Positions 1-64,000 of a stretch of 64,000 bases of DNA are shown one piece after another; the first letter of the stretch is position 1, and every line of letters begins with the position of its first letter. Origin of the DNA: Paenibacillus sacheonensis. GTDB lineage: Bacteria; Bacillota; Bacilli; Paenibacillales; Paenibacillaceae. The translations under genes and the position numbers were made by a program. The DNA is taken from the NCBI RefSeq assembly GCF_009909195.1, contig NZ_JAAAMU010000005.1, positions 1 to 64,000 of the forward strand, in the 5' to 3' direction. The notes below the pieces were generated by a model that was not told where the DNA came from, searched no databases, and worked only from the letters and a program-made list of their open reading frames with translations.

Positions 1-937
1 CGCGGCGCAAAGCGGCAGCGCGCAGCGCCGCTTCGGCCGCGCCCGCGGCGGCGAGCGCCGGCAGCAGCCGCTCCGCCGCCGCCAGGCGCTGCAGCTCGCG
101 CTCCAGCTCCGCTACGCGCGGAGCTTCCGCCTGCAGCTTCGCGTGCAGCGCTTCCTTCTCGCGCAGCGCCGCCAGCCGCTCGTGCACCTGCGCACGCTCC
201 GCGTGCTGCCGGTCCGCTTCCGCGAACAGCGCCCGCGCCTCGGCGGCTGCGGCTGCCGCTTCGCGGTACCGGTCCGCCGCCGCGGCGACGGCGGCGTCGG
301 AGGCGTCGCCGAGGCCGAGCTGCTCGGCCGCCGCCTCCTGCAGCGCGGCATCCGCCGCTTTCATGCGCTGGCTGAGCTTCAGCGCGAGCCCGTCGCCGTA
401 TCGTTCCAAATGGAACAGGCGCTGCAGCATCGAGCGTCTGTCCTTGCCGGTCAGCGACAGGAACTCGGCGAATTTCCCTTGCGGAAGTACGACCGCCCGC
501 GTGAAATCCTGCATGTTAAGCCCGATCTGCGCTTCAACGCAGCGCGTGACGTCCGCCAGCTTGTCCGCGATGACGACGTCACCGGCTTCGGTCACCTCCA
601 CGAAGCGGCTGAGCGTATTGCTGACGGACACGTCGCTGCCGCGCTTGAACTGCCGCTCGACGCGGAACCGTTTCTGCTCTCCGCCGCCCGCCAGATCAAA
701 CGTGAACGCGACGGCCAGCGTCTTCTCGGCTTGGTTCATGATGCCCTGCGTGCCGTTTGCCGCACGCTCGACTTTACCGTAAAGCGCGAGCGTCACGGCA
801 TCCAGTATGCTCGACTTGCCGCTGCCCGTCGGCCCGAAGATACCGAATACGCCCGCTTCGCACAGGCGCTCGAAATCGACCTCCTGCGCCTCGCGATAAC
901 TCTGCAATCCGCTCAAGCGGAGCTTTATCGGCTTCAT
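1..937 (-). CDS. sbcC: SbcC exonuclease subunit (ATPase), C-terminal part beyond window
   Basis: ATPase subunit of the SbcCD (Rad50/Mre11-like) nuclease, which opens DNA hairpins and processes blocked double-strand ends. About 312 N-terminal residues are visible; the frame is open to the left edge, so the gene is partial. The N-terminus reads MKPIKLRLSGLQSYREAQ, with Walker A GPTGSGKSS at about residues 35-43 and a Q-loop-like VVLPQGKFAEFL near residue 130. An Ala/Glu-rich stretch typical of the long coiled coil begins near residue 190. The start codon overlaps the sbcD stop (ATGA), so the two are translationally coupled and form the end of addB-addA-sbcD-sbcC. Confidence 0.93.
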   Translation of the reverse strand, partial: MKPIKLRLSGLQSYREAQEVDFERLCEAGVFGIFGPTGSGKSSILDAVTLALYGKVERAANGTQGIMNQAEKTLAVAFTFDLAGGGEQKRFRVERQFKRGSDVSVSNTLSRFVEVTEAGDVVIADKLADVTRCVEAQIGLNMQDFTRAVVLPQGKFAEFLSLTGKDRRSMLQRLFHLERYGDGLALKLSQRMKAADAALQEAAAEQLGLGDASDAAVAAAADRYREAAAAAAEARALFAEADRQHAERAQVHERLAALREKEALHAKLQAEAPRVAELERELQRLAAAERLLPALAAAGAAEAALRAAALRR

Positions 938-2169
938 GCGCTCTCGCCTCCTGCCTGGATTTCGCCGTCGTTCTCATTGTCCATGGCGGCTGTCGGCGCT
1001 TCATTCTCTTCGTCTTCCGCGATCAGCTCCAGGAACAACTGAACCGTCTCGGCGTCGGGTTCCCCGCCTCCTGTCTGCCTGGAGAAGAATCGGCGGAACA
1101 GTTCCTCCGCGGGCAGCTGCTCGCGGGCTCTGGCATCCAGCTCGACCATGGCTTCCATCTCCGGATAAACGGGTCGGATGTGAACGAGACCTTCGTGCTG
1201 GCGGCGCAGCTGCTGGATATGCTGCAGCGTCATCGCCTCGGACATATGTATGCTGAGATCGATCCATGATCTGGCATCCCGCCCCTCTTCGAGCCAGCCG
1301 TACACTTCGGCGAGGCCGCCCTTGGCGTTCCAGCTGACCAACGGCCTGCCGGCGCTGAGCGGAATTTCGCGGGGCAAGACGAGTTTGCCCGGCTCGGCTT
1401 CGAAGACGGTTACCGCTTTGGCCTGCCCGGCTTCCGAGAAGCTGTAGGCGAGCGGCGACCCGCTGTAACGCATCGTTTCGTCTCCGGCGACCCGCTGAGG
1501 ACGGTGCAAATGCCCGAGCGCTACGTACTGCGCGCCGATTTGGAGGGCGGACGGATCGACCGTGTACGCGCCTCCGATCTGGATCGGCCGCTCGGAATCG
1601 GTCTCCAATCCCCCCAGCACATAGATATGGCTCATCGCCAAATTGACCGTATCGCCGCGGAAAGCCGTTCCCAGCTGCTTCATCAGCCGGCCGACCCGCT
1701 CCGAATAAGCGCTCCGAAGCTGACCTTCGTCCGTCGCTTCGCTGAGCAGCTCGCGGAGGCGCGATTCCGACGGATACGGAAGCGCCGCGATGACCGCCTG
1801 CTCGCCCGTTCGAGGCACGTCGACCACGATCGGCCGGTCCGTCGGCATGCCGACGAGCCGGATCCCGCTGCGAGCGGCAAGCGGCGCGGAGGCAGAGACG
1901 CGGTCCGGATGATCGTGATTGCCCGCGATAACGGCAATTGTCCGCTGTCCGCCGTCCGCGAGCCGTGAAACGGCTTCATAGAACAGCCCCTCCGCCGCGG
2001 CAGGCGGATTGACGGAATCATAGACGTCGCCGGCGAGCAGCACGAGGTCGATGCCTTCGTCCTTGACCAGCGCGGCCAGCTCGTCGACGAAGGCTGCCTG
2101 CTCCTCAAGCCGGCTGCGTCCCTCCAGCGAACGTCCGAAATGCCAGTCCGCCGTATGCAATATGCGCAT
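934..2169 (-). CDS. sbcD: SbcD exonuclease subunit (nuclease)
   Basis: Metallophosphoesterase (Mre11-like) subunit of SbcCD; 411 residues, a normal family length. It starts MRILHTADWHFGR, which carries the first metal-binding Asp and His. GDVYD, GNHDHPD and GHLHRP follow in the order expected of a calcineurin-like nuclease. An in-frame extension upstream to 2433 has no family character. The chosen ATG has GGGGGA about 8 bases ahead, and the upstream residues run back into the addA end. The stop overlaps the sbcC start by four bases. A 128-base gap separates it from addA, with no clear terminator, so it probably belongs to the same operon. Confidence 0.94.
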   Translation of the reverse strand: MRILHTADWHFGRSLEGRSRLEEQAAFVDELAALVKDEGIDLVLLAGDVYDSVNPPAAAEGLFYEAVSRLADGGQRTIAVIAGNHDHPDRVSASAPLAARSGIRLVGMPTDRPIVVDVPRTGEQAVIAALPYPSESRLRELLSEATDEGQLRSAYSERVGRLMKQLGTAFRGDTVNLAMSHIYVLGGLETDSERPIQIGGAYTVDPSALQIGAQYVALGHLHRPQRVAGDETMRYSGSPLAYSFSEAGQAKAVTVFEAEPGKLVLPREIPLSAGRPLVSWNAKGGLAEVYGWLEEGRDARSWIDLSIHMSEAMTLQHIQQLRRQHEGLVHIRPVYPEMEAMVELDARAREQLPAEELFRRFFSRQTGGGEPDAETVQLFLELIAEDEENEAPTAAMDNENDGEIQAGGESA

Positions 2170-2297
2170 GTGTATTCGTTCCCCCATCCCATGTTCCAAG
2201 GCGAAACGGCTGTCGTCGTCCCATGGCGGCGAAGCGCGTCCCATACCTTGGAAATTCAAACCCGATTTATAGTCGTAAAACCAAACGCGCATGTCAT

Positions 2298-5200
2298 TTA
2301 AAACAACTTGACCGCTTTCCCGCCGTCCAGGAAAAAGACGTAGCATTCCTCCACCTTGCGGCCAAGAATGCCGGCAATCGCGTCCGCGTAGAGCGTTAAC
2401 TGGAAGCGGTGGCGCTCCGCCGCCTCCGTCCATCGTCCCATGCGGACGCGGTCCGTCTTGTAATCCAGCAGCACGAGACCGCGCTCGTCTTCGAAGAGAC
2501 AGTCGATGACCCCTTGAATCAAAATCGGTTCATCGCTAATGCCGCCTGCTAGTCCCGGATAGACGCGGGAAGCCGGGAGCGTACAGCTGAACGGCGTCTC
2601 CCGTCTCACCCATGGCGCCGCGAGCAGCCGCCGCCCGATCTCCTCATGGAAAAAGGCTGCCGTTCCTGCAACGTTCACCGCGCCTGCTTGCTGCTTCGTA
2701 AGCATGCGCCGCTCCACAAGGCCAGCGACCGCAGCCGCGATCGTGTCTTCAGATACGCCTTCTTGGGCATCAAGCGGAATATGCTGCATGACGAGATGGC
2801 TGACCGTGCCTCGTTCCGCTGGCGTAAGCGAGACCTCTTCCATGAATCGCGGACGGCGCAGCCGGAACGTATATTCCTTGTCCCCGTTGGAGGCACGGGA
2901 GGAGAAGCCGCTGCTGTCCGAACGGCCGCGTTCCGTACGGTCCGGTTGTGCCCGCAGCACGGCTGCTTGCTCCTCCAGCTCGTTTCCGTCCGATTGTCCC
3001 TGCTCCGCATCGGCGTGCAGCGTTTTCTGATCACCTCGTTCGTTCCCCTGAGCTGCCAAAGGCTGCGCCGGCAGTTCAAAGTCGCTGCTGAATAAATCCA
3101 GCTGCTCCGGCTCCGGCTCCGCGTCCGGCAGCTTTGTCGGCAAGGAATCTGCAATCTCCGAGGCGGGTAGACCGCGAGCCTCGGCTGCTGCATCTGATGC
3201 AGCCTCTAGCTCCACCTCTGCTTCAACCCCTGCTTCTGCTTCATTTGCCTGTGCTTCTTCGCGAGGTCCTACCTCTCCCGCTTCGTCAACGGATGTAACC
3301 CCAACCAGGGAAATCCCTTCACCGTCATCCGCATCTGCAGCAGCATCCATGCTTGCAATCTCAGGAAGGAGAAGCGCATCTTCGTCCATGCCCATTTCCG
3401 CATGGAGCCGCTTCATCTCCGTGACCGATGTTTTCGCGGCGGTCATTGCCGCCTGCGCGAACGGATACCGCCAGCTGAGCCGACGGTCGATTTCGGAGGC
3501 GGTGCTCGATTCAGCCGCTTCGTCCACGAGAGCAAGATGCTGTACGGCATTCATGCGCGTTTCGAATTCGGCTCTGGCCGTATCGTCCGTTTCCAAGGCC
3601 GCCGCCGCCTCTAAGCCGAGCAGTGCCGCAGGAACGACCGATGTACGCCAATCGCGGAACGGAACGACCTTGCCTTCTGTCGAAGTCAAAGTCCCGCTTG
3701 CCGCTTTGCTCTCCGACTGTTCGCCATCCGCGTCCTCGTCCGTCAGCACGCCGTCCTCAATCGTCGGACCAGCCGACCCAGCCGTTCCAACACCGGCTTC
3801 GCTAGCCACATGCGATCCGATTGTTCCTTCATCGGTCGCATTTGCCCTGGGCGTCTCGTCCGCGTCTTCCCCGAACTCCGGCTCATTCACGCTTTCAACC
3901 GAGACCGAAATCCCCGCTCCCATCGCAAGCGGACCGAGCCAATCCAGGAAACGCGCAGCGCCCGCGATGCGGAAATCGGGCAGCTGGCCATCCGCGTCAA
4001 GCGCGGACTGCCATCGCTGCAGCTGCTTCTCGGCATCTCCGACGGTGCCGACGAGGAACATCTTCTCCTTGGGCCGCGTCAGCGCGACGTACAGAATCCG
4101 CATCTCCTCCGCCAGCGATTCCATGGCAAGGCGCTGCTTGATCGCCAAATACGGCAAGGTCGGATAAGCGACGCGCAGATCCGTATCCACGTAACGAGGG
4201 CCGAAGCCCAGCTGCTTATGCATCAAGAACGGACTGTGCAGGTCACGGCGGTTAAACGACTTGCCGAGACCGGCCGCGAAGACGACGGGGAATTCCAGCC
4301 CTTTGCTCTTATGGATGGACATGATGCGCACGACGTCTTCCTGTTCGCCGAGCGCCCGTGCCGTACCGAGGTCGCCGCCGCTGTCCCGCATCCGGTCGAT
4401 GAACCGGAGGAAACGGAACAGGCCTCTAAGCGTCGTAGCCTCATATTGACGGGTACGGTCATGAAGCGCGCGGAGGTTGGCTTGGCGCTGCAGCCCTCCG
4501 GTCATGCCCCCGACCAAATCGTAGTAGCCCGTTTCCCGGTAGATTCGCCATAGCAAGTCGGCCAGCGAGCCTTGACGGGCTTCGTTCCGCCAGGTCTCGA
4601 GCGCTTCCAGGAAACGATGCAGCTTCGTCCGCGTCTCGTCATGCAAGGATAGGTCGTCCGCAGCCGTTCGCACGGCCTCGAAATACGACACGCGTCCGCC
4701 TGCGATACGGATGCGCGCCAGCTCTTCGCCGGACAAGCCGAAGATCGGCGAACGAAGCGTACCGGCGAGCGGAATGTCCTGGTATGGATTGTCAATGACG
4801 CGAAGCAGCGAAAGCACCGTCTCGACTTCCGTCGCTTCGAAATATCCGCTGCTCAGCTCTGCATATGCCGGGATACCCTGCTGCTGCAGCTCTTCGATGA
4901 TGACGGGCGCCCACTGCTTGTCCGCCCGCAGCAGAATGACGATATCCCGCCACGCCAGCGGACGCTTGCGCCCTTTCTTGCCGTCATAGACGAGAAAAGG
5001 CTCTTCGGCTGCTGTTCCGGCCATCCCTCTCAGGCGGAGGATCTGCCTGGCGATCCAACGCGCTTCCAGCTGCACGATTTGCAGATCCTCCGCGTTTTCG
5101 GCCGGCGATTCGCCGTCTTCGGCGTCAGACACTGTGTCGACGTCGGCTGCCGCTGGACGTTCTTCCCCGTCCTCGCCGTTACCGCGGTCGAGCACCGCAA

Positions 5201-6920
5201 ACTCGACGGCATACCGCTCAGGCGGCCCGCCGTCCCCGGCGGACGGATACGAGGCGCCGCATACGAGCTCCGCCCGCTCATCGTAGTCCATCTCCGCCGC
5301 TTTTTCGCGCATGATCGCGCGGAAAACTTCATTCACGCCGTCCACGACCTCTTGGCGGCTCCGGAAATTGCGGGCGAGATCGATACGCACGCCGTATTCG
5401 GCATCCGTATCTTCGACAGCCTCGCCTATGCTATCCGCGCCTTCCATGGTTCCAGTCGCATGTTCAGCAAGAGAATTCCGCTTGTCCGCGGCCTCCGCGG
5501 CAGCCTTGTACGATTTGTACTTGCGCAGGAACAAGCCCGGCTCCGCCAGACGGAACCGGTAGATGCTCTGCTTCACGTCGCCGACCATGAACCGATTGCC
5601 TCGGCCTGGCCGGCTGATCAGCGTCACGATCGCTTCCTGCACCATGTTCGTATCCTGATATTCGTCCAGCAATATTTCATCGAACTGCTGCTGGTATTCC
5701 AATGCTGCCGAGGAGGGCGTCATGCTGTCCGGCGTCGAAGAGCCGTCGCGCAATATCCGCAGGCAATAATGCTCCATGTCGCCGAAATCGATGAGCCCTT
5801 TCTCCAGCTTTGCCGCCTCGAAACGGGTGCCGAACTCGTCCACGAGCCCAGCCAGCGTCTCCATAAGCGGCGCGGATTCCCGGAGCTCCGCGGCAAACTC
5901 TTCCGGCGTCCTCGCGAACAGCTCGTCGTTCAAGCCGCCGATCATTTTTTTGGCTTGCTCGCGCAAATCCTTGGCCTGCTGCTGCAGCTCCTTGTCGCCC
6001 GCATCGCCTCGCTGCGCCTTTAGCTTGCCGAAACTTGCCGCGGCGAACGCCTCATGCCACGTTTCCCATGAGCTGTTCTCTACGCTGCCAATCAGCGTGC
6101 GCACGACGCCAAGGTCATCCTGGAACGTCTCGCCGTACGCATCCGGTCCGGCCGGCAGCCGCGCGATCGACATCGCCTGCTCCAGCAGGCTCTCGGCGCC
6201 TTGCAAAGTCAGCGCAACCGCGCTGCCCAGGCTCGTAACCCATTCCGATCGTCCCAGCTCCGACGCATCCTCCACGCGGAACGAAGCGGCAGCGGCTTGC
6301 AGCCATGCTTTCGGCCACGGATGGCTCTGCGCAAAATTGTACAGTTTCAACACGAGCGCATAGAGAGGTTCGTCCCCGCGCTCGCCCCCGAACCGGTCTA
6401 CGAGCGCCAAGAAAGCCCCGCCATCCGGTCCGTCCAGTTCGGCATAGCGCTCTTCGAACAGCTCGTCCAGCACGTCCATGCGCAGCAGCTCCGCTTCCGT
6501 CTCGTTCGCGATCCGAAAACCAGGATCGAGACCGATGAGCGAATAGTACCGGCGGATAACGTCCAGGCAGAAGGAATGCAGCGTCGTGATCGATGCGCGG
6601 CCCATGAGCGCGAGCTGCCTGCGCAGATGGTCGGAGTCCGGCTTCTTATCCAGCTCCTTCTCCAGCGCGATCCGGATCCGCTCTTTCATCTCGGCGGCTG
6701 CCGCTTTCGTGAAGGTCGCGACGAGCAGCCGGTCCACGTCGGTATCGGCGGCGATCTTGCGTATGATCCGCTCGACAAGCACGGCCGTCTTGCCCGAGCC
6801 CGCCGCCGCCGCGACGAGAATGTTGCTGCCTCCCGTTACGATGGCGCGCCATTGGTCGTCCGTCCAGGTACTGCCCGGCGGCTTGGCCGGCACCGGCATC
6901 GTTTGCTCCGTCATCGTCAT
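2298..6920 (-). CDS. addA: ATP-dependent helicase/nuclease subunit A (AddA)
   Basis: UvrD-like helicase with a C-terminal RecB-type nuclease; with AddB it processes double-strand ends for recombination. Walker A AAGSGKT is at about residues 39-45, then a DEYQDTN helicase motif, SIHKSKGLEFP and, near residue 1486, the nuclease motif LDYKTD. At 1540 residues it is longer than usual for AddA (roughly 1200-1350 from family knowledge). The excess is two low-complexity acidic stretches rich in Glu, Ala, Asp and Ser: about residues 1010-1085, and about 1190-1348 just before the nuclease domain. The start has GGAAGGAG five bases ahead and overlaps the addB stop (ATGA). A second ATG two codons downstream is possible. 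Confidence 0.95.
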   Translation of the reverse strand: MTMTEQTMPVPAKPPGSTWTDDQWRAIVTGGSNILVAAAAGSGKTAVLVERIIRKIAADTDVDRLLVATFTKAAAAEMKERIRIALEKELDKKPDSDHLRRQLALMGRASITTLHSFCLDVIRRYYSLIGLDPGFRIANETEAELLRMDVLDELFEERYAELDGPDGGAFLALVDRFGGERGDEPLYALVLKLYNFAQSHPWPKAWLQAAAASFRVEDASELGRSEWVTSLGSAVALTLQGAESLLEQAMSIARLPAGPDAYGETFQDDLGVVRTLIGSVENSSWETWHEAFAAASFGKLKAQRGDAGDKELQQQAKDLREQAKKMIGGLNDELFARTPEEFAAELRESAPLMETLAGLVDEFGTRFEAAKLEKGLIDFGDMEHYCLRILRDGSSTPDSMTPSSAALEYQQQFDEILLDEYQDTNMVQEAIVTLISRPGRGNRFMVGDVKQSIYRFRLAEPGLFLRKYKSYKAAAEAADKRNSLAEHATGTMEGADSIGEAVEDTDAEYGVRIDLARNFRSRQEVVDGVNEVFRAIMREKAAEMDYDERAELVCGASYPSAGDGGPPERYAVEFAVLDRGNGEDGEERPAAADVDTVSDAEDGESPAENAEDLQIVQLEARWIARQILRLRGMAGTAAEEPFLVYDGKKGRKRPLAWRDIVILLRADKQWAPVIIEELQQQGIPAYAELSSGYFEATEVETVLSLLRVIDNPYQDIPLAGTLRSPIFGLSGEELARIRIAGGRVSYFEAVRTAADDLSLHDETRTKLHRFLEALETWRNEARQGSLADLLWRIYRETGYYDLVGGMTGGLQRQANLRALHDRTRQYEATTLRGLFRFLRFIDRMRDSGGDLGTARALGEQEDVVRIMSIHKSKGLEFPVVFAAGLGKSFNRRDLHSPFLMHKQLGFGPRYVDTDLRVAYPTLPYLAIKQRLAMESLAEEMRILYVALTRPKEKMFLVGTVGDAEKQLQRWQSALDADGQLPDFRIAGAARFLDWLGPLAMGAGISVSVESVNEPEFGEDADETPRANATDEGTIGSHVASEAGVGTAGSAGPTIEDGVLTDEDADGEQSESKAASGTLTSTEGKVVPFRDWRTSVVPAALLGLEAAAALETDDTARAEFETRMNAVQHLALVDEAAESSTASEIDRRLSWRYPFAQAAMTAAKTSVTEMKRLHAEMGMDEDALLLPEIASMDAAADADDGEGISLVGVTSVDEAGEVGPREEAQANEAEAGVEAEVELEAASDAAAEARGLPASEIADSLPTKLPDAEPEPEQLDLFSSDFELPAQPLAAQGNERGDQKTLHADAEQGQSDGNELEEQAAVLRAQPDRTERGRSDSSGFSSRASNGDKEYTFRLRRPRFMEEVSLTPAERGTVSHLVMQHIPLDAQEGVSEDTIAAAVAGLVERRMLTKQQAGAVNVAGTAAFFHEEIGRRLLAAPWVRRETPFSCTLPASRVYPGLAGGISDEPILIQGVIDCLFEDERGLVLLDYKTDRVRMGRWTEAAERHRFQLTLYADAIAGILGRKVEECYVFFLDGGKAVKLF

Positions 6921-9900
6921 CGTTCTCCTTCCTCGTTCCCTGTTCGTCCCTGCCGCTGCGCTTCAGCCGAATCCTTCTCGTCCTCTTCTTCCGATTCTTG
7001 ACCCGAGGCGAGCAGCGTCCACACCTCGTCCTTGCCCGTCTTCTGCAGCTTGTTGTACGCGTTGCCTTCGATCAACGGATCGAATTGGCATACCGGCTTA
7101 TAATCGCAGAATTGGCATGGCGTCTTGCCGCCCAGGCGATAAGGCGTGATCGATACGTCGCCTCCCGCGATGCGGTCGCCGATCTTGCGCAGCGTGCCGC
7201 GCACGGATCGGCGCAGCGTGCCCCATTGTTCGTCGGATACGACGGAAGAGCTGCCGTAGAAGCCGCCATCCTTCTTCAGTGCCAGAGGAAGAAGGTCGGA
7301 ATAGCCCGTGGAGAGCGCATTGTCCATCAGTTTGACCGTCTCTTCGTCCGCGAGCACGAGTCCCTTCAACTTGAAGCGCTTGAGCATTTCCGATCTCGCC
7401 TTCGCCGGCGGCATGCCGTTCGCGGACGAGAGCAGCGGATTGTGCACGTGAAAATAAAGCGCGCCTGCCGCTTTGGCCGGCTGCCCCAGCCATTCCGGCG
7501 CATGCGTCAGCAGGACGTCCAGGTACGTCAGCATTTGCAGCGCCATGCCATAGGCGACTTCCTCCAGCCGCAGCTGCTTCGCGCTCGATTTGTAATCGAT
7601 GACGCGCAGCAGCAGTCCGTCCGTCGTCTGCGCGGCGTCGACGCGGTCGATCCGGCCGACCATCTCGAGCGTACGTCCTTCCGATAACGGAATCGTGACC
7701 GGCGGCAGCGGTCCTTCCGGTCCGAAGCCGATCTCTAGCCCGACAGGGCGGAACGCCGCCCGTCGCGCATGCTCGCCAAGAATGACGGCCGCTTGACTGA
7801 CGATATCGCCGAGCTTGCGCGCCACATATTGATGGCGGCTGCTGCTGAACAGAATTTGCGACTGCAGCCGCAAAGCGAGATCATTCACGATGGCGGTGCA
7901 ATGCGCGCGCAGTTCCTCCGCCGTCAGCGAACCCCATCGGTCGCCGAGCGTCTCCGTCAACCGGGTAAGCGCGGCATGGAACAGCTGCCCGATGTCCGGC
8001 GCGGCCAGTTTATACTGATCCCGCTCGCGCAGCCGCAGCCCGTGAATCGCAAAATGCTGGAACGGACACGACACGAAACGTTCCATGCGGGAAACACTTC
8101 CACGGAGCAGCTTGCCGTAGAGCCTATCGGCCGTCTCGCGGGACAAAGCCGGCTCCTCGTTCGTATACCGCAGCGAGCCGACAAGCCGCTGCAGCTTGTC
8201 CTGCCATGACGGCCTGGCCGCATACCAGTTGTACGTCTCCCACCAGAGCGGAGCCATGACGGAACCATGCCGCCAAGACCGGAGCTGCGTAATCAGGTAC
8301 GACAGCGTCCGATCGGGGTGAGCGATAAACGACTGCTGTACGTCTTCCGGCATGCCCGGCACCGGCTCCACGGCCGTGCCGTTCTCCTCCAGCCCCGGGA
8401 GCAGCCCTTTCACATGCCGAATCACCTCCGACGGCAGCAGACTCTTGCCCTCCTCGTCCGCAAGCGGCCAGCTGATCCACAGATGCCGGCTCGGCGTCGT
8501 CAGCGCATTGTAAATCATGAACCGCTCGTCCAGCAGCTTCCTTCGAACGCCCGGCGCCATGACGAGTCCGCCGCTTTCCAGCTTCTCCCGCTCCTGCTCC
8601 GTCAGCACGCCGTCCTCTTTCATCCGCTGCGGCATCACGCCGTCGTTCGCCCCAAGCAGGTAGCAGACGAGCACGTCGCCGGAACGCGTGCGGTCCATGC
8701 TTCCGATCAGCACTTGATCCAGCGAAGGCGGCACCGATGCAAGCTTCAGACTCTCGAGTCCCGTCTCCGCCATGCCGGCGAACAGCTCGATGCCCAGATC
8801 CTCCGTCCCGGTCATCTCCGTCAACTGATCGAGTAATTCCATGACGCCATCCCAAACTTGCCGATGCTCGCGAGCGCGCAGCGTGTTGCCTAAGGCGATC
8901 TCCTTGCGGCTCCAGCGTTCCAGACGGTCCGCCGCCTCTACGTTCATCAGCAGGCGGTACAGGGCCTCGCACATGCCGCGGACATCCGATGCTTTCTTCA
9001 GCTCCCGGATAAACTTCTTCAACACGGGGACGACGGCTTCGCGAGCCGCCATGACCGCTTGAAATTCGCGCAGCTCCCGTTCGCCGGCTTGTACCGGATC
9101 GCCATCGAGCGTATCTCTCGCAAGCGGCTTCCACTGGCTGAGAGACAACCACTTGTTCCCGTTCATGCCCGTCGCAAGCGCGTAGTTCTCCAGCAGATCG
9201 AACGTTTCCCGGGTCAGGCTTCCGTCCTCGGGCAGGAAGAGCTCCGTCTTGATGCAGCGGAAAACCGCTTCGAACCGCCAGCCATGAGACGCGATCTCCA
9301 GCGCGGAGCGAATGAATTCCACGAGCGGATGGTGAAGCGCGGCATTCTTCTGATCGAGGAAGAACGGGATCCCGTAATCGGAAAAGACCGCTTTGATGTA
9401 ATCGTTATAATCCGGCGCGTTGCGGACCATGACCGCCAGATCCCGGTACCGAAGTCCTTCGTCCCTTACCCGCCGCACGATATCGCGCGCTGCGCCTTCC
9501 ACTTCGGCCCTTCGGCCGGATGCGGCATGCAGCGAGATCGCCCCGTCCGCAAGCTCCGAGTCCGACAGCCGGAGGGGCTTCCTCCCGCCATGGCCGTAGT
9601 GACGCTCCACATGCGCAAGCATCGGGCTGTTCTTGAAGCGATATGGCGTCCCGTCAAGCAGCAGAGGCTCTTCGATATTCACGCCGTTGTTCACGGCAAG
9701 CTCGCGCAGCTTCAGGAATGTTTCCGCCGTAGGACGGAACAAGTCCAGCTCGTGCGGCATCTCCCCGTTGTCGTAATGTTTGTCAAGGCATAAGGTTACC
9801 GTCATATTGCCGGCATGCTTCATGAGCGCCTCCAGCGCCTCTAGCTCCTTGGGCGTGAAGCCGTGGAAGCCGTCGACCCAAATCTCGCACTCCTTCATGG

Positions 9901-10495
9901 AAGGCGATTCGCCGAAACCGCGCACCAGCCAGCCCAAATAATCCTCCGCGTCGACGTACAGGCCGGCAAGCTCTTCCTCGAGTCGGCTCGATATAAGCTC
10001 AAGATCGCTAAGCTTGCGTCCCAGAAGGGAGCCCCCCGAGGAAGGAAGATGATGTTCTCCGAATCCCTGCAGCGCCTCGGCATCGATGCCGTACCGCTTC
10101 CATTCCGTCATGAGCTCGCCCAGCCGTTCGATGAAGCCATGCTGACTTTCGCTGCCTTGGAATAACTGCAGCTGCGCGTTCAGTCTGGATACGATTTTGT
10201 AGAGCAGCATGTTTTTGCCGTTCTCGCTGATCGGCGTAAGCGCGGTGCCGCCGGTCTCCTGCATCACCCGAAAGGAGAGCCGCCGGAAGCTGAGCGCCTG
10301 TGCTCGGATCGTACCTGTCAGCGGCGACTTCCGCCCCCCGAGAAGCGCGTATTCCGTCTGGAAGGTTGCCTGCTCCGGCACGAGCATAATCAGCGGAGCG
10401 CCGTCCGGCTTCTCCAATATCCGGCTCGTGATCGCCGACAAGCAGTGATGGGTCTTGCCCGCACCCGAGCGGCCGATTACAAAACGAAGCGCCAC
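6917..10495 (-). CDS. addB: ATP-dependent helicase/deoxyribonuclease subunit B (AddB)
   Basis: Second subunit of the AddAB helicase-nuclease; 1192 residues, a normal length. The N-terminus MALRFVIGRSGAGKT carries a Walker A motif at residues 8-15. The iron-sulfur staple typical of AddB is present: one Cys in FVSCPFQHF in the last third, and CxxCxxxxxC at about residues 1127, 1130 and 1136. The nuclease motif VIDYKSS lies before it. The frame opens at GTG 10504, but that codon overlaps the GGGGAGGTG Shine-Dalgarno. The GTG nine bases further in gives proper spacing and the family N-terminus, so it is chosen. First gene of addB-addA-sbcD-sbcC. Confidence 0.94.
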   Translation of the reverse strand: MALRFVIGRSGAGKTHHCLSAITSRILEKPDGAPLIMLVPEQATFQTEYALLGGRKSPLTGTIRAQALSFRRLSFRVMQETGGTALTPISENGKNMLLYKIVSRLNAQLQLFQGSESQHGFIERLGELMTEWKRYGIDAEALQGFGEHHLPSSGGSLLGRKLSDLELISSRLEEELAGLYVDAEDYLGWLVRGFGESPSMKECEIWVDGFHGFTPKELEALEALMKHAGNMTVTLCLDKHYDNGEMPHELDLFRPTAETFLKLRELAVNNGVNIEEPLLLDGTPYRFKNSPMLAHVERHYGHGGRKPLRLSDSELADGAISLHAASGRRAEVEGAARDIVRRVRDEGLRYRDLAVMVRNAPDYNDYIKAVFSDYGIPFFLDQKNAALHHPLVEFIRSALEIASHGWRFEAVFRCIKTELFLPEDGSLTRETFDLLENYALATGMNGNKWLSLSQWKPLARDTLDGDPVQAGERELREFQAVMAAREAVVPVLKKFIRELKKASDVRGMCEALYRLLMNVEAADRLERWSRKEIALGNTLRAREHRQVWDGVMELLDQLTEMTGTEDLGIELFAGMAETGLESLKLASVPPSLDQVLIGSMDRTRSGDVLVCYLLGANDGVMPQRMKEDGVLTEQEREKLESGGLVMAPGVRRKLLDERFMIYNALTTPSRHLWISWPLADEEGKSLLPSEVIRHVKGLLPGLEENGTAVEPVPGMPEDVQQSFIAHPDRTLSYLITQLRSWRHGSVMAPLWWETYNWYAARPSWQDKLQRLVGSLRYTNEEPALSRETADRLYGKLLRGSVSRMERFVSCPFQHFAIHGLRLRERDQYKLAAPDIGQLFHAALTRLTETLGDRWGSLTAEELRAHCTAIVNDLALRLQSQILFSSSRHQYVARKLGDIVSQAAVILGEHARRAAFRPVGLEIGFGPEGPLPPVTIPLSEGRTLEMVGRIDRVDAAQTTDGLLLRVIDYKSSAKQLRLEEVAYGMALQMLTYLDVLLTHAPEWLGQPAKAAGALYFHVHNPLLSSANGMPPAKARSEMLKRFKLKGLVLADEETVKLMDNALSTGYSDLLPLALKKDGGFYGSSSVVSDEQWGTLRRSVRGTLRKIGDRIAGGDVSITPYRLGGKTPCQFCDYKPVCQFDPLIEGNAYNKLQKTGKDEVWTLLASGQESEEEDEKDSAEAQRQGRTGNEEGER

Positions 10496-10532
10496 GACGC
10501 ACACCTCCCCATTCTCATTCTTCGATTCTTCT

Positions 10533-10561
10533 ATTCTAGCATACCAGCAGCCATCTGTTCA
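10533..10561 (-). promoter_or_regulatory. Putative SigA promoter of the addBA operon
   Basis: On the minus strand TGAACA (10561-10556), a 17-base spacer and TAGAAT (10538-10533) lie about 40 bases upstream of the addB start. The -35 matches four and the -10 five of six consensus bases. Assigned by eye only. Confidence 0.45.
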
Positions 10562-10648
10562 CCATAAATGCGAATGTTTGTTCGTTATTTCGGCAGGTAA
10601 ATCCTGTCCCGCCGTCCGAAGCCGCATTGAAGCGAGTATAACGGGCTC

Positions 10649-10677
10649 AAAAAAGCGGCCCCCCTATAGGAGCCGCC
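10649..10677 (-). terminator. Rho-independent terminator after the RlmI-like methyltransferase
   Basis: On the minus strand a GCGGCTCC/GGGCCGC-type stem with a short TATA-containing loop is followed directly by six T. It lies about 50 bases after the stop of the methyltransferase gene and separates it from addB. Confidence 0.75.
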
Positions 10678-10725
10678 TGAACTTTCTTCTACTATCTTCC
10701 TCTCATGCGGTGCCGGAACACGCTT

Positions 10726-12156
10726 CTACGCTCTGCTGCGGACCTCGAAAATGCCGAATTTCAAGTAATGACCTTCGTTCACGCCAAGAATTTGCGGATG
10801 GTCCTTCCCGGCGGCACGCCATTCGATCAGGCGCAGAATCTTGCCGGCATCGGCGGCGGCGGCTTGGATCGTCTCCAGGAACAGCTCCGGACGCATATGG
10901 TACGAGCAGCTTGCCGTGACGAGATAACCGCCTTCGTTCACGAGCTTCATCCCGTGCAGATTAATGTCTTTGTAGCCTCTGACCGCTCCTTCGACCGCAT
11001 GCTTCGATTTCGCGAAAGCCGGCGGATCCAGGATCACGACATCCCACTTGCGCCCCGCGTCGCTGGCGAGAGGCTTAGAGGTATCCGGCTTCGCGCCTTT
11101 GGCGCTCGCGGCATTGCCGCGTTCCGCGCGCTCCTCGATGCCCTTTACCTGCGTTCGCAAATATTCGAAGGCGTCCGCGACGACGAATTCGACGCGGTCC
11201 GTGAAGCCGTTGCGCTCGACATTGCGCTGCGCCGTCTCGACGGCATGGGCGGACACGTCCAGGCAGGTTACTTTCTTCGCCCCGTACTTGCATGCATGGA
11301 GCGTGAAGCTTCCGGTATGCGCGAAGCATTCCAGCACCGTAGCGCCGTCCCAGTACGGGAACGTGACGATTTTGCCATTGGCATTGACCGGCACGAGCGC
11401 AGGCTCCTTCAATTCGGCGATGACGCCCGTATCGTCGGCTTCCGTTGCCGCTTGATCGGTATCCGCCCTGTCTACGAGACGAATGCCGCTCCGTACGCCC
11501 CAGCCTTTCATGAGCGGAGCGATCGAGGCGCGGTTCTCGCGTTGATCGAAGAAATAGCCCGTTTTCTGCCCTTCGACGATATCGACCTCGAGCTTCAGTC
11601 CGTTCTCTACGATCTCTACGATACGCGGACATTCGCCGTATAGCGTTCCCGTACGCTCTTCCAATCCTTCCAACCCGCGTACGGATACGTCGCTTCGCTC
11701 ATAGATGCCCTTGGGCTCGAAGACCGCGACGAGCGCCGCTATCAGCGCTTCGCGATGAACCTCGATGCCCATCGTGAGCAGTTGGACGACGAGCACTTCC
11801 CCGAAGCGATCGACGATGAGCCCCGGCAGAAAATCGGCTTCTCCGTATACGAGACGGCAGTCGCTGCCGTTCACGAACCGGTCGCGATGCTGCTTGCACC
11901 GCCGCAGCCGTTCCGCGAAGAAAGCTTCGTCCATTTCCTCCATCGGCTTGTAGGCCGTCACGCGAATCGTAATCTGAGAAGCCGGATTCCAATACCCGGT
12001 CGCCAGGTAGCGCCCTTGATGATTAACGACATCGACCAGGCCGCCCGGCGCCGCTTCGCCTTCCATCCGATCGATCTCGCCGGCAAAAATCCAAGGATGG
12101 CCGGATTCCGTTCTTTTTTTGCGTTCCTTCTTCAATACTGCTTTTGCGCGTTCCAT
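10726..12156 (-). CDS. Class I SAM-dependent rRNA methyltransferase (RlmI/YwbD-like)
   Basis: Predicted 23S rRNA cytosine-C5 methyltransferase of the RlmI/YwbD family; 476 residues. An N-terminal PUA-like RNA-binding region (about residues 1-80) is followed by a Rossmann methyltransferase domain with GYFFDQREN, VLECFAHTGSFTLHA (SAM site), VILDPPAFAKS and the catalytic-type TASCSYHM. Two insertions distinguish it: about 50 residues between the DQREN segment and the SAM site, and a Lys/Ala/Ser-rich stretch of about 30 residues before VILDPP. GGCGGAG is placed 8 bases ahead of the ATG. It is monocistronic, with its own terminator, and divergent from the transporter gene at 12255. The exact target base is inferred from the family. 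Confidence 0.85.
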   Translation of the reverse strand: MERAKAVLKKERKKRTESGHPWIFAGEIDRMEGEAAPGGLVDVVNHQGRYLATGYWNPASQITIRVTAYKPMEEMDEAFFAERLRRCKQHRDRFVNGSDCRLVYGEADFLPGLIVDRFGEVLVVQLLTMGIEVHREALIAALVAVFEPKGIYERSDVSVRGLEGLEERTGTLYGECPRIVEIVENGLKLEVDIVEGQKTGYFFDQRENRASIAPLMKGWGVRSGIRLVDRADTDQAATEADDTGVIAELKEPALVPVNANGKIVTFPYWDGATVLECFAHTGSFTLHACKYGAKKVTCLDVSAHAVETAQRNVERNGFTDRVEFVVADAFEYLRTQVKGIEERAERGNAASAKGAKPDTSKPLASDAGRKWDVVILDPPAFAKSKHAVEGAVRGYKDINLHGMKLVNEGGYLVTASCSYHMRPELFLETIQAAAADAGKILRLIEWRAAGKDHPQILGVNEGHYLKFGIFEVRSRA

Positions 12157-12254
12157 TTCGTAATCTCCGCCCTTTTCGCTGCTGAATGCTTGTCATGCCC
12201 GTCTTCTCGTTCGCATATGTATCGTTACCTGATTGTAAAGGAGATCAAACCGTT

Positions 12255-13238
12255 ATGCTCTATGCGATCGCGCTGCCCATGCTCGGCGGCTTCGTCCTGT
12301 TTCTGTCCGGCATGCGGACGATGGAATCCGCTCTCCAACGCTCCGTCGGACGCCGTCTTCACCGGATCCTGGCAAGGTTCACGTCCACGCCGCTGCACGG
12401 CCTTGCGGTCGGAACCGCAGCAACGGCTGTCCTGCAGAGCAGCACAGCCGTTACGGTGATGTCCATCGGGATGGTAAATGCCGGACTGCTGACGTTTCCG
12501 CGCACGCTCGGCATCGTACTCGGCACCAATATAGGCACCTGCTTAACCACGGAGCTGATCGGATTGAACTTGGGCAAGCACGGCTTGCCGCTGCTTGCCT
12601 TCTCCATAGGGTTATGGCTCCTGACGGCGGTCTTCGGCGAAATGGGATTCGCCGGCAGCCGCACCGACGGAACGGGAATGGCGCGCATGCTCGCCCCGCT
12701 GCGTACGTGGGCCGTCGTGACAGGCGGGTTCGCCTTGCTGCTCATCGGCATCCGAATGATGCAGTCGATTGCGCCAGCTGTGCGGTCAACCGCCTTCTTC
12801 GACGCCTTTCTGTCCCGTGCGGATGCCAGCGTCTTCTGGGGGCTCGCAGCCGGAATCATGCTAACGGCAGCCATCCATAGCAGCGCAGCCGTCATCGGAA
12901 TCGTCATGGGCTTGGCGGAAACCGGCGCCATGCCGGTCGAGGTCGGCGTCGCGATCGTGCTCGGCGCCAACGTCGGCACGTGCGTTACGGCCGTCATCGC
13001 GGCGCTCGGCGGCACGCGCTCCGGCCGTTTCGTCGCTTGGTCGCATGTGCTGCTCAACCTCGGCGGCGCCGCGCTGTTCGCTCCGTTCGCTCCGCAGCTT
13101 GGAGCGGCTGCAGCTTGGCTGAGTTCGTCTCCCGCCAGTCAGATCGCCCACGCGCAGACCCTGTTCAACGTCGCCTGCTCGCTGCTTGCGCTTCCGCTCT
13201 GCTACCATCCGCGCATCCGGAGATTGAATGCCGCTTGA
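12255..13238 (+). CDS. Na/Pi cotransporter family protein (PNaS-like membrane protein)
   Basis: Integral membrane protein of 327 residues with the two inverted repeats of the Na-dependent phosphate cotransporter (NptA/YjbB) family. Paired QSS-type motifs are LQSSTAVTVMSIG and IHSSAAVIGIVMG, each followed by a Gly-Thr motif (LGTNIGTCLTT and LGANVGTCVTAV). About eight hydrophobic segments are visible. The C-terminal PhoU-like domain found in some relatives is absent. The frame is open from 12186, but AAGGAG lies 11-12 bases before ATG 12255, which begins MLYAIALPMLGGF. Convergent with the Nudix gene. The substrate is probably phosphate, but a regulatory role is also possible. Confidence 0.85.
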   Translation: MLYAIALPMLGGFVLFLSGMRTMESALQRSVGRRLHRILARFTSTPLHGLAVGTAATAVLQSSTAVTVMSIGMVNAGLLTFPRTLGIVLGTNIGTCLTTELIGLNLGKHGLPLLAFSIGLWLLTAVFGEMGFAGSRTDGTGMARMLAPLRTWAVVTGGFALLLIGIRMMQSIAPAVRSTAFFDAFLSRADASVFWGLAAGIMLTAAIHSSAAVIGIVMGLAETGAMPVEVGVAIVLGANVGTCVTAVIAALGGTRSGRFVAWSHVLLNLGGAALFAPFAPQLGAAAAWLSSSPASQIAHAQTLFNVACSLLALPLCYHPRIRRLNAA

Positions 13239-13266
13239 CGCGTTAGGATCGAGATCAGCCCGAGCG

Positions 13267-13704
13267 CTAGGATTCTTCCGCGATTTTCAGCCCGAGCAGG
13301 CGCAGCGCGCCGCCCAAGATCCGATCGTTGTTATGATAACCGGACTGCTTCTGCCGTCTCCAAGCTTCCGCTGGCGGGAACCATTCGACGCCGCGGATTT
13401 CCTCCACCTGCGCTTGAAGCTTGCCGCCGATGGCCTCGACCAAATAATAATGGACCTCTTTATCGACAAGCCCTTTGGACTCATGGCTGTACCGGTATTT
13501 GATCTGATCGATCGGAGACACGATGGCGCCCTGTATGCCGGTTTCTTCCACGATTTCGCGCAGAGCCGTCTGCTCCACCGTTTCGCCCGGCTCCATCTTG
13601 CCTTTCGGCAGCGATATTTTGCCGTAACGGTCTTGAATCAGCTGGATTTGCAATTCGCCTTCTACCCGGCGAAATACGACGCCGCCTGCAGAAATTTCCT
13701 TCAT
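13267..13704 (-). CDS. Nudix (MutT-like) hydrolase
   Basis: Small pyrophosphohydrolase of 145 residues, acting on a nucleoside diphosphate linked to another moiety. The full Nudix box is present: GKMEPGETVEQTALREIVEETG, matching G-x5-E-x7-RE-x2-EE-x-G, within the first half. The track-length frame begins further upstream at 13770, but ATG 13704 follows a GGGGGGAG site and gives the family start MKEISAGGVVF. The substrate cannot be told from sequence; diadenosine polyphosphates and oxidised nucleotides are the usual candidates. Its 3' end faces the transporter gene across 28 bases. Confidence 0.88.
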   Translation of the reverse strand: MKEISAGGVVFRRVEGELQIQLIQDRYGKISLPKGKMEPGETVEQTALREIVEETGIQGAIVSPIDQIKYRYSHESKGLVDKEVHYYLVEAIGGKLQAQVEEIRGVEWFPPAEAWRRQKQSGYHNNDRILGGALRLLGLKIAEES

Positions 13705-13748
13705 TTCGCGTCTCCCCCCGCCCTGTCGTGATTGGCTCAGTATGTAGA

Positions 13749-13795
13749 GCAAGGATTCTTCCGCCGCCATGGAACAGGGGCTTCAGAATCCTTGC
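13749..13795 (-). terminator. Inverted repeat after mtaB, possible terminator
   Basis: GCAAGGATTCT (13749-13759) and AGAATCCTTGC (13785-13795) form a perfect 11-bp stem just after the mtaB stop. There is no clear T-run, so terminator function is uncertain; it could also be an RNA-stabilising hairpin. Confidence 0.4.
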
Positions 13796-13811
13796 AGCGA
13801 TCTCTATTCCG

Positions 13812-15221
13812 TTAGGCCTGCATGGCCTGCGGCAGCGGCTTGCGCTTCGCATCCTCGGCGCGCGCCGCGCCTTCGGGACGCAGGGCCGCGGACGTATGCT
13901 CATCCACGACGCGAACCAGCTGGCCATAGCATTCGTTGACGCCGGCCTGCGTGACTTTCACGCGGCACAGCTCCCCGAGCAGCGATTCGGAACCCTCGAA
14001 CACCACTTGAATGTAGTTGTCGGAGTAGCCCATCACGCGGCTTTCGCCGGAAGGTCCCTGAAGCGCGCGCTCCGGAATGACGTCCAGCACCTGGCCGACG
14101 TATTTCTCGGCGTACTTCAGCTGCATCCGCTCGGACAAGTCGATCAGTTGATGAACGCGTTCGTTCTTCACTTCCTCGTCAACCTGTTCTTCCATGCGCG
14201 CGGCAGGCGTTCCCGTCCGTTTGGAGTACGGGAAGACATGCATCTCGGCGAAGCCGAGCTCTTCCATGAACTGAAAGCCGTTCCTGTACATCTCTTCGGT
14301 TTCGCCGGGGAACCCGACGATGACATCCGTGGTGATCGCGACGCCGGGCATCGCTTCGTGCAGCCTGCGGATTTTCTCCGCGAACTGCTCCACCGTATAT
14401 TTGCGGCGCATCCGCTTCAAGACGTCGTTGTCGCCCGCTTGGAGCGGGATATGCAGATGCCTGCACATTTTGCTCGACTTGTTCAGCACCTCGATCATCT
14501 TGTCGTCGATCTGGCTCGCTTCGATCGAGCTGATCCGAATGCGCTCCAAGCCTTCGATGGCGTCAAGGTCCCAGATCAGATCCGTCAAGCGGTAGTTCTC
14601 CATATCGTCGCCGTATCCGCCCGTATGAATACCTGTCAGGACGATTTCCTTGTAACCGGCGGCAACAAGCTGGCGCGCTTGGTCGAGCACGCTCTGCGGA
14701 TCGCGGCTGCGGGACAGTCCGCGCGACCATGGAATGATGCAGAACGTACAGAAATTGTTGCAGCCTTCCTGGATCTTGAGGAAAGCACGCGTGCGCTCCG
14801 CGAAATCCGGCACGTCGAGCTCTTCGAACTCGCGCGTCTTCATGATGTTACGGACGGCATTCACGGGCTTGCGATCGTTCTGCAAATCCGCGATGTACCC
14901 CATCAGTTTGTCCCGATCCTGGGTGCCGATGACGAGATCGACGCCTTCGATCGCGAGGATCTCGGCCGGCGACGTCTGCGCGTAGCAGCCCGTTACCGCG
15001 ATGATCGCGTCAGGATTACGGCGGATGGCGCGGCGGATGATCTGCCTGCTTTTCTTATCCCCCGTGTTCGTCACCGTGCACGTATTAATCAAATAGACGT
15101 CCGCAGTCGTCGTCTCGAAATCAACCTGTTCGTAACCTTCGTTCTTGAACAGCTGCCAGACCGCTTCCGTATCGTAGAAGTTCACTTTGCAGCCCAATGT
15201 GTAAAAAGCAACCGACGGCAT
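13812..15221 (-). CDS. mtaB: tRNA (N6-threonylcarbamoyladenosine(37)-C2)-methylthiotransferase MtaB
   Basis: Radical-SAM enzyme that converts t6A37 to ms2t6A in ANN-decoding tRNAs. 469 residues. The N-terminal UPF0004 domain has Cys 11, Cys 48 and Cys 79 for one Fe-S cluster. The radical-SAM core has CNNFCTFC (Cys 154, 158, 161), and a TRAM-like RNA-binding end follows. ATG 15221 gives MPSVAFYTLGCKVNFYD, the family start; the longer frame to 15359 reads inside rsmE. The gene begins four bases after the rsmE stop, with GGGAGG lying over the rsmE end. This is the usual Firmicute prmA-rsmE-mtaB order (yqeT-yqeU-yqeV). Confidence 0.94.
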   Translation of the reverse strand: MPSVAFYTLGCKVNFYDTEAVWQLFKNEGYEQVDFETTTADVYLINTCTVTNTGDKKSRQIIRRAIRRNPDAIIAVTGCYAQTSPAEILAIEGVDLVIGTQDRDKLMGYIADLQNDRKPVNAVRNIMKTREFEELDVPDFAERTRAFLKIQEGCNNFCTFCIIPWSRGLSRSRDPQSVLDQARQLVAAGYKEIVLTGIHTGGYGDDMENYRLTDLIWDLDAIEGLERIRISSIEASQIDDKMIEVLNKSSKMCRHLHIPLQAGDNDVLKRMRRKYTVEQFAEKIRRLHEAMPGVAITTDVIVGFPGETEEMYRNGFQFMEELGFAEMHVFPYSKRTGTPAARMEEQVDEEVKNERVHQLIDLSERMQLKYAEKYVGQVLDVIPERALQGPSGESRVMGYSDNYIQVVFEGSESLLGELCRVKVTQAGVNECYGQLVRVVDEHTSAALRPEGAARAEDAKRKPLPQAMQA

Positions 15222-15225
15222 GTCG

Positions 15226-15990
15226 TTAAACGCCTCCCATTTCTCCGGATTCATACATGAGGCAGGCGAGCCCAACCATCGCAGCGGTTTCCGTGCGCAA
15301 GATTCGCTTGCCGAGACCGACGATAACCGCGCCGGCCTTCTCTGCTTCTTCGGCTTCACGTTCGGTGAAGCCGCCTTCCGGACCGACGATGAGCGCGATG
15401 CGCCTCGCTTCGTCGCCCCAACTGGCGCTTCGATCGGCGACCGCTTCTCTCAAGCCCCGGCCTCCGCTTTCCTTCTCATAGCAAAACAACGTCAAATCGA
15501 ACGCAGGAATCAGGGCCAGCAAACCTTTCCAAGACTCGACGGCATGGATGGCCGGAATTCGGCTCCGATGCGCCTGCTCGGCGGCTTCCTTGGCGATTTT
15601 CCCCCAGCGTTCGAGCCGCTTGGCTTCTTTCTTTCCATCGTATTGGACGATCATCCGCTGGGACTCGAACGGCACGAATGCCGCAGCCCCGATCTCGGTG
15701 CCCTTCTGGATGACCAGTTCCATCTTATCGCCCTTCGGCAGGCTCTGCGCGACCGTCACCGACCAAACCGGCTCGCCGCTGACCGGAAGCCATTCGGCCG
15801 CTTCCGCTTCCACCTTGCCCGGCGCGAGCGAAACGATCTTCGCCTCCGCCACGCGGGAAACCCCGTCGCTCACCATGATGACGTCGTCCGTTTCCATGCG
15901 CATGACGCGCGTTATATGATGAGCGTCGTCTCCGGCAAGCACGATCCGGCTTCCGTCGATCTGCTCTGGCGTTACAAAATATCGCTGCAT
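15226..15990 (-). CDS. rsmE: 16S rRNA (uracil(1498)-N3)-methyltransferase RsmE
   Basis: SPOUT-class methyltransferase for m3U1498 of 16S rRNA; 254 residues. The N-terminal PUA-like part has HHITRVMRM. The C-terminal trefoil knot carries ALIVGPEGGFTEREAEEA and the late LGKRILRTETAA motif of the family. ATG 15990 (MQRYFVTPEQ) fits relatives; an ATG three codons upstream has a closer GGAAAGG and cannot be excluded. It lies between the M50 protease gene and mtaB, within the tail of the dnaJ-type operon. Confidence 0.94.
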   Translation of the reverse strand: MQRYFVTPEQIDGSRIVLAGDDAHHITRVMRMETDDVIMVSDGVSRVAEAKIVSLAPGKVEAEAAEWLPVSGEPVWSVTVAQSLPKGDKMELVIQKGTEIGAAAFVPFESQRMIVQYDGKKEAKRLERWGKIAKEAAEQAHRSRIPAIHAVESWKGLLALIPAFDLTLFCYEKESGGRGLREAVADRSASWGDEARRIALIVGPEGGFTEREAEEAEKAGAVIVGLGKRILRTETAAMVGLACLMYESGEMGGV

Positions 15991-16124
15991 GGCTGGCATT
16001 ACCTTTCCCGTCAAATCGCAGGCCGAACTGCTCTCGGTCTACGTGAAAACTCCAACCTACATCATACACGTTTTGCCCTCGCTCCGCCAGCCGTCTTAAA
16101 CATTTTCCAGCGGGATGTCAAGGG

Positions 16125-16832
16125 TTACCGCGAGGCATCGTAAGAAAATTTAGCCCAGTCGACCCTGTCGAACACCAATTCGCAGGTGTTAATGAGCCAC
16201 GATATAATATCGCCGGAATACGCGAACAGCGGATCCAGCGTCTCTGCACGAAGCGAAGGAATAAACACGATCAATAGGAAGACGAAAATACCCCAATGCG
16301 CGTTCTGATCCATACGAATCCGTACGTTCGTCGGCACGAGATCTTGAATGATGCGATAACCGTCAAGCGGCGGAACCGGTATAAGATTGAAGATGAAAAG
16401 CATGATGTTGATCGTAATCAGATAATACAAGAAATGTACGATTGCCCGGTGAGCGCCGATCGAGCCCGCGTCCAACAGCCCGGTCTGATTCAATTCATGG
16501 ACCGCCAATACGCCGACGGCAGCCAAGATCAAGTTGCTGATCGGTCCGACCGCCGACACGACGATGCCCATCAGCCGGGGATGCTTGAAGTTCCCCCGAT
16601 TCACGGGAACAGGCCTTGCCCATCCGAAGCCCGCAATCAAGATAAGCACCATGCCGAGCACATCCAGGTGCATGCGCGGATTAAGCGTCACCCGGCCGGC
16701 GTCGTATGCCGTGCGGTCTCCGAACTTGTATGCCGCGTACGCGTGCGCGAACTCGTGCACCGTAAACGCCAGCATGATGACCAAGAAGATAAACGGGATA
16801 TCCTTAACCGGATACCATAAAAGATCCGACAC
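16125..16832 (-). CDS. Site-2 protease family (M50) membrane metalloprotease
   Basis: Intramembrane zinc-protease-like protein of 235 residues with about five hydrophobic segments. FTVHEFAHAYAAYKFGD near residue 22 carries the HExxH-type zinc motif (HEFAH). NLIPVPPLDGYRI near residue 150 carries the third zinc ligand motif (NxxPxxxLDG). No PDZ domain is present, so it belongs to the short S2P subgroup, often of unknown substrate. GTG start with AGGAGG seven bases ahead. The gene sits between prmA and rsmE, where Bacillus has none, and the 67-bp repeat array ends directly at its ribosome binding site. Confidence 0.88.
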   Translation of the reverse strand: MSDLLWYPVKDIPFIFLVIMLAFTVHEFAHAYAAYKFGDRTAYDAGRVTLNPRMHLDVLGMVLILIAGFGWARPVPVNRGNFKHPRLMGIVVSAVGPISNLILAAVGVLAVHELNQTGLLDAGSIGAHRAIVHFLYYLITINIMLFIFNLIPVPPLDGYRIIQDLVPTNVRIRMDQNAHWGIFVFLLIVFIPSLRAETLDPLFAYSGDIISWLINTCELVFDRVDWAKFSYDASR

Positions 16833-16848
16833 GCTTCAACCTCCTAAA

Positions 16849-17185
16849 AGTTTTGTGCGAGTCTACTGGGGATGCTTCTTTGTGAGCACAAAACTCGCTT
16901 CGGAAGCATACGCCTAGTTTTGTGCGAGTCTACTGGGGATGCTTCTTTGTGAGCACAAAACTCGCTTCGGAAGCATACGCCTAGTTTTGTGCGAGTCTAC
17001 TGGGGATGCTTCTTTGCGAGCACAAAACTCGCTTCGGAAGCATACGCCTAGTTTTGTGCGAGTCTACCTGTGTTGACTTCCTCGCAAGCACAAACTCGCT
17101 TCGGAAGCATACGCCTATTTTGTGAGAGTCTACTTGAGTTGACTTCCTTGCAAGCACAAAACTCGCTTCGGACGCCTAGTTTTGC
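16849..17185. repeat. Five tandem 67-bp palindromic repeats
   Basis: Units start at 16849, 16916, 16983, 17050 and 17117, an exact 67-bp period, with a broken sixth start near 17178. Units 1-3 are almost identical; 4 and 5 differ mainly in the central 20 bases. Each unit holds AGTTTTGTGC near its start and GCACAAAACT after the middle, a perfect 10-bp inverted repeat. Interleaved with it in units 1-3 is ATGCTTC/GAAGCAT. No convincing gene lies inside. The array fills the gap between prmA and the M50 gene. Confidence 0.9.
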
Positions 17186-17199
17186 GAGCGGGACGCAGC

Positions 17200-18183
17200 C
17201 TATTCCGGTTTCTTCGCCACGAACGCGATCCAATCCTGGTCGCGCTGGCGGTCCACGATTTTGAAGCCCGCTGCCTCAAGGCCCTGCTCGACCGCTTCTT
17301 CTTTATTCTTGAAAATACCGGAAGCGATGTACGTACCGCCCGGCTTCAGCGCCGCGTATACATCATCGATAAACAGCAAAATAATCTCCGCGAGAATATT
17401 GGCTACGACGACATCGACCGGAACGGTAACGTTCAGCGGAACGGCTGCCTCGCCGTCCTCCCGGCTGTTCAGTACGCCGAGCAAATCGCTCAGATGCACT
17501 TGGATATCATCCTGAAGATTGTTCAGCCGGCTGTTCTCCGCCGCCGAGGTTACCGCGATTGGATCCAGATCAAGCGCAAGCACGCGGCGGGCGCCGAGCA
17601 GCATCGCGCCGATGGCCAGGATACCCGAGCCCGTGCCGACGTCGATGACTTCCTCGTCGCCCTTGATGACCGATTCCAGCGTGCGCAGGCAAAGCGCGGT
17701 CGTCGGGTGCGTGCCCGTTCCGAAAGCCATGCCCGGATCCAGCTCGATGATGCGCTCGCCGGGAGAAGGCGCGTAATCTTCCCAAGTCGGCTTGATGGTC
17801 AGTCGTTCCGATACGCGGATCGGCTTGAAATATTGCTTCCACGCATTTGCCCAATCTTCTTCGTCGACCAGCGCGGTCGTGATCGTATAGTCGCCCGGAT
17901 CGATGTCGAAGTCGCGAAGCTCGTCGATGCGAGGCGGAAGCGCTGCGACGAGAGCGTCGACATCGGAATCCAGCTCGGAGAAATACCCTTTAATGACGGC
18001 CTGTCCCTCCGGAATATCGTTCAGCGGATGTTCGTACCATTGGCCGAGCGACGTGTCGCGCGGTTTGTTCAGCGTACCGGATTCTTCAATGGATACGCCG
18101 TCCGCGTCCATTTCATGCAGGAAGTTCGAAATCATTTCGATTGCTTCTTCCGTAGATTTAATCGTTATTTCATGCCATTTCAC
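17200..18183 (-). CDS. prmA: Ribosomal protein L11 methyltransferase PrmA
   Basis: SAM-dependent methyltransferase that trimethylates ribosomal protein L11; 327 residues. The N-terminal L11-recognition domain includes WANAWKQYFKP. The catalytic domain has GMAFGTGTHPTT, then the SAM loop VIDVGTGSGILAI, acidic ALDLDPIA and VVVANILAE. AGGGGGA precedes the ATG. In Bacillus prmA directly follows dnaJ; here about 4 kb with three other genes separates them, while rsmE and mtaB still follow in the normal order after the protease gene. Confidence 0.94.
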   Translation of the reverse strand: MKWHEITIKSTEEAIEMISNFLHEMDADGVSIEESGTLNKPRDTSLGQWYEHPLNDIPEGQAVIKGYFSELDSDVDALVAALPPRIDELRDFDIDPGDYTITTALVDEEDWANAWKQYFKPIRVSERLTIKPTWEDYAPSPGERIIELDPGMAFGTGTHPTTALCLRTLESVIKGDEEVIDVGTGSGILAIGAMLLGARRVLALDLDPIAVTSAAENSRLNNLQDDIQVHLSDLLGVLNSREDGEAAVPLNVTVPVDVVVANILAEIILLFIDDVYAALKPGGTYIASGIFKNKEEAVEQGLEAAGFKIVDRQRDQDWIAFVAKKPE

Positions 18184-18296
18184 GTTCTATGTCCCCCTAT
18201 TAGTTAACCTGCACTCGTTTTCATATGTAAACCTATGACGTCTATTCTACACTAGAAGCCGCATCCGCACAAAATCGCTCGCTCCCCCAACCATGC

Positions 18297-18331
18297 AAAC
18301 AGCCCGCTCCCTTAGCGGGAACGAGCTGTTT
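18297..18331 (-). terminator. Hairpin after the SLH-phytase gene
   Basis: A two-part stem (AAACAGC...GCTGTTT enclosing CCCGCT...AGCGGG) lies 40 bases downstream of the SLH gene stop and upstream of prmA. On the minus strand the stem ends in a short TTT, so it probably terminates the SLH transcript. Confidence 0.55.
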
Positions 18332-18370
18332 GGATTATAAAGAAGGTGCATGAGTCTGTGAACGATAGGA

Positions 18371-21300
18371 TTACTCGTTTATAAAGTGCGCCTTTGCGAG
18401 CATGCGCTTGATCATGGCTGCGGCCTCGCCGCGAGTCGCCTTGCCTTGCGGCAGGACGGTTCCGTCGGCGTAGCCTTTCATCAGACCGGCTTGAACCGCA
18501 GCCGCGATCTCCGGCTTGGACCAGCCGACTTTGGCCGCGTCTTTGAACGCGCCGATAATGGCTCCTTGATCATTCGCCGGCACCGCGAGATGAACGTTCG
18601 CGTAGTTCAACGCGCGAACGAGAATGACTGCGATCTCTTCCCGCGAGATTTGAGCGTTCGGACGGAACGTGCCGTCGTTATAGCCCGTAATGATACCGGC
18701 GTTAACCGCTGCGCCGACTTCTTTCGCATACCATGCGGCATCCGCCACATCCGAGAAGTCTGTCGCGCTCGGCGATGCTGCCAAGCCAAGCGCGCGAACG
18801 GCCATGGCCGCGAACTCCGCGCGCGATACATTGCGATTCGGCTCGAATTTGCCGTCCGACGTTCCGTCGATGACCAGCTTGTCGGCCAGCAGCGCAATGT
18901 CGTCTTTGCCCCAGTAAGAAGCGGTATCCGCGAACGACTTGTTATTCGTAACGACGGCATAAACACTGTTGCCGTTGCGCATGATGTCGGCCGTCGTCTG
19001 TCCGGCGACCGTTTGGAATACCGTCGGCACGAATTTCAGCGTCTTCGTCTCCGGATCGTACATGACGCCGGTCGCATGGGCAGGGTCAATCGATCCGCTC
19101 AACACGATGGTACGGGTAACGTACGCCTGACCGAAAGGCACATCGATCGTTTTGCCGTCTTTGCCGAACGCTTGAACGTTGAATTCTACCGGCTTCGAGG
19201 CCAAGGAAACCCCTTGAAGATCCGCCGCCGCGCGAACGATGTCCGCACTTGCTTCCGCAATCGTGACCTTGATCGTGAGTTCGTCCGGGTTAACGCCAAG
19301 GGTCTTGGCCAACTGCGCCGCGTCCAGCACGGCGAGCGGCAATTCATATTCGCCGTTCGGCGAAACGAAATGGATCGATTTGCCGGCTTGAATAGCTGCC
19401 GTCAGACCTGCTGCAGGCAGCAAGGCCGTATCGGCCGCCAGGCTGATCGTGATTTCGTTAAAAGCAGCCAGCGAAGCCGCCAATCGATCGGCGTCAACTG
19501 CGCCTGTTTGATCAGCGTCGATCATGGAAGCCGGCTTGTCCGGCTTGTCCGGCTTATCCGGCGTTGTTACCGGCGGATAGTAAGGACCCGTGGAACCGGA
19601 ATACAGCGCGAACGTTTGGCTTAGCGATTTGCCGTTCTCCGGTCCGTCGGAGTCGACCTGCACGTCGGGCAGGACCGCGGCGTCGATGGATGCGGCTTTT
19701 CCCTTCAACGTTACGGTAACGCTACCTCCGTTCTGAAGCGTCAACCCGTCCAGCAAGAGGTATGCGCCGTTCTCCTTTATTTCGGAAGCGCGAACCGTGC
19801 GCGCCGTCGCGCCGCCGAAGGCGACTGTATCCGAAGCCGATACTGTCAAGCCCGTTGGCAATTTCATCAGCAGGGTACCCAGCATCGCGGATTCCTGCAG
19901 GTTGACCGTGTACTGCACGTCTTTCGTCGAGCCGGTCGCATTCTGGGTATTGATGCTAACTGTTCCACCGGCGCTTGCGACAGTCGAGGCGCTCTCGGCC
20001 GGCACGCTCAGCGTGTACATCCACATTTGGATCTTGTCCGGATCCAGCACGCCGAAATCGTTGTCGTTCGCGATCAGGATCGAGTGGTCGTTCGGCATGT
20101 AGATGCCTTCGAGCTTCGAGTTCGGGTAATCGAATTGTTTGGTATCCAGCTTGAGCGCCTTGACGATCGGCATAACCGATACGACTGCTCCGCCAACCGG
20201 CGTCACGGTATACTGCCCGTGTTCGTCAACGACCGCGCCTTTCACGACCGCGCTCTCGAGCGTGCTGCCTGCCGCTTCGCCTACCACCCCGACGTTATCC
20301 AGCTTGCCAAGGAAATCCGTCGCGTTCGTCAGGTCCGCGGTGAAGATTTTCTTGAACTCGTAGTTCGCGTCGCGCTCGTCGATGATGAGGTGGTTCTCGT
20401 CCACCGCGATCATATCGGAGATATAATTGCTCACGTTCGCTACGTCGTCCATCACGTAGACGTATTCCGCGACTGCCGTCGGCACCGCTTGCGTGACGTC
20501 CAGCTTGATGATGCGTACCGCGCGTGAAGCCGCGTTCACTTTGCCGTTTGCCGTAATCGGATTGATCATCGGCGATTGGATCGCCGCGAACAGGTATTTG
20601 CCGTCCGGCGTCAAGGACGAGCCCTCGATGCCACGGTTCGGCATGCGCGTGCTCCATACGGCCGGCAGCGATTCGTTGATCGGCACCGCCGTCGCGTTCG
20701 CGTCGATGAATTTCTGCTTCAGGCCCGCAGGCACGATGCGCTGCAGGATCGTTCCGTCGCGCTTCACCTGCACGATGCTCGGACGATACTCTTCGCTCAT
20801 CCAGAACGTATCCGTGCTCCTGTCGTACGTGATGCTCTCCAAATCAAGCGCGTACGGATCGTTCGGCAGCACGGTAAAGCCCGGCTTTACCGTTCCGTCT
20901 TCGTTATATTCGATCGAACCGACCGGCACTTCGTCCGCCACGCCGTTGCCGACCAGATGGTCGTTCGTTTTCTTGGCGTCCGGGAAGTTCGACACGCCGC
21001 TGATGTTCGACGTGCCCGTAATCGGATCGATCGCGCCGTTCGGCAGCTTCAACGGAATCCTGTCCAGCACCTTGATGCTGCCGTTCTCCAGGCTGACCTT
21101 CACGATCTGCGGCGAGAACGTCGGCACCGCGAACGTTTTGCAGCCTTCGCAGGCCTTCGCGTCGATGTCGCCGTTCGGGCCGCGGTCCGTATGCGTATAG
21201 AACACGTTCGCCGGGTCGCCCTCCACGTGCGTCAGTCCCGAGAACCCGCCCAGGTACATTGGATCGCCTACTTTGATGGCCTCCGTCTTGTCGCTTGCCG

Positions 21301-21529
21301 GTACGTTCACGACCGAATTGCCGATGAGGATTTTGTCGTCGAGCTGGAACAGGCGCGCTTGCCAAGCCTCGTTCTCCAACTGCTTGATGACTGCCTGCGG
21401 ATCGGCCACCGGGTCCGCATTCGCCGTTTCCTGGTTCAACGGACTCGCCGCGAACATGCTCAGCGTTACCGCTGCCGCGGACATGCCCGCCAGCCACTTC
21501 TTAGTTGTATGCTTCGTCTGTTTCTTCAT
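18371..21529 (-). CDS. SLH-anchored phytase-like esterase, secreted surface protein
   Basis: Secreted protein of 1052 residues. A signal peptide (KKQTKHTTKKW, then a hydrophobic stretch; cleavage near ANA-DP, about residue 38) is followed by an esterase-like phytase domain (PF13449 type, about 90-520), seen in GFSGLTHV, THTDRGPNGDID, DLESITYDRSTDTFWMSEEY and NRGIEGSSLTPDGKYLFAA. A DPDKP-type linker (KPDKPDKPDKP) lies near the middle. Three SLH domains close the protein (about 865-908, 925-968, 993-1040) and would hold it to the cell wall polymer. AGGAGG lies upstream of ATG 21529; the longer frame lacks family character. Substrate (phytate or another phosphoester) is unproven. The gene interrupts the usual dnaJ-prmA neighbourhood. 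Confidence 0.85.
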   Translation of the reverse strand: MKKQTKHTTKKWLAGMSAAAVTLSMFAASPLNQETANADPVADPQAVIKQLENEAWQARLFQLDDKILIGNSVVNVPASDKTEAIKVGDPMYLGGFSGLTHVEGDPANVFYTHTDRGPNGDIDAKACEGCKTFAVPTFSPQIVKVSLENGSIKVLDRIPLKLPNGAIDPITGTSNISGVSNFPDAKKTNDHLVGNGVADEVPVGSIEYNEDGTVKPGFTVLPNDPYALDLESITYDRSTDTFWMSEEYRPSIVQVKRDGTILQRIVPAGLKQKFIDANATAVPINESLPAVWSTRMPNRGIEGSSLTPDGKYLFAAIQSPMINPITANGKVNAASRAVRIIKLDVTQAVPTAVAEYVYVMDDVANVSNYISDMIAVDENHLIIDERDANYEFKKIFTADLTNATDFLGKLDNVGVVGEAAGSTLESAVVKGAVVDEHGQYTVTPVGGAVVSVMPIVKALKLDTKQFDYPNSKLEGIYMPNDHSILIANDNDFGVLDPDKIQMWMYTLSVPAESASTVASAGGTVSINTQNATGSTKDVQYTVNLQESAMLGTLLMKLPTGLTVSASDTVAFGGATARTVRASEIKENGAYLLLDGLTLQNGGSVTVTLKGKAASIDAAVLPDVQVDSDGPENGKSLSQTFALYSGSTGPYYPPVTTPDKPDKPDKPASMIDADQTGAVDADRLAASLAAFNEITISLAADTALLPAAGLTAAIQAGKSIHFVSPNGEYELPLAVLDAAQLAKTLGVNPDELTIKVTIAEASADIVRAAADLQGVSLASKPVEFNVQAFGKDGKTIDVPFGQAYVTRTIVLSGSIDPAHATGVMYDPETKTLKFVPTVFQTVAGQTTADIMRNGNSVYAVVTNNKSFADTASYWGKDDIALLADKLVIDGTSDGKFEPNRNVSRAEFAAMAVRALGLAASPSATDFSDVADAAWYAKEVGAAVNAGIITGYNDGTFRPNAQISREEIAVILVRALNYANVHLAVPANDQGAIIGAFKDAAKVGWSKPEIAAAVQAGLMKGYADGTVLPQGKATRGEAAAMIKRMLAKAHFINE

Positions 21530-21673
21530 ATGGTCCTCTGTTCCTCCTAGAGTAGGTTGACAGCCCCTGAAACTAACTGCTATGAGTCTAGTAATTACCA
21601 TAGGGAAGCGTAGCATAGAATTATATTTTTATTGTTTGGGCGAATTTAAACATTTGTAAATATCGGGAAAACG

Positions 21674-21727
21674 CAAAAAAGCCGGACGATCCGGACGAGT
21701 CATGCTCGCCCGAACAATCCGGCTTCT
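21674..21727 (-). terminator. Rho-independent terminator after the 63-residue gene
   Basis: On the minus strand AGCCGGA...TCCGGCT with an inner CGAG/CTCG hairpin is followed by six T. It ends the small-gene pair upstream of the SLH gene. Confidence 0.75.
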
Positions 21728-21742
21728 TAGGCTAACCTCGCG

Positions 21743-21934
21743 CTACAGCTCCACCGTTCCACCGGTTTGGTGAACGAGGCGAATCGCGCGCTCGACCAGT
21801 TCCTCGCCAACCGTGGCTGACCAAGAGGAACCATCCGTCCCTTCATCGATTTGATCGACGCGAAGAAATTGCAGCTTATGCTGCGCCTCCCTGGCACGAT
21901 CCCCGTCCTGAAACGTCGCATGAATCGTCATCAC
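21743..21934 (-). CDS. Small conserved-looking hypothetical protein
   Basis: 63 residues beginning MMTIHATFQDGDRAREAQHK, without a signal peptide or membrane segment; the second half has SWSATVGEEL. Composition is ordinary and the gene lies 13 bases after the preceding small gene, with a good terminator behind it, which supports expression. GGAAG lies 12 bases ahead of the first ATG; a GTG one codon earlier is an alternative start. I do not recognise the family firmly. Confidence 0.6.
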   Translation of the reverse strand: MMTIHATFQDGDRAREAQHKLQFLRVDQIDEGTDGSSWSATVGEELVERAIRLVHQTGGTVEL

Positions 21935-21947
21935 GGCCGGAATCTTC

Positions 21948-22124
21948 CTACAGCAGACGCTGAGCTTGCTGCGAGGCGCCCGCCTGAGCTCTGGCGTCCG
22001 CCTCTTCCGCGCGCTTCATCGCGATAAGATCCGCATTATCGGCCTGCTCCTCCGAAAACTCCACGTCTTCGTTTTTGCCGATCGGCAGGTTACCGAAATT
22101 TTGTTTCTCCAGGTTCTCGCTCAT
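21948..22124 (-). CDS. YfhD family small protein
   Basis: 58-residue hydrophilic, acidic protein. The central stretch EDVEFSEEQADNADLIA followed by RAEEADARAQ resembles my recollection of the YfhD family of spore-formers, whose function is unknown to me. AAGGAG sits seven bases ahead of ATG 22124; an ATG two codons earlier (22130) is too close to the Shine-Dalgarno. It lies about 95 bases after dnaJ and forms a two-gene unit with the next small gene. Confidence 0.6.
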   Translation of the reverse strand: MSENLEKQNFGNLPIGKNEDVEFSEEQADNADLIAMKRAEEADARAQAGASQQAQRLL

Positions 22125-22220
22125 CGTCATTCTCCTTCGTGTCTGGAATGAGGTAAACACGAAGGTTAGCATCGGCCATTGATCCGAAACTTATCCCTGC
22201 AGGATGAATCTTGACGCCGC

Positions 22221-23351
22221 TTATTCGCCGCGGAACGCTTTTTTCATCTTATCGAAAATCGATTCGTGATGCTCGTGTTGCACTTCGCTCATGCCGCCGT
22301 TGCCGCCGGCCAGCTGCCGCAGCAGCTCCTTCTGTTCGTCGTTCAGGTTGGTCGGCGTCACGACCGTAACCTTCACGTGCTGATCGCCTTGGCCATAGCC
22401 GCGCAGACGCGGTACGCCTTTGCCCTTCAGGCGGAAATACGTACCCGTTTGGGTGCCTGCGGGAATTTTGAGCTTTACCTTCTCGTTCAGCGTCGGAATT
22501 TCGATCTCGTCGCCAAGCGCTGCCTGCGCGAAAGTAAGCGGCACTTCGCAATAGATGTCGTCGTTCTCCCGCTCGAAGAAGTCATGCGGCTTGACGCGGA
22601 TGACGATATACAGATCGCCGGACGGACCTCCGCGCGTACCGCTCTCGCCTTCGCCGGTCAGACGGATTTGAGCGCCTTCGTCTACGCCGGCAGGAATTTT
22701 CACGTTGATTTTGCGGTTCCGCTTTACTTTGCCCGCGCCATGGCAGGTCGTGCATTTCTCTTTGATGACTTTGCCGGTCCCGCTGCAATTGGAGCATGCG
22801 CGGCGGTTGACCATACGGCCGAACGGCGTATTTTGAACGACTTCCTGTTGTCCGGTACCGCGGCAAACGGAGCAGGTTTCCGGCTTCGTGCCCGGTTTGG
22901 CGCCCGTGCCGACGCAAGTGTCGCAGTTTTCGGTCCGAGGAATCGTAATCTCGGTTTCTTTGCCGAACACGGCTTCCTTGAATTCGATCGTCATCGTATA
23001 TTGCAGGTCATTGCCGCGCTGCGGCGCGTTCGGATCCCGCCGTCCGCCTCCGCCGCCGAAGAACATATCGAAAATATCGCCGAAGCCGCCATTGAAGTCC
23101 GCTCCGCCTCCGCCGCCGAAGCCTTGATTCGGGTCAACATGCCCGTACTGGTCGTACTGCGAGCGTTTGCCGTCATCGCTGAGCACGTCATAGGCTTCCT
23201 TGACTTCCTTGAATTTGGATTCCGCATCCGCTTCCTTGTTGACGTCCGGATGGTATTGGCGAGCCAGCTTCCGGTATGCCTTCTTGATTTCATCCTCGTC
23301 TGCGCTTTTCCCAACGCCTAGCACTTCGTAATAATCCCGCTTATTAGCCAA
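22221..23351 (-). CDS. dnaJ: Molecular chaperone DnaJ (Hsp40)
   Basis: Co-chaperone that delivers substrates to DnaK and stimulates its ATPase; 376 residues. The J-domain (residues 5-70) has YHPDVN with the HPD triad. A Gly/Phe-rich linker (75-105) follows, then four CxxCxGxG zinc repeats: [24 protein letters not shown] and CTTCHGAG. The C-terminal substrate-binding region ends the protein. It follows dnaK after a 236-base gap that contains a terminator-like hairpin, so its expression may be lower than or partly separate from dnaK. Confidence 0.97.
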
Positions 23352-23492
23352 AATCCGTCACCCCGTCTCCTGTTTCCGCACGTTTCTCTCTCGAACGAGA
23401 TGAAACGGTCCATGACGCCCGTTTCCGGACGAGTCTCATCCCATGGCATTGCGTCATCATAATCAAAACCGATAATTTACCTGTAATCATAC

Positions 23493-23536
23493 GAAAAACG
23501 GCTGCGCCGTCCCATACAAAGGACGGCACACCGTTT
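23493..23536 (-). terminator. Terminator-like hairpin between dnaK and dnaJ
   Basis: On the minus strand AAACGGTGTGCCGTCC pairs with GGACGGCGCAGCCGTTT over an 8-base loop and is followed by TTT. It lies about 50 bases after the dnaK stop and would terminate or attenuate transcription into dnaJ. Confidence 0.65.
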
Positions 23537-23587
23537 ACGCGAAGCTTACCTGACCAAACTTATAGCTGCCTTAGCTTGTTGCTTGAC

Positions 23588-25441
<1,854 letters not shown>

Positions 25442-25476
25442 TTAAATTTATGAAATGGCCTATAGGCAGCCGGTCG

Positions 25477-26052
25477 TTAACCGCTCACTTTAACCATGGC
25501 GGGACGCAGCACTTTATCTTTCAGCATGAAGCCCTTCTGGACTTCCTCCACGACGATGCCTTCTTCGTACTCGTCGGATTCCACTTGCATGATCGCTTGG
25601 TGGAATTCAGGGTTGAACGGTTGGCCGACGACATCCATCGGCTTCAAGCCCTCGGCATCCAGCACGCCTTCCAACTGACGGAAAATCATATCCACGCCTT
25701 TGGAGAACGACTCGCCGTCGCCGCCGGCTTTGGCAGCTTCGATCGCACGGCCGAAATTGTCGACAACAGGCAGCAGCTGACCGAGAAGTTTCATCGACGC
25801 GTATTGCGCGAGCTCTTCGCGCTCTTTCGCCGTGCGGCGGCGGAAGTTATCGAAATCGGCTTGCGCGCGCAAATAACGCTGCTGGTTCTCATCGGCAAGC
25901 TTCATCAGCTCGGCGATGCGATCGTCTTCCTCGGCGCCTTCGGTTATATCAACCTCGGGTGCGGGCTCCTGGGCTGTCGTTTCCCGTTCCTCGACCATAC
26001 TGTCCATCTCTTGCTTATGTTCTTCATCCGTATGTTGTTCATTCACAGACAC
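25477..26052 (-). CDS. grpE: Nucleotide exchange factor GrpE
   Basis: Releases ADP from DnaK; 191 residues. A disordered acidic N-terminus of about 45 residues is followed by a long helix with RAQADFDNFRRRTAKE and the C-terminal beta domain containing NPEFHQAIMQVES and KGFMLKDKVLRPAMVKVS. GTG start at 26052 with AGGAGG ten bases ahead. It follows hrcA after 89 bases, in the standard hrcA-grpE-dnaK order. Confidence 0.96.
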   Translation of the reverse strand: MSVNEQHTDEEHKQEMDSMVEERETTAQEPAPEVDITEGAEEDDRIAELMKLADENQQRYLRAQADFDNFRRRTAKEREELAQYASMKLLGQLLPVVDNFGRAIEAAKAGGDGESFSKGVDMIFRQLEGVLDAEGLKPMDVVGQPFNPEFHQAIMQVESDEYEEGIVVEEVQKGFMLKDKVLRPAMVKVSG

Positions 26053-26141
26053 GCGATCGACACCTCCTACTCTGATTGGTTTGCGCTGACATTAGGCAGC
26101 GCAGCATTCAGACAAACTCTGATTAGATTGGGCCGCCGTAA

Positions 26142-27167
26142 TCACTTATACCAGCGCCCGAGCAATACAGCCATGTCTTTCGAAAGAATATCCAGCAGGC
26201 CGATCACTTTACCATAATCCATCCTTGTCGGTCCAAGAATACCGATCGTTCCCAGCGATTTGCCTTCAACGGAATAAGTAGCCGTAATGAGACTGCACGT
26301 ATTAATGGCTTCATGCGTATTCTCTGTTCCGATGCGCACTTGAATACCGCTTGGGAGCGCATTAAACATCTGCATGATCGTGGGTGTTTCTTCCAACAGG
26401 TCGAGAAGCGTTTTTACTTTGTCGACATCCTTGAATTCCGGCTGCGTGAGCATGTTCGTCGTACCGCTCATAAAGACGCGGTGGTCGCCCTCGCTCTCCA
26501 GCGTTTGATCCAGGATGCCGAGCAGCCGCTCGAACTGATCGGCGTAACGGCCAAGCTCTTGGCCGACTTCCGAATGCAATTTCGACTTAAGGCGAACAAG
26601 CGGAACGCCAACCAATTTGGCATTCAAGATGTTCACCGCTTGCTGCATCTCCTCCATCGTCATATCTTCCGGGAGGGAGATGGTTCGGTTCTCGACATGG
26701 CCCGTATTCGTGACGATGATCGCCACGGCCGTGTCCTGGCTCAGCGGCACCAGTTGAAAATGCTTCAGCGACGTCGTAAACGTCTCCGGCCCGAGCACGA
26801 TGCTCGTATAATTCGTCATGTTCGACAGAATCATGGCCGCGTGTTGAATGATTTGCTCCATTTGATTCATTTTCTCGGTGAAGTACGAGCGTACCAGCTG
26901 TTTCTCTTGTTCGTTCACTTCGCCCAGCTTGACGAGATGGTCGACGTAATAACGGTAGCCCTTGATCGAAGGGATCCGTCCTGCCGAAGTATGGGGCTGC
27001 TCCAGGAAACCAAGCTCTTCCAGATCAGCCATCTCGTTGCGGATCGTCGCCGGGCTAAAGCTGACGTCGCTGCGCTTCGAAATGCTGCGTGAACCAATAG
27101 GCTCCGCCGAGCGGATATAATCGTCGATGATGACATTCAAAATCATTCGCTGCCGATCAGTTAACAT
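26142..27167 (-). CDS. hrcA: Heat-inducible transcription repressor HrcA
   Basis: Repressor of class I heat-shock genes that binds CIRCE; 341 residues. A winged-helix N-terminus (MLTDRQRMILNVIIDDYI, then RSISKRSDVSFSPATIRNEM) is followed by the HrcA regulatory domain with TSAGRIPSIKGYRYYVD. The longer frame to 27266 runs through the CIRCE element and is not coding. GGAGGG is correctly spaced ahead of ATG 27167. First gene of hrcA-grpE-dnaK(-dnaJ), with a perfect CIRCE and promoter about 70-130 bases upstream, giving autoregulation. Confidence 0.97.
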   Translation of the reverse strand: MLTDRQRMILNVIIDDYIRSAEPIGSRSISKRSDVSFSPATIRNEMADLEELGFLEQPHTSAGRIPSIKGYRYYVDHLVKLGEVNEQEKQLVRSYFTEKMNQMEQIIQHAAMILSNMTNYTSIVLGPETFTTSLKHFQLVPLSQDTAVAIIVTNTGHVENRTISLPEDMTMEEMQQAVNILNAKLVGVPLVRLKSKLHSEVGQELGRYADQFERLLGILDQTLESEGDHRVFMSGTTNMLTQPEFKDVDKVKTLLDLLEETPTIMQMFNALPSGIQVRIGTENTHEAINTCSLITATYSVEGKSLGTIGILGPTRMDYGKVIGLLDILSKDMAVLLGRWYK

Positions 27168-27235
27168 CGCAGTCCCTCCATATTCGTAAAGATCGGACCG
27201 CCCTTGGCGTCCCGTCGTCTTCCTTCTCACCGTCG

Positions 27236-27262
27236 TTAGCACTCGATAGCGTTGAGTGCTAA
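27236..27262 (-). promoter_or_regulatory. CIRCE operator (HrcA binding site)
   Basis: TTAGCACTC, nine bases, GAGTGCTAA: a perfect match to the CIRCE inverted repeat. It lies just downstream of the -10 box, so HrcA binding would block transcription of hrcA-grpE-dnaK. Confidence 0.97.
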
Positions 27263-27273
27263 TCATTACTACA

Positions 27274-27303
27274 AAAATACCAAAACGGCTCGACGATTGT
27301 CAA
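27274..27303 (-). promoter_or_regulatory. SigA promoter of hrcA-grpE-dnaK
   Basis: On the minus strand TTGACA (27303-27298), an 18-base spacer and TATTTT (27279-27274), with CIRCE starting 11 bases downstream of the -10. Confidence 0.8.
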
Positions 27304-27395
27304 GTCGATTCAGCATTTTTGTGCGTTTTTCCATTCGAAATACGGGTCTGATCAGCCGTGACCTGTCCGGTTAGCATGCACCGCCGCTTTCGAAT

Positions 27396-27432
27396 AAAAA
27401 AAAAGACCACGTCCTCTTGGATGCCCATGGCC
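27396..27432 (-). terminator. Rho-independent terminator after the acetyltransferase gene
   Basis: On the minus strand GGCCA...TGGTC (one G-T pair) with an inner TCC/GGA is followed by nine T. It isolates the hrcA operon from the genes upstream. Confidence 0.75.
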
Positions 27433-27466
27433 CAATAAGATCGTGATCCGTTGGAGAAATGCGATA

Positions 27467-27943
27467 TTAATCCAGCATTTTTAGCACCGCGATCTCATCG
27501 CAGGCATGCTGCTTCGGACAATTGATGCAATCCGTCCATACCTTCTCGGGAAAAATCTCTTTGTTGACGACGACGAAACCGTTCTTCTCGAAGAAACGCA
27601 CCTCGTAGGTCAACGCCATAATCTTCGGAATATGCTGTTCCTTCGCCTCGTGGATAAGCTGGTCCACCAGCTTGCTGCCGATGCCGAGACCTTTATAACC
27701 TTCCGATATACCGAGCGAGCGAATCTCCACGAGATCGGCCCCCAGGCGGGTCAGCGAACCGCAGCCCACGACTTCGGGTCCGACCTCGGCGACGACGAAC
27801 GTATCGATTTGGCGCTTCAGCGTCTCGCGCGATCGCGGCAGCATAATTCCTTTCTCCGCATAACCGGCAATTAATTCCGATAAAACTTCGATATCGCTCT
27901 CGGTCGCTCTTCTGCATACCGCTTCCATCGTCTTCGCCTTCAT
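27467..27943 (-). CDS. GNAT N-acetyltransferase, ArgA-like (amino-acid N-acetyltransferase)
   Basis: 158-residue GNAT acetyltransferase. The acetyl-CoA loop is GYKGLGIGSKLV. The end FPEKVWTDCINCPKQHACDE, with three Cys, is like the short ArgA-type N-acetylglutamate synthases, which would make the first step of arginine synthesis; that substrate is inference. The frame opens at GTG 27958, but GGAGG is eight bases ahead of ATG 27943, which is chosen. It lies between hemW and hrcA, with a terminator behind it. Confidence 0.75.
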   Translation of the reverse strand: MKAKTMEAVCRRATESDIEVLSELIAGYAEKGIMLPRSRETLKRQIDTFVVAEVGPEVVGCGSLTRLGADLVEIRSLGISEGYKGLGIGSKLVDQLIHEAKEQHIPKIMALTYEVRFFEKNGFVVVNKEIFPEKVWTDCINCPKQHACDEIAVLKMLD

Positions 27944-28068
27944 CGCGCTCGCCTCCACCCTCTCGAATTCGATCGGTTTCCATGTTTAATACGAATAAAT
28001 ATACAACACCATGCATTTCTACACAAGAATATTTTTATGCAACGAACGGCGAGCTATTGCCTCTTTAT

Positions 28069-29223
28069 TCAGCTTATGAATGCGCCAAAAACTTCGTTGC
28101 CCAGCGGAATTCCCTGCTTCGACAGCCGATAGCCACCGCCGTGTCCTTCAACGGTCTCGAGCAGTCCTTGCTTCAACAGGCGACGCAGCGGTTCGCCGAA
28201 CGCGTCCTCGATCGTGCGGCCCGGGAATTGAGCGGCAAAATCGCCGTTTCGCACGCCGCGCAGCATGCGGAGCCCCACCATCATGAATTCCTCCATGGCT
28301 TCCTCTTCCGAGACGGCGTTCGTCTCCAGACGGGGAAGGCGCTCCGCCGCGGCATCGAGAAACGGCTGGATGCCCTTGATGTTGACGTGACGCTCGCCGC
28401 GTGCATATCCATGCGCTCCTGCGCCAAGACCGTAATACGGCTCGTTGCGCCAATAGGTGATGTTGTGCCGGCTTTCGAAACCCGGTTTCGCAAAGTTGCT
28501 GATCTCGTAGTGATCGTAGCCCGCGCCGGTCAGCCTGTCGATCAGCAGCATGTACATCGCCAGCTCGTCTTCTTCCGGAGGCAGCGGCAGCTCGTTGCGC
28601 TCGTACAGCGCATGGAAAAGCGTGTTCTCCTCGACCTTGAGCCCGTACAGCGAATAATGCGGCAGTTCCAGCGCAAGCGCCTTGGCGACGCTGTCCGATA
28701 GCTGATCGACCGTCTGGCCGGGCAGCCCGAACATCAGATCGATCGACAGGTTATGGACGCCTGCCGTCCTGGCGTTCTCGATGCTGCGATAGACGTCGTC
28801 GACGTTATGAATCCGGCCGATGCGTTCCAGGAGTCCGTTATCGAACGACTGCACGCCCATGCTGATCCGGTTAACGCCACCCGCTTGCATCGCCTGCAGT
28901 TTCTCCAGGTCCGTCGTGCCCGGATTGGCTTCCATCGTAAACTCCGCATCCGGGTGAATGGGGAAATACCGCTTCACGGACGACAGGAACCGTTCCATCT
29001 GCGGCGGCGTCAGCACGGTCGGCGTACCGCCGCCGACGAATACGGTGCGAATCTCCTCCGGAGGCAAAGCCTCCACGGTCCGGGCCATCTCCAGCTCGAG
29101 CGCGTCCAGATAAGCATCGACGGGCTGACCCTTCAGGACATAAGAAGTGAAATCGCAATAGTGACACTTGTTCGTGCAGAAAGGGATATGAATATAAAGC
29201 GCCCTGGGCGCGTGGGTTAACAT
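28069..29223 (-). CDS. hemW: Radical SAM heme chaperone HemW
   Basis: Formerly called coproporphyrinogen oxidase-like HemN; now regarded as a heme chaperone. 384 residues. IHIPFCTNKCHYCDF carries the 4Fe-4S cysteines (16, 20, 23). FVGGGTPT and SMGVQSF follow, and a C-terminal HemN-like domain closes the protein. TTGGAGG lies ahead of the ATG. It follows lepA, as in Bacillus, but after a 277-base gap with a terminator and a long inverted repeat, so it probably has its own promoter. Confidence 0.93.
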   Translation of the reverse strand: MLTHAPRALYIHIPFCTNKCHYCDFTSYVLKGQPVDAYLDALELEMARTVEALPPEEIRTVFVGGGTPTVLTPPQMERFLSSVKRYFPIHPDAEFTMEANPGTTDLEKLQAMQAGGVNRISMGVQSFDNGLLERIGRIHNVDDVYRSIENARTAGVHNLSIDLMFGLPGQTVDQLSDSVAKALALELPHYSLYGLKVEENTLFHALYERNELPLPPEEDELAMYMLLIDRLTGAGYDHYEISNFAKPGFESRHNITYWRNEPYYGLGAGAHGYARGERHVNIKGIQPFLDAAAERLPRLETNAVSEEEAMEEFMMVGLRMLRGVRNGDFAAQFPGRTIEDAFGEPLRRLLKQGLLETVEGHGGGYRLSKQGIPLGNEVFGAFIS

Positions 29224-29312
29224 GTTTGTTTACCTCCAAGCTTGCTTATAATGACCCACGCGCGGCGGATCATTATTCAGTAACAATTCTTATAATCGCT
29301 GCTTCCTGAAAT

Positions 29313-29339
29313 AAAAAAAGGAAGCGCGTTTGCTCCCTT
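29313..29339 (-). terminator. Rho-independent terminator downstream of lepA
   Basis: On the minus strand AAGGGAGC pairs with GCTTCCTT (one G-T pair) over a six-base loop, followed by at least five T. It separates lepA from hemW. Confidence 0.75.
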
Positions 29340-29347
29340 AAAAGGCT

Positions 29348-29500
29348 GCGTTGAGGTGGGCCGAAGGCCGGTAAGGAGATGAAGCAACGAAGTGATCGCC
29401 TTTGTAGTCAGAAATTCACCTTAGAAAATTGTTCATAAATTCCTGACTACAACAGCGAGCGTAATCCCTTACCGGCCGCAGGCCAGCCCTTCAACGACGC
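29348..29500. repeat. Long imperfect inverted repeat (about 150 bp) after lepA
   Basis: GGCCGGTAAGG (29366-29376) pairs perfectly with CCTTACCGGCC (29467-29477), and TGTAGTCAG (29403-29411) with CTGACTACA (29443-29451). The outer GCGTTGA.. and ..TCAACGACGC ends also pair. The element starts at the lepA stop codon and would fold into one long stem. No gene is seen in it. Confidence 0.75.
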
Positions 29501-31318
29501 TTAATCCTCGTCGATCTTCAACACCGCCATGAACGCTTCCTGCGGCACCTCGACGCTACCGACCTGTTTCATACGCTTCTTGCCTTCCTTCTGCTTGTCA
29601 AGCAGCTTCCGCTTCCGGCTGATGTCGCCGCCGTAGCATTTGGCAAGAACGTTCTTGCGCATCGCTTTGACCGTTTCGCGCGCGATGACCTTATGCCCGA
29701 TGGAGGCCTGAATCGGAACCTCGAACATTTGGCGGGGAATCAATTCCTTGAGCTTCTCGCAAATGATCCGTCCGCGGTTGTAGGCGCGGTCGCGGTGAAC
29801 GATGACGGACAAGGCGTCGACCTGCTCGTTGTTGAGCATGATGTCCATCTTGACCAGCTTCGACTGACGGTATCCCGACACTTCGTAATCGAAGGAAGCG
29901 TAGCCCTTCGTGCTGGACTTCAATTGATCGAAGAAATCGTAGACGATCTCGGACAACGGCATGTCGTACGTGATCGTGACGCGGTTCGTATCCAAATATT
30001 CCATGTTCACGAACTCGCCGCGTTTGTTCTGGCAAAGCTCCATGATGGCGCCGACGTAGTCGTTCGGCACGATGATGGCCGCTTTAACGAACGGCTCTTC
30101 GACATACTCGATCTTACCGACTTCGGGATAGTTGGACGGATTGTCGATCTCGATTACTTCGCCGTTGGTCAGCGTCACGCGATAGATAACGCTTGGAGCC
30201 GTCGTAATGAGCGGAATGTTGAATTCCCGTTCGATCCGCTCCTGAATGATCTCCATATGCAGGAGGCCGAGGAATCCGCAGCGGTAGCCGAAGCCGAGCG
30301 CCGTCGAGGATTCCGCTTCGTAACGAAGCGAGGCATCGTTCAGCTCGAGCTTCTCCAGCGCATCGCGCAAATCGTTGTAATCCTGCGTTTCGATGGGATA
30401 CAGGCCGCAGAATACCATCGGGTTGATCTTGCGGTAGCCGGGAAGCGCCTCAAGCGCCGGCTTCTTCGCGTCCGTGATCGTATCCCCGACGCGGGTGTCC
30501 TTCACGTTCTTGATGCCGGCGACGACGAAGCCGACGTCACCGACAGCCAGCTCGCCGACGATGCCCATGCGGGGCATGAACGCGCCGACCTCTATAACCT
30601 CGAACTCGGCGCCGGTTGCCATGAACCGGATCTTTTTGCCGGCTTTGATGCTGCCGTCGATGACCCGCACGTACACGATGACCCCTTTGTACGGATCGTA
30701 GTGCGAGTCGAAGATAAGCGCTTTGAGCGGCTCGTCCGGATCGCCCGTTGGCGCCGGCACCTTCGTGACCACCTGCTCCAGAATTTCCTTGATGCCGATG
30801 CCGGCTTTGGCGGAGGCGTGCACGGCCTCGCTGGCGTCAAGCCCGATAACGTCCTCGATCTCCTGCTTCACGCGCTCCGGCTCCGCGCTCGGAAGATCGA
30901 TCTTGTTCAATACCGGAATAATCTCGAGATTGTTGTCCAGCGCCAAGTAAACGTTCGCAAGCGTCTGCGCCTCGATGCCCTGCGCCGCGTCGACGACGAG
31001 CAGCGCGCCTTCGCAAGCCGCCAGACTCCGCGAAACCTCGTACGTAAAGTCGACGTGTCCCGGCGTATCGATCAGATTCAAAATATATTCCTCGCCGTTG
31101 TCGGCTTTATAGCCCAGCCGAACGGCCTGCAGCTTTATGGTAATGCCGCGTTCGCGTTCCAAGTCCATTTGGTCAAGCACTTGCTCCTGCATTTCCCGGG
31201 ACGACAGCGCGCCGGTAAACTCAAGAATCCGGTCGGCCAGCGTCGATTTCCCATGATCGATATGGGCAATGATGGAGAAGTTTCTAATTCGCGTTTGTCT
31301 TTCACGTACGTCCGTCAT
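29501..31318 (-). CDS. lepA: Elongation factor 4 (LepA)
   Basis: Ribosome-associated translational GTPase, 605 residues, a normal length. G1 is [10 protein letters not shown] (residues 17-26), then [16 protein letters not shown] and NKIDLPSA. The LepA-specific C-terminal domain ends with [17 protein letters not shown]. It follows yqxA by 65 bases, in the order gpr-spoIIP-yqxA-lepA known from Bacillus. Confidence 0.97.
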
Positions 31319-31383
31319 GCTTAACCCCCAGAGGCACCTAATTACTAATCATCATTGTATTATACCAGTTTGGGCCAAGACCA

Positions 31384-31809
31384 TCAATCCGTGACCCGCT
31401 CAAAAAACGAGACGACGAGGCGGATTCCTTTCGAAGAGATCGATTGCAGCGCTCCCGCCGTGCCGTCCGCCACTTGATTAACGGTCGATTGGCTGCGCAT
31501 ATCGGGCAGTCCGGGCAGCCGTTTGGCCAGTTCCTCTTCCAGTTTGCGCTCATACTCGCGTCGGATCTCCTCTTCCGTGCGGCCATGCTGCGCATCCGAG
31601 ACCGTCAGCTGCTGCACGGGCGCGACTTCGTTCTCCGGCAGCCGCTCGGCGGCCGGCTGCGTCGCGATTGCCGCGCCGCCATTGCCCCCTGCTCCGTCTA
31701 CCGGTCCATAGATACGTTCGATGCCGCTTGTGGCGATATCGATGCCGAACAAGACAATAAGCGCGACCGTTCCGCCGACGAATGCATTTTTCCATGTCTG
31801 ACGCCGCAT
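31384..31809 (-). CDS. yqxA: YqxA-like protein (DUF3679 family)
   Basis: 141 residues. One N-terminal membrane segment (ALIVLFGIDIATSG) is preceded by RRQTWKN. A Gly/Ala linker and a charged helical region (EEEIRREYERKLEEELAKR) follow. The function of YqxA is unknown. Assignment rests mainly on its place between spoIIP and lepA, as in Bacillus, and on the single membrane anchor. It begins 33 bases after the spoIIP stop. Confidence 0.72.
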   Translation of the reverse strand: MRRQTWKNAFVGGTVALIVLFGIDIATSGIERIYGPVDGAGGNGGAAIATQPAAERLPENEVAPVQQLTVSDAQHGRTEEEIRREYERKLEEELAKRLPGLPDMRSQSTVNQVADGTAGALQSISSKGIRLVVSFFERVTD

Positions 31810-31842
31810 ATCCGTTTCCCCCTTTTCACGATTGAAACCGCC

Positions 31843-33171
31843 CTACTTCTTCGTTTGGTTGAGTGGCGCCGTTACTTTCTCGTCTTTCCAGTAAATGTCC
31901 GAGACGACCTTCGCGAGCGCATCGATCGTCCGATACGATTCCGCCAGCGTGCTCTCGACGCCGCCGACTTCGATCAGCACGCTGTCGGGCGCAAGCGATT
32001 GATTATACTCCCCGTTCCCGCTGGCCGTCGTTTTGGCCCAAATCCCCCTGGAAAGCCCCGGGTATTTCTTCTCGAGCGCGTCGTGGATCTGGCTGGCGAA
32101 CGCTTCGTTCTCCTCCCAGTTGGGATTCGCATGGCCGATAATCAGGAAAATTTGCGCGTATTCCTGTCCGTCGATCGTCACGGTCGTTTCTTTGTGCCCC
32201 TGCGAGTCCCGGTGGATATCGAAGAAGAATTTCAAATCCTTGTTGGCCTTTAGCGCCGAGAGCACCGTTTGTTTCGAATATTTATAGGATAGGTTCCAGT
32301 TATAGTTTTTAATCGCGGTCGGGTAATCCGTCGAAGAGTGCGCCGCCCCGATGCCGAGCTTCTCCAACTGATCCGCCAGGCGCTTGCCGACCAGCGTAAT
32401 GTTCTTGGTGGAGGATTCCGGCGTTTTCTTGTTGCTGATCTCCGGAAACCACGACTCCCTTGCGTGAGAATGGTAGATGAACACGACGTTCCGTCCGTTC
32501 GTCGTCGGCTTGGCCGGGTTGGAAGGGACAGGTTTATCCGGATCCGCGCTTCCCGTATCGCCATTCGTGCCTGTATTTCCCGAATTCCCCGTGTCGCCTT
32601 GGCCGTCATCGGGCGCATCTGTATCATCGCCCTCGCCAACCGTGCCCGTATCGCCGGGATCGTGATCAGGCCGGTCGGCATCCGACAGACCGTCAGGGCC
32701 ATCCGCGCCATCTCCGCTGCCCGGTATGGATTCGTGATCCTCGGGCTGGACCGCGGCATCCGTTCCCGTCCCGCCCTGCAGCAGCGTCGTCTTATCTCCT
32801 TCCAGTCCGGGGTACTGACTGGCGAGCAGGCTCTTGGGATCGTCGGGATTGATATCCGTCAACAGACGAACGAGAAAACTGCCGATCTGATGGCCGGATA
32901 TGGAAGGCTTGACGTCCGCCTTGGCCGTTCCGGGAAGTTCCATGGCGAGCATGTCCGAGAACAAGCCGTTGGATACCGAGGCGGCAAAGCCTTTCATGGA
33001 CGACACGGGCGAAGTCGAAGCTCGCTGCTGCACGATCATGCCGATTCCGACGACGAGGACAAGGACCATCGATCCTAATGACAGCAGGGCAAAGGTGCGG
33101 CCGGCGACGAGCAGCTGCCTGAGCCTCAGGCTGCTTTTGCCGATGTTGAGCGTCATTATGACTCGTTTCAT
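31843..33171 (-). CDS. spoIIP: Stage II sporulation protein P (SpoIIP)
   Basis: Zinc amidase/endopeptidase that, with SpoIID and SpoIIM, digests peptidoglycan during engulfment of the forespore. 442 residues: a membrane anchor at about residues 25-48, an extracytoplasmic region, then a C-terminal catalytic domain with FIYHSHARESW, FFFDIHRDS and VLIEVGGVES (metal and catalytic residues). Between them lies a very acidic Gly/Asp/Thr/Asn-rich linker of about 100 residues (about 155-250). GGGAGG lies 10 bases ahead of ATG 33171; the longer frame to 33339 has no family similarity. It follows gpr after a terminator, so it has a separate promoter, presumably SigE-type by family knowledge. Confidence 0.94.
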   Translation of the reverse strand: MKRVIMTLNIGKSSLRLRQLLVAGRTFALLSLGSMVLVLVVGIGMIVQQRASTSPVSSMKGFAASVSNGLFSDMLAMELPGTAKADVKPSISGHQIGSFLVRLLTDINPDDPKSLLASQYPGLEGDKTTLLQGGTGTDAAVQPEDHESIPGSGDGADGPDGLSDADRPDHDPGDTGTVGEGDDTDAPDDGQGDTGNSGNTGTNGDTGSADPDKPVPSNPAKPTTNGRNVVFIYHSHARESWFPEISNKKTPESSTKNITLVGKRLADQLEKLGIGAAHSSTDYPTAIKNYNWNLSYKYSKQTVLSALKANKDLKFFFDIHRDSQGHKETTVTIDGQEYAQIFLIIGHANPNWEENEAFASQIHDALEKKYPGLSRGIWAKTTASGNGEYNQSLAPDSVLIEVGGVESTLAESYRTIDALAKVVSDIYWKDEKVTAPLNQTKK

Positions 33172-33409
33172 AAGCGGTGTTCCTCCCGGTTCCCATTCAT
33201 GATGGATTTGTTCGCCTGAGCCAGGCCTGATTCCATCATATGAAGACGAGTCGTTTGCTAGAACCGAAAGTTTAGTAGACGCTAGAGCATCTGCTAGCTT
33301 GCTAGATTCATAGGCACGCCCATGACCGACGGGCACCATTCATAGCGAAAGAGAGGTTTAAGGGAGTTACCGGCCAAGCACCCCGGCGGTGCGTTTGATC
33401 AAACATGCC

Positions 33410-33446
33410 AAAAAAAGCCCCGCGGGCCTTGGAGGCCGAGGGGCTT
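33410..33446 (-). terminator. Rho-independent terminator after gpr
   Basis: On the minus strand AAGCCCC..GGCC pairs with GGCC..GGGGCTT and is followed by seven T, 22 bases after the gpr stop. Confidence 0.85.
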
Positions 33447-33467
33447 GCGGGGCGGCGGAAACGACCG

Positions 33468-34472
33468 TCAGTGCGTATAGGCGGCTACATTGCTCTTGTC
33501 GACGGCTTCGTGAAGCGCCGCGTTCAATCCGCTTGCCACGATATTGGCGATATCCTCGATAAACTGATCGATCTCCTTCGGCGTCACGAGCAGGTCATGG
33601 CCCAACGGTCCCAGCGCTTCGCGGACGAGCTGCAGACGCTCGTTCTCGTCGATGGCGTCCAGGAGGCCCATGAATCCCTCCTTGTCGCCTGCATGCTTCT
33701 TCAGATGCTCGCGAAGCAGATCGATGCTGTTGCTTACGATCGTAGAAGCGTACAGCACGGTAGGGACGCCGATCGCAATGACGGGAACGCCCAGGATCTC
33801 TTTCGTCAAGCCGCGCCGCTTGTTGCCGATTCCGGAGCCGGGATGAATGCCGGTGTCGGCGATCTGTATCGTCGTATTGACCCGCTCCAGCGCTTTGGAA
33901 GCGAGCGCGTCGATGGCGATGATGACGTCCGGTCTCGCCCGGTCGACGATGCCCTGCACGATGTCGCTTGACTCGATGCCGGTAATGCCAAGCACGCCCG
34001 GGGCGATCGCGCTCACGTTCCGGTATCCCGGCGCGACTTCATTCGGCATCAGCTCGAAGAAATGGCGCGTGACGAGCGCATTCTCCACCACGATCGGACC
34101 GAGTGCATCCGGCGTTACGTTCCAGTTCCCCAGCCCGACGATGAGAATGTTCGCGTTCTTCCCGATGCCGATCCGTTCCAGGAAGGCGGCAAACTCCTGC
34201 GCCAGCTTCGTCGCGACGCGGTCTTGCAGACCGGTATCCTGCTTGCGCAGCTCGGGCACCTCGAACGTCACGTAGTGGCCGATCATTTTCCCCATGATCC
34301 GGGAGCCTTCTTCCGTCGTCACGTCGAGGCGCGTAATCTTGATGCCGTCTTCATCCGTCACGTCCGACAATACGCCGGGTATAGGTCCGCTTCCATTGGA
34401 CTCCGCTAACTCTTTCGCTTCCAGCGCCAAATCGATACCAACGTTAAACCGCTGCAGATCCAGGTCACTCAT
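33468..34472 (-). CDS. gpr: Germination protease GPR
   Basis: Protease that degrades small acid-soluble spore proteins at germination; made as a zymogen in the forespore. 334 residues. The N-terminal propeptide has NVGIDLALEAKE, which resembles the SASP cleavage motif and the known autoprocessing site. The family core follows: VVGLGN-type IVGLGNWNVTPDALGP, AIDALASKALERVN and TGIHPGSGIGNKR. It is divergent from rpsT and shares the 192-base gap with it. Confidence 0.95.
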   Translation of the reverse strand: MSDLDLQRFNVGIDLALEAKELAESNGSGPIPGVLSDVTDEDGIKITRLDVTTEEGSRIMGKMIGHYVTFEVPELRKQDTGLQDRVATKLAQEFAAFLERIGIGKNANILIVGLGNWNVTPDALGPIVVENALVTRHFFELMPNEVAPGYRNVSAIAPGVLGITGIESSDIVQGIVDRARPDVIIAIDALASKALERVNTTIQIADTGIHPGSGIGNKRRGLTKEILGVPVIAIGVPTVLYASTIVSNSIDLLREHLKKHAGDKEGFMGLLDAIDENERLQLVREALGPLGHDLLVTPKEIDQFIEDIANIVASGLNAALHEAVDKSNVAAYTH

Positions 34473-34580
34473 ATAATAAGGGCGCTCCTTCCATCGTCGA
34501 ATGGCATTAGTTTGTCGAAGCGCGTCTTGAATTATGCGGTAAGCGGCGAGGTTCGAGCGGATTTGAATCCGTAAGCGCTA

Positions 34581-34609
34581 TTGCTTTTTGTCCTTGCCCA
34601 TGATACACT
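34581..34609 (+). promoter_or_regulatory. Putative SigA promoter of rpsT
   Basis: TTGCTT, a 17-base spacer and TACACT, about 55 bases upstream of the rpsT start. Each hexamer matches four consensus bases. Confidence 0.45.
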
Positions 34610-34631
34610 GTGTCAAGTTGTGTTTGTTACA

Positions 34632-34648
34632 AAGGGTTTTCCCTTTTT
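34632..34648 (+). promoter_or_regulatory. Short U-rich hairpin in the rpsT leader
   Basis: AAAGGG TTTT CCCTTTTT directly ahead of the AGGAGGTGA Shine-Dalgarno. A small hairpin with a T-tract here could attenuate transcription or tune translation; no mechanism can be assigned from sequence alone. Confidence 0.35.
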
Positions 34649-34664
34649 ACAGGAGGTGAATGCA

Positions 34665-34937
34665 ATGCCGAACATTAAATCCGCCGTCAAACGCGTGAAG
34701 ACGATCGAGAAACGCCGCGCTTTGAACGCTTCTCAAAAATCCGCGCTTCGCACGGCCGTTAAAGCCGCTGACCAAGCTGTAGTTGCTACTGATGTCGAAG
34801 CCGCGAAAGCTGCTCTGATCACTGCTACTAAAAAGCTGGACAAAGCTGCAACTAAAGGCCTGATCCATAAAAATGCTGCAGCCCGCAAAAAGTCGCGCTT
34901 GGCTAAAAAGCTGAACGCACTCAGCGCTCAAGCCTAA
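34665..34937 (+). CDS. rpsT: 30S ribosomal protein S20
   Basis: 90 residues, basic and almost wholly helical: [18 protein letters not shown], a central Ala-rich helix, and the conserved end [29 protein letters not shown] lies six bases ahead of ATG 34665; the longer frame starts before the likely transcription start. Located between holA and gpr, as in Bacillus, but on the opposite strand to gpr. Confidence 0.97.
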
Positions 34938-34954
34938 ACCAAACCAACGAAGGT

Positions 34955-34992
34955 CCTGCTCTTTCGCTCCGGCGATCGAGCAGGGCTTTTTT
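34955..34992 (+). terminator. Rho-independent terminator after rpsT
   Basis: CCTGCTC and GAGCAGG form a stem over a 16-base loop, followed by GCTTTTTTA. Confidence 0.85.
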
Positions 34993-35018
34993 ATTGTCCG
35001 CCTTCCCGGCATGCAGCG

Positions 35019-35855
35019 CTATCCCTCATCCCGCATGCCCAAAAAACGCCGCAAACGCTCCGCCGTTGCCGGCGAAGCCGCGAAAGTCATGAGCTTCAGT
35101 TCGGGATTGGCCGGCACCTGCAGCGTCACGTGCTCGAACTCCATTTCTCCGATTCGCGGTTCGTAGCTGCGTTTGCGATGGTCCATGACGGCCTTCACGT
35201 CATGAAGCGGCCAATATTCGCGGAAAAACGGACTGGTTCCCATAAATTCCTCGATAAGCCGTTTAAACCCTTCATCCGCTGGATAGTACGCATAGTCCGC
35301 GCGGAAACGCGCAATCAAAACCTGCATCTTCGCTTCCCAATCTTTGATGTCCTCGCTGATCACGTCGCCCGACAATAAATGCCGCATCCAATTGAGTCCC
35401 GGCTGCGGGCAATCCGCGAACGACGGCAAGCGGAAGACCACTTCGGCTGCCTTATTCCATATCAGCAAATCCCAGCATCTCCCGATCGCGAATGCCGGAT
35501 TCGGGTCAAGCGACATGATTATGCGCTTCAACCCCGTATTTATAAGCTCTTCTTCTCGCTTCTCGTAATGGACGGGTTTTGCAAGAAGGTGCAGATGGCG
35601 GCGTTCGTCTGCGTTCAATCGCAGCGCCGCGGCCAAGCTTTCCAGCACCTCTTCGGACGGATGGACGTCCCTGTCTTGCTCCAAGGCGGTATACCACGAT
35701 GATCCGATGTGGGCGAGCTGCGCCACTTCCTCTCTTCGCAGCCCCGGTGTCCGCCGCCGTCCATGCGAGATCAGCCCCACCTCTTCCGGCGTAAGACGCT
35801 CGCGGCGCGAACGCAGAAATTCGCCCAACGACATCGCAGAGAAAACGCGTTCCAA
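35019..35855 (-). CDS. XRE-family transcriptional regulator with MmyB-like ligand domain
   Basis: 278 residues. The helix-turn-helix near the N-terminus (residues 35-75) has RTPGLRREEVAQLAHIGSSW and YTALEQDRDVHPSEEVL, the pattern of MmyB-like regulators. The C-terminal part is a predicted ligand-binding domain (WNKAAEVVF, DWEAKMQVLIARFRADYA). TTG start at 35855 with GGAGGG seven bases ahead; the ATG seven codons later lacks its own site. It is divergent from the epimerase gene across 116 bases and is the likely regulator of that gene. Confidence 0.85.
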   Translation of the reverse strand: MERVFSAMSLGEFLRSRRERLTPEEVGLISHGRRRTPGLRREEVAQLAHIGSSWYTALEQDRDVHPSEEVLESLAAALRLNADERRHLHLLAKPVHYEKREEELINTGLKRIIMSLDPNPAFAIGRCWDLLIWNKAAEVVFRLPSFADCPQPGLNWMRHLLSGDVISEDIKDWEAKMQVLIARFRADYAYYPADEGFKRLIEEFMGTSPFFREYWPLHDVKAVMDHRKRSYEPRIGEMEFEHVTLQVPANPELKLMTFAASPATAERLRRFLGMRDEG

Positions 35856-35971
35856 ATCAGTCCCTCCTTATCCTGACACTTTCAATCCTACGATAACCGC
35901 AGGAAGGCAGCTTCCTGCTCGTTCCATTATAGTGTCTCTAGAACGTCGATACCATCGAGGAGGCAATAATC

Positions 35972-36814
35972 ATGAACGTATTCATCACAGGCGCAACGGG
36001 GAAAGTGGGAAGCCGGTTCGTTCCGCGCATGCTGCAGCGCGGTCATCGCGTGACGCTGCTGGTCAGGGATGCCGCAAAGGCGGATCAGCTGCGCCAGCAG
36101 GGAGCGGAGCTTACGGAGGGCGATCTCCTGCAGCCGGATCTATATGCCTCCGCGCTCCGCGGCAGCGACGCGGTGATACATCTAGCGGCGCAGTTCCGCG
36201 GCGTCGACGAGAACACCACGCGCAGCTCGAACGTCGACGGAACCGCCGCTTTAGCCCGCGCCGCGCTGCAGGCCGGCGTTCCCAGATTCGTTTTCGCGAG
36301 CACGAACAACGTTTACGGCTCGTCGAATCGTTCGAGACCGAACCGCGAAGACGACGCATTGAACCCGGCCTTCGCGTATCCCCGATCCAAAGCGGAAGCC
36401 GAGACCGCGTTGTTAACGTTGCACCGCGAAAGCGGATTGGGCTTGCGCATCGTCCGGCTTCCGTTCGTGTATGGCGAACGCGATCCGCATATCGCGGAAT
36501 TCTTGCCGTTCCTGCGCAATTGGCATCCGGCGAAGCGATTCCACATGGCCCATCACGCGGATGTTGGTCAGGCGCTGATGCTCGCGGCCTCAACGCCGGG
36601 CATCGATGGCCGAATCTATAATGTCGGCGACGACGCGCCGGTCTCCGTCGCCGAGCTGCTGCAGCTTCATCGCAGCTTCAGCGCGCCAGAAGCGCTGCAG
36701 CAAGAATTCAATGCCTGGGACATGGTCGTGGATACGACGCGCATCAGAGACGAACTGCACTATCGGCCGATCTATCCGTCGTTCTATACGGCAAGAGATG
36801 CGGGCGCGCTGTAG
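35972..36814 (+). CDS. NAD(P)-dependent epimerase/dehydratase (extended SDR)
   Basis: 280-residue short-chain dehydrogenase/reductase. The N-terminal dinucleotide motif is MNVFITGATGKVGSRF. VIHLAAQF, FASTNNVYGSS and the catalytic-type YPRSK (YxxxK) follow. The C-terminal part holds YNVGDDAPVSVAEL. GAGGAGG lies nine bases ahead of the ATG. The substrate is unknown; such genes next to MmyB-like regulators usually act on small molecules or sugars, which is inference. Confidence 0.82.
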   Translation: MNVFITGATGKVGSRFVPRMLQRGHRVTLLVRDAAKADQLRQQGAELTEGDLLQPDLYASALRGSDAVIHLAAQFRGVDENTTRSSNVDGTAALARAALQAGVPRFVFASTNNVYGSSNRSRPNREDDALNPAFAYPRSKAEAETALLTLHRESGLGLRIVRLPFVYGERDPHIAEFLPFLRNWHPAKRFHMAHHADVGQALMLAASTPGIDGRIYNVGDDAPVSVAELLQLHRSFSAPEALQQEFNAWDMVVDTTRIRDELHYRPIYPSFYTARDAGAL

Positions 36815-36839
36815 GTTTTATTTCCGCATACAACGACGA

Positions 36840-36871
36840 CAGCAGCCTTGGACTTATGTCCTTGGCTGCTG
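36840..36871 (+). terminator. Terminator-like hairpin after the epimerase
   Basis: CAGCAGCC and GGCTGCTG form a perfect 8-bp stem with further partial pairing inside. The T-run is weak (CCGCTTTG). Confidence 0.45.
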
Positions 36872-36957
36872 CCGCTTTGTCGCGTCATCCCAGCCGCTAA
36901 ATGAGGGGAATGCACACTTCAACTTATAAATCAGGCATCTCTAACCTTCGCTCAGAC

Positions 36958-37980
36958 TCAAGCTGCGAGCGATAGCAGAAACAGCTCCAAGCCCAGCGTC
37001 TTGTCGATGCGGCCGGTCTTCATGCCGTAATCAAGATCCGCCAGTTTGCTCAGATGACGGCCCAGCGTTTGGGCCGTGAAGCGCTTCGCCTTCTCGGCCG
37101 CCAGCTTGACCGCGTAAGGATGCAGACCGATTTGTCCGGCCATCTGCTGCTGGGAGTAGTTGTGCTGCTCCAGCTCCTTCACCTGCAGCATGATCCGGAA
37201 CTGCCTGGCGATGAGCGCGGCGATCTTGATCGGCTCTTCCCGGCGCAGCAGCAGCTCGGCATACAACTTGAGCGCCTTCTCCACGTTAAGCGAAGCCATG
37301 GCATCGATCAGCGCGAAGACGTCTTCCTCCACCGTCGAGGCGATCAGCGTCTCGACATCCTCGCTCGTGATCCTCCCGCCGCTGCCGGCGTGCAGACACA
37401 GCTTATCCACTTCATGCGCAAGCTGCTGCATGTTCGTTCCCGTACGGACCAGCAGGAGCTGCGCTGCCTCTCGCCCCATGGACCGTCCCTGCTCTTCCGC
37501 CCGCTTCACGGTCCACTGCAGCAAATCCTGCTCCTGCAGTTCCTGGAACGCAATCAGCGCATCCTGCTCCTTCAGCAGCTTGACGACCTTGCGCCGCTCG
37601 TCGAGCTTCTCCGCCATGACTTGAAAGACGACCACGCTGCTCTCGCAGGGCTGTTTCACGTAGGCGATGAGCGTATCCGTGCTGTGCTGAAGCTTGCTCT
37701 CCTTGCCCGCTGCGGCCGCAAGCACGGATGCATCCCGAACGAGCACCAGCTTGCGCGAGGCAAAGAACGGCATCGTGTCGGCTTCCGCCACCGCTTCCTC
37801 GATCGGCGTCTCCGACGTATCGTACTTCACGATGCCGAGCTCCCGCTCGCCCTCCGGGAGGAGCTTGTCCGTCAGGGCTTCGACGAACTGCCTCATGCGA
37901 TAACGGTCTTTGCCATATAACACATAAACGGGCCTGAACTGCCCGGCTTTCCATTCCTTCGCGGCATCTTTCAGTTCCAC
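36958..37980 (-). CDS. holA: DNA polymerase III subunit delta (HolA)
   Basis: Clamp-loader subunit that opens the beta sliding clamp; 340 residues. Features are PVYVLYGKDRYRMRQFVEAL near the N-terminus, MPFFASRKLVLVRDAS, and a C-terminal helical collar with ARQFRIMLQVKEL and a GLELFLLSLA end. The start is GTG 37980, with GGGGGAA seven bases ahead, after which the protein reads like relatives; the frame is open much further upstream. It lies between comE and rpsT in the expected order, although several accessory genes separate it from comEC. Confidence 0.93.
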   Translation of the reverse strand: MELKDAAKEWKAGQFRPVYVLYGKDRYRMRQFVEALTDKLLPEGERELGIVKYDTSETPIEEAVAEADTMPFFASRKLVLVRDASVLAAAAGKESKLQHSTDTLIAYVKQPCESSVVVFQVMAEKLDERRKVVKLLKEQDALIAFQELQEQDLLQWTVKRAEEQGRSMGREAAQLLLVRTGTNMQQLAHEVDKLCLHAGSGGRITSEDVETLIASTVEEDVFALIDAMASLNVEKALKLYAELLLRREEPIKIAALIARQFRIMLQVKELEQHNYSQQQMAGQIGLHPYAVKLAAEKAKRFTAQTLGRHLSKLADLDYGMKTGRIDKTLGLELFLLSLAA

Positions 37981-38230
37981 CCGCTCTTCCCCCTTACGCG
38001 CATTGTCTCTAAACGATAGCGCCATTCCGCTCAAAACGCAACAAAGGGATGCGGCGTCCCGCGCCGTATCCCTTCGTCCCCGAACATCTATATAAACATT
38101 CGCGAGCGATCGGCCCATGGTACCGGCTGCGAATGGTCATACGACGTCAAGGCTTTCTTGATCGTCCCATGACTTTCTTCTTCCCTACACCATACGCGAA
38201 TATCCCGTCTTGTGTGCATGGGCAAAAGCA

Positions 38231-39385
38231 TTATTTGCTAGATTGTACTTGCTCCGTTCCCGCTGCCGGGTCCACGACGTACGTGATCTTGGAGCCATCG
38301 GCCTGCGCTGCCGTGTAGGTAAGCAGCTTCGAGTCGTCGGACCATTTCAGATCGGCGATTCCCGATCGCTTCTTGCCTTCGAATACCGCCACGCTGTCGC
38401 TGACCGTGTAGACCAAGACCTTGTCTTCCACGATAAACGCCTGAAATTGTTCATCCGGTGATATCGGCGAAGCCATGAGCGTGGGAACAGGCGATTCGGC
38501 TTGCTTCAACGTATTTCCGCTGCCCGCACCCGAATTGCCCGATTGTCCGGCCGCCTTGTCGGCGCCGTCGGTCGTGCCGCCGCCCTTTGCATTGCCGCCT
38601 GCCGCAGGCGCTTGATCGCTCGCGCCGTCCTGCGCGGCTGCATCTCCGGCGTCGCCGGAATCGGCCGTATCGTACGATTGGTTCGGGGAGTTCGAATTTT
38701 CATCTGTCGTTATGCGGTCGTGCTCCCCTCCCGTAATCGGCGGCATCGGTTCGCCGTTCGGGTCGACGTTCAGCTCCTTGCTCATCTCTACGCTGTTGTT
38801 CTGAGCGGCGTCGTTCTTCGTGCCTTGCGATCGTACAAAGCTGCTGTCTTTCTTGTTCTCGCCCGAATTGCTTGCCGGGCTCGTGTCCGAAGCGTTGTCC
38901 GACATGTCGGCGGCGGAATTGCTGCTGCCCGTTGCGGCAGTATCCGCGTCGGCTGCCATATTGCCGCTATCCCGAAGCGTATGCATGCCCTGTCCGTTTA
39001 AGAAGAACATGCCCAGAATAACGCCGGCAGCCACGACGCCGCCCGCTGCCGAGATCGGAAGCCAGCGCCGCCAGTTTCCAGCCGGTTTCGCCCGCCGCGG
39101 AGCAGCTTTTTCTTCTCCGGCGATTACGATATGCGGCTGCGGAATAGTCAGCTCGGAAGCGGTCTGCAGCTCCGCCAGTTTAGGAAGGATCGCATCTACC
39201 AAGCTGTAACCCGGGGTTACTTTAGGCAAGCTTTCGAGCCCTGCAGAGAGCAGCTTCAGCCGTTCGAACATCGCTGCGCAATCGGAGCAATGCCGCGTAT
39301 GATTCATCAAGATTGCGGTTTCCTGTTCATCCAGGTCGCCGTCAAGCTGTCTTTGCATATACTCCATCACCTCTTGACAATTCAT
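38231..39385 (-). CDS. Anti-sigma factor with zinc-finger domain, membrane-anchored
   Basis: 384 residues. The N-terminal zinc-binding anti-sigma motif has MNCQEVMEYM and HTRHCSDC (His 29, Cys 33, Cys 36). One membrane segment follows near residues 108-130 (PISAAGGVVAAGVILGMFF). The outer part has about 170 residues rich in Ser, Asn, Asp, Gly and Ala, then a short beta-rich end (IADLKWSDDSKLLTYTAAQ, ITYVVDP) like one WD40/TolB strand set. The start overlaps the sigma-factor stop (ATGA), the usual arrangement of a sigma/anti-sigma pair. The signal sensed is unknown. Confidence 0.85.
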   Translation of the reverse strand: MNCQEVMEYMQRQLDGDLDEQETAILMNHTRHCSDCAAMFERLKLLSAGLESLPKVTPGYSLVDAILPKLAELQTASELTIPQPHIVIAGEEKAAPRRAKPAGNWRRWLPISAAGGVVAAGVILGMFFLNGQGMHTLRDSGNMAADADTAATGSSNSAADMSDNASDTSPASNSGENKKDSSFVRSQGTKNDAAQNNSVEMSKELNVDPNGEPMPPITGGEHDRITTDENSNSPNQSYDTADSGDAGDAAAQDGASDQAPAAGGNAKGGGTTDGADKAAGQSGNSGAGSGNTLKQAESPVPTLMASPISPDEQFQAFIVEDKVLVYTVSDSVAVFEGKKRSGIADLKWSDDSKLLTYTAAQADGSKITYVVDPAAGTEQVQSSK

Positions 39386-39930
39386 CCTCGGACACCTCCT
39401 CTCTGATAGTCATGCAGGTATGTCTGCAATTGCTGCCTTGCCCGGAATAAGTATGATTTTACGGTATTGAGCGGCAAATCCAGCGAATCTGCAATTTCAT
39501 TGTACGAGAAGTCCTGCAGGTATCGCAGTACCACGACTGCCCGATGATGCTCGGGAAGCTTGTCAATCGCTTTGCGAATATCCTGCGAGGTATAGGCAGA
39601 CATGACGTCTTCCTCGACCGAATGCTGATCCTTGAACACCATGTCGTGCTCGTCGATCGAGACGGTCGGCTTATTCCGCCGGAACTTGTCTATACAAATA
39701 TTCGTTACGATCCGCTGCACCCACGTCTTGAATTGCGCTTTCTCCTCGTAAGTACCGATCTTGGTATAGATACGGATTAGTGCTTCCTGCGCGGCATCCA
39801 TCGCGTCCTGCTCATTATTGACAATATAAAACGCGGTACGGTATACATGATTCTCGATTTGGCGCAACAGAGTAATAAGAGCTTCGCCATCGCCGGCTTG
39901 TGCGGCTTTAATCAGGCCTGGCTCCACCAC
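39382..39930 (-). CDS. ECF-type RNA polymerase sigma factor
   Basis: 182 residues. Sigma region 2 has MDAAQEALIRIYTKI and FKTWVQRIVTNICIDKFRR. Region 4 has LPEHHRAVVVLRYLQDFSYNEIADSLDLP with the recognition helix NTVKSYLFRARQQL. The frame is open for 52 more codons upstream, but GAGGGGGG stands seven bases ahead of GTG 39930 and the family similarity begins there. It is held inactive by the overlapping downstream anti-sigma factor. An ECF-type promoter just upstream suggests self-activation. Confidence 0.9.
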   Translation of the reverse strand: MVEPGLIKAAQAGDGEALITLLRQIENHVYRTAFYIVNNEQDAMDAAQEALIRIYTKIGTYEEKAQFKTWVQRIVTNICIDKFRRNKPTVSIDEHDMVFKDQHSVEEDVMSAYTSQDIRKAIDKLPEHHRAVVVLRYLQDFSYNEIADSLDLPLNTVKSYLFRARQQLQTYLHDYQRGGVRG

Positions 39931-39958
39931 GGAGGATCCCCCCTCTTGCAATCTAACA

Positions 39959-39985
39959 GACGCATGCGTTCCGTCGAAAGTTGCA
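39959..39985 (-). promoter_or_regulatory. Putative ECF-type promoter of the sigma/anti-sigma operon
   Basis: On the minus strand TGCAAC (39985-39980), a 17-base spacer and CGTC (39962-39959), about 30 bases upstream of the GTG start. It resembles the AAC...CGT pattern of SigW-group promoters. Autoregulation is inferred. Confidence 0.45.
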
Positions 39986-40067
39986 TCGCATATAAAAATT
40001 TTTTTATAAAAATTTAAGAAGTTGACGGCCCCTGAAAATTCGCGCATCACATCAAAAGAATAGCAGA

Positions 40068-40120
40068 AAATAAAAGGACCGTACACCCTGCCAGGAATTT
40101 ACCAGCAGCGTTACGGTCCT
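40068..40120 (-). terminator. Terminator after the 2-hydroxyacid dehydrogenase
   Basis: On the minus strand AGGACCGTA pairs with TACGGTCCT, with an inner GCTG/CAGG pairing, followed by TTTATTTTC. Confidence 0.7.
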
Positions 40121-40139
40121 CGTTCGGCGTTAAGCGGCG

Positions 40140-41099
40140 TTAATATTGGGCATTCAAGTCGACGACATTGCGTTTCGGCGATCCGCAGCTGCGATATTCG
40201 GCCAGGTTATCGAGCACGATGTCGAGTGCCCGCTCGATGTAGCTGTCCGTATTGCCCGCTTCGTGAGGCGTCAGAATCACGTTCTCCAGCGTCCACAGCG
40301 GGTGGTCCTCCGGCAGCGGCTCCTGCTCGAACACATCCAAGCCTGCGCCCGCGATGCGCCCGTCCCGAAGCGCGCTCAGCAGCGCGGCTGTATCCGTCGT
40401 GGCTCCCCTGCCGATATTAATATAGTAAGCCGTCGGCTTCATCGCTTCGAACTCGGCTTGGCCGAACAGGAAGCGGGTCTCGCTTGTCAGCGGCAGGCAG
40501 TTGATGACATAATCGCTTTGCGCCAAGACTTCGTTCAGCTTCGCGAGATCGGCCATCTCATCCACGCCCTCGGCGGGCGCCCCCGAGCGCCGTACGCCGA
40601 TCACTCTCATGCCGAATGCTTTGGCGATCTTGGCCGTTTCCAACCCGATCGCGCCTGCGCCGACGATCGCGATAGTCTTGCCATGGGCTTCGCCGAGACT
40701 TTTCGACGGCTGCCATTTACGCTCCAGTTGGCTGCGCACCGCACGATGAACGCCGCGGGTAAGGGATAGCAGCATGGCGAAAATCGATTCCGAAATTTGA
40801 AACGGATGCACGCCGGACGCATTGGTCAGCACGGCGCCCAGTGCCTGGATTCGGTCCAGCGGGATATGATCCACGCCGGCGCCCAGGTTTTGCAGCCATT
40901 TGAGGGCAATGCCCTCTTCGAACAGCGTTTTCTTGACGTCGCGGTTCCAGCCCAAAATAATTTCGGCGGACTTCAGCTGCTTCCGTGCCGTCTCGGCATC
41001 GAGTCCCGAAGCATCGACGAAACCGAAGTCAGGAAGCGCGGCTTGAATCGCCGAGATTTGATCGGGCGAAAATGATTGAACGGAGACAATCGTACCCAT
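40140..41099 (-). CDS. D-2-hydroxyacid dehydrogenase family protein
   Basis: NAD(P)-dependent oxidoreductase of 319 residues. The N-terminal substrate domain is followed by the nucleotide fold with IAIVGAGAIGLETAK. The catalytic set is NIGRGATTD (Arg), GLDVFEQEPLP (Glu) and LTPHEAGNT (His). GGAGGG lies about nine bases ahead of ATG 41099; the longer frame to 41147 lacks family character. Substrate (glyoxylate/hydroxypyruvate, phosphoglycerate-like or other) cannot be told. It is monocistronic with a terminator. Confidence 0.88.
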   Translation of the reverse strand: MGTIVSVQSFSPDQISAIQAALPDFGFVDASGLDAETARKQLKSAEIILGWNRDVKKTLFEEGIALKWLQNLGAGVDHIPLDRIQALGAVLTNASGVHPFQISESIFAMLLSLTRGVHRAVRSQLERKWQPSKSLGEAHGKTIAIVGAGAIGLETAKIAKAFGMRVIGVRRSGAPAEGVDEMADLAKLNEVLAQSDYVINCLPLTSETRFLFGQAEFEAMKPTAYYINIGRGATTDTAALLSALRDGRIAGAGLDVFEQEPLPEDHPLWTLENVILTPHEAGNTDSYIERALDIVLDNLAEYRSCGSPKRNVVDLNAQY

Positions 41100-41254
41100 A
41101 AGCTGCGGTCCCTCCTTCCTAATTGGAACAAAGATTAACATTTGCAACCATTTGTGTCAAACCAATCGAATGCGGTTACTTAATTATCGAGGTCAATTAC
41201 TGTTGAAATTTGCCATGAACGAAGCAAGCTCTAACTGGCGGGAGGGGTCTTACG

Positions 41255-41587
41255 ATGACACTCACGAAAGAACAATGGAAACAACAATGGGTCGACGATT
41301 ATTTGGACTTGTACAATTACGCGCTGGCGCTCGGAGATAAGGAATGGCAGACGGAAATCGAGGCGCTGCTGCGCCGGCAGGAGTACGCCTACGACGACAC
41401 GGTCCGCGAATGGACGAAGGAGCAGCTGTGGACGCAGTTCAACACAATCAACTATAAAATGATGGAGCTGTTCACGCTGATGCGGAAAAGCAGCAGCAAC
41501 GAGGAGGAGTCGGCGATCCGGGATCTGATCTGGCAGCTCAAGCTGCAGCGCATGGATCTGGCCAAACAAATCAAGGAGCTGTGCTGA
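41255..41587 (+). CDS. Hypothetical protein, helical, 110 residues
   Basis: No family recognised. The protein is soluble and probably all-helical, rich in Trp, Gln, Glu and Leu (EQWKQQWVDDYLDLYNYA; LIWQLKLQRMDLAKQIKE at the C-terminus). GGGAGGGG lies ahead of the ATG, and codon use is like the neighbours, so it is probably real. Upstream is the divergent dehydrogenase gene, downstream a large hairpin element. Confidence 0.72.
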   Translation: MTLTKEQWKQQWVDDYLDLYNYALALGDKEWQTEIEALLRRQEYAYDDTVREWTKEQLWTQFNTINYKMMELFTLMRKSSSNEEESAIRDLIWQLKLQRMDLAKQIKELC

Positions 41588-41617
41588 CGTTTCGAGCTAC
41601 AAAGGTGCCGCCGCTGC

Positions 41618-41688
41618 AGGGCCGTCAGATTCGATGAGCGCTCCCGTGGTGTTCCGCACCACAGTCGCTCTCATTCGAACTGACGGCG
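41618..41688. repeat. Long nested inverted repeat
   Basis: GCCGTCAG.TTCGA.TGAG.GCG-type arms pair around an inner GTGGTG/CACCAC hairpin: the left arm starts with GCCGTCAGATTCGATGAGCG and the right arm ends with CATTCGAACTGACGGC. It fills most of the gap between the 110-residue gene and the cupredoxin gene. No gene seen. Confidence 0.65.
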
Positions 41689-41741
41689 CTTGCGCTCCGT
41701 ACCCCCTCCGCTGCAAAAGCAGCACAGCTTCCGGCGGCATT

Positions 41742-41788
41742 GCAAAAGCCCTTTTTCATCTGAGCAGCAGATGAAAAAGGGCTTTTGC
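41742..41788. terminator. Perfect 21-bp stem-loop, bidirectional terminator
   Basis: The arms 41742-41762 and 41768-41788 are exact reverse complements over a five-base loop (AGCAG) and contain CCCTTTTT/AAAAAGGG. It lies 18 bases after the cupredoxin stop and would end transcripts from either side. Confidence 0.6.
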
Positions 41789-41805
41789 GGTCTCCTATGC
41801 GGTAA

Positions 41806-42234
41806 TTAGTCGACGATCAATTTGCCGACCATGTTCGCGTGTCCCGAGCCGCAGACGATGGAGCAGTGATACGGATGCTCGCCCGCTTTGTCCGCGGTGA
41901 AGGTAGCCGTGCCTTCGTTCTCCTTGATGTCGACATCGTAGTCCGGGATCGCGAAGCCATGGAGCCCCTCTTCGTCCACCAGCTTGATCGTTACCTTGTC
42001 TCCTTGTTTCACATGGATCTCGGGTTGATCGAATTTGAAGTTGGACGCCTTGACCGTTATCGTCTGCTCTCCGCCGGAGCTGGCTCCGGTATTGGCATTG
42101 CCGCCGTTATTGGTGCCGGTATTCGTATTGCCCCCGTTGTTATCGTTGTTTTTCCCGCCGCAGCCGCTTAGCGCGAGCGCGGCCGCGAAGAGCAGTACCG
42201 CCGTCAGAAGGCCGGTTCGAATCCGCTTGTTCAT
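41806..42234 (-). CDS. CuA-type cupredoxin lipoprotein
   Basis: 142 residues. A lipoprotein signal (LALSGC, lipidated Cys 25) is followed by an Asn/Gly/Thr spacer, then a cupredoxin fold. GLHGF gives His 92, and HCSIVCGSGHANM gives Cys 124, Cys 128, His 132 and Met 135, the complete CuA motif (C-x3-C-x3-H-x2-M) of cytochrome oxidase subunit II. No membrane helices of COX2 are present, so it is a free binuclear-copper electron carrier on the outer face. ATG 42234 has AAGGAG eight bases ahead; GTG 42243 is a weaker choice. Four genes (dehydrogenase subunit, flavoprotein, tatC, tatA) lie directly upstream on the same strand. Confidence 0.88.
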   Translation of the reverse strand: MNKRIRTGLLTAVLLFAAALALSGCGGKNNDNNGGNTNTGTNNGGNANTGASSGGEQTITVKASNFKFDQPEIHVKQGDKVTIKLVDEEGLHGFAIPDYDVDIKENEGTATFTADKAGEHPYHCSIVCGSGHANMVGKLIVD

Positions 42235-42246
42235 CCTCAACACTCC

Positions 42247-42447
42247 TTATTTTGCTTGCTCCAATTCTTGCACGGGCTGCTTCTCTTCGGTCGCATCGTC
42301 GATTATGATGCCCTTCGTGGAGTTGCGGAATTCACGAAGCGTATCTCCGAACGCGCGGCCGAGCTGCGGCAGCTTGGCTGGACCGAATACGATGAGCGCG
42401 ATGGCCAAGATGATGATCAGGCCGGAAACGCCTACATTGTTAAACAT
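42247..42447 (-). CDS. tatA: Sec-independent translocase subunit TatA
   Basis: 66 residues. One N-terminal membrane helix (GLIIILAIALIVFG) is followed by the FGPAKLPQLGRAFGDTLREFR hinge and amphipathic helix that define TatA. AAAGGAGG lies seven bases ahead of the ATG. It lies between tatC and the cupredoxin gene. Confidence 0.95.
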   Translation of the reverse strand: MFNNVGVSGLIIILAIALIVFGPAKLPQLGRAFGDTLREFRNSTKGIIIDDATEEKQPVQELEQAK

Positions 42448-42486
42448 GGCTTTTACCTCCTTTCCGGGTTCCTAATGCCTTGTCGA

Positions 42487-43254
42487 TCAAGGCAGCACCG
42501 GTTCGAGCGCCCGCTTCTCTCTTCGTCTGAAATACCGGATACTGACGAAGGCGCTGATCTCGAACAGCAGAATAAGCGGCAGCGTCACCGAAAGATGGGA
42601 CACGAAGTCGGGCGGCGAGATGAGCGAGCCCAGCACCGCCAGTCCGACATAGGCGTACTTGCGCACCTGCTTTAGCTTGCCCGGCGTCAACAAACCGATC
42701 CGGGTCAGCAGCAGCAGGACGAGCGGCATTTCGAAAGCGATGCCCATGGGAAGCAGGAAGCTGACCAGAAACGAGACATAATGCTGGATGCCGTATACCT
42801 CGTTCGCGCCGATGGATCGATTCAGCTTGATCATGAACGAAATCATCATCGGCAGCGCGACGCTGTATCCGAACAACACCCCGAACAAGAACAGCAGAAA
42901 CGACAACGGAACGTACAGCAGCGTGCTCTTGGCTTCCGTGTCCGTCATGCCCGGTCTTGCAAACGCCCACAGCTGATAGATAAACACGGGCAGCGAGAGC
43001 AGCAAGCCGACCATCAAGGCGCATTTCATATAAACGGCGATCCCGTCGGAAAGCGCGAATACGCTCCACTCCACCTGCACGGATCCGAGATGCGTCTTGA
43101 CGAAATGCAGCAAGCGGGGAGAGACGTACAGGCCGGCGGCAAGCGACAGCACAAACCAGATCGACGAGATGATCAGCCGCTTGCGCAGCTCCGTCAGATG
43201 CGCAATCAGGTCGCGGTCGACCGACAGCTTGCCGGCGTTCTCCCCGCCGCTCAT
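42487..43254 (-). CDS. tatC: Sec-independent translocase subunit TatC
   Basis: 255 residues with six membrane segments. The N-terminal HLTELRKRLI and later FALSDGIAVYMK and ALPMMISFMIKLNRS correspond to TatC, which binds the twin-arginine signal. PDFVSHLSVTLPLILLFE ends the membrane region. It overlaps the flavoprotein stop by four bases (ATGA), so it is translationally coupled to the dehydrogenase. Confidence 0.95.
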   Translation of the reverse strand: MSGGENAGKLSVDRDLIAHLTELRKRLIISSIWFVLSLAAGLYVSPRLLHFVKTHLGSVQVEWSVFALSDGIAVYMKCALMVGLLLSLPVFIYQLWAFARPGMTDTEAKSTLLYVPLSFLLFLFGVLFGYSVALPMMISFMIKLNRSIGANEVYGIQHYVSFLVSFLLPMGIAFEMPLVLLLLTRIGLLTPGKLKQVRKYAYVGLAVLGSLISPPDFVSHLSVTLPLILLFEISAFVSIRYFRRREKRALEPVLP

Positions 43255-44972
43255 ACGAGCGATCCCGGCTTAGCGAGATATTTGGCGATGCCTTCCGCGG
43301 TGCGGTAAGCCAATGCGCCGACGGTCGCGGTCGGATTGAAGCCGCTGTTATGCGCGAAGGCCGACGCGCCGCAGACGAAGACGTTCTCCGCGTCCCACAT
43401 CTGCAAATAGTTATTCACGACCGACGTCTTGGGATCGCTGCCCATGATCGCTCCGCCCGTATTGTGGGTGGATTGGTACGGCACGATATTGTACTGCTTG
43501 ATGGAATCGTGGATTTCCGTCTTGGTGCCGCCCATGCCGTCGGCGATTTCTTTGGTCTTCCCGGCAATGTACTTGACCAGCTCGCGGTCCTGGTCTTCGA
43601 AATCAAAGGTGAGCCGGATCAGCGGCAGTCCCAGCGCATCCTTATACTCGGGATCGAGGTCCAGGTAGTGATGCCGCCACGGCATGCTGGATCCCTGAGC
43701 GGCCACGGTCAGCGTGCGGTTCGCGTAGTGCAGCGTTTGCTTCTTGAATTCCGCGCCCCACTTCGGCGTCCCCATCGGAGCAGGCTGGTATTGAATCGGC
43801 CGAAGCCCCGTCTGCGTGAAACGGATGTTCGCGCCATGGAGGAACTTCAGATCACTGTGGTCGAAATTATCGCCGTTAAAGTCGTCCAGGCTGCTTCCGA
43901 GCGCTCCCGCGCCCATCGCCATATTGAACTCCCGGTCCTCGAACACGACATTCGTGCTGGCGCCGTTGACTTGGTAGGCGTAATTGCGCCCCACGGCCCC
44001 GGTATCGGTATTCGGGTCATACGGTTTGCCCAGCTTGGAGAGCAGCAGCAGTCTTACGTTGGAGAATAGATAGCCCGATAGAATGACGATGTCGGCCGGC
44101 TGAATGTACTCTTCGCCCGTAGGCGTATTCACGTAACGCACGCCCGTCGCCTTCTTGCCGTCGTGAAGCACTTCCGTTACGTTCGCATGCGTTCTCAGAT
44201 CCAGCTTGCCCGACTTCTGGGCGACGGGCAGGACCGTCACGACGGGGTCCGCCTTCGCGCCGTACTCGCAGCCGAACCGCTCGCAGTACCCGCAATATTG
44301 GCATGGCGCCCGCTCGATGCCGTCCGGGTTCTTGTACACCTCGGTCAAATTCGCCGACGGAATGACATACGGATGGTAGCCGAGCTTCTTCGCGGAATCC
44401 TCGAACAGCTTCATCGCCGGCGTCTTCTTCATCGGACCGACCGGGAACGCCTTGGACATCGCCCCGACGTTCGCCTGCGTCGTCGGTTCGCCGCCGATGC
44501 CCGCCATTTGCTCGTATTTGACGAAGTATGGTTCCAGCTCGTCGTACTTGATGCCCCAGTCGCGAATGGCCATGCCTTCCGGGATTTTCTTGGCCCCGTA
44601 ACGCTCGATCGTCTTGCTGCGAATCTCGAAATCATACGGGAGGAATCGGTAGTACTGGCCGTTCCAGTGTACGCCCGCGCCGCCAAGCCCGTCCCCAAGA
44701 AGAAACGAGCCGTAGCTGCGCATCGGCAGCGCGCGCAGTTTGCTCGTGTTGCGGAAGGTGACGGTTTCCTTCGACAAGTCCTGCATGAGTTCGTAACGGG
44801 AGGCGTAGCGCAGCTCGTCGTGAACGTGGAAATAATCCTGCGTGCTTCGGCTCTTGCCCCGCTCCAGGCCGACGACGGAATGGCCGGCCTTGGTCAATTC
44901 CGATGCGATGATTCCTCCTACCCAGCCCATGCCGACAATGACGATGGGCACTTTGGGAAGTTTCGTTGCCAT
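43251..44972 (-). CDS. GMC-family flavoprotein, gluconate/sugar dehydrogenase large subunit
   Basis: 573-residue FAD enzyme. VIVGMGWVGGIIASELTKAG near residue 11 is the FAD-binding motif. CQYCGYCERFGC carries Cys 224, 227, 230 and 235, as in the catalytic subunit of three-subunit gluconate 2-dehydrogenase and FAD-glucose dehydrogenase, which holds a 3Fe-4S cluster. The C-terminal THNTGG (His 503) and HNSGFNPT (His 541, Asn 542) give the GMC active-site pair. It has no signal peptide and would be exported with its Tat-signal partner, encoded 21 bases upstream. Substrate is inferred from the family. Confidence 0.88.
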   Translation of the reverse strand: MATKLPKVPIVIVGMGWVGGIIASELTKAGHSVVGLERGKSRSTQDYFHVHDELRYASRYELMQDLSKETVTFRNTSKLRALPMRSYGSFLLGDGLGGAGVHWNGQYYRFLPYDFEIRSKTIERYGAKKIPEGMAIRDWGIKYDELEPYFVKYEQMAGIGGEPTTQANVGAMSKAFPVGPMKKTPAMKLFEDSAKKLGYHPYVIPSANLTEVYKNPDGIERAPCQYCGYCERFGCEYGAKADPVVTVLPVAQKSGKLDLRTHANVTEVLHDGKKATGVRYVNTPTGEEYIQPADIVILSGYLFSNVRLLLLSKLGKPYDPNTDTGAVGRNYAYQVNGASTNVVFEDREFNMAMGAGALGSSLDDFNGDNFDHSDLKFLHGANIRFTQTGLRPIQYQPAPMGTPKWGAEFKKQTLHYANRTLTVAAQGSSMPWRHHYLDLDPEYKDALGLPLIRLTFDFEDQDRELVKYIAGKTKEIADGMGGTKTEIHDSIKQYNIVPYQSTHNTGGAIMGSDPKTSVVNNYLQMWDAENVFVCGASAFAHNSGFNPTATVGALAYRTAEGIAKYLAKPGSLV

Positions 44973-44993
44973 AGTCTGTTCGCTCCTTTGCCC

Positions 44994-45776
44994 TTAGCCG
45001 ATTTCCAAGTGATCGCTTAAGCTTAACGGTTCCATTTTCACGAAATCGTCCTTGTCGATTTGTTCGGTGAAGCTCATTTGGTTGCCGGGATAATTGCGCA
45101 TCCGCCAGCCGTCCATGTTCTTGTTGCCGCCGTACAGCGGATCCGCGTAAACGCCTTCGATCGTGAGGTTCAAGAAGTACGCGAAGAACGTCGAAGCCGG
45201 CACGCCCTTGATGTTAACGGCATCCTGCTCGAAATCGCCGAGCACTTTGTCCTGCTCTTCCGGAGCGAGATCCGGGAAGCCTTTCTGGTACTTATCCATG
45301 CTGTATACGTTCAGCGAGTCCAAACCCAAGGCGACCAGCTCGCGGCGTTTGAAGGAAAGCTGATAGCCCTGCGTCGCTTCAGACTTGTAGAACGGCGGGC
45401 TCATGTACTCGCGCGCGTTCATGCCGTAAGCGCTCGCCATTTGGTGGTCGATGAAGAAAGCGACCCCTAGCTCTTTGGCCCCAGGGCCGCTATCGTCCTT
45501 CGGATAAATCCGCTCGGATGCCGCTTCTGCCGTCATGAACTGGTCCTGATTGAAGAACATGAGGGCCTGATTGTAATCCCGGTCGGCCGGCTTGGCCGGT
45601 TTGCCGGTATCGGGCTGAGCTGCTTCATCCTTCTTGTCCGTGTTCGCGTTGGCCCCGATGAGACCGCCGATAACGCCGCCGACGACGACGCCTCCGATCG
45701 CGGTTCCGGAGTATTTCAAGAATTGCCTGCGCGACTCGTCGCGGGGCTGCTGCGAAGATTCGTTCTTGTTCGCCAT
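44994..45776 (-). CDS. Gluconate 2-dehydrogenase subunit 3 family protein, Tat substrate
   Basis: 260 residues. The twin-arginine signal SRRQFLK at residues 15-21 is followed by a Gly/Val-rich hydrophobic core. The mature part includes FFNQDQFMTAEAASERIYP and GVAFFIDHQMASAYG, typical of the small (gamma) subunit. By family knowledge it carries the folded flavoprotein through the Tat pore. It is the first gene of a five-gene unit with the flavoprotein, tatC, tatA and the cupredoxin. GAGAGG lies ahead of the ATG. Confidence 0.87.
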   Translation of the reverse strand: MANKNESSQQPRDESRRQFLKYSGTAIGGVVVGGVIGGLIGANANTDKKDEAAQPDTGKPAKPADRDYNQALMFFNQDQFMTAEAASERIYPKDDSGPGAKELGVAFFIDHQMASAYGMNAREYMSPPFYKSEATQGYQLSFKRRELVALGLDSLNVYSMDKYQKGFPDLAPEEQDKVLGDFEQDAVNIKGVPASTFFAYFLNLTIEGVYADPLYGGNKNMDGWRMRNYPGNQMSFTEQIDKDDFVKMEPLSLSDHLEIG

Positions 45777-45903
45777 GCTTTATTCGCCTCTCTCTGTGGA
45801 AGTTGGAGGAATTCGCTTCGCTTAGTCTTTCCAACATAAGGGGCATTATCCAAGGCCGCAAAAGAATTATTCCAAAGGTGGAGAAACCTATGCGGCAGCG
45901 GTG

Positions 45904-46037
45904 TTTGGGGGTGAAAGACTTTGGGCGTGAAAGACTTTGGGCGTGAAGAAGTTTTGGCGGTGAAAGAGCTTTGGGCGTGAAGGAGCTTTGGGGGTCAAGG
46001 AGCTTCAGGGGCCAAGGAATTTCGAGGGTAAACGCGT
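45904..46037. repeat. Degenerate minisatellite, eight units of 16-17 bp
   Basis: Consensus TTTGGGCGTGAAAGAGC, units starting at 45904, 45920, 45936, 45953, 45970, 45987, 46004 and 46021. The first six are close, the last two decayed. Unit length changes from 16 to 17 within the array and the + frame contains stops, so it is not coding. It lies in the 370-base gap (45777-46146) between the dehydrogenase operon and comEC; nothing else is seen there. Confidence 0.85.
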
Positions 46038-46146
46038 TTTGGAAGAAAGCTGCGGTTGAGAGAAGGGCGGGATCGAGGCGGTGGCGAGAAGGCCGCTTCC
46101 GCCCCCTCCGGATTAAGCGGGTTGAAGCGGCCTCCTGTTCACTCAG

Positions 46147-46836
46147 CTAGCGGTAAGGGATTGCATGCCTTTGACTGATCGCGCCGTTGGGTGTGATTCT
46201 GAATTGCACCTCCCCGTTCATATCCGTCCTCGCGGCGGGAATCTCCGCTTGCCTCAGCCGTTCCATGACGGTGGGATGAGGATGACCGTAAATATTGTTG
46301 CGGCCTACCGAGATGACCGCTTGGGCCGGCTGCCAGTAAGAGAGCCATGCGTCCGTCGTCGAGGATTTGCTTCCATGATGCGAGATTTTCATAACGTCCA
46401 CCGGATGATTGAGAAGAAGGAGAGGCCTCGGCGTCACCCGAGACTGCTCGGTTGCCAAGGACAATTCTGATCCCGACGGCTGACCCGAAGCCGTCACGGA
46501 GCCGCCCTCCTCGGCCTGCTGCAGCTCCCTCGCCTGCTCCCCGGTCTCCGTCCCTGCATGCAGTTGTTCCAATAGACTTTGCTCCTCGGCGGCATCGGCA
46601 TCGCCGGTAAACAGAAACTGCCGGCCATATACCGTAACCAGCAGGGCGACACTCTCCCCGTTCTGCTCTTCGGCCACCGGAACGGCATCGTCGACGGCCA
46701 GGTCACGGCTTGCGGCTGTGTTGGAGTCGGCCTTAGCCGGTTCGATAGGCGGCTTAACTTCAGCCGTTCTAATCCGTGGAAGTTGAAGCAGGCTTGGCGG
46801 CGTCCCGATTACTGCCATGGACGTACCGGCGTCCAT
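46147..46836 (-). pseudogene. comEC: comEC, 3' part (C-terminal nuclease region, out of frame)
   Basis: 229 codons in the frame next to the main comEC frame. Without the break, the protein would read into AEGGQSWRMDAGTSMAV, the normal ComEC sequence, just before this part. It carries FLFTGDADAAEE and VMKISHHGSKSSTTDAW, the second half of the metallo-beta-lactamase metal site, and ends DMNGEVQFRI. An Ala/Glu/Gln-rich insertion of about 45 residues lies between these motifs. ATG 46836 has no good Shine-Dalgarno, so separate translation is doubtful. Confidence 0.75.
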
Positions 46837-48995
46837 CCGCCAGCTCTGCCCGCCCTCTGCGCGGTAGGAATGTCATCCTTGACGGCAGCTCGAAGCAGCG
46901 AAACGGCATCGTCGGAGTCTTTCACCGTGCCGTTCCAGAGGATCGCTCGGACGGGTATCGACTCGACGACCGCGAGCAAGCCCTTGATATGATCGCTGTC
47001 CAGATGAGACAGGACGAGCAGATCGATATGATGTACGCCGCGCTGCTGCAGCAGCGGCACGACGAGCTTCCTTCCGACCTCGTAAGGGTCCTTGCGCTTG
47101 CGCCACCCTTCCTGGCTTCCGAAGGTGACTGCCCCTCCTCCGTCGATGAGAATATGCTTGGCGCCCGACGTCCGGATCAAGATGGAGTCGCCTTGGCCGA
47201 CATCCAAGAAATCGACATAGGCGCTCCTGTCGAAGGCATCCGGCATATAAGCGCCGCCAAGTAAGCCTGCTAAAGTCAGCAAGCCGCACGCAGCGAGAAT
47301 GCGCCTTCTTCTCAAGGCGGCTGGCGAAGCGGACGGAAGCTCGATGAAAGGCGCCGACCATGCCGACTCTCCCGTCTCGGCGACCTCGAAGTCATGCGAC
47401 GTGCCGTCCTGCGGCGTAGCGGCCGCAGCCTGCAATCGGTTCAGCGCATGGAACACGTTGCCTAGAGCGGCATAGAAAGCCACAACCCACCATAACGGCG
47501 GCGTCGCCCATGTCAGCCGGAAGCGGCTCAAGCTGCTAAGCTTCATCACGAATCCGAAGGTTAGATCATTGCCTATGGCCGCGATATGAGCCGTCAACAT
47601 GCCGGCCGGATGCCATAAGCCTTCGAACGCCAGCGACGCGCCGCCAAGCGGCATGACGATGAAGCTGATGAACGGCACGAGCACCAGATTCGCCGCGATC
47701 GACAAGAGATGCAGCTGATTGAAATAATAGATCGTGAGCGGAAGCGAAACCGCCTGGGCGACCAGAGTGACGGAAAGCAGATCGAACAGCGAGGCGCTCC
47801 ACCATTTCCGACCGCGGGGCAGCAGTCCGCGGATCGGCTTCGTGCCGAGTATGAGACCTGCCGTGACGATAAACGACAGCTGAAAACCGACGTTGCCCAG
47901 CATGTACGGGTCCCATAGGAGCATGAACAGCGCCGCCGCGGCCAGCAGATGCAGGCCGTCCTTCAGCTTGTGCAGGCGCGCCGTGGCCAAGCCGAGCATC
48001 GCCATGAGGCCGGAGCGGACCACCGACGGCGATGCCCCGGCGAGGAGCACGTACATCGGCACCGCCGCGATCATGAAGAGCAGCATGCGCTCGCGGGTCA
48101 TGCGCAGCAGCTGCAGCAGGCCGCCGAGCACATAGAGGAATACGGCGACATGCAGGCCCGAGATGGCCAGAATATGCGTAAGTCCCAATTGCGAAAACTG
48201 GCGGAACATGTCAGGATCGAGATCGTCGCTTATGCCGAGGACGAGGCCTTTCATGTAACCGGCCTGGACGCCGGGATACAGCGCGTCCATTCGTTTGCCG
48301 AGCGATGCGCGTACGGCGTCCATGTGCTGGAGCAGCGAGGCGCCGCTCCAGCTGGAGCCTGCGTACGCTCGGACAGCGGATGCTCCGTCAGCGGCGAGCA
48401 GCCAGTGGATGCGCTGGCCATGCAGATAGGCGCGGTAATCGAAGCCGCCGAAATTCGTCCCCGCGGACGGCAGCGACAGCATGCCGGTCACGGCCGCCCT
48501 CTGACCGCGCTTCCATGCGGCCGCGTCCTTCAGCTCTTCTTCCTTCCCCAGCTTCACCTGCACGAGCAGCCGCTCGCCGTCCAGCTTCACCGGCGCTGTC
48601 GGCGAGCCCTGCCCATGCAGCGCAATGGTGCTGCCAGCCAAGCGAAACTGCACCCGGTCGCCGTCGATTTCGGGCGGAGAGACGATGGTCCCTGCCAGCT
48701 CCGCTTCGTATTCGGCCGCAGCCGAAGGCCACGCCGCCACCGACGCCGCGTACTCGGCCGGCAGCGCCGTCACGTTCCGGCCATCCGCCCACATCCGCTG
48801 CCCGGCAGCCAAACCGAACGCCGTCAAACAAGCGGCGGCGAGCGCCCAGGAGCCGCGACGCAGCAGAACCGCAGCCGCCAGCGCGGCTAGCAGTGCCGCG
48901 CCGGTCAGCACAGTGCCCAGCGGCGTCAGGTAAGCCGCAGTCCCGCTCCCGAGTACCCAACAAACCGTAAACCAAACGAGCGGTCTCCCCGTCAT
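46809..48995 (-). CDS. comEC: ComEC DNA-uptake channel, frameshifted near C-terminus
   Basis: Membrane channel for single-stranded DNA in competence. This frame gives 728 residues: an N-terminal soluble OB-like region, the Competence domain with many membrane segments (GLVLGISDDLDPDMFRQFSQ, HILAISGLHVAVF), then the start of a metallo-beta-lactamase domain (FLDVGQGDSILI, LSHLDSDHIKG). At about 46855-46872 the frame leaves the family sequence and stops at 46809, while the rest continues in the next frame. One missing base near CCTACCGCG would restore it. No slippery heptamer is present. Either a natural mutation or a sequencing error. GGGGGAGG lies ahead of the ATG. Confidence 0.85.
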   Translation of the reverse strand: MTGRPLVWFTVCWVLGSGTAAYLTPLGTVLTGAALLAALAAAVLLRRGSWALAAACLTAFGLAAGQRMWADGRNVTALPAEYAASVAAWPSAAAEYEAELAGTIVSPPEIDGDRVQFRLAGSTIALHGQGSPTAPVKLDGERLLVQVKLGKEEELKDAAAWKRGQRAAVTGMLSLPSAGTNFGGFDYRAYLHGQRIHWLLAADGASAVRAYAGSSWSGASLLQHMDAVRASLGKRMDALYPGVQAGYMKGLVLGISDDLDPDMFRQFSQLGLTHILAISGLHVAVFLYVLGGLLQLLRMTRERMLLFMIAAVPMYVLLAGASPSVVRSGLMAMLGLATARLHKLKDGLHLLAAAALFMLLWDPYMLGNVGFQLSFIVTAGLILGTKPIRGLLPRGRKWWSASLFDLLSVTLVAQAVSLPLTIYYFNQLHLLSIAANLVLVPFISFIVMPLGGASLAFEGLWHPAGMLTAHIAAIGNDLTFGFVMKLSSLSRFRLTWATPPLWWVVAFYAALGNVFHALNRLQAAAATPQDGTSHDFEVAETGESAWSAPFIELPSASPAALRRRRILAACGLLTLAGLLGGAYMPDAFDRSAYVDFLDVGQGDSILIRTSGAKHILIDGGGAVTFGSQEGWRKRKDPYEVGRKLVVPLLQQRGVHHIDLLVLSHLDSDHIKGLLAVVESIPVRAILWNGTVKDSDDAVSLLRAAVKDDIPTAQRAGRAGGWTPVRPWQ

Positions 48996-49036
48996 CCTAA
49001 CCGCCTCCCCCTTTCCAGCTTATCTTTTGCAAATAC

Positions 49037-49062
49037 GAAAAAACCTCCGGGAGCACCGGAGG
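49037..49062 (-). terminator. Rho-independent terminator after comEB
   Basis: On the minus strand CCTCCGG and CCGGAGG pair over five bases, followed by six T. It stands between comEB and comEC, so comEC may need read-through or its own promoter. Confidence 0.85.
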
Positions 49063-49140
49063 AGCAAGCTCGGCCAATAACGGCCGAACAGGACTTCCAT
49101 GATGCTGCCAGAGGTTCTTCCTCTTCATATGCGATTTCCT

Positions 49141-49671
49141 TTAGCTCGTGATGTCCATGCCCGCTTGAGGGGGCGGCTCGTAGGCGTGCAGGTGCCGGAA
49201 CACGATGCCTTTGACCTGCATGAGCGCTGCGACCTTCTCGCTGTCCTTCACGTATGCGCGATGGTAGACGACTTCCTTGACCCCGCTGTTGGCAAGCATG
49301 TTGGCGCATGTCCAGCAGGGTTGGTCCGTCACGTATACCGTGGATCCCTCGCGGTCGACCCGGTCCGTGAACAACAGCAAGTTCTGCTCCGCATGGATCG
49401 TCCGGATGCAGCGCTGCTTCTTGATCATGCGCTCCACGCCGTTCTCCGTTTGCATCTCGAATTCCTCCACGATCATGCAGCCGTCCTCGGAGCAGTCCGC
49501 GACGCCCATCGGAGCGCCGTTATAGGCGGTTCCGAGCAGCTTCTTGCCCTGCACGAGCACCGTGCCCACATGCCTGCGCGGACAACGCGAACGGGTCGAA
49601 ACCATATACGCGATATCCATGAAATACGTGTCCCAATCTTTTCTCGAGCTGTCTTGTACTCCCGATGCCAT
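49141..49671 (-). CDS. comEB: ComE operon protein 2 / dCMP deaminase
   Basis: Zinc deaminase that converts dCMP to dUMP; encoded in the comE locus but not needed for DNA uptake in Bacillus. 176 residues. The catalytic zinc site has His 93 and Glu 95 (TIHAEQN) and PCWTC (Cys 119, 122). CPRRHVGTVLV and YNGAP are typical of the family. The first residues up to about 12 are poorly conserved. It begins 34 bases after the metY stop. Confidence 0.93.
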   Translation of the reverse strand: MASGVQDSSRKDWDTYFMDIAYMVSTRSRCPRRHVGTVLVQGKKLLGTAYNGAPMGVADCSEDGCMIVEEFEMQTENGVERMIKKQRCIRTIHAEQNLLLFTDRVDREGSTVYVTDQPCWTCANMLANSGVKEVVYHRAYVKDSEKVAALMQVKGIVFRHLHAYEPPPQAGMDITS

Positions 49672-49705
49672 GTCTGACTTGACTTCCTTCCTTGCGGCCT
49701 GACGA

Positions 49706-51043
<1,338 letters not shown>

Positions 51044-51066
51044 CTATCTTTTCCATTGTCGCATAA

Positions 51067-51714
51067 TCAAGTGCCGAGAACAATGAGAGACTTCAGCTTT
51101 TCCACTAGTTTCGGCCCGATGCCCTTGACGCGCTGCAGGTCGTCCGCGCTTCGGAATGCCCCATTGCGCTCGCGATCCGCCACGATGGCGTTTGCCTTTG
51201 CGGCACCGATACCGGGCAGGGCGTCCAGCTCCGCTGCCGAAGCGTGATTGACGTCGATTTTGCCGGCACTCGATGCGTCCGGCTCGATCGCGGCACCTGA
51301 TTCGCCCGCCGTCTGTTCCAAATCGTGGATTGGCACATCAGGCGCAGCAGCATGCTCCGTTCGCCCGGATTCCGAAACCGCGCCAGCACCAGCTGAGCTC
51401 GTTACCTTCCCTTCATTCTTCTTCCCGTCCTCTTTCTTCTCTTCATCCTTCTTCTCGTCCTTCTTCTCGTCCTTCTTCTCGTCCTTCTTCTTCTCTTCAT
51501 TCGACTCATCATTCTTTTTCCCGCCCGCCTCTTGCTCCTCCATCGGTGCCAAGGCGCGGATTACCTGCGGATTCATCGCCGTCCAGTCCGGCTGCTCGCT
51601 CGATCCTTGCGGCAGCAGCGCCATCACGATCAAGATGGCGGACACCGCCATGCACAAGCCGGCGCCAACCCAATACCCTTTCCGCCTGACTCGTAACCCC
51701 GTTCGCTTGAGCAC
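51067..51714 (-). CDS. comEA: ComEA DNA-binding competence protein, short form
   Basis: Membrane-anchored receptor for double-stranded DNA in transformation; 215 residues. One membrane segment (about 13-35) is followed by a Lys/Glu/Asp linker with four KKDE repeats. The C-terminal helix-hairpin-helix domain comes last, with IDVNHASAAELDALPGIGAAKANAI and LQRVKGIGPKLVEKLKSL. I see no SLBB-like domain, which Bacillus ComEA has between anchor and HhH part. GTG start with AAAGGAG ahead. It is divergent from comER. Confidence 0.9.
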   Translation of the reverse strand: MLKRTGLRVRRKGYWVGAGLCMAVSAILIVMALLPQGSSEQPDWTAMNPQVIRALAPMEEQEAGGKKNDESNEEKKKDEKKDEKKDEKKDEEKKEDGKKNEGKVTSSAGAGAVSESGRTEHAAAPDVPIHDLEQTAGESGAAIEPDASSAGKIDVNHASAAELDALPGIGAAKANAIVADRERNGAFRSADDLQRVKGIGPKLVEKLKSLIVLGT

Positions 51715-51962
51715 GATCCATCGCTCCTTTCATCGCTTGCGATACGATTTCCATAAAAATGGTCATGATGGCCTTGCCGGTATGCATATCGTACTAAGAG
51801 CATCATGGTTCCGGTGAACGCTTGCGTACAGCCGCAGCCTCATATGCTCAGCCTTACGCTTGGCTGACGCTTGCAGAGCGAGGCCTGCGTGAAGCAACGA
51901 TTCAGAATACAAATGCTGTTGAAGCTGCGCTGCTACAAAAAAGGCGCATGGGAGGGATTGCA

Positions 51963-52802
51963 ATGAATGTCGGGTTTATCGGAATTGGGAGCATGGGCAG
52001 CCTGCTAGTAGATGCTTTCATCGGATCGGGAGCACTCAAGCCATCGCAAATTACGGTCAGCAATCGAACGTTCGCGAAAGCCATTTGCTTAGCCGACCGC
52101 CATCCCGGCCTTAAGGCTGTCTCTTCGAACCGAGAAGCGGTTATCGATCAGGATATCGTCTTCCTCTGCATCAAGCCGGTGGAGTTCAAATCGGTGCTGG
52201 ACGCCATCCGCGATCATCTGCTGCCGAATCAACTCGTCATCTCGATTACGAGCCCCGTCCTGCTGGAGCAGCTGGAAGATGCGCTTCCCTGCAAGATCGC
52301 CAAGGTGATTCCCAGCATCACCAACTTCATGTGCAGCGGAGTTTCGCTGTGCATGTACGGCAGCCGCATGACCGATGCCGATATCGTCAAGCTGAACGGC
52401 CTGCTCGCCTATATAAGCGAACCGCTTCAAATCGACGAAGCGCATACGCGCATCGTCTCGGATCTATCCAGCGTCGGTCCTGCCATCATGGCCTGCCTGC
52501 TGCAGCGCTTTATCGACGCCGCCGCCGAGGAGACCGGCCTCCCCCGCGAGCAGGCCCGCCTCATCGCCAGCGAGATGCTGCTCGGAACGGGGCAGCTGCT
52601 GACAACCGGCGGCATGTCTCCGGAAGAGCTGCAAGCCCGCGTCGTCGTTCCCGGCGGCATTACCGCACAGGCGTTGGCGCTGCTGAACCGCGAGCTGGAC
52701 AACGTGTTCAACCGGGTCATCATGGCCACGCATGCCAAATACCGCGAGGACCTGGAGAAGGTCGCCGACATTTTATACGGCAAAGAGGTGAACGGCCCTT
52801 AA
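51963..52802 (+). CDS. comER: ComER, late competence protein (pyrroline-5-carboxylate reductase-like)
   Basis: 279 residues of the ProC-like fold: MNVGFIGIGSMGSLLVDAF (NADP motif), VFLCIKPVEF, the middle PSITNFMCSGVSL and a C-terminal helical domain with GTGQLLTTGGMSPEELQARVV and PGGITAQAL. GGGAGGG lies ahead of ATG 51963; the longer frame has no family character. The real role of ComER is unclear. The gene is on the opposite strand to comEA, as in Bacillus. Confidence 0.92.
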   Translation: MNVGFIGIGSMGSLLVDAFIGSGALKPSQITVSNRTFAKAICLADRHPGLKAVSSNREAVIDQDIVFLCIKPVEFKSVLDAIRDHLLPNQLVISITSPVLLEQLEDALPCKIAKVIPSITNFMCSGVSLCMYGSRMTDADIVKLNGLLAYISEPLQIDEAHTRIVSDLSSVGPAIMACLLQRFIDAAAEETGLPREQARLIASEMLLGTGQLLTTGGMSPEELQARVVVPGGITAQALALLNRELDNVFNRVIMATHAKYREDLEKVADILYGKEVNGP

Positions 52803-52840
52803 CGCATGCTTTGCGTTAAGAGGTCGTTCACCTCTTTTTT
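52784..52840 (+). terminator. Rho-independent terminator after comER
   Basis: AGAGGTGAACG (52784-52794) and CGTTCACCTCT (52825-52835) form an 11-bp stem around an inner CTTAACGCA/TGCGTTAAG hairpin, followed by TTTTT. The comER stop lies inside the structure. Confidence 0.85.
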
Positions 52841-52854
52841 CGTATCCCTGCCGA

Positions 52855-55293
52855 TTAGCCGACTACGATGTTAACGAGCTTGCCTTTGACGACGATCAGC
52901 TTGCGAACGGTTTTGCCGGCGATGGCTTCGGCCACTTTCTCCGACGCTTTGGCGATTCGTTCCATTTCGGCTTCGTCGGTATCCGCCGCGATCGCGATGC
53001 GGTCGAGAATCTTGCCGTTCACCTGCACGACGATCTCGACCTCTTGATCGACGGTCCAAGCTTCCTCGTACGTCGGCCATGCGGCATAGGACAGGGCGTC
53101 CGTGCGGCCCAGCTTCGACCACAGTTCCTCCGCGATGTGCGGCGCAAGCGGCGACAGCATTTGCACGAAATGCTCCATCGCTTCGCGCGGCAGTCCATCG
53201 GCTTTGTACGCATCGTTGACGAAAATCATCAATTGGCTGATGGCCGTGTTGAAGCGCAGGTTCTCGTAATCGTCCGTCACTTTCTTCACGGTGCGGTGCC
53301 ACGTGCGCTTGAGCGCCTCCGATGCTTCGCCGCCGACCTTCTCGTTCAACTCGCCGTTATCCCCGACGAACAGGCGCCATACGCGGCCGAGGAAGCGGTA
53401 CATGCCTTCGACGCCGTTCGTGTTCCAAGGCTTCGTCGCTTCGAGCGGCCCCATGAACATCTCGTACATGCGAAGCGTATCCGCCCCGTACACGTTCACG
53501 ATGTCGTCCGGGTTGATGACATTGCCGCGGGATTTGGACATCTTCTCGTTGTTCGTGCCGAGGATCATCCCTTGGTTGACGAGCTTGTGGAACGGTTCCT
53601 TCGTATCGACCACGCCGATATCGTAAAGCACCTTATGCCAGAAGCGCGCATAGAGCAGGTGAAGCACCGCATGCTCCGCGCCGCCGATATAGAGATCGAC
53701 CGGCAGCCATTCCTTCTGCTTCTCTTTGGAGCAGAGCTCTTGGTCGTTGTGCGGGTCGATGAAACGCAGGTAGTACCAGCAGCTACCGGCCCATTGCGGC
53801 ATCGTGTTCGTCTCGCGGCGCGCGCGCATGCCCGTTTCCGGGTCTACCGTCTCCACCCATTCCGTCACGTTGGCGAGCGGGGATTCGCCCGTGCCCGACG
53901 GCTTGATCTGGTCGACGTCCGGCAGCAGCAGCGGAAGCTGGTCATCCGGAACCGGCTTCATCGTGCCGTCCTCCAGATGGAGAATCGGGATCGGCTCGCC
54001 CCAATAACGCTGGCGACTGAACAGCCAGTCGCGGAGACGGTACGTCACTTTGCCTTGACCTTTGCCTTCCGCTTCGAGCCATTCGATCGCTTTGGCAATC
54101 GCATCCTCGGTGCCGAGACCGTTCAAGAAACCGGAGTTCACATGCGGACCTTCGCCCGCGAAAGCGGCCTCGGTCACGTCTCCGCCCTGAACGACCTCCA
54201 GGATCGGCAGATTGAACTGCTTGGCAAATTCCCAGTCGCGTTCGTCATGACCCGGAACCGCCATGATCGCGCCCGTTCCGTAGCCCGCGAGCACGTAATC
54301 CGCGATCCAGATCGGCACGCGCGAGCCGTTAATCGGATTGATCGCGTAAGCGCCCGTGAAGACGCCGGATTTGTCTTTGTTCAGGTCCGTGCGCTCCAAG
54401 TCGCTCTTGCGAGCGGCCGTATCCTGATAGTCTTTCACCGCCGCTTGCTGCTCGGCCGTCGTAATGGCCGCTACCAGCTCATGCTCGGGCGCAAGCACGC
54501 AATACGTCGCGCCGAACAGCGTATCCGGACGCGTCGTGAAGACGACGAGCGAAGCATCGTGCCCGTCGATCGCGAACGTGACTTCCGCCCCTTTGGATTT
54601 GCCGATCCAGTTGCGCTGCATGTCCTTGATGCTCTCCGTCCAGTCCAGCTCTTCCAAATCCTCGAGCAGGCGTTCCGCGTATTCCGTAATGCGGAGCACC
54701 CATTGGCGCATCGGCTTGCGGATAACGGGATGGTTGCCGCGCTCGCTAAGGCCGTTGATGACCTCTTCGTTCGCCAAAACCGTGCCGAGCGCCGGGCACC
54801 AGTTGACCGGTACTTCCGCTACGTAGGCAAGCCCTTTGTTGAACAGTTGGATGAAGATCCACTGCGTCCATTTGTAATAATCCGGATCCGTCGTGCTGAA
54901 CTCGCGGTCCCAGTCGTACGAGAAGCCGAGCGACTTGATCTGGCGGCGGAAATTGTCGATGTTCTTGACCGTGATCTCGCGCGGGTGCTCGCCCGTATCG
55001 AGCGCATGCTGCTCGGCCGGCAATCCGAACGCATCCCAGCCCATCGGATGGAGAACGTTGAAGCCGCGCATTCGCTTGTACCGCGAGACGATATCCGTAG
55101 CCGTATACCCTTCCGGATGGCCGACGTGAAGTCCGGCTCCCGATGGATACGGGAACATATCAAGCGCGTAAAACTTCGGCTTGCCCGCGTCCTCCGTCGT
55201 TTTGAACGATTTGTTCTCGTCCCAGTGCTGCTGCCATTTCGGCTCGATCGCAAGCGGGTTATAACCGTGTTGATCCTGGCGTTCCTGTGTCAT
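52855..55293 (-). CDS. leuS: Leucine--tRNA ligase
   Basis: Class I aminoacyl-tRNA synthetase of 812 residues. HVGHPEGY (HIGH motif) is at residues 56-63 and [11 protein letters not shown] (KMSKS) near residue 580. An editing (CP1) domain with [12 protein letters not shown] and [18 protein letters not shown] lies between them. The C-terminal anticodon-binding region closes the protein. Of two start ATGs, the second (55293) has AGGAGG at nine bases, while the first (55299) is only three bases from it. Controlled by its own promoter and T-box. It sits between yqeM and comER, which adjoin in Bacillus. Confidence 0.97.
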
Positions 55294-55354
55294 TTCCATT
55301 AGCCTCCTATTTATCCATCCTGCGTGAGCATGCCCGGCGGCCCGGGAAGGCAAT

Positions 55355-55399
55355 AAAAAAACCTCCCGCCCCCAGCGATATTCGCTAGGGACGAGAGGA
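55355..55399 (-). terminator. Terminator of the leuS T-box
   Basis: On the minus strand a stem CCTCTCGTCCCTAGCGA / TCGCTGGGGGCGGGAGG with an ATA loop is followed by seven T. It overlaps the antiterminator region and competes with it. Confidence 0.92.
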
Positions 55400-55625
55400 T
55401 TGCGCTCCCGTGGTACCACCCTAGTTAACGGTCGGCATTCTTTACCGTCCGTTCACTCTATTCCCTTATCGCGGGCGAATCGGCATGCCTCACTGATTAT
55501 CGAATCAGCTGCATGCGGCTCCAAGGCGAGTTCGCTTCACGTTGGTCCGGCTTCCACCACCCGCCGGCTCTCTTGACCTAACGTTCCCGAAGCTACTGCT
55601 CCTCTTCAACGCCTTACCTATTCAT
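55400..55625 (-). promoter_or_regulatory. T-box leader of leuS (leucine, CTC specifier)
   Basis: The antiterminator motif AGGGTGGTACCACGGGAGCG lies at 55403-55422 on the minus strand. Stem I follows upstream; the specifier loop reads GAACTCGCC, whose CTC (55530-55528) is a leucine codon, agreeing with leuS downstream. Uncharged leucyl-tRNA would allow read-through of the terminator. Confidence 0.92.
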
Positions 55626-55642
55626 TAAACATGATTAGCTCG

Positions 55643-55672
55643 ATTATAAAGAAGTAGCAAACCCCATGTCAA
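55643..55672 (-). promoter_or_regulatory. SigA promoter of leuS
   Basis: On the minus strand TTGACA (55672-55667), an 18-base spacer and TATAAT (55648-55643): perfect hexamers. It starts just upstream of the T-box, about 40 bases after the yqeM stop. Confidence 0.9.
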
Positions 55673-55709
55673 GCCAGGAAGCGCCTAAACCGGCAAGAAG
55701 CGGCACTTT

Positions 55710-56483
55710 TCACTTCACGGCGGCAAAAAACAACCGTTCCGTATCGTCATCGGCCGGATCCAGCTTGAAATCCCCGAACATATCCACCTTCGAGAAGCCT
55801 ACCGCGATCAGCGCTTCCTTGATCCATTCCGCATCGTACGCGCGCTGCACATGCGTCTCCTCGATACGCGCATACGTCCGGCCCCGGCTGCCGGGCGCTT
55901 CGGCGAAAATCGTCAAATGATGCTCGATTTCCATCCGTTCCTCGTCCAGCTCGCTCGTCCATATGTAAGCGATATCCGGTTCGTCCAACAGGAAAGGCTG
56001 CTCTTCCGCATACCGGCGAAGCGTCCCGGGCGCATGCACGTCGAACAGAAACACGCCGCCCGGCTTCAAGCCTCGAAGCGTCGCCGAGAATGCGGCGATC
56101 ACGTCGTCTTCCTCGGTCAAATAGTTGATGCAGTCGCAGAACGATAAGACGCTGTCCGCGGGCTCGGCGATCTCCCATTCCGTCATGTCCTGCTCCAGCC
56201 AAGCCACCGTGCCGCCGGACGCTGAACCAGCCCCCGACGCCAAGTCTTCCTGCTTGCTGCGGCCGACCGTCAACATATCCGAAGAGATATCGATGCCGTA
56301 TACCGTGTACCCCGAACGCGCGAGCGGAAGCGCGATGCTTCCCGTGCCGCAGCCAAGGTCGACGACGGTCGCGGGCTTCCCATACCGCTCCCAGCAAGAT
56401 TCCGCGAAGGCGATCCATGCCGGATAAGGCATGTCCGCCATCAGGCGGTCATACACGGCGGCGAACTGCGTATAAGCTTCCAT
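55710..56483 (-). CDS. YqeM-like SAM-dependent methyltransferase
   Basis: 257-residue class I methyltransferase: VVDLGCGTGSIALPLA (SAM loop), YGIDISSDML (acidic residue), SFCDCINYLTEEDDV and LKPGGVFLFDVH. Position after rsfS fits yqeM of Bacillus. The substrate is unknown. It starts 12 bases after the cvfB stop. Confidence 0.87.
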   Translation of the reverse strand: MEAYTQFAAVYDRLMADMPYPAWIAFAESCWERYGKPATVVDLGCGTGSIALPLARSGYTVYGIDISSDMLTVGRSKQEDLASGAGSASGGTVAWLEQDMTEWEIAEPADSVLSFCDCINYLTEEDDVIAAFSATLRGLKPGGVFLFDVHAPGTLRRYAEEQPFLLDEPDIAYIWTSELDEERMEIEHHLTIFAEAPGSRGRTYARIEETHVQRAYDAEWIKEALIAVGFSKVDMFGDFKLDPADDDTERLFFAAVK

Positions 56484-56495
56484 CCGTGCCGCCTC

Positions 56496-57506
56496 CTACT
56501 TCGATCCGTCCGGCTTCGGCGCCGGACGCGAGCTCCGGGAGCCGCTCGCCGGAACCGTAGCAGCCGGCTTAGAGGCGCGAGCCTCGGAGGCCTCGCCCTC
56601 GCCCTGTTCGGCGGCAGACGCAGCGCCCTGCTCCGTCAGCTTCGTCCAGCTGCCGTCCTGCGTGACGAGCCCGTCGCGCATCAGCTTGCCGAGCGCGCGC
56701 TTGAAAGCGCCTTTGCTGATATCGAACTTTTGCTTGATGATATCGGCTTGGGTTTCGTCCGAGTACGGCATGGCGCCGTTCGGACGTTCCTTCATGAACG
56801 CCAGAATCCGGTCGGAATCTTCCACCCGGCCGACTTCCTTGCGCTGATTCATCGATAGGTTGACGCGTCCGTCCTCGCGCACGAAGGTCACGCGGGCCTT
56901 CACGCGTTCGCCCAGCCGAAGCAGCCGAGTACGGTCGCCCGCCGGTATGAAGCCGTAAGCGCCGAAGCCGAGAACGCCGCCGTCGATCATGACGAACGAA
57001 CCGATCTTGAGCGTCTTCGTCACCCAGCCCTCGACCCACGTGTTATGCCAGGAGGTCGGCGCATGGAACGCTAGCTCGGCCAGTTCTTCTTCGAACGCGA
57101 CTTTGGCGACCAGCCGGCCGATTTTATCATGTGCGAGGATCACGTGCACCTCGTCGCCGCGCTTCGGACGAAGCTCCTTCAGTTCCGGCTGCTCCGATAA
57201 CGGAAGCAGCAGCTGCCGGCCGAGTCCCATCTCGAGGAAAGCGCCGATACGCGGGTGAATGTCCGCCACTGCAAGCCGCGACACTTGTCCGAGCTGGATC
57301 AGCGGCTTCTTCATCGTTGCGGCTATCCGGTCCTCGGAATCGAAGAACAGGAAGACGTCATAGGATTGCCCGATTTGCGGGCGATGGCCGACAAGCTCGG
57401 TATAGTGCAGGAGCACTTCGTTCTCGCCGTCGGTCATGAAATAACCATACGGCGACACTTCGCGCACCAGCTTGAGGTTCATCGTCGTGCCTGCGATCAG
57501 GCTCAT
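56496..57506 (-). CDS. cvfB: CvfB/YitL-like S1 RNA-binding protein
   Basis: 336 residues. S1-like segments in tandem (GNEVLLHYTEL; SWHNTWVEGWVTK; RVKARVTFVREDGRVNLS) are followed by a winged-helix-like end (DIIKQKFDISKGAFKRALGKLMRDGLV), as in CvfB of Gram-positives. The last 40 residues are a Pro/Ser/Ala tail without homology, so the protein is longer than B. subtilis YitL. ATG 57506 overlaps the rsfS stop (ATGA). In Bacillus this gene is elsewhere, so it is an insertion into the yqe cluster. Confidence 0.85.
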   Translation of the reverse strand: MSLIAGTTMNLKLVREVSPYGYFMTDGENEVLLHYTELVGHRPQIGQSYDVFLFFDSEDRIAATMKKPLIQLGQVSRLAVADIHPRIGAFLEMGLGRQLLLPLSEQPELKELRPKRGDEVHVILAHDKIGRLVAKVAFEEELAELAFHAPTSWHNTWVEGWVTKTLKIGSFVMIDGGVLGFGAYGFIPAGDRTRLLRLGERVKARVTFVREDGRVNLSMNQRKEVGRVEDSDRILAFMKERPNGAMPYSDETQADIIKQKFDISKGAFKRALGKLMRDGLVTQDGSWTKLTEQGAASAAEQGEGEASEARASKPAATVPASGSRSSRPAPKPDGSK

Positions 57507-57850
57507 GCAAACTCCACAACCTTCGCATCCGACCACAGACGTTCGATACTGTAATATTCACGCTCTTCGCGGTGGAACACGTGGACGACAACGTCGCCGA
57601 TGTCGACGAGAACCCATCTGCCGCTATCGGCGCCTTCGATGCCGCGAACGCGAACGCCGCGCGATTCCGCCTGCTTGCGAATCTCCGTCGTGATCGCTTG
57701 TACTTGTACATCCGAATTCCCGTGGCAGATCACGAAATAATCCGCGACGAGCGATATGTTCTGCAAATCAAGCGCCACGATGTTCTGCGCTTTCTTGTCT
57801 TCCGCCGCTGCCACTACCGCTTGCAGCAAATCTTCAGAGCTAATTGTCAT
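57503..57850 (-). CDS. rsfS: Ribosomal silencing factor RsfS
   Basis: Binds L14 of the large subunit and blocks subunit joining when nutrients are scarce. 115 residues with NIVALDLQNISLVADYFVICHGNSDVQV and the C-terminal WVLVDIGDVVVHVFHREEREYYSIERLW. It overlaps yqeK and cvfB by four bases at either end. Confidence 0.95.
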   Translation of the reverse strand: MTISSEDLLQAVVAAAEDKKAQNIVALDLQNISLVADYFVICHGNSDVQVQAITTEIRKQAESRGVRVRGIEGADSGRWVLVDIGDVVVHVFHREEREYYSIERLWSDAKVVEFA

Positions 57851-58422
57851 TGCTCAGCCTCCCGTAATCGTAAAATCAAATCATTCCTCGCCGCGATGGT
57901 CAGCGGAAAAATCCGCTTGCCCTGCTGCAGCAAATACGAAATCGTCGAATCGAAACCCGCGACCAGCGCTTGCTCCAAATTATGCTCGGCCAGCTCCCGA
58001 ATGTGCGTCACGCCCGGAAAATCCCTTCCGGGCTCCATGTAATCCGCCAAACAGACGATTTTGTCCATCAGCGTCATGCCTTCGCGTCCGGACGTATGGT
58101 AGCGGATCGCATCCAGTATCTCCGCGTCCGTCACGCCGTAGTCGCGTTCCGCGACGAACGCTCCGACCGGCGCATGCCACAATTCCTTATCGAAACGAAG
58201 CAGCTCCTCTGGAAGGCGCTGCTCCCTGATGATCATTTCCATGCGCGATGTCGGCCAATATTTGGCCACGTCATGGAGAATCGCCGCCCGCTCCGCCCGA
58301 ACCGGATCGCCACCGAAGCGTTCCGCGAGCAGGATCGACGTTTCCATAACGCCGAGCGTATGCGTCCAGCGGCGCTCGGGCATCTCGGCTTTGACGGCCG
58401 CCATCATCTCATTGCGATTCAT
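57847..58422 (-). CDS. yqeK: HD-domain Ap4A hydrolase YqeK
   Basis: 191-residue HD phosphohydrolase. The metal ligands are His 21 (RRWTHTLGV) and His 50-Asp 51 (AAILHDVAK), with later His and Asp in AIRYHTSG and CLADYMEP. Its family cleaves diadenosine tetraphosphate symmetrically. It overlaps nadD by 14 bases and rsfS by four. Confidence 0.92.
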   Translation of the reverse strand: MNRNEMMAAVKAEMPERRWTHTLGVMETSILLAERFGGDPVRAERAAILHDVAKYWPTSRMEMIIREQRLPEELLRFDKELWHAPVGAFVAERDYGVTDAEILDAIRYHTSGREGMTLMDKIVCLADYMEPGRDFPGVTHIRELAEHNLEQALVAGFDSTISYLLQQGKRIFPLTIAARNDLILRLREAEQ

Positions 58423-59002
58423 AGAGACCGTACCTCCGAATGAAGGAATGCACCTTCTCGGGTACCAAGAAACGGATGGAACGTCCGGACTTAATCCGTT
58501 CCCGGATCATCGTGGACGATATATCGATCAGCGGCATCTCGACCAGCGTCAGCTTGTCGGTAAGGTAAGCCGGCAGCTGATCCACTTGAAACGTTTCGCC
58601 GGCGCGGGTTACGCCGATGAATGACGCCAATTTCGCGAGCGCTTCGATGTCGTGCCATTGGGGCAGATCGTTGACCCGATCCGCGCCGATTATGATGCTG
58701 AACGTCCGATCGGGATACAGCTCGTTCAACGCCCGGATCGTATCGATCGTGTAGCTGGTGCCTTCCCGCTCCAGCTCGATGTCCATCGCGCGGAAATGCG
58801 GCTGGAAGTCGATGCCCCGGTATACCATTTCGAGCCTGGAAGCGCCGTCTGCCTGAGGCCCCGACTCCTTGAGCGGCGGTTCTCCCGAGGGGACAAACCA
58901 CACTTCGTCCAATCCGCAGGCTTCCCTGGCGGTCTCGGCGGCAAGCAAATGTCCGTAATGAACGGGATCGAACGTGCCTCCCATGAATCCAACCTTAATC
59001 AA
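58409..59002 (-). CDS. nadD: Nicotinate-nucleotide adenylyltransferase
   Basis: Makes deamido-NAD from nicotinate mononucleotide; 197 residues. The nucleotidyltransferase signature GGTFDPVHYGHLLAA is at residues 9-23, with FIIGADRVNDLPQW-type IIGADRVNDLPQW in the middle and DISSTMIRERI at the end. It overlaps yqeK; yhbY ends 42 bases upstream. Confidence 0.95.
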   Translation of the reverse strand: MIKVGFMGGTFDPVHYGHLLAAETAREACGLDEVWFVPSGEPPLKESGPQADGASRLEMVYRGIDFQPHFRAMDIELEREGTSYTIDTIRALNELYPDRTFSIIIGADRVNDLPQWHDIEALAKLASFIGVTRAGETFQVDQLPAYLTDKLTLVEMPLIDISSTMIRERIKSGRSIRFLVPEKVHSFIRRYGLYESQ

Positions 59003-59044
59003 TTGCCCGCAGCTCCTTTCGCTTCCAGCAGAGCGAGCATCCGG

Positions 59045-59335
59045 TTAAGGAAGCTCGATCGTTTTGTGATCTTTCGATTCTTTGTACAGCACGATCGTCT
59101 TACCGATGACTTGCACGAGCTCGGATCCGGATTCCGCGGCTACCCAAGCGCCTACTTCCTTCGGATCTTCCGAGCTGTTGTTGAGCACGTTCACTTTAAT
59201 GAGCTCGCGAACTTCGATGGCTTCTTCGACATGGCGGATCAAGTTGTCATTCATGCCGCCCTTGCCTACTTGAAATACCGGCGTCAGATGATGCGCGAGC
59301 GAGCGCAGATGACGTTTTTGCTTGCCTGTTAACAT
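59045..59335 (-). CDS. yhbY: YhbY-like RNA-binding protein (CRM domain)
   Basis: 96 residues: MLTGKQKRHLRSLAHHLTP, FQVGKGGMNDNLIRHVEEA and ELVQVIGKTIVLYKES, the CRM fold that binds pre-50S particles. ATG 59335 has AAGGA upstream; the longer frame to 59482 reads inside aroE. Confidence 0.94.
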   Translation of the reverse strand: MLTGKQKRHLRSLAHHLTPVFQVGKGGMNDNLIRHVEEAIEVRELIKVNVLNNSSEDPKEVGAWVAAESGSELVQVIGKTIVLYKESKDHKTIELP

Positions 59336-59360
59336 AATAGTCGTTCCTTCTCTCAATGAA

Positions 59361-60236
59361 TTAGACCTTGGTCTGAAGAGCTTCCAGGACGACTTCGCGC
59401 ATCGCTGCAGCGGGAGCCGCCTGTCCCGTCCAATATTCGAAGGCGTAGGCGCCTTGGTAAATAAACATGCCGAGACCGCCATGAATAAGGCAGCCTCGTT
59501 CCTTCGCCTCCTCCAGGAAGCGGGTCGTAAGCGGATTGTAGATGAGATCGCTTGCGATGCTTCCGGGTCTCAGCCATGCGCTGTCCAGCGGAGTCGATTC
59601 CACGTTCGGATACATGCCGAGCGAGGTCGTATTGATGACGATGTCGCTCTCCGCGCATGCATCGCGAAGCTCATCCTGGCCGATCGCGCGGATGGAAGGC
59701 ACGTGGCCGCGGAATGCATCCGCAAGCTCCCGCGCGCGGGCGACGGTCCGATTCGATATCGTTACCGAAGTGACGCCTTCGCGGGCAAGCGCGTACAGAA
59801 TCCCCCGCGTCGCGCCGCCGGCACCGACGATGAGCACTCGGGCTCCCGCCAGATCGGAGCGAATCTCCTCCTTCAGCGAGCGGACATAGCCGATGCCGTC
59901 CGTGTTATAACCGGTAAGCCGGCCGCCGTCGTTCACGATCGTGTTCACGGCGCCGATCGCCCGCGCGCTCTCGTGAATCTCGTCGAGCAGCGGCATGATC
60001 TCGAGCTTATGCGGTATCGTGACGTTCACGCCGCGAATCCCCATGGCCCTTACGCCCGCGACAAAATCGCCGAGCCGGTCGCCCGTGATATGCCAAGCGG
60101 CGTAGATGCCGTTAATGCCGCATTCCCGAAAGGCGCGGTTCATCATGACCGGCGACTTGGAATGCCGAACCGGGTCGCCTATGACGCCGTAGAGGACCGT
60201 ATGGCTGTCCACCTTGTTGCCCATTCTCCCTGTCAC
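59361..60236 (-). CDS. aroE: Shikimate dehydrogenase
   Basis: NADP-dependent reduction of 3-dehydroshikimate in aromatic amino acid synthesis; 291 residues. HSKSP (Ser 26, Ser 28), NVTIPHK (catalytic Lys 77) and YNTDG (Asp 113) form the substrate site; VLIVGAGGATRGI binds NADP. The start is uncertain: GTG 60236 lies very close to AGGGGAG, and ATG 60224 is possible. It is on the minus strand between yqeH and yhbY. Confidence 0.94.
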   Translation of the reverse strand: MTGRMGNKVDSHTVLYGVIGDPVRHSKSPVMMNRAFRECGINGIYAAWHITGDRLGDFVAGVRAMGIRGVNVTIPHKLEIMPLLDEIHESARAIGAVNTIVNDGGRLTGYNTDGIGYVRSLKEEIRSDLAGARVLIVGAGGATRGILYALAREGVTSVTISNRTVARARELADAFRGHVPSIRAIGQDELRDACAESDIVINTTSLGMYPNVESTPLDSAWLRPGSIASDLIYNPLTTRFLEEAKERGCLIHGGLGMFIYQGAYAFEYWTGQAAPAAAMREVVLEALQTKV

Positions 60237-60290
60237 TCTCCCCTAAAACCTGATGAATCGGCGGAACAATAGGCTGCCCGAAGCAGATGC

Positions 60291-61415
60291 CTAGATCAGC
60301 GCATCGCGCGTCATGACCCGGATGCCCTTCGGCGCATGGATATCCACAAGCGCGCCGCTCGTGCCGTTCACATGGATCCACCCTAGACCCGAAATGAAAA
60401 TATCGGTGTCGGTTCCCCGCCCAATCTTCAACCGATGCCTCGTCCATGCCGGCATGTCGGCCAGCTCTTCGCGCGACGGCGGCGCCAGCAGTTCGCCTTT
60501 ATGATCGGCGAACAGCTCGTCGGCGCGTTCAAGCTTCGTCCGGTGCACCTGCAGCGCATTCGACACGTAGAGCGAGAAGGACTGACGATCGCCTTCGATG
60601 AAGTCGAAGCGGGCCAAGGCCCCGACAAACAGCGTCTGTCCGGCATTCAGCTGATACACGAGCTGTTTGATCGGCTTGTCCGGCAGCAGCGCGCCGAGCA
60701 CGCCTCGCGGGACGATCTCCGTCATGCGGTGCGCGTATACGATCCCCGGCGTATCGATAATTTCTTTTCCGTCGTCAAGCGGGATATGAACGGCATCGAG
60801 CGTCGTCCCCGGATAACGGGATGTCGTCAGCTCGCGTTCCATATCGCTGTAGTCGCGAATCAGACGATTGATGAGCGTCGATTTGCCGACGTTCGTGGCG
60901 CCGACGACGTAGACGTCGCGGTCGCCGCGGTGACGGCCGATCGACTCGATCACCCGATCGAAGCCGATGTTGCGTTTCGCGGAGCAGAGCACGACATCGA
61001 CGACCTTCAGGCCTTCCGCCTTCGTCTGCTTCTGCACCCAGTTGAGCAGCCGGTTCGGGTTGATTCCTTTCGGCAGCAGGTCGATCTTGTTCACGACGAG
61101 CAGCACGGGATTGTTGCCCACGAAACGCTGCAGCCCGGAGATCAGGCTGCCTTCGAAATCGAACAGATCGACGATATGGACGACAAGGCTTTGGGTGCCG
61201 GCGATGCCGCCGAGCAGCCGCAGGAATTCGTCCTGATCGACCGCGACCGAAGCCGCTTCGTTATAATTCTTAATCCGGAAACAGCGCTGGCACACGGGCA
61301 GTTCCTTCTCCAGTGCCGCCGCCGGGACATAGCCCAGTTTGTCAGCCGTTTCGGTCTGCAGCTTGATGCCGCAGCCGGCGCAAGATTTCACGCCTTCTTC
61401 TTGCCGATTGATCAT
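60291..61415 (-). CDS. yqeH: Ribosome biogenesis GTPase YqeH
   Basis: Circularly permuted GTPase needed for 30S assembly; 374 residues. An N-terminal zinc finger (Cys 12, 15, 42, 45) is followed by the G4 motif VVNKIDLLP, then G1 YVVGATNVGKST and G3 DTPGIV, the permuted order. ATG 61415 has GAGGAGGAA ahead and overlaps the yqeG stop (ATGA). Confidence 0.95.
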   Translation of the reverse strand: MINRQEEGVKSCAGCGIKLQTETADKLGYVPAAALEKELPVCQRCFRIKNYNEAASVAVDQDEFLRLLGGIAGTQSLVVHIVDLFDFEGSLISGLQRFVGNNPVLLVVNKIDLLPKGINPNRLLNWVQKQTKAEGLKVVDVVLCSAKRNIGFDRVIESIGRHRGDRDVYVVGATNVGKSTLINRLIRDYSDMERELTTSRYPGTTLDAVHIPLDDGKEIIDTPGIVYAHRMTEIVPRGVLGALLPDKPIKQLVYQLNAGQTLFVGALARFDFIEGDRQSFSLYVSNALQVHRTKLERADELFADHKGELLAPPSREELADMPAWTRHRLKIGRGTDTDIFISGLGWIHVNGTSGALVDIHAPKGIRVMTRDALI

Positions 61416-61939
61416 GAATTCCGTTCCTCCTCGGGCCACAGCCCTTTCTTCCGCAGACGCGACAGGGCGACCTTCTCGAGCATCCGGTTGAAACGGGTCA
61501 TGACGCCTTCGTCGTCCGGCGCGATCGGTCTGACCAAAATCGTGAACAGTCCCATCCGCCTGCCGCCAAGCACGTCCGTCATCATTTGATCGCCAATGAC
61601 GGCCGTGCTCTCCGCGGGCAGGCCCAGCTCTTTCAATGCACGGACGAATGCGGCATTGGCCGGCTTGCGCGCGGCATGCACGAACGGAATATCGAGCGGC
61701 TTCGCGAACTTGGAAACGCGCGTTTCGTTATTATTGGACACGATGACGACCCTAAAACCGAGATCGCGCACGTCGTCGAGCCATTTGACGAGCTGCGGCG
61801 TCGCGAGCGGCACCCGCGCGCCGACGAGCGTATTGTCGAGATCCGTAATAATTCCGCTGATGCCCTGCTCTTTCAAGGCATGCAAATTGATATCGTAGAT
61901 GGTATTGACGCGCATTTGCGGCAACAGCCGTTCAAACAT
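61412..61939 (-). CDS. yqeG: HAD-superfamily phosphatase YqeG
   Basis: HAD phosphatase (type IIIA); 175 residues. Motif I ITDLDNTLV (Asp 33, Asp 35), motif II VIVSNNNE, and motif III GDQMMTDVLGG are all present. Its physiological substrate is unknown. First gene of the yqeG-to-yqeM cluster, with a promoter about 100 bases upstream. Confidence 0.92.
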   Translation of the reverse strand: MFERLLPQMRVNTIYDINLHALKEQGISGIITDLDNTLVGARVPLATPQLVKWLDDVRDLGFRVVIVSNNNETRVSKFAKPLDIPFVHAARKPANAAFVRALKELGLPAESTAVIGDQMMTDVLGGRRMGLFTILVRPIAPDDEGVMTRFNRMLEKVALSRLRKKGLWPEEERNS

Positions 61940-62039
61940 GTTTTCGACTCCCCCGGTTGCATTGGCGAGCAGTAACGCCTATATGCTTTCCTAAAATAAG
62001 CACATGGGTACGACCAGCCCTGTCTTTGCTATCACGCAA

Positions 62040-62069
62040 ACTATACCATAAGTTGTGATTTTGTTGCAA
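62040..62069 (-). promoter_or_regulatory. Putative SigA promoter of the yqeG cluster
   Basis: On the minus strand TTGCAA (62069-62064), an 18-base spacer and TATAGT (62045-62040), about 100 bases upstream of yqeG. Confidence 0.55.
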
Positions 62070-62087
62070 AATACCGCATCAAGCATG

Positions 62088-62125
62088 AAAAAAGATGACC
62101 TCCCGAATAAATGCGGAAGCCATCT
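62088..62125 (-). terminator. Rho-independent terminator after the transglutaminase gene
   Basis: On the minus strand AGATGGC..TTCCG..CGGGAGG.CATCT is followed by six T. A second perfect hairpin (GCATTCAAAG/CTTTGAATGC, 62161-62185) lies between it and the stop codon. Confidence 0.7.
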
Positions 62126-62203
62126 CCCTCTCTTCGTGCCGGGGCCATCGGCGAAATGCCGCATTCAAAGCTTTGGCTTTGAATGCAAACCAATCCACCT
62201 CAG

Positions 62204-64000
62204 CTAACCGATATGCTCGCGAATATGCTTGATCGAAGCCGTCGCCCGTTCCGCTTCTTCCTGCGTCATGGACTGGCTGCTGTACATCGCTTTCTCGAAG
62301 GCATGCTGGACGATCCTGAACTGCGGCTGAAGCGACGTCAGCTTGGTCGACCAGCGTCCCATCGTTTCCCGCACCGTCTCGTTCGTCTCCACGTCCATGC
62401 CTTTCTTGCGGCAATGCTTGATCAGACGGTTCGTTTCGTTCACGATGCGGGCATTGACCGTATCGGAGCGCCGGCGGCGGTATCGACGGAGCAGGGCCGG
62501 GAAGGAGCGATAGCCATAGGCTGCGATCCCCAGGACAAGCACGCCGGCAGCCAACCAGAACATCCATGGCTTCACGGAGAAGCCGCTGTCTTCCTCCACG
62601 GGCGCGACCGTCGTGCTGTCGTCCGCTGCCGGATCCTCCTGGACAACCGGAGCAGGCTCGTCTTTCGGCAGCGCATACGGATAAGAGAAACCGGGCGTCG
62701 CTTCGAACGGGAGCCAGCCGTAATCGTTGAAATAAATTTCCACCCAGGAATGCGCATCGGCATTGCGGACGGTGTAGGTTCCCGCACCGTCCGGATTGGG
62801 GACGACCATGCCGGACAACCCTTGCATTTGCTGCATTTGTTCATTGGCCGGGAGGCTGCCCGCGGAGTAGCCCTTCACCCATCTTGCCGGAATGCCGAGC
62901 GATCTCGACATGACCGCCAGACTGGTGGAGAAATAGTCGCAGTAGCCTTCCTTGATCTCGAAGAGGAACGCGTCGACGAAGTCCTTGCTTGATTTGAGAC
63001 TGAGGTCCGGCGTATTCGTATACTTGTAATTCATCTGCAGGTAGCCGATCAGCGCTCTTACCTTGTCGTAAGGCGTCGCCGCCTCCTTCGTCAAGTCTGC
63101 CGCGAGCGTCTTGACCCGGGCAGGCAGCCCGTCGGGCAGCTTCAGATAGACATCGCTCAGTCCTTCTGCGGCTTGTGTTGCAGGTCCTGCCTTCAGCGCC
63201 GCCTCGTTCAAGACGGGAACCTTCGATTCGATCGTATAAGACTGGGGATATCGATCCGCAGCCGACTTAGGGAAGCGCAGCTCCCAGGAATTCGCGAGCC
63301 AGCTCAGTGCGGGGAGCCCCGATTCGTCCCCATCGAACTTCAATACCTTGTTGATCGGGCCCGCCCCGAACAGCACCGGGTACTTATCTTTGCGCTCCAT
63401 CGTCACGGTTTGGGTGACGGCGACGGTTTCCGTGGAAGCCGCGACGCCCTTTGCCGGGAACGCTTGCCCGCTGCCGCTGACTTTCAGCGTGCCTTCCGCC
63501 TTCTCCTCGGCAGATTCCGTCCAGCCCGTGCCATTGTACAGCGCTCTCGTCTCTCCGCGCCAATAGCTGCGTTGATCCGTGGTCACGGTCATGACGAGCG
63601 TGTAATCGAACGTGAAGCCGCCGCCAAGCACGCTGTCGTTGCGGCTGTAGCCGGAACGGGTATCGGCGTTGTTCTTGCTGACGGCGACCGATATCGCCTT
63701 ATCCCCGACGAAGGAAGGCACGGTCTCGCCGCGAGATTCCTTCCAAGCCGTGTACGGATCCGTCAGCACCGGCCTCACTGTCGGCACGAACAAACCGGCC
63801 GCCATGACGAGCGTGATGATAAGCATAATAGGTAGAAACAGGCTGAGCGGATATTCAAGCAGCCGCGACCAATTATCGGGATGACGTTCCTTGAACCCCG
63901 CGAAATGACTGGCCACCAGCCAGCCGAGCCCGACAAAAACGAGCCAGGCGATTTCTTCCCATAAGTAGATGGGCGTTAATATCGAATCGGCTGCCGCGAG
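62204..64000 (-). CDS. TgpA-like membrane transglutaminase-domain protein, N-terminus beyond window
   Basis: About 598 C-terminal residues are visible; the frame stays open to the right edge, so the gene is partial (an internal GTG at 63916 is not the start). At the edge are the last membrane segments (IAWLVFVGLGWLVASHF; FLPIMLIITLVMAAGLF), then a large outer domain with the transglutaminase core: catalytic Cys in EIKEGYCDYFSTS, His in NADAHSWVEIYF, and a Glu (WLPFEATPGF) in place of the usual Asp. One more membrane segment (MFWLAAGVLVLGIAAYGY) is followed by a basic cytoplasmic tail. Its task, probably at the cell envelope, is not known. Confidence 0.87.
   Translation of the reverse strand, partial: LAAADSILTPIYLWEEIAWLVFVGLGWLVASHFAGFKERHPDNWSRLLEYPLSLFLPIMLIITLVMAAGLFVPTVRPVLTDPYTAWKESRGETVPSFVGDKAISVAVSKNNADTRSGYSRNDSVLGGGFTFDYTLVMTVTTDQRSYWRGETRALYNGTGWTESAEEKAEGTLKVSGSGQAFPAKGVAASTETVAVTQTVTMERKDKYPVLFGAGPINKVLKFDGDESGLPALSWLANSWELRFPKSAADRYPQSYTIESKVPVLNEAALKAGPATQAAEGLSDVYLKLPDGLPARVKTLAADLTKEAATPYDKVRALIGYLQMNYKYTNTPDLSLKSSKDFVDAFLFEIKEGYCDYFSTSLAVMSRSLGIPARWVKGYSAGSLPANEQMQQMQGLSGMVVPNPDGAGTYTVRNADAHSWVEIYFNDYGWLPFEATPGFSYPYALPKDEPAPVVQEDPAADDSTTVAPVEEDSGFSVKPWMFWLAAGVLVLGIAAYGYRSFPALLRRYRRRRSDTVNARIVNETNRLIKHCRKKGMDVETNETVRETMGRWSTKLTSLQPQFRIVQHAFEKAMYSSQSMTQEEAERATASIKHIREHIG

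Follow-up and report, generated by a model that had tools for sequence, protein, structure and literature searches.

A block of five genes in the window, i.e., the 64,000-nucleotide stretch of Paenibacillus sacheonensis DNA analysed here, raises the question of which protein would accept the electrons of a dehydrogenase encoded together with a Tat export pair and a CuA copper lipoprotein. The first-pass annotation had proposed that this lipoprotein replaces the cytochrome c subunit of known three-subunit dehydrogenases. In BcGDH, electrons are described as moving from FAD through a 3Fe-4S cluster to cytochrome c (PMC6719666). This enzyme possesses a hitchhiker gamma subunit (PMC6719666) and a three-haem subunit (PMC5979317).

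Organization of the locus

Inspection of the open reading frames and Pfam profile searches located all five consecutive minus-strand genes between positions 41806 and 45776, and confirmed the families that the first-pass annotation had assigned to them (Table 1). The ATG of tatC and the stop codon of the GMC flavoprotein gene share four nucleotides (ATGA), in agreement with the overlap described previously. The CuA gene is likely to start at ATG 42234 rather than at the listed GTG 42243, since the former is preceded, eight bases upstream, by AAGGAG and lies 12 nt past the tatA stop codon.

Table 1. Features of the dehydrogenase-tatCA-CuA block (positions in the window)
Feature	Position	Strand	Evidence
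Small (hitchhiker, gamma-type) subunit, 260 aa	44994..45776	-	Gluconate_2-dh3 PF13618, E 3.1e-30; SRRQFLK
GMC-type FAD dehydrogenase catalytic subunit, 573 aa	43251..44972	-	PF05199, E 2.8e-18
tatC	42487..43254	-	PF00902, E 1.4e-56
tatA	42247..42447	-	PF02416, E 2.2e-18; PRK14861 above its cut-off
CuA lipoprotein	41806..42234	-	PF13473; CoxII/NosZ CuA domains
21-bp hairpin just past the CuA stop (stretch folded), likely transcript end	41735..41800	-	fold -35.5 kcal/mol

Judging from gene spacing, the block looks like a single transcript that would close at the strong hairpin following the CuA gene. The folded stretch has a z-score of -7.0, with none of 200 shuffled sequences being equally stable, and is absent from the list returned by a simple terminator scan. 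The same scan listed no terminator-like site between tatA and the CuA gene, where a transcript boundary would, according to the first-pass annotation, count against its reading.

The small subunit and GMC genes were found together in all 39 relatives whose loci were fetched, and tatC and tatA were joined to them in 38 of these 39, indicating that the gene order is not due to chance; genes in the fetched loci were predicted with a home-made caller, and one small subunit (that of locus L054) is in two pieces.

The dehydrogenase subunits

The small subunit bears the sequence ESRRQFLKYSG together with a hydrophobic stretch, so that the Tat signal attributed to it is indeed present. A profile of 30 small subunits returned no significant relative among solved structures (best E 0.19). 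For the GMC subunit, the best solved relative is the large subunit of fructose dehydrogenase (E 1.1e-32; profile E 4.9e-33), while BcGDH was matched with an E value of 5.1e-20, both being aligned over most of their length. By alignment, which in the case of the profile begins at query residue 95 and BcGDH chain residue 98, His102 comes close to the position of His105, the flavin-linked residue of BcGDH, and His503 and Asn546 fall on the His and Asn that are catalytic in fructose dehydrogenase.

As the first-pass annotation had noted, the flavoprotein exhibits no signal peptide of its own, as judged by eye, and possesses a CxxCxxCxxxxC motif (C-QY-C-GY-C-ERFG-C). This motif, as well as HWNG and THN, is present in 112 of the 112 distinct loci listed. 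The cysteines lie in the region that matches the cluster of BcGDH and fructose dehydrogenase, although in a gapped alignment and with a spacing that differs from the CCx4Cx3C of the BcGDH type, and they represent a possible iron-sulphur cluster site. The predicted enzyme thus resembles BcGDH and the fructose and gluconate dehydrogenases in its GMC catalytic subunit with a candidate flavin-linked His, and BcGDH in its putative Cys cluster next to the flavin, its Tat-signal hitchhiker small subunit and its presumed external electron acceptor (PMC6719666). In contrast to the BcGDH type, it has its own tatAC pair, belongs to Gram-positive kin and is accompanied by a CuA lipoprotein, or in many relatives by a mono-haem lipoprotein, no multi-haem cytochrome subunit having been found in 15 kb around it.

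An assignment of the substrate from neighbouring genes was abandoned; outside the block, most neighbours are common only to close clades. A 2-hydroxyacid dehydrogenase gene is located near seven of the first eight CuA loci. An initial identification of a divergent lipoprotein gene as that of a YhcN/YlaJ sporulation protein was discarded, with no such match in Pfam (two proteins) or NCBIfam (three proteins).

A Tat pair of its own

A search for further Tat genes, which the first-pass annotation had suggested as a check, revealed three tatC copies in the genome. In a TatC tree, to which the named loci contributed 16 hand-picked members, the linked TatC clade was shown to hold 53 of 55 linked copies and none of the 22 unlinked copies tested. 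By gene order and tree alike, this tatAC pair adjoins a Tat-substrate gene and is separate from the general Tat system. The claim of a dedicated export system gains support as regards the tatC lineage, while export of the enzyme itself is predicted from sequence.

Bacillus subtilis possesses the Tat pairs TatAd-TatCd and TatAy-TatCy, and we know of no electron carrier in its phoD and ywbN Tat sets. The locus described here is similar to the phoD and ywbN (efeB) loci in that a Tat pair stands beside its own substrate gene and several Tat sets occur per genome, while the partner of the Tat pair is a phosphodiesterase or a peroxidase in B. subtilis and a dehydrogenase here (PMC3827258). The link between tat genes and the dehydrogenase is already published, as gluconate 2-dehydrogenase subunit 3 and its flavoprotein are among the genes reported to be conserved near tatC in Bacilli (PMC3827258). 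In the accessible part of that source, no CuA or cytochrome carrier tied to gluconate 2-dehydrogenase was found, and the word 'cupredoxin' has no occurrences.

Haem c and CuA carriers at the loci of relatives

No CxxCH lipoprotein was detected by pattern or profile within 15 kb (37001-52000) around the flavoprotein gene, and the statement that no cytochrome c subunit is encoded here accordingly holds for that interval. To place this in context, 112 distinct Bacillales flavoprotein loci (120 minus eight duplicates) were surveyed; the named loci among the 120 were the 80 best matches among 578 confirmed relatives, and the sample therefore leans to close kin. A carrier was counted if encoded within 6 kb of the GMC gene, with a profile E value of 1e-5 or better and its metal motif present. 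About ten stretches end at contig ends, so that a carrier could be missed there, and the carrier profiles (A1 and A3) were built from rows of the counted loci, whose scores are thus high by construction.

Among the 112 listed loci, 55 were found to encode a mono-haem cytochrome c lipoprotein (c551-like), 16 a CuA lipoprotein, 41 neither and none both, the latter against 7.9 expected if the two were independent and kinship is ignored; the corresponding P of 6e-6 for zero overlap likewise ignores kinship and is not a test. With duplicates still included, a lipobox and metal motif were recognized by pattern in 58 of 59 haem c loci and 19 of 19 CuA loci. The haem c protein of locus L057, missed by the pattern scan, was found by profile and gene clustering. 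CuA and dehydrogenase genes do co-occur, at 16 of the listed loci, contrary to the possibility raised earlier that they never would; at this frequency, the notion of CuA as a constant companion of the dehydrogenase was rejected. A carrier swap of this kind was not found in the literature searched.

The linked haem c proteins are small, of the c551 kind and with one CxxCH in the sequences read; one such protein gave cytochrome c551 as its best NCBIfam match (E 5.1e-21), below the cut-off of that model. They are similar to the cytochrome c550/c551 lipoproteins of Bacilli of the CccB type described in PMC3475470, from which their location at the dehydrogenase locus distinguishes them. Haem c of the linked type is also found on its own: when the 29 top-scoring haem c places in 147 genomes (at least 120 bits) are considered, 24 fall at the dehydrogenase locus and five elsewhere (G056, G093, G114, a second one in G125, and G073). 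At locus L096, tatA and the haem c gene are retained, the small subunit and TatC being reduced to fragments and GMC giving no match. The haem c profile matched twice in the genome of P. sacheonensis, and the idea that CuA is used for want of c-type cytochromes was consequently dropped.

Taken together with the gene order, these data lead us to regard the block as a self-contained export-and-respiration module, with a cytochrome c as local electron acceptor in many relatives and a CuA protein in some lineages (probability roughly 0.6). That a haem protein stands in place of CuA in many relatives suggests that both perform the same job, namely taking electrons from the enzyme.

Alternative roles for the CuA protein and other acceptors

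The CuA lipoprotein could instead be a general electron carrier, or a copper donor for cytochrome oxidase, that is a passenger of the operon, with the enzyme using another acceptor, an explanation that we consider unlikely. It agrees with the finding that the CuA-domain profile matched 138 out of 147 family genomes drawn from a larger group (one to five matches each, mostly away from the dehydrogenase locus), and with the presence in P. sacheonensis of two further such matches (contigs C5 and C1) and two strong COX1 matches (C23 and C34, besides a weak one under the cut-off on C18), none of the latter being found on C42, the contig of the window. Furthermore, genome G077 (locus L093) has kept the CuA gene intact and in conserved synteny, with the small-GMC-tatC-tatA block gone, another gene in its place and no ortholog of the dehydrogenase. 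The linked CuA proteins are nevertheless set apart: in the 147 genomes, nine places score 178-187 bits with the CuA profile, eight of them at the dehydrogenase locus, while the next reaches 122 bits, some 55 bits lower, although the profile was built from those eight linked rows and only the gap and the ninth place, that of G077, are informative. Also at odds with a passenger are the absence of any locus with both carriers and the position of the CuA gene, which follows tatA at a distance of 9-66 nt in every one of the 15 other distinct CuA loci; a stretch resembling a ribosome-binding site can be seen by eye at all of these.

It appears quite improbable that the dehydrogenase reduces menaquinone directly, or any cytochrome c, with linked carriers being a convenience and the exclusion of CuA and haem c inherited by chance. 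The 41 loci with neither carrier, which include all 12 listed Bacillaceae loci (Bacillus, Neobacillus, Heyndrickxia and Lentibacillus) and seven of the eight listed Brevibacillus loci, would fit such a scheme, as would the small number of independent switches. In a quick flavoprotein tree at least two changes between haem c and CuA are required (in a first tree of 40, one was enough), and the three or four independent pairs are too few for significance; in these pairs the row without CuA is mostly carrier-less, haem c being opposite in 0.7 of three pairs on average. However, two kinds of linked carrier occur in separate branches, CuA being present in three of them (the clade of the window, L117 with L138, and L141 with L143). 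P. cellulositrophicus combines both kinds in two copies of the locus, L124 with haem c and L143 with CuA. Carrier linkage also survives several rearrangements, the haem c gene being found upstream of the small subunit gene, immediately behind the GMC gene or on the far side of a convergent tatCA pair. Finally, linked TatC is present in 68 of 71 listed loci with a carrier versus 20 of 41 without, and 17 of these 41 lack both linked tatC and tatA, suggesting a different, dispersed organization.

The CuA protein consists of a lipobox (LSGC, identified by eye), an Asn/Gly-rich tether and a cupredoxin domain with all five ligands of the CuA motif, as the first-pass annotation had reported. Their spacing is Hx31Cx3Cx3Hx2M, and none of H37, C69, C73, H77 and M80 of the domain varies among the 22 aligned CuA domains. 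From this ligand set, a binuclear mixed-valence copper centre is predicted. Known CuA centres feed a terminal oxidase or reductase. Among solved structures, the protein matches CuA domains of cytochrome oxidase subunit II best and nitrous oxide reductase next, and with these it shares the cupredoxin domain and the five ligands; it differs from them in being a stand-alone lipoprotein beside a dehydrogenase, and its Hx31 spacing compares with the Hx34 given in PMC6189053. A function as copper-delivery chaperone for another exported protein, rather than as electron carrier, has a parallel in PmoD, a free-standing CuA-type protein with a non-canonical ligand set (PMC6189053), and is very improbable in view of the full, invariant ligand set found here and of the other four genes, from which Pfam predicts no copper enzyme.

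Proposed module and its implications

According to the module reading, the small subunit would carry the twin-arginine signal and the folded flavoprotein would ride along through the co-encoded TatA-TatC pore, by analogy with the hitchhiker export put forward for BcGDH. On the outer side of the membrane, a sugar-like alcohol may be oxidised by the GMC subunit, which would pass electrons from FAD to an iron-sulphur cluster near its surface, as the alignment suggests. The lipid-anchored CuA protein, once loaded with copper, would then take the electrons and deliver them to a haem-copper oxidase, directly or via another carrier. Where relatives have a linked carrier, this role would mostly fall to a mono-haem cytochrome c lipoprotein, its place being taken by the CuA lipoprotein in the lineage of the window and two other branches.

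The earlier interpretation of CuA as a replacement for cytochrome c is thus partly supported: the mutually exclusive carriers speak for it, while the carrier-less loci, the few independent swaps and the CuA gene of G077 weaken it, and electron transfer to CuA is itself inferred. Only tentatively, at a little short of even odds, do we suggest that CuA here accepts electrons directly from a flavin/iron-sulphur dehydrogenase, apart from any terminal oxidase or reductase, and is naturally interchangeable with a mono-haem cytochrome c at one locus through at least two changes.

CuA sites are mainly known as the place at which electrons enter cytochrome oxidase and nitrous oxide reductase, and a stand-alone CuA protein serving a dehydrogenase would, if true, represent a new partner for CuA. 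Being compact, Gram-positive and equipped with an export system of its own, the enzyme would also be of interest for electrodes and sensors, for which the BcGDH kind is currently studied. If the proposal is correct, a metal cofactor, i.e., haem iron or binuclear copper, would have been exchanged inside one respiratory module, and one enzyme family with either haem c or CuA would constitute a natural experiment in which the carrier features needed by the enzyme are directly testable.

Organization of the dehydrogenase and Tat gene block

The five open reading frames reported in the first-pass annotation are all present on the minus strand, and specify a Tat-signal small subunit (PF13618), a GMC flavoprotein (PF05199), TatC (PF00902), TatA (PF02416) and a CuA lipoprotein with a cupredoxin domain (PF13473). 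The closest solved protein to the GMC protein is the fructose dehydrogenase large subunit (E 1.1e-32), followed by the Burkholderia FAD glucose dehydrogenase, BcGDH (E 5.1e-20), and the CuA domain has its nearest solved relatives in the corresponding domains of cytochrome oxidase subunit II and of nitrous oxide reductase.

The small subunit and GMC genes are 21 nt apart, the tatC start overlaps the GMC stop (ATGA), tatA follows tatC after 39 nt, and the CuA ATG, with AAGGAG ahead of it, lies 12 nt past the tatA stop. A 21-bp hairpin (fold -35.5 kcal/mol, z -7.0) is located directly 3' of the CuA stop; a simple terminator/promoter scan listed neither this hairpin nor a sigma-70 promoter. The gene spacing and the hairpin suggest that the five genes are likely to form a single transcript.

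Features discussed in the text (L numbers are compared loci)
Feature	Locus	Coordinates
Five-gene block, minus strand	window	41806-45776
D-2-hydroxyacid dehydrogenase gene	window	40140-41147
Small-subunit gene of G011, two-piece match	L054	8365-9128
Lipoprotein-like gene (~225 aa)	L063	9452-10174
Lipoprotein-like gene (~225 aa)	L158	4900-5583
Third tatC region, own genome (G000, contig C13)	L085	6057-10075
Alpha/beta-hydrolase gene	L093	5040-6407
tatA, haem c gene and gene fragments	L096	5688-6890

Conservation of the block and its Tat genes

A search for the GMC protein in 147 genomes of the family (survey 1) returned matches at E 1e-20 in 56 genomes, 40 of which, own included, possess an ortholog of at least 64% identity (next best at most 35%). 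Among the 39 other neighbourhoods, each about 15 kb, the small subunit and GMC genes occur in 39, tatC plus tatA in 38 and the CuA gene in 7. The sole stretch without tatCA is L069, where TatC lies ~7.6 kb past GMC, beyond the stretch; tatC has the same orientation as GMC in 20 stretches and the opposite in 18. The small-subunit gene of one genome (G011) may be interrupted, since it matches as two pieces with a gap between. A second survey scanned named genomes of Paenibacillus, Cohnella, Brevibacillus, Aneurinibacillus, Neobacillus and other Bacillales, and contributed 80 loci, the best 80 of 578 confirmed.

At least two TatC copies were present in all 40 genomes with the ortholog (counted by hand); of the 107 without it, five lack TatC, 79 carry a single copy and 23 carry at least two, one of these being G112, whose matches are all weak. 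A TatC tree was built from 77 rows, comprising 39 linked copies from survey 1, 16 chosen linked copies from survey 2 and 22 unlinked copies; the program issued a long-branch warning. One clade (SH-aLRT 99) takes 53 of the 55 linked copies, all but L155 and L166, and excludes all 22 unlinked copies. This grouping supports the proposed dedicated Tat machine. Across 112 loci (both surveys, including the best 80 of 578, eight duplicates removed), a linked TatC accompanies 68 of 71 loci with a carrier (haem c or CuA lipoprotein within 6 kb of GMC) versus 20 of 41 without.

The small-subunit Tat signal ends in a lipobox-like stretch (e.g., SLIGC) at 12 of these 112 loci (L064, L070, L074, L077-L081, L170, L177, L181 and L183), none of them a CuA locus; judging from this motif, the dehydrogenase may there be a Tat-exported lipoprotein.

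The window's genome holds three tatC genes, one in the block. The two further copies, for which the first-pass annotation had advised looking, each have a tatA: one lies among groES/groEL and molybdenum-cofactor genes (names read from translations), the other near a Tat-signal flavin amine oxidase (PF01593), perhaps a second substrate-linked Tat set. This genome has one PF13618 gene, two CuA-profile matches besides the block's, and two strong COX1 matches plus one below cut-off, with none on the window's contig.

According to PMC3827258, the genes conserved next to tatC in Bacilli include those for gluconate 2-dehydrogenase subunit 3 and the associated flavoprotein, and the tat-dehydrogenase link is therefore already known.

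Proposed exchange of haem c and CuA lipoproteins

Gene clustering revealed that many loci without CuA instead carry a lipoprotein with one CxxCH; the one protein tested had cytochrome c551 as its top curated model, with a score below the model cut-off. When both carrier profiles were applied to the 40 survey 1 loci, 24 had haem c, 8 CuA, 8 neither and none both. With the best 80 of 578 added, the 120 loci comprised 59 haem c, 19 CuA, 42 neither and none both, or 55, 16, 41 and none among the 112 non-duplicate loci. Cupredoxin and dehydrogenase, whose consistent separation would have spoken against the first-pass reading, accordingly co-occur at 16 of the 112. The haem c gene is retained although its position shifts: it can lie upstream of the small-subunit gene, in either orientation, past tatCA genes that converge on the block, or immediately behind GMC (L155, L178).

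On the flavoprotein tree (including the best 80 of 578), CuA loci fall in three branches: 12 belong to the window's clade, another branch holds Brevibacillus migulae and Cohnella kolymensis, and the third holds Paenibacillus sp. XY044 and the second P. cellulositrophicus copy; the latter species has two dehydrogenase loci, L124 with haem c and L143 with CuA. The carrier-bearing loci of this larger tree, built by a quick method that leaves open 30 of its 109 internal branches, require at least two haem c/CuA changes, where one sufficed on the first tree of 40 loci. A CuA tree, compatible with one origin of the linked CuA proteins or with more than one, gave four label changes, at least two forced by starred branches. 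Given these few changes and an independent-pair test of only three or four pairs, the exclusion is striking, yet based on few events.

Two further genes were seen at these loci. A D-2-hydroxyacid dehydrogenase gene lies near seven of the first eight CuA loci (the window, L043-L046, L048 and L049; not L051), as close kin in two and only ~41-46% alike, elsewhere in the stretch, in four. A lipoprotein-like gene of ~225 aa, mostly divergent from the small subunit, occurs at 50 of the 112 loci (including the best 80 of 578): 26 haem c, 24 carrier-free and none of the 16 CuA loci. The few of its proteins tested gave no Pfam or NCBIfam match.

Carriers can outlive the enzyme, as relics or through a second use, as the following observations indicate. 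Genome G077 (L093) keeps an intact CuA gene in unchanged synteny (ComEC side, orf41255, 2-hydroxyacid dehydrogenase, ECF sigma), with an alpha/beta-hydrolase gene in place of the absent dehydrogenase-tat block; genome G114 (L096) keeps tatA and haem c, accompanied by mere pieces of the small-subunit and TatC genes, with no GMC match found at the locus; and among the 29 top haem c places of the family search, 5, that of G114 included, lie away from any GMC locus. The surroundings of the hydrolase gene look AT-rich. The CuA protein may also have a general role, since CuA-profile matches occur in 138 of the 147 family genomes.

Putative cofactor residues and proposed electron path

In BcGDH, according to PMC6719666, electrons pass from FAD through a surface 3Fe-4S cluster (Cys212, 218, 222) to a multi-haem subunit, and a hitchhiker role in Tat export has been proposed for the small subunit. 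In the alignment with fructose dehydrogenase, His102 of the window GMC protein falls on the HW motif, and by match offset (query 95 = chain 98) it would correspond to the flavin-linked His105 of BcGDH, while its four cysteines fall in the region of the BcGDH cluster but with different spacing. All 112 loci (including the best 80 of 578) share the Cys motif as well as HWNG and THN. The CuA ligands H, C, C, H and M are kept in 22 of 22 aligned CuA domains, and the CxxxC gap has no Glu, as in nitrous oxide reductase rows (CSWFC). Electrons are predicted to move from FAD to a putative Fe-S cluster, from there to the CuA lipoprotein, and on to an oxidase.

Titles and abstract openings of literature lying largely outside subscription journals, and passages of PMC6719666, PMC3827258, PMC3475470, PMC6189053 and PMC13068155, contained neither a CuA lipoprotein serving such a dehydrogenase nor a haem c/CuA exchange. 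PmoD is a free-standing CuA-type protein with a different ligand set (PMC6189053).

The arrangement reported in the first-pass annotation is confirmed. Its view of CuA as a replacement for the cytochrome c subunit is partly supported: the haem c/CuA swap, with no locus among the 112 (including the best 80 of 578) bearing both, strengthens it, while the electron path is a predicted one and the switches are few. The five-gene block is a variant of FAD-dependent dehydrogenase complexes.
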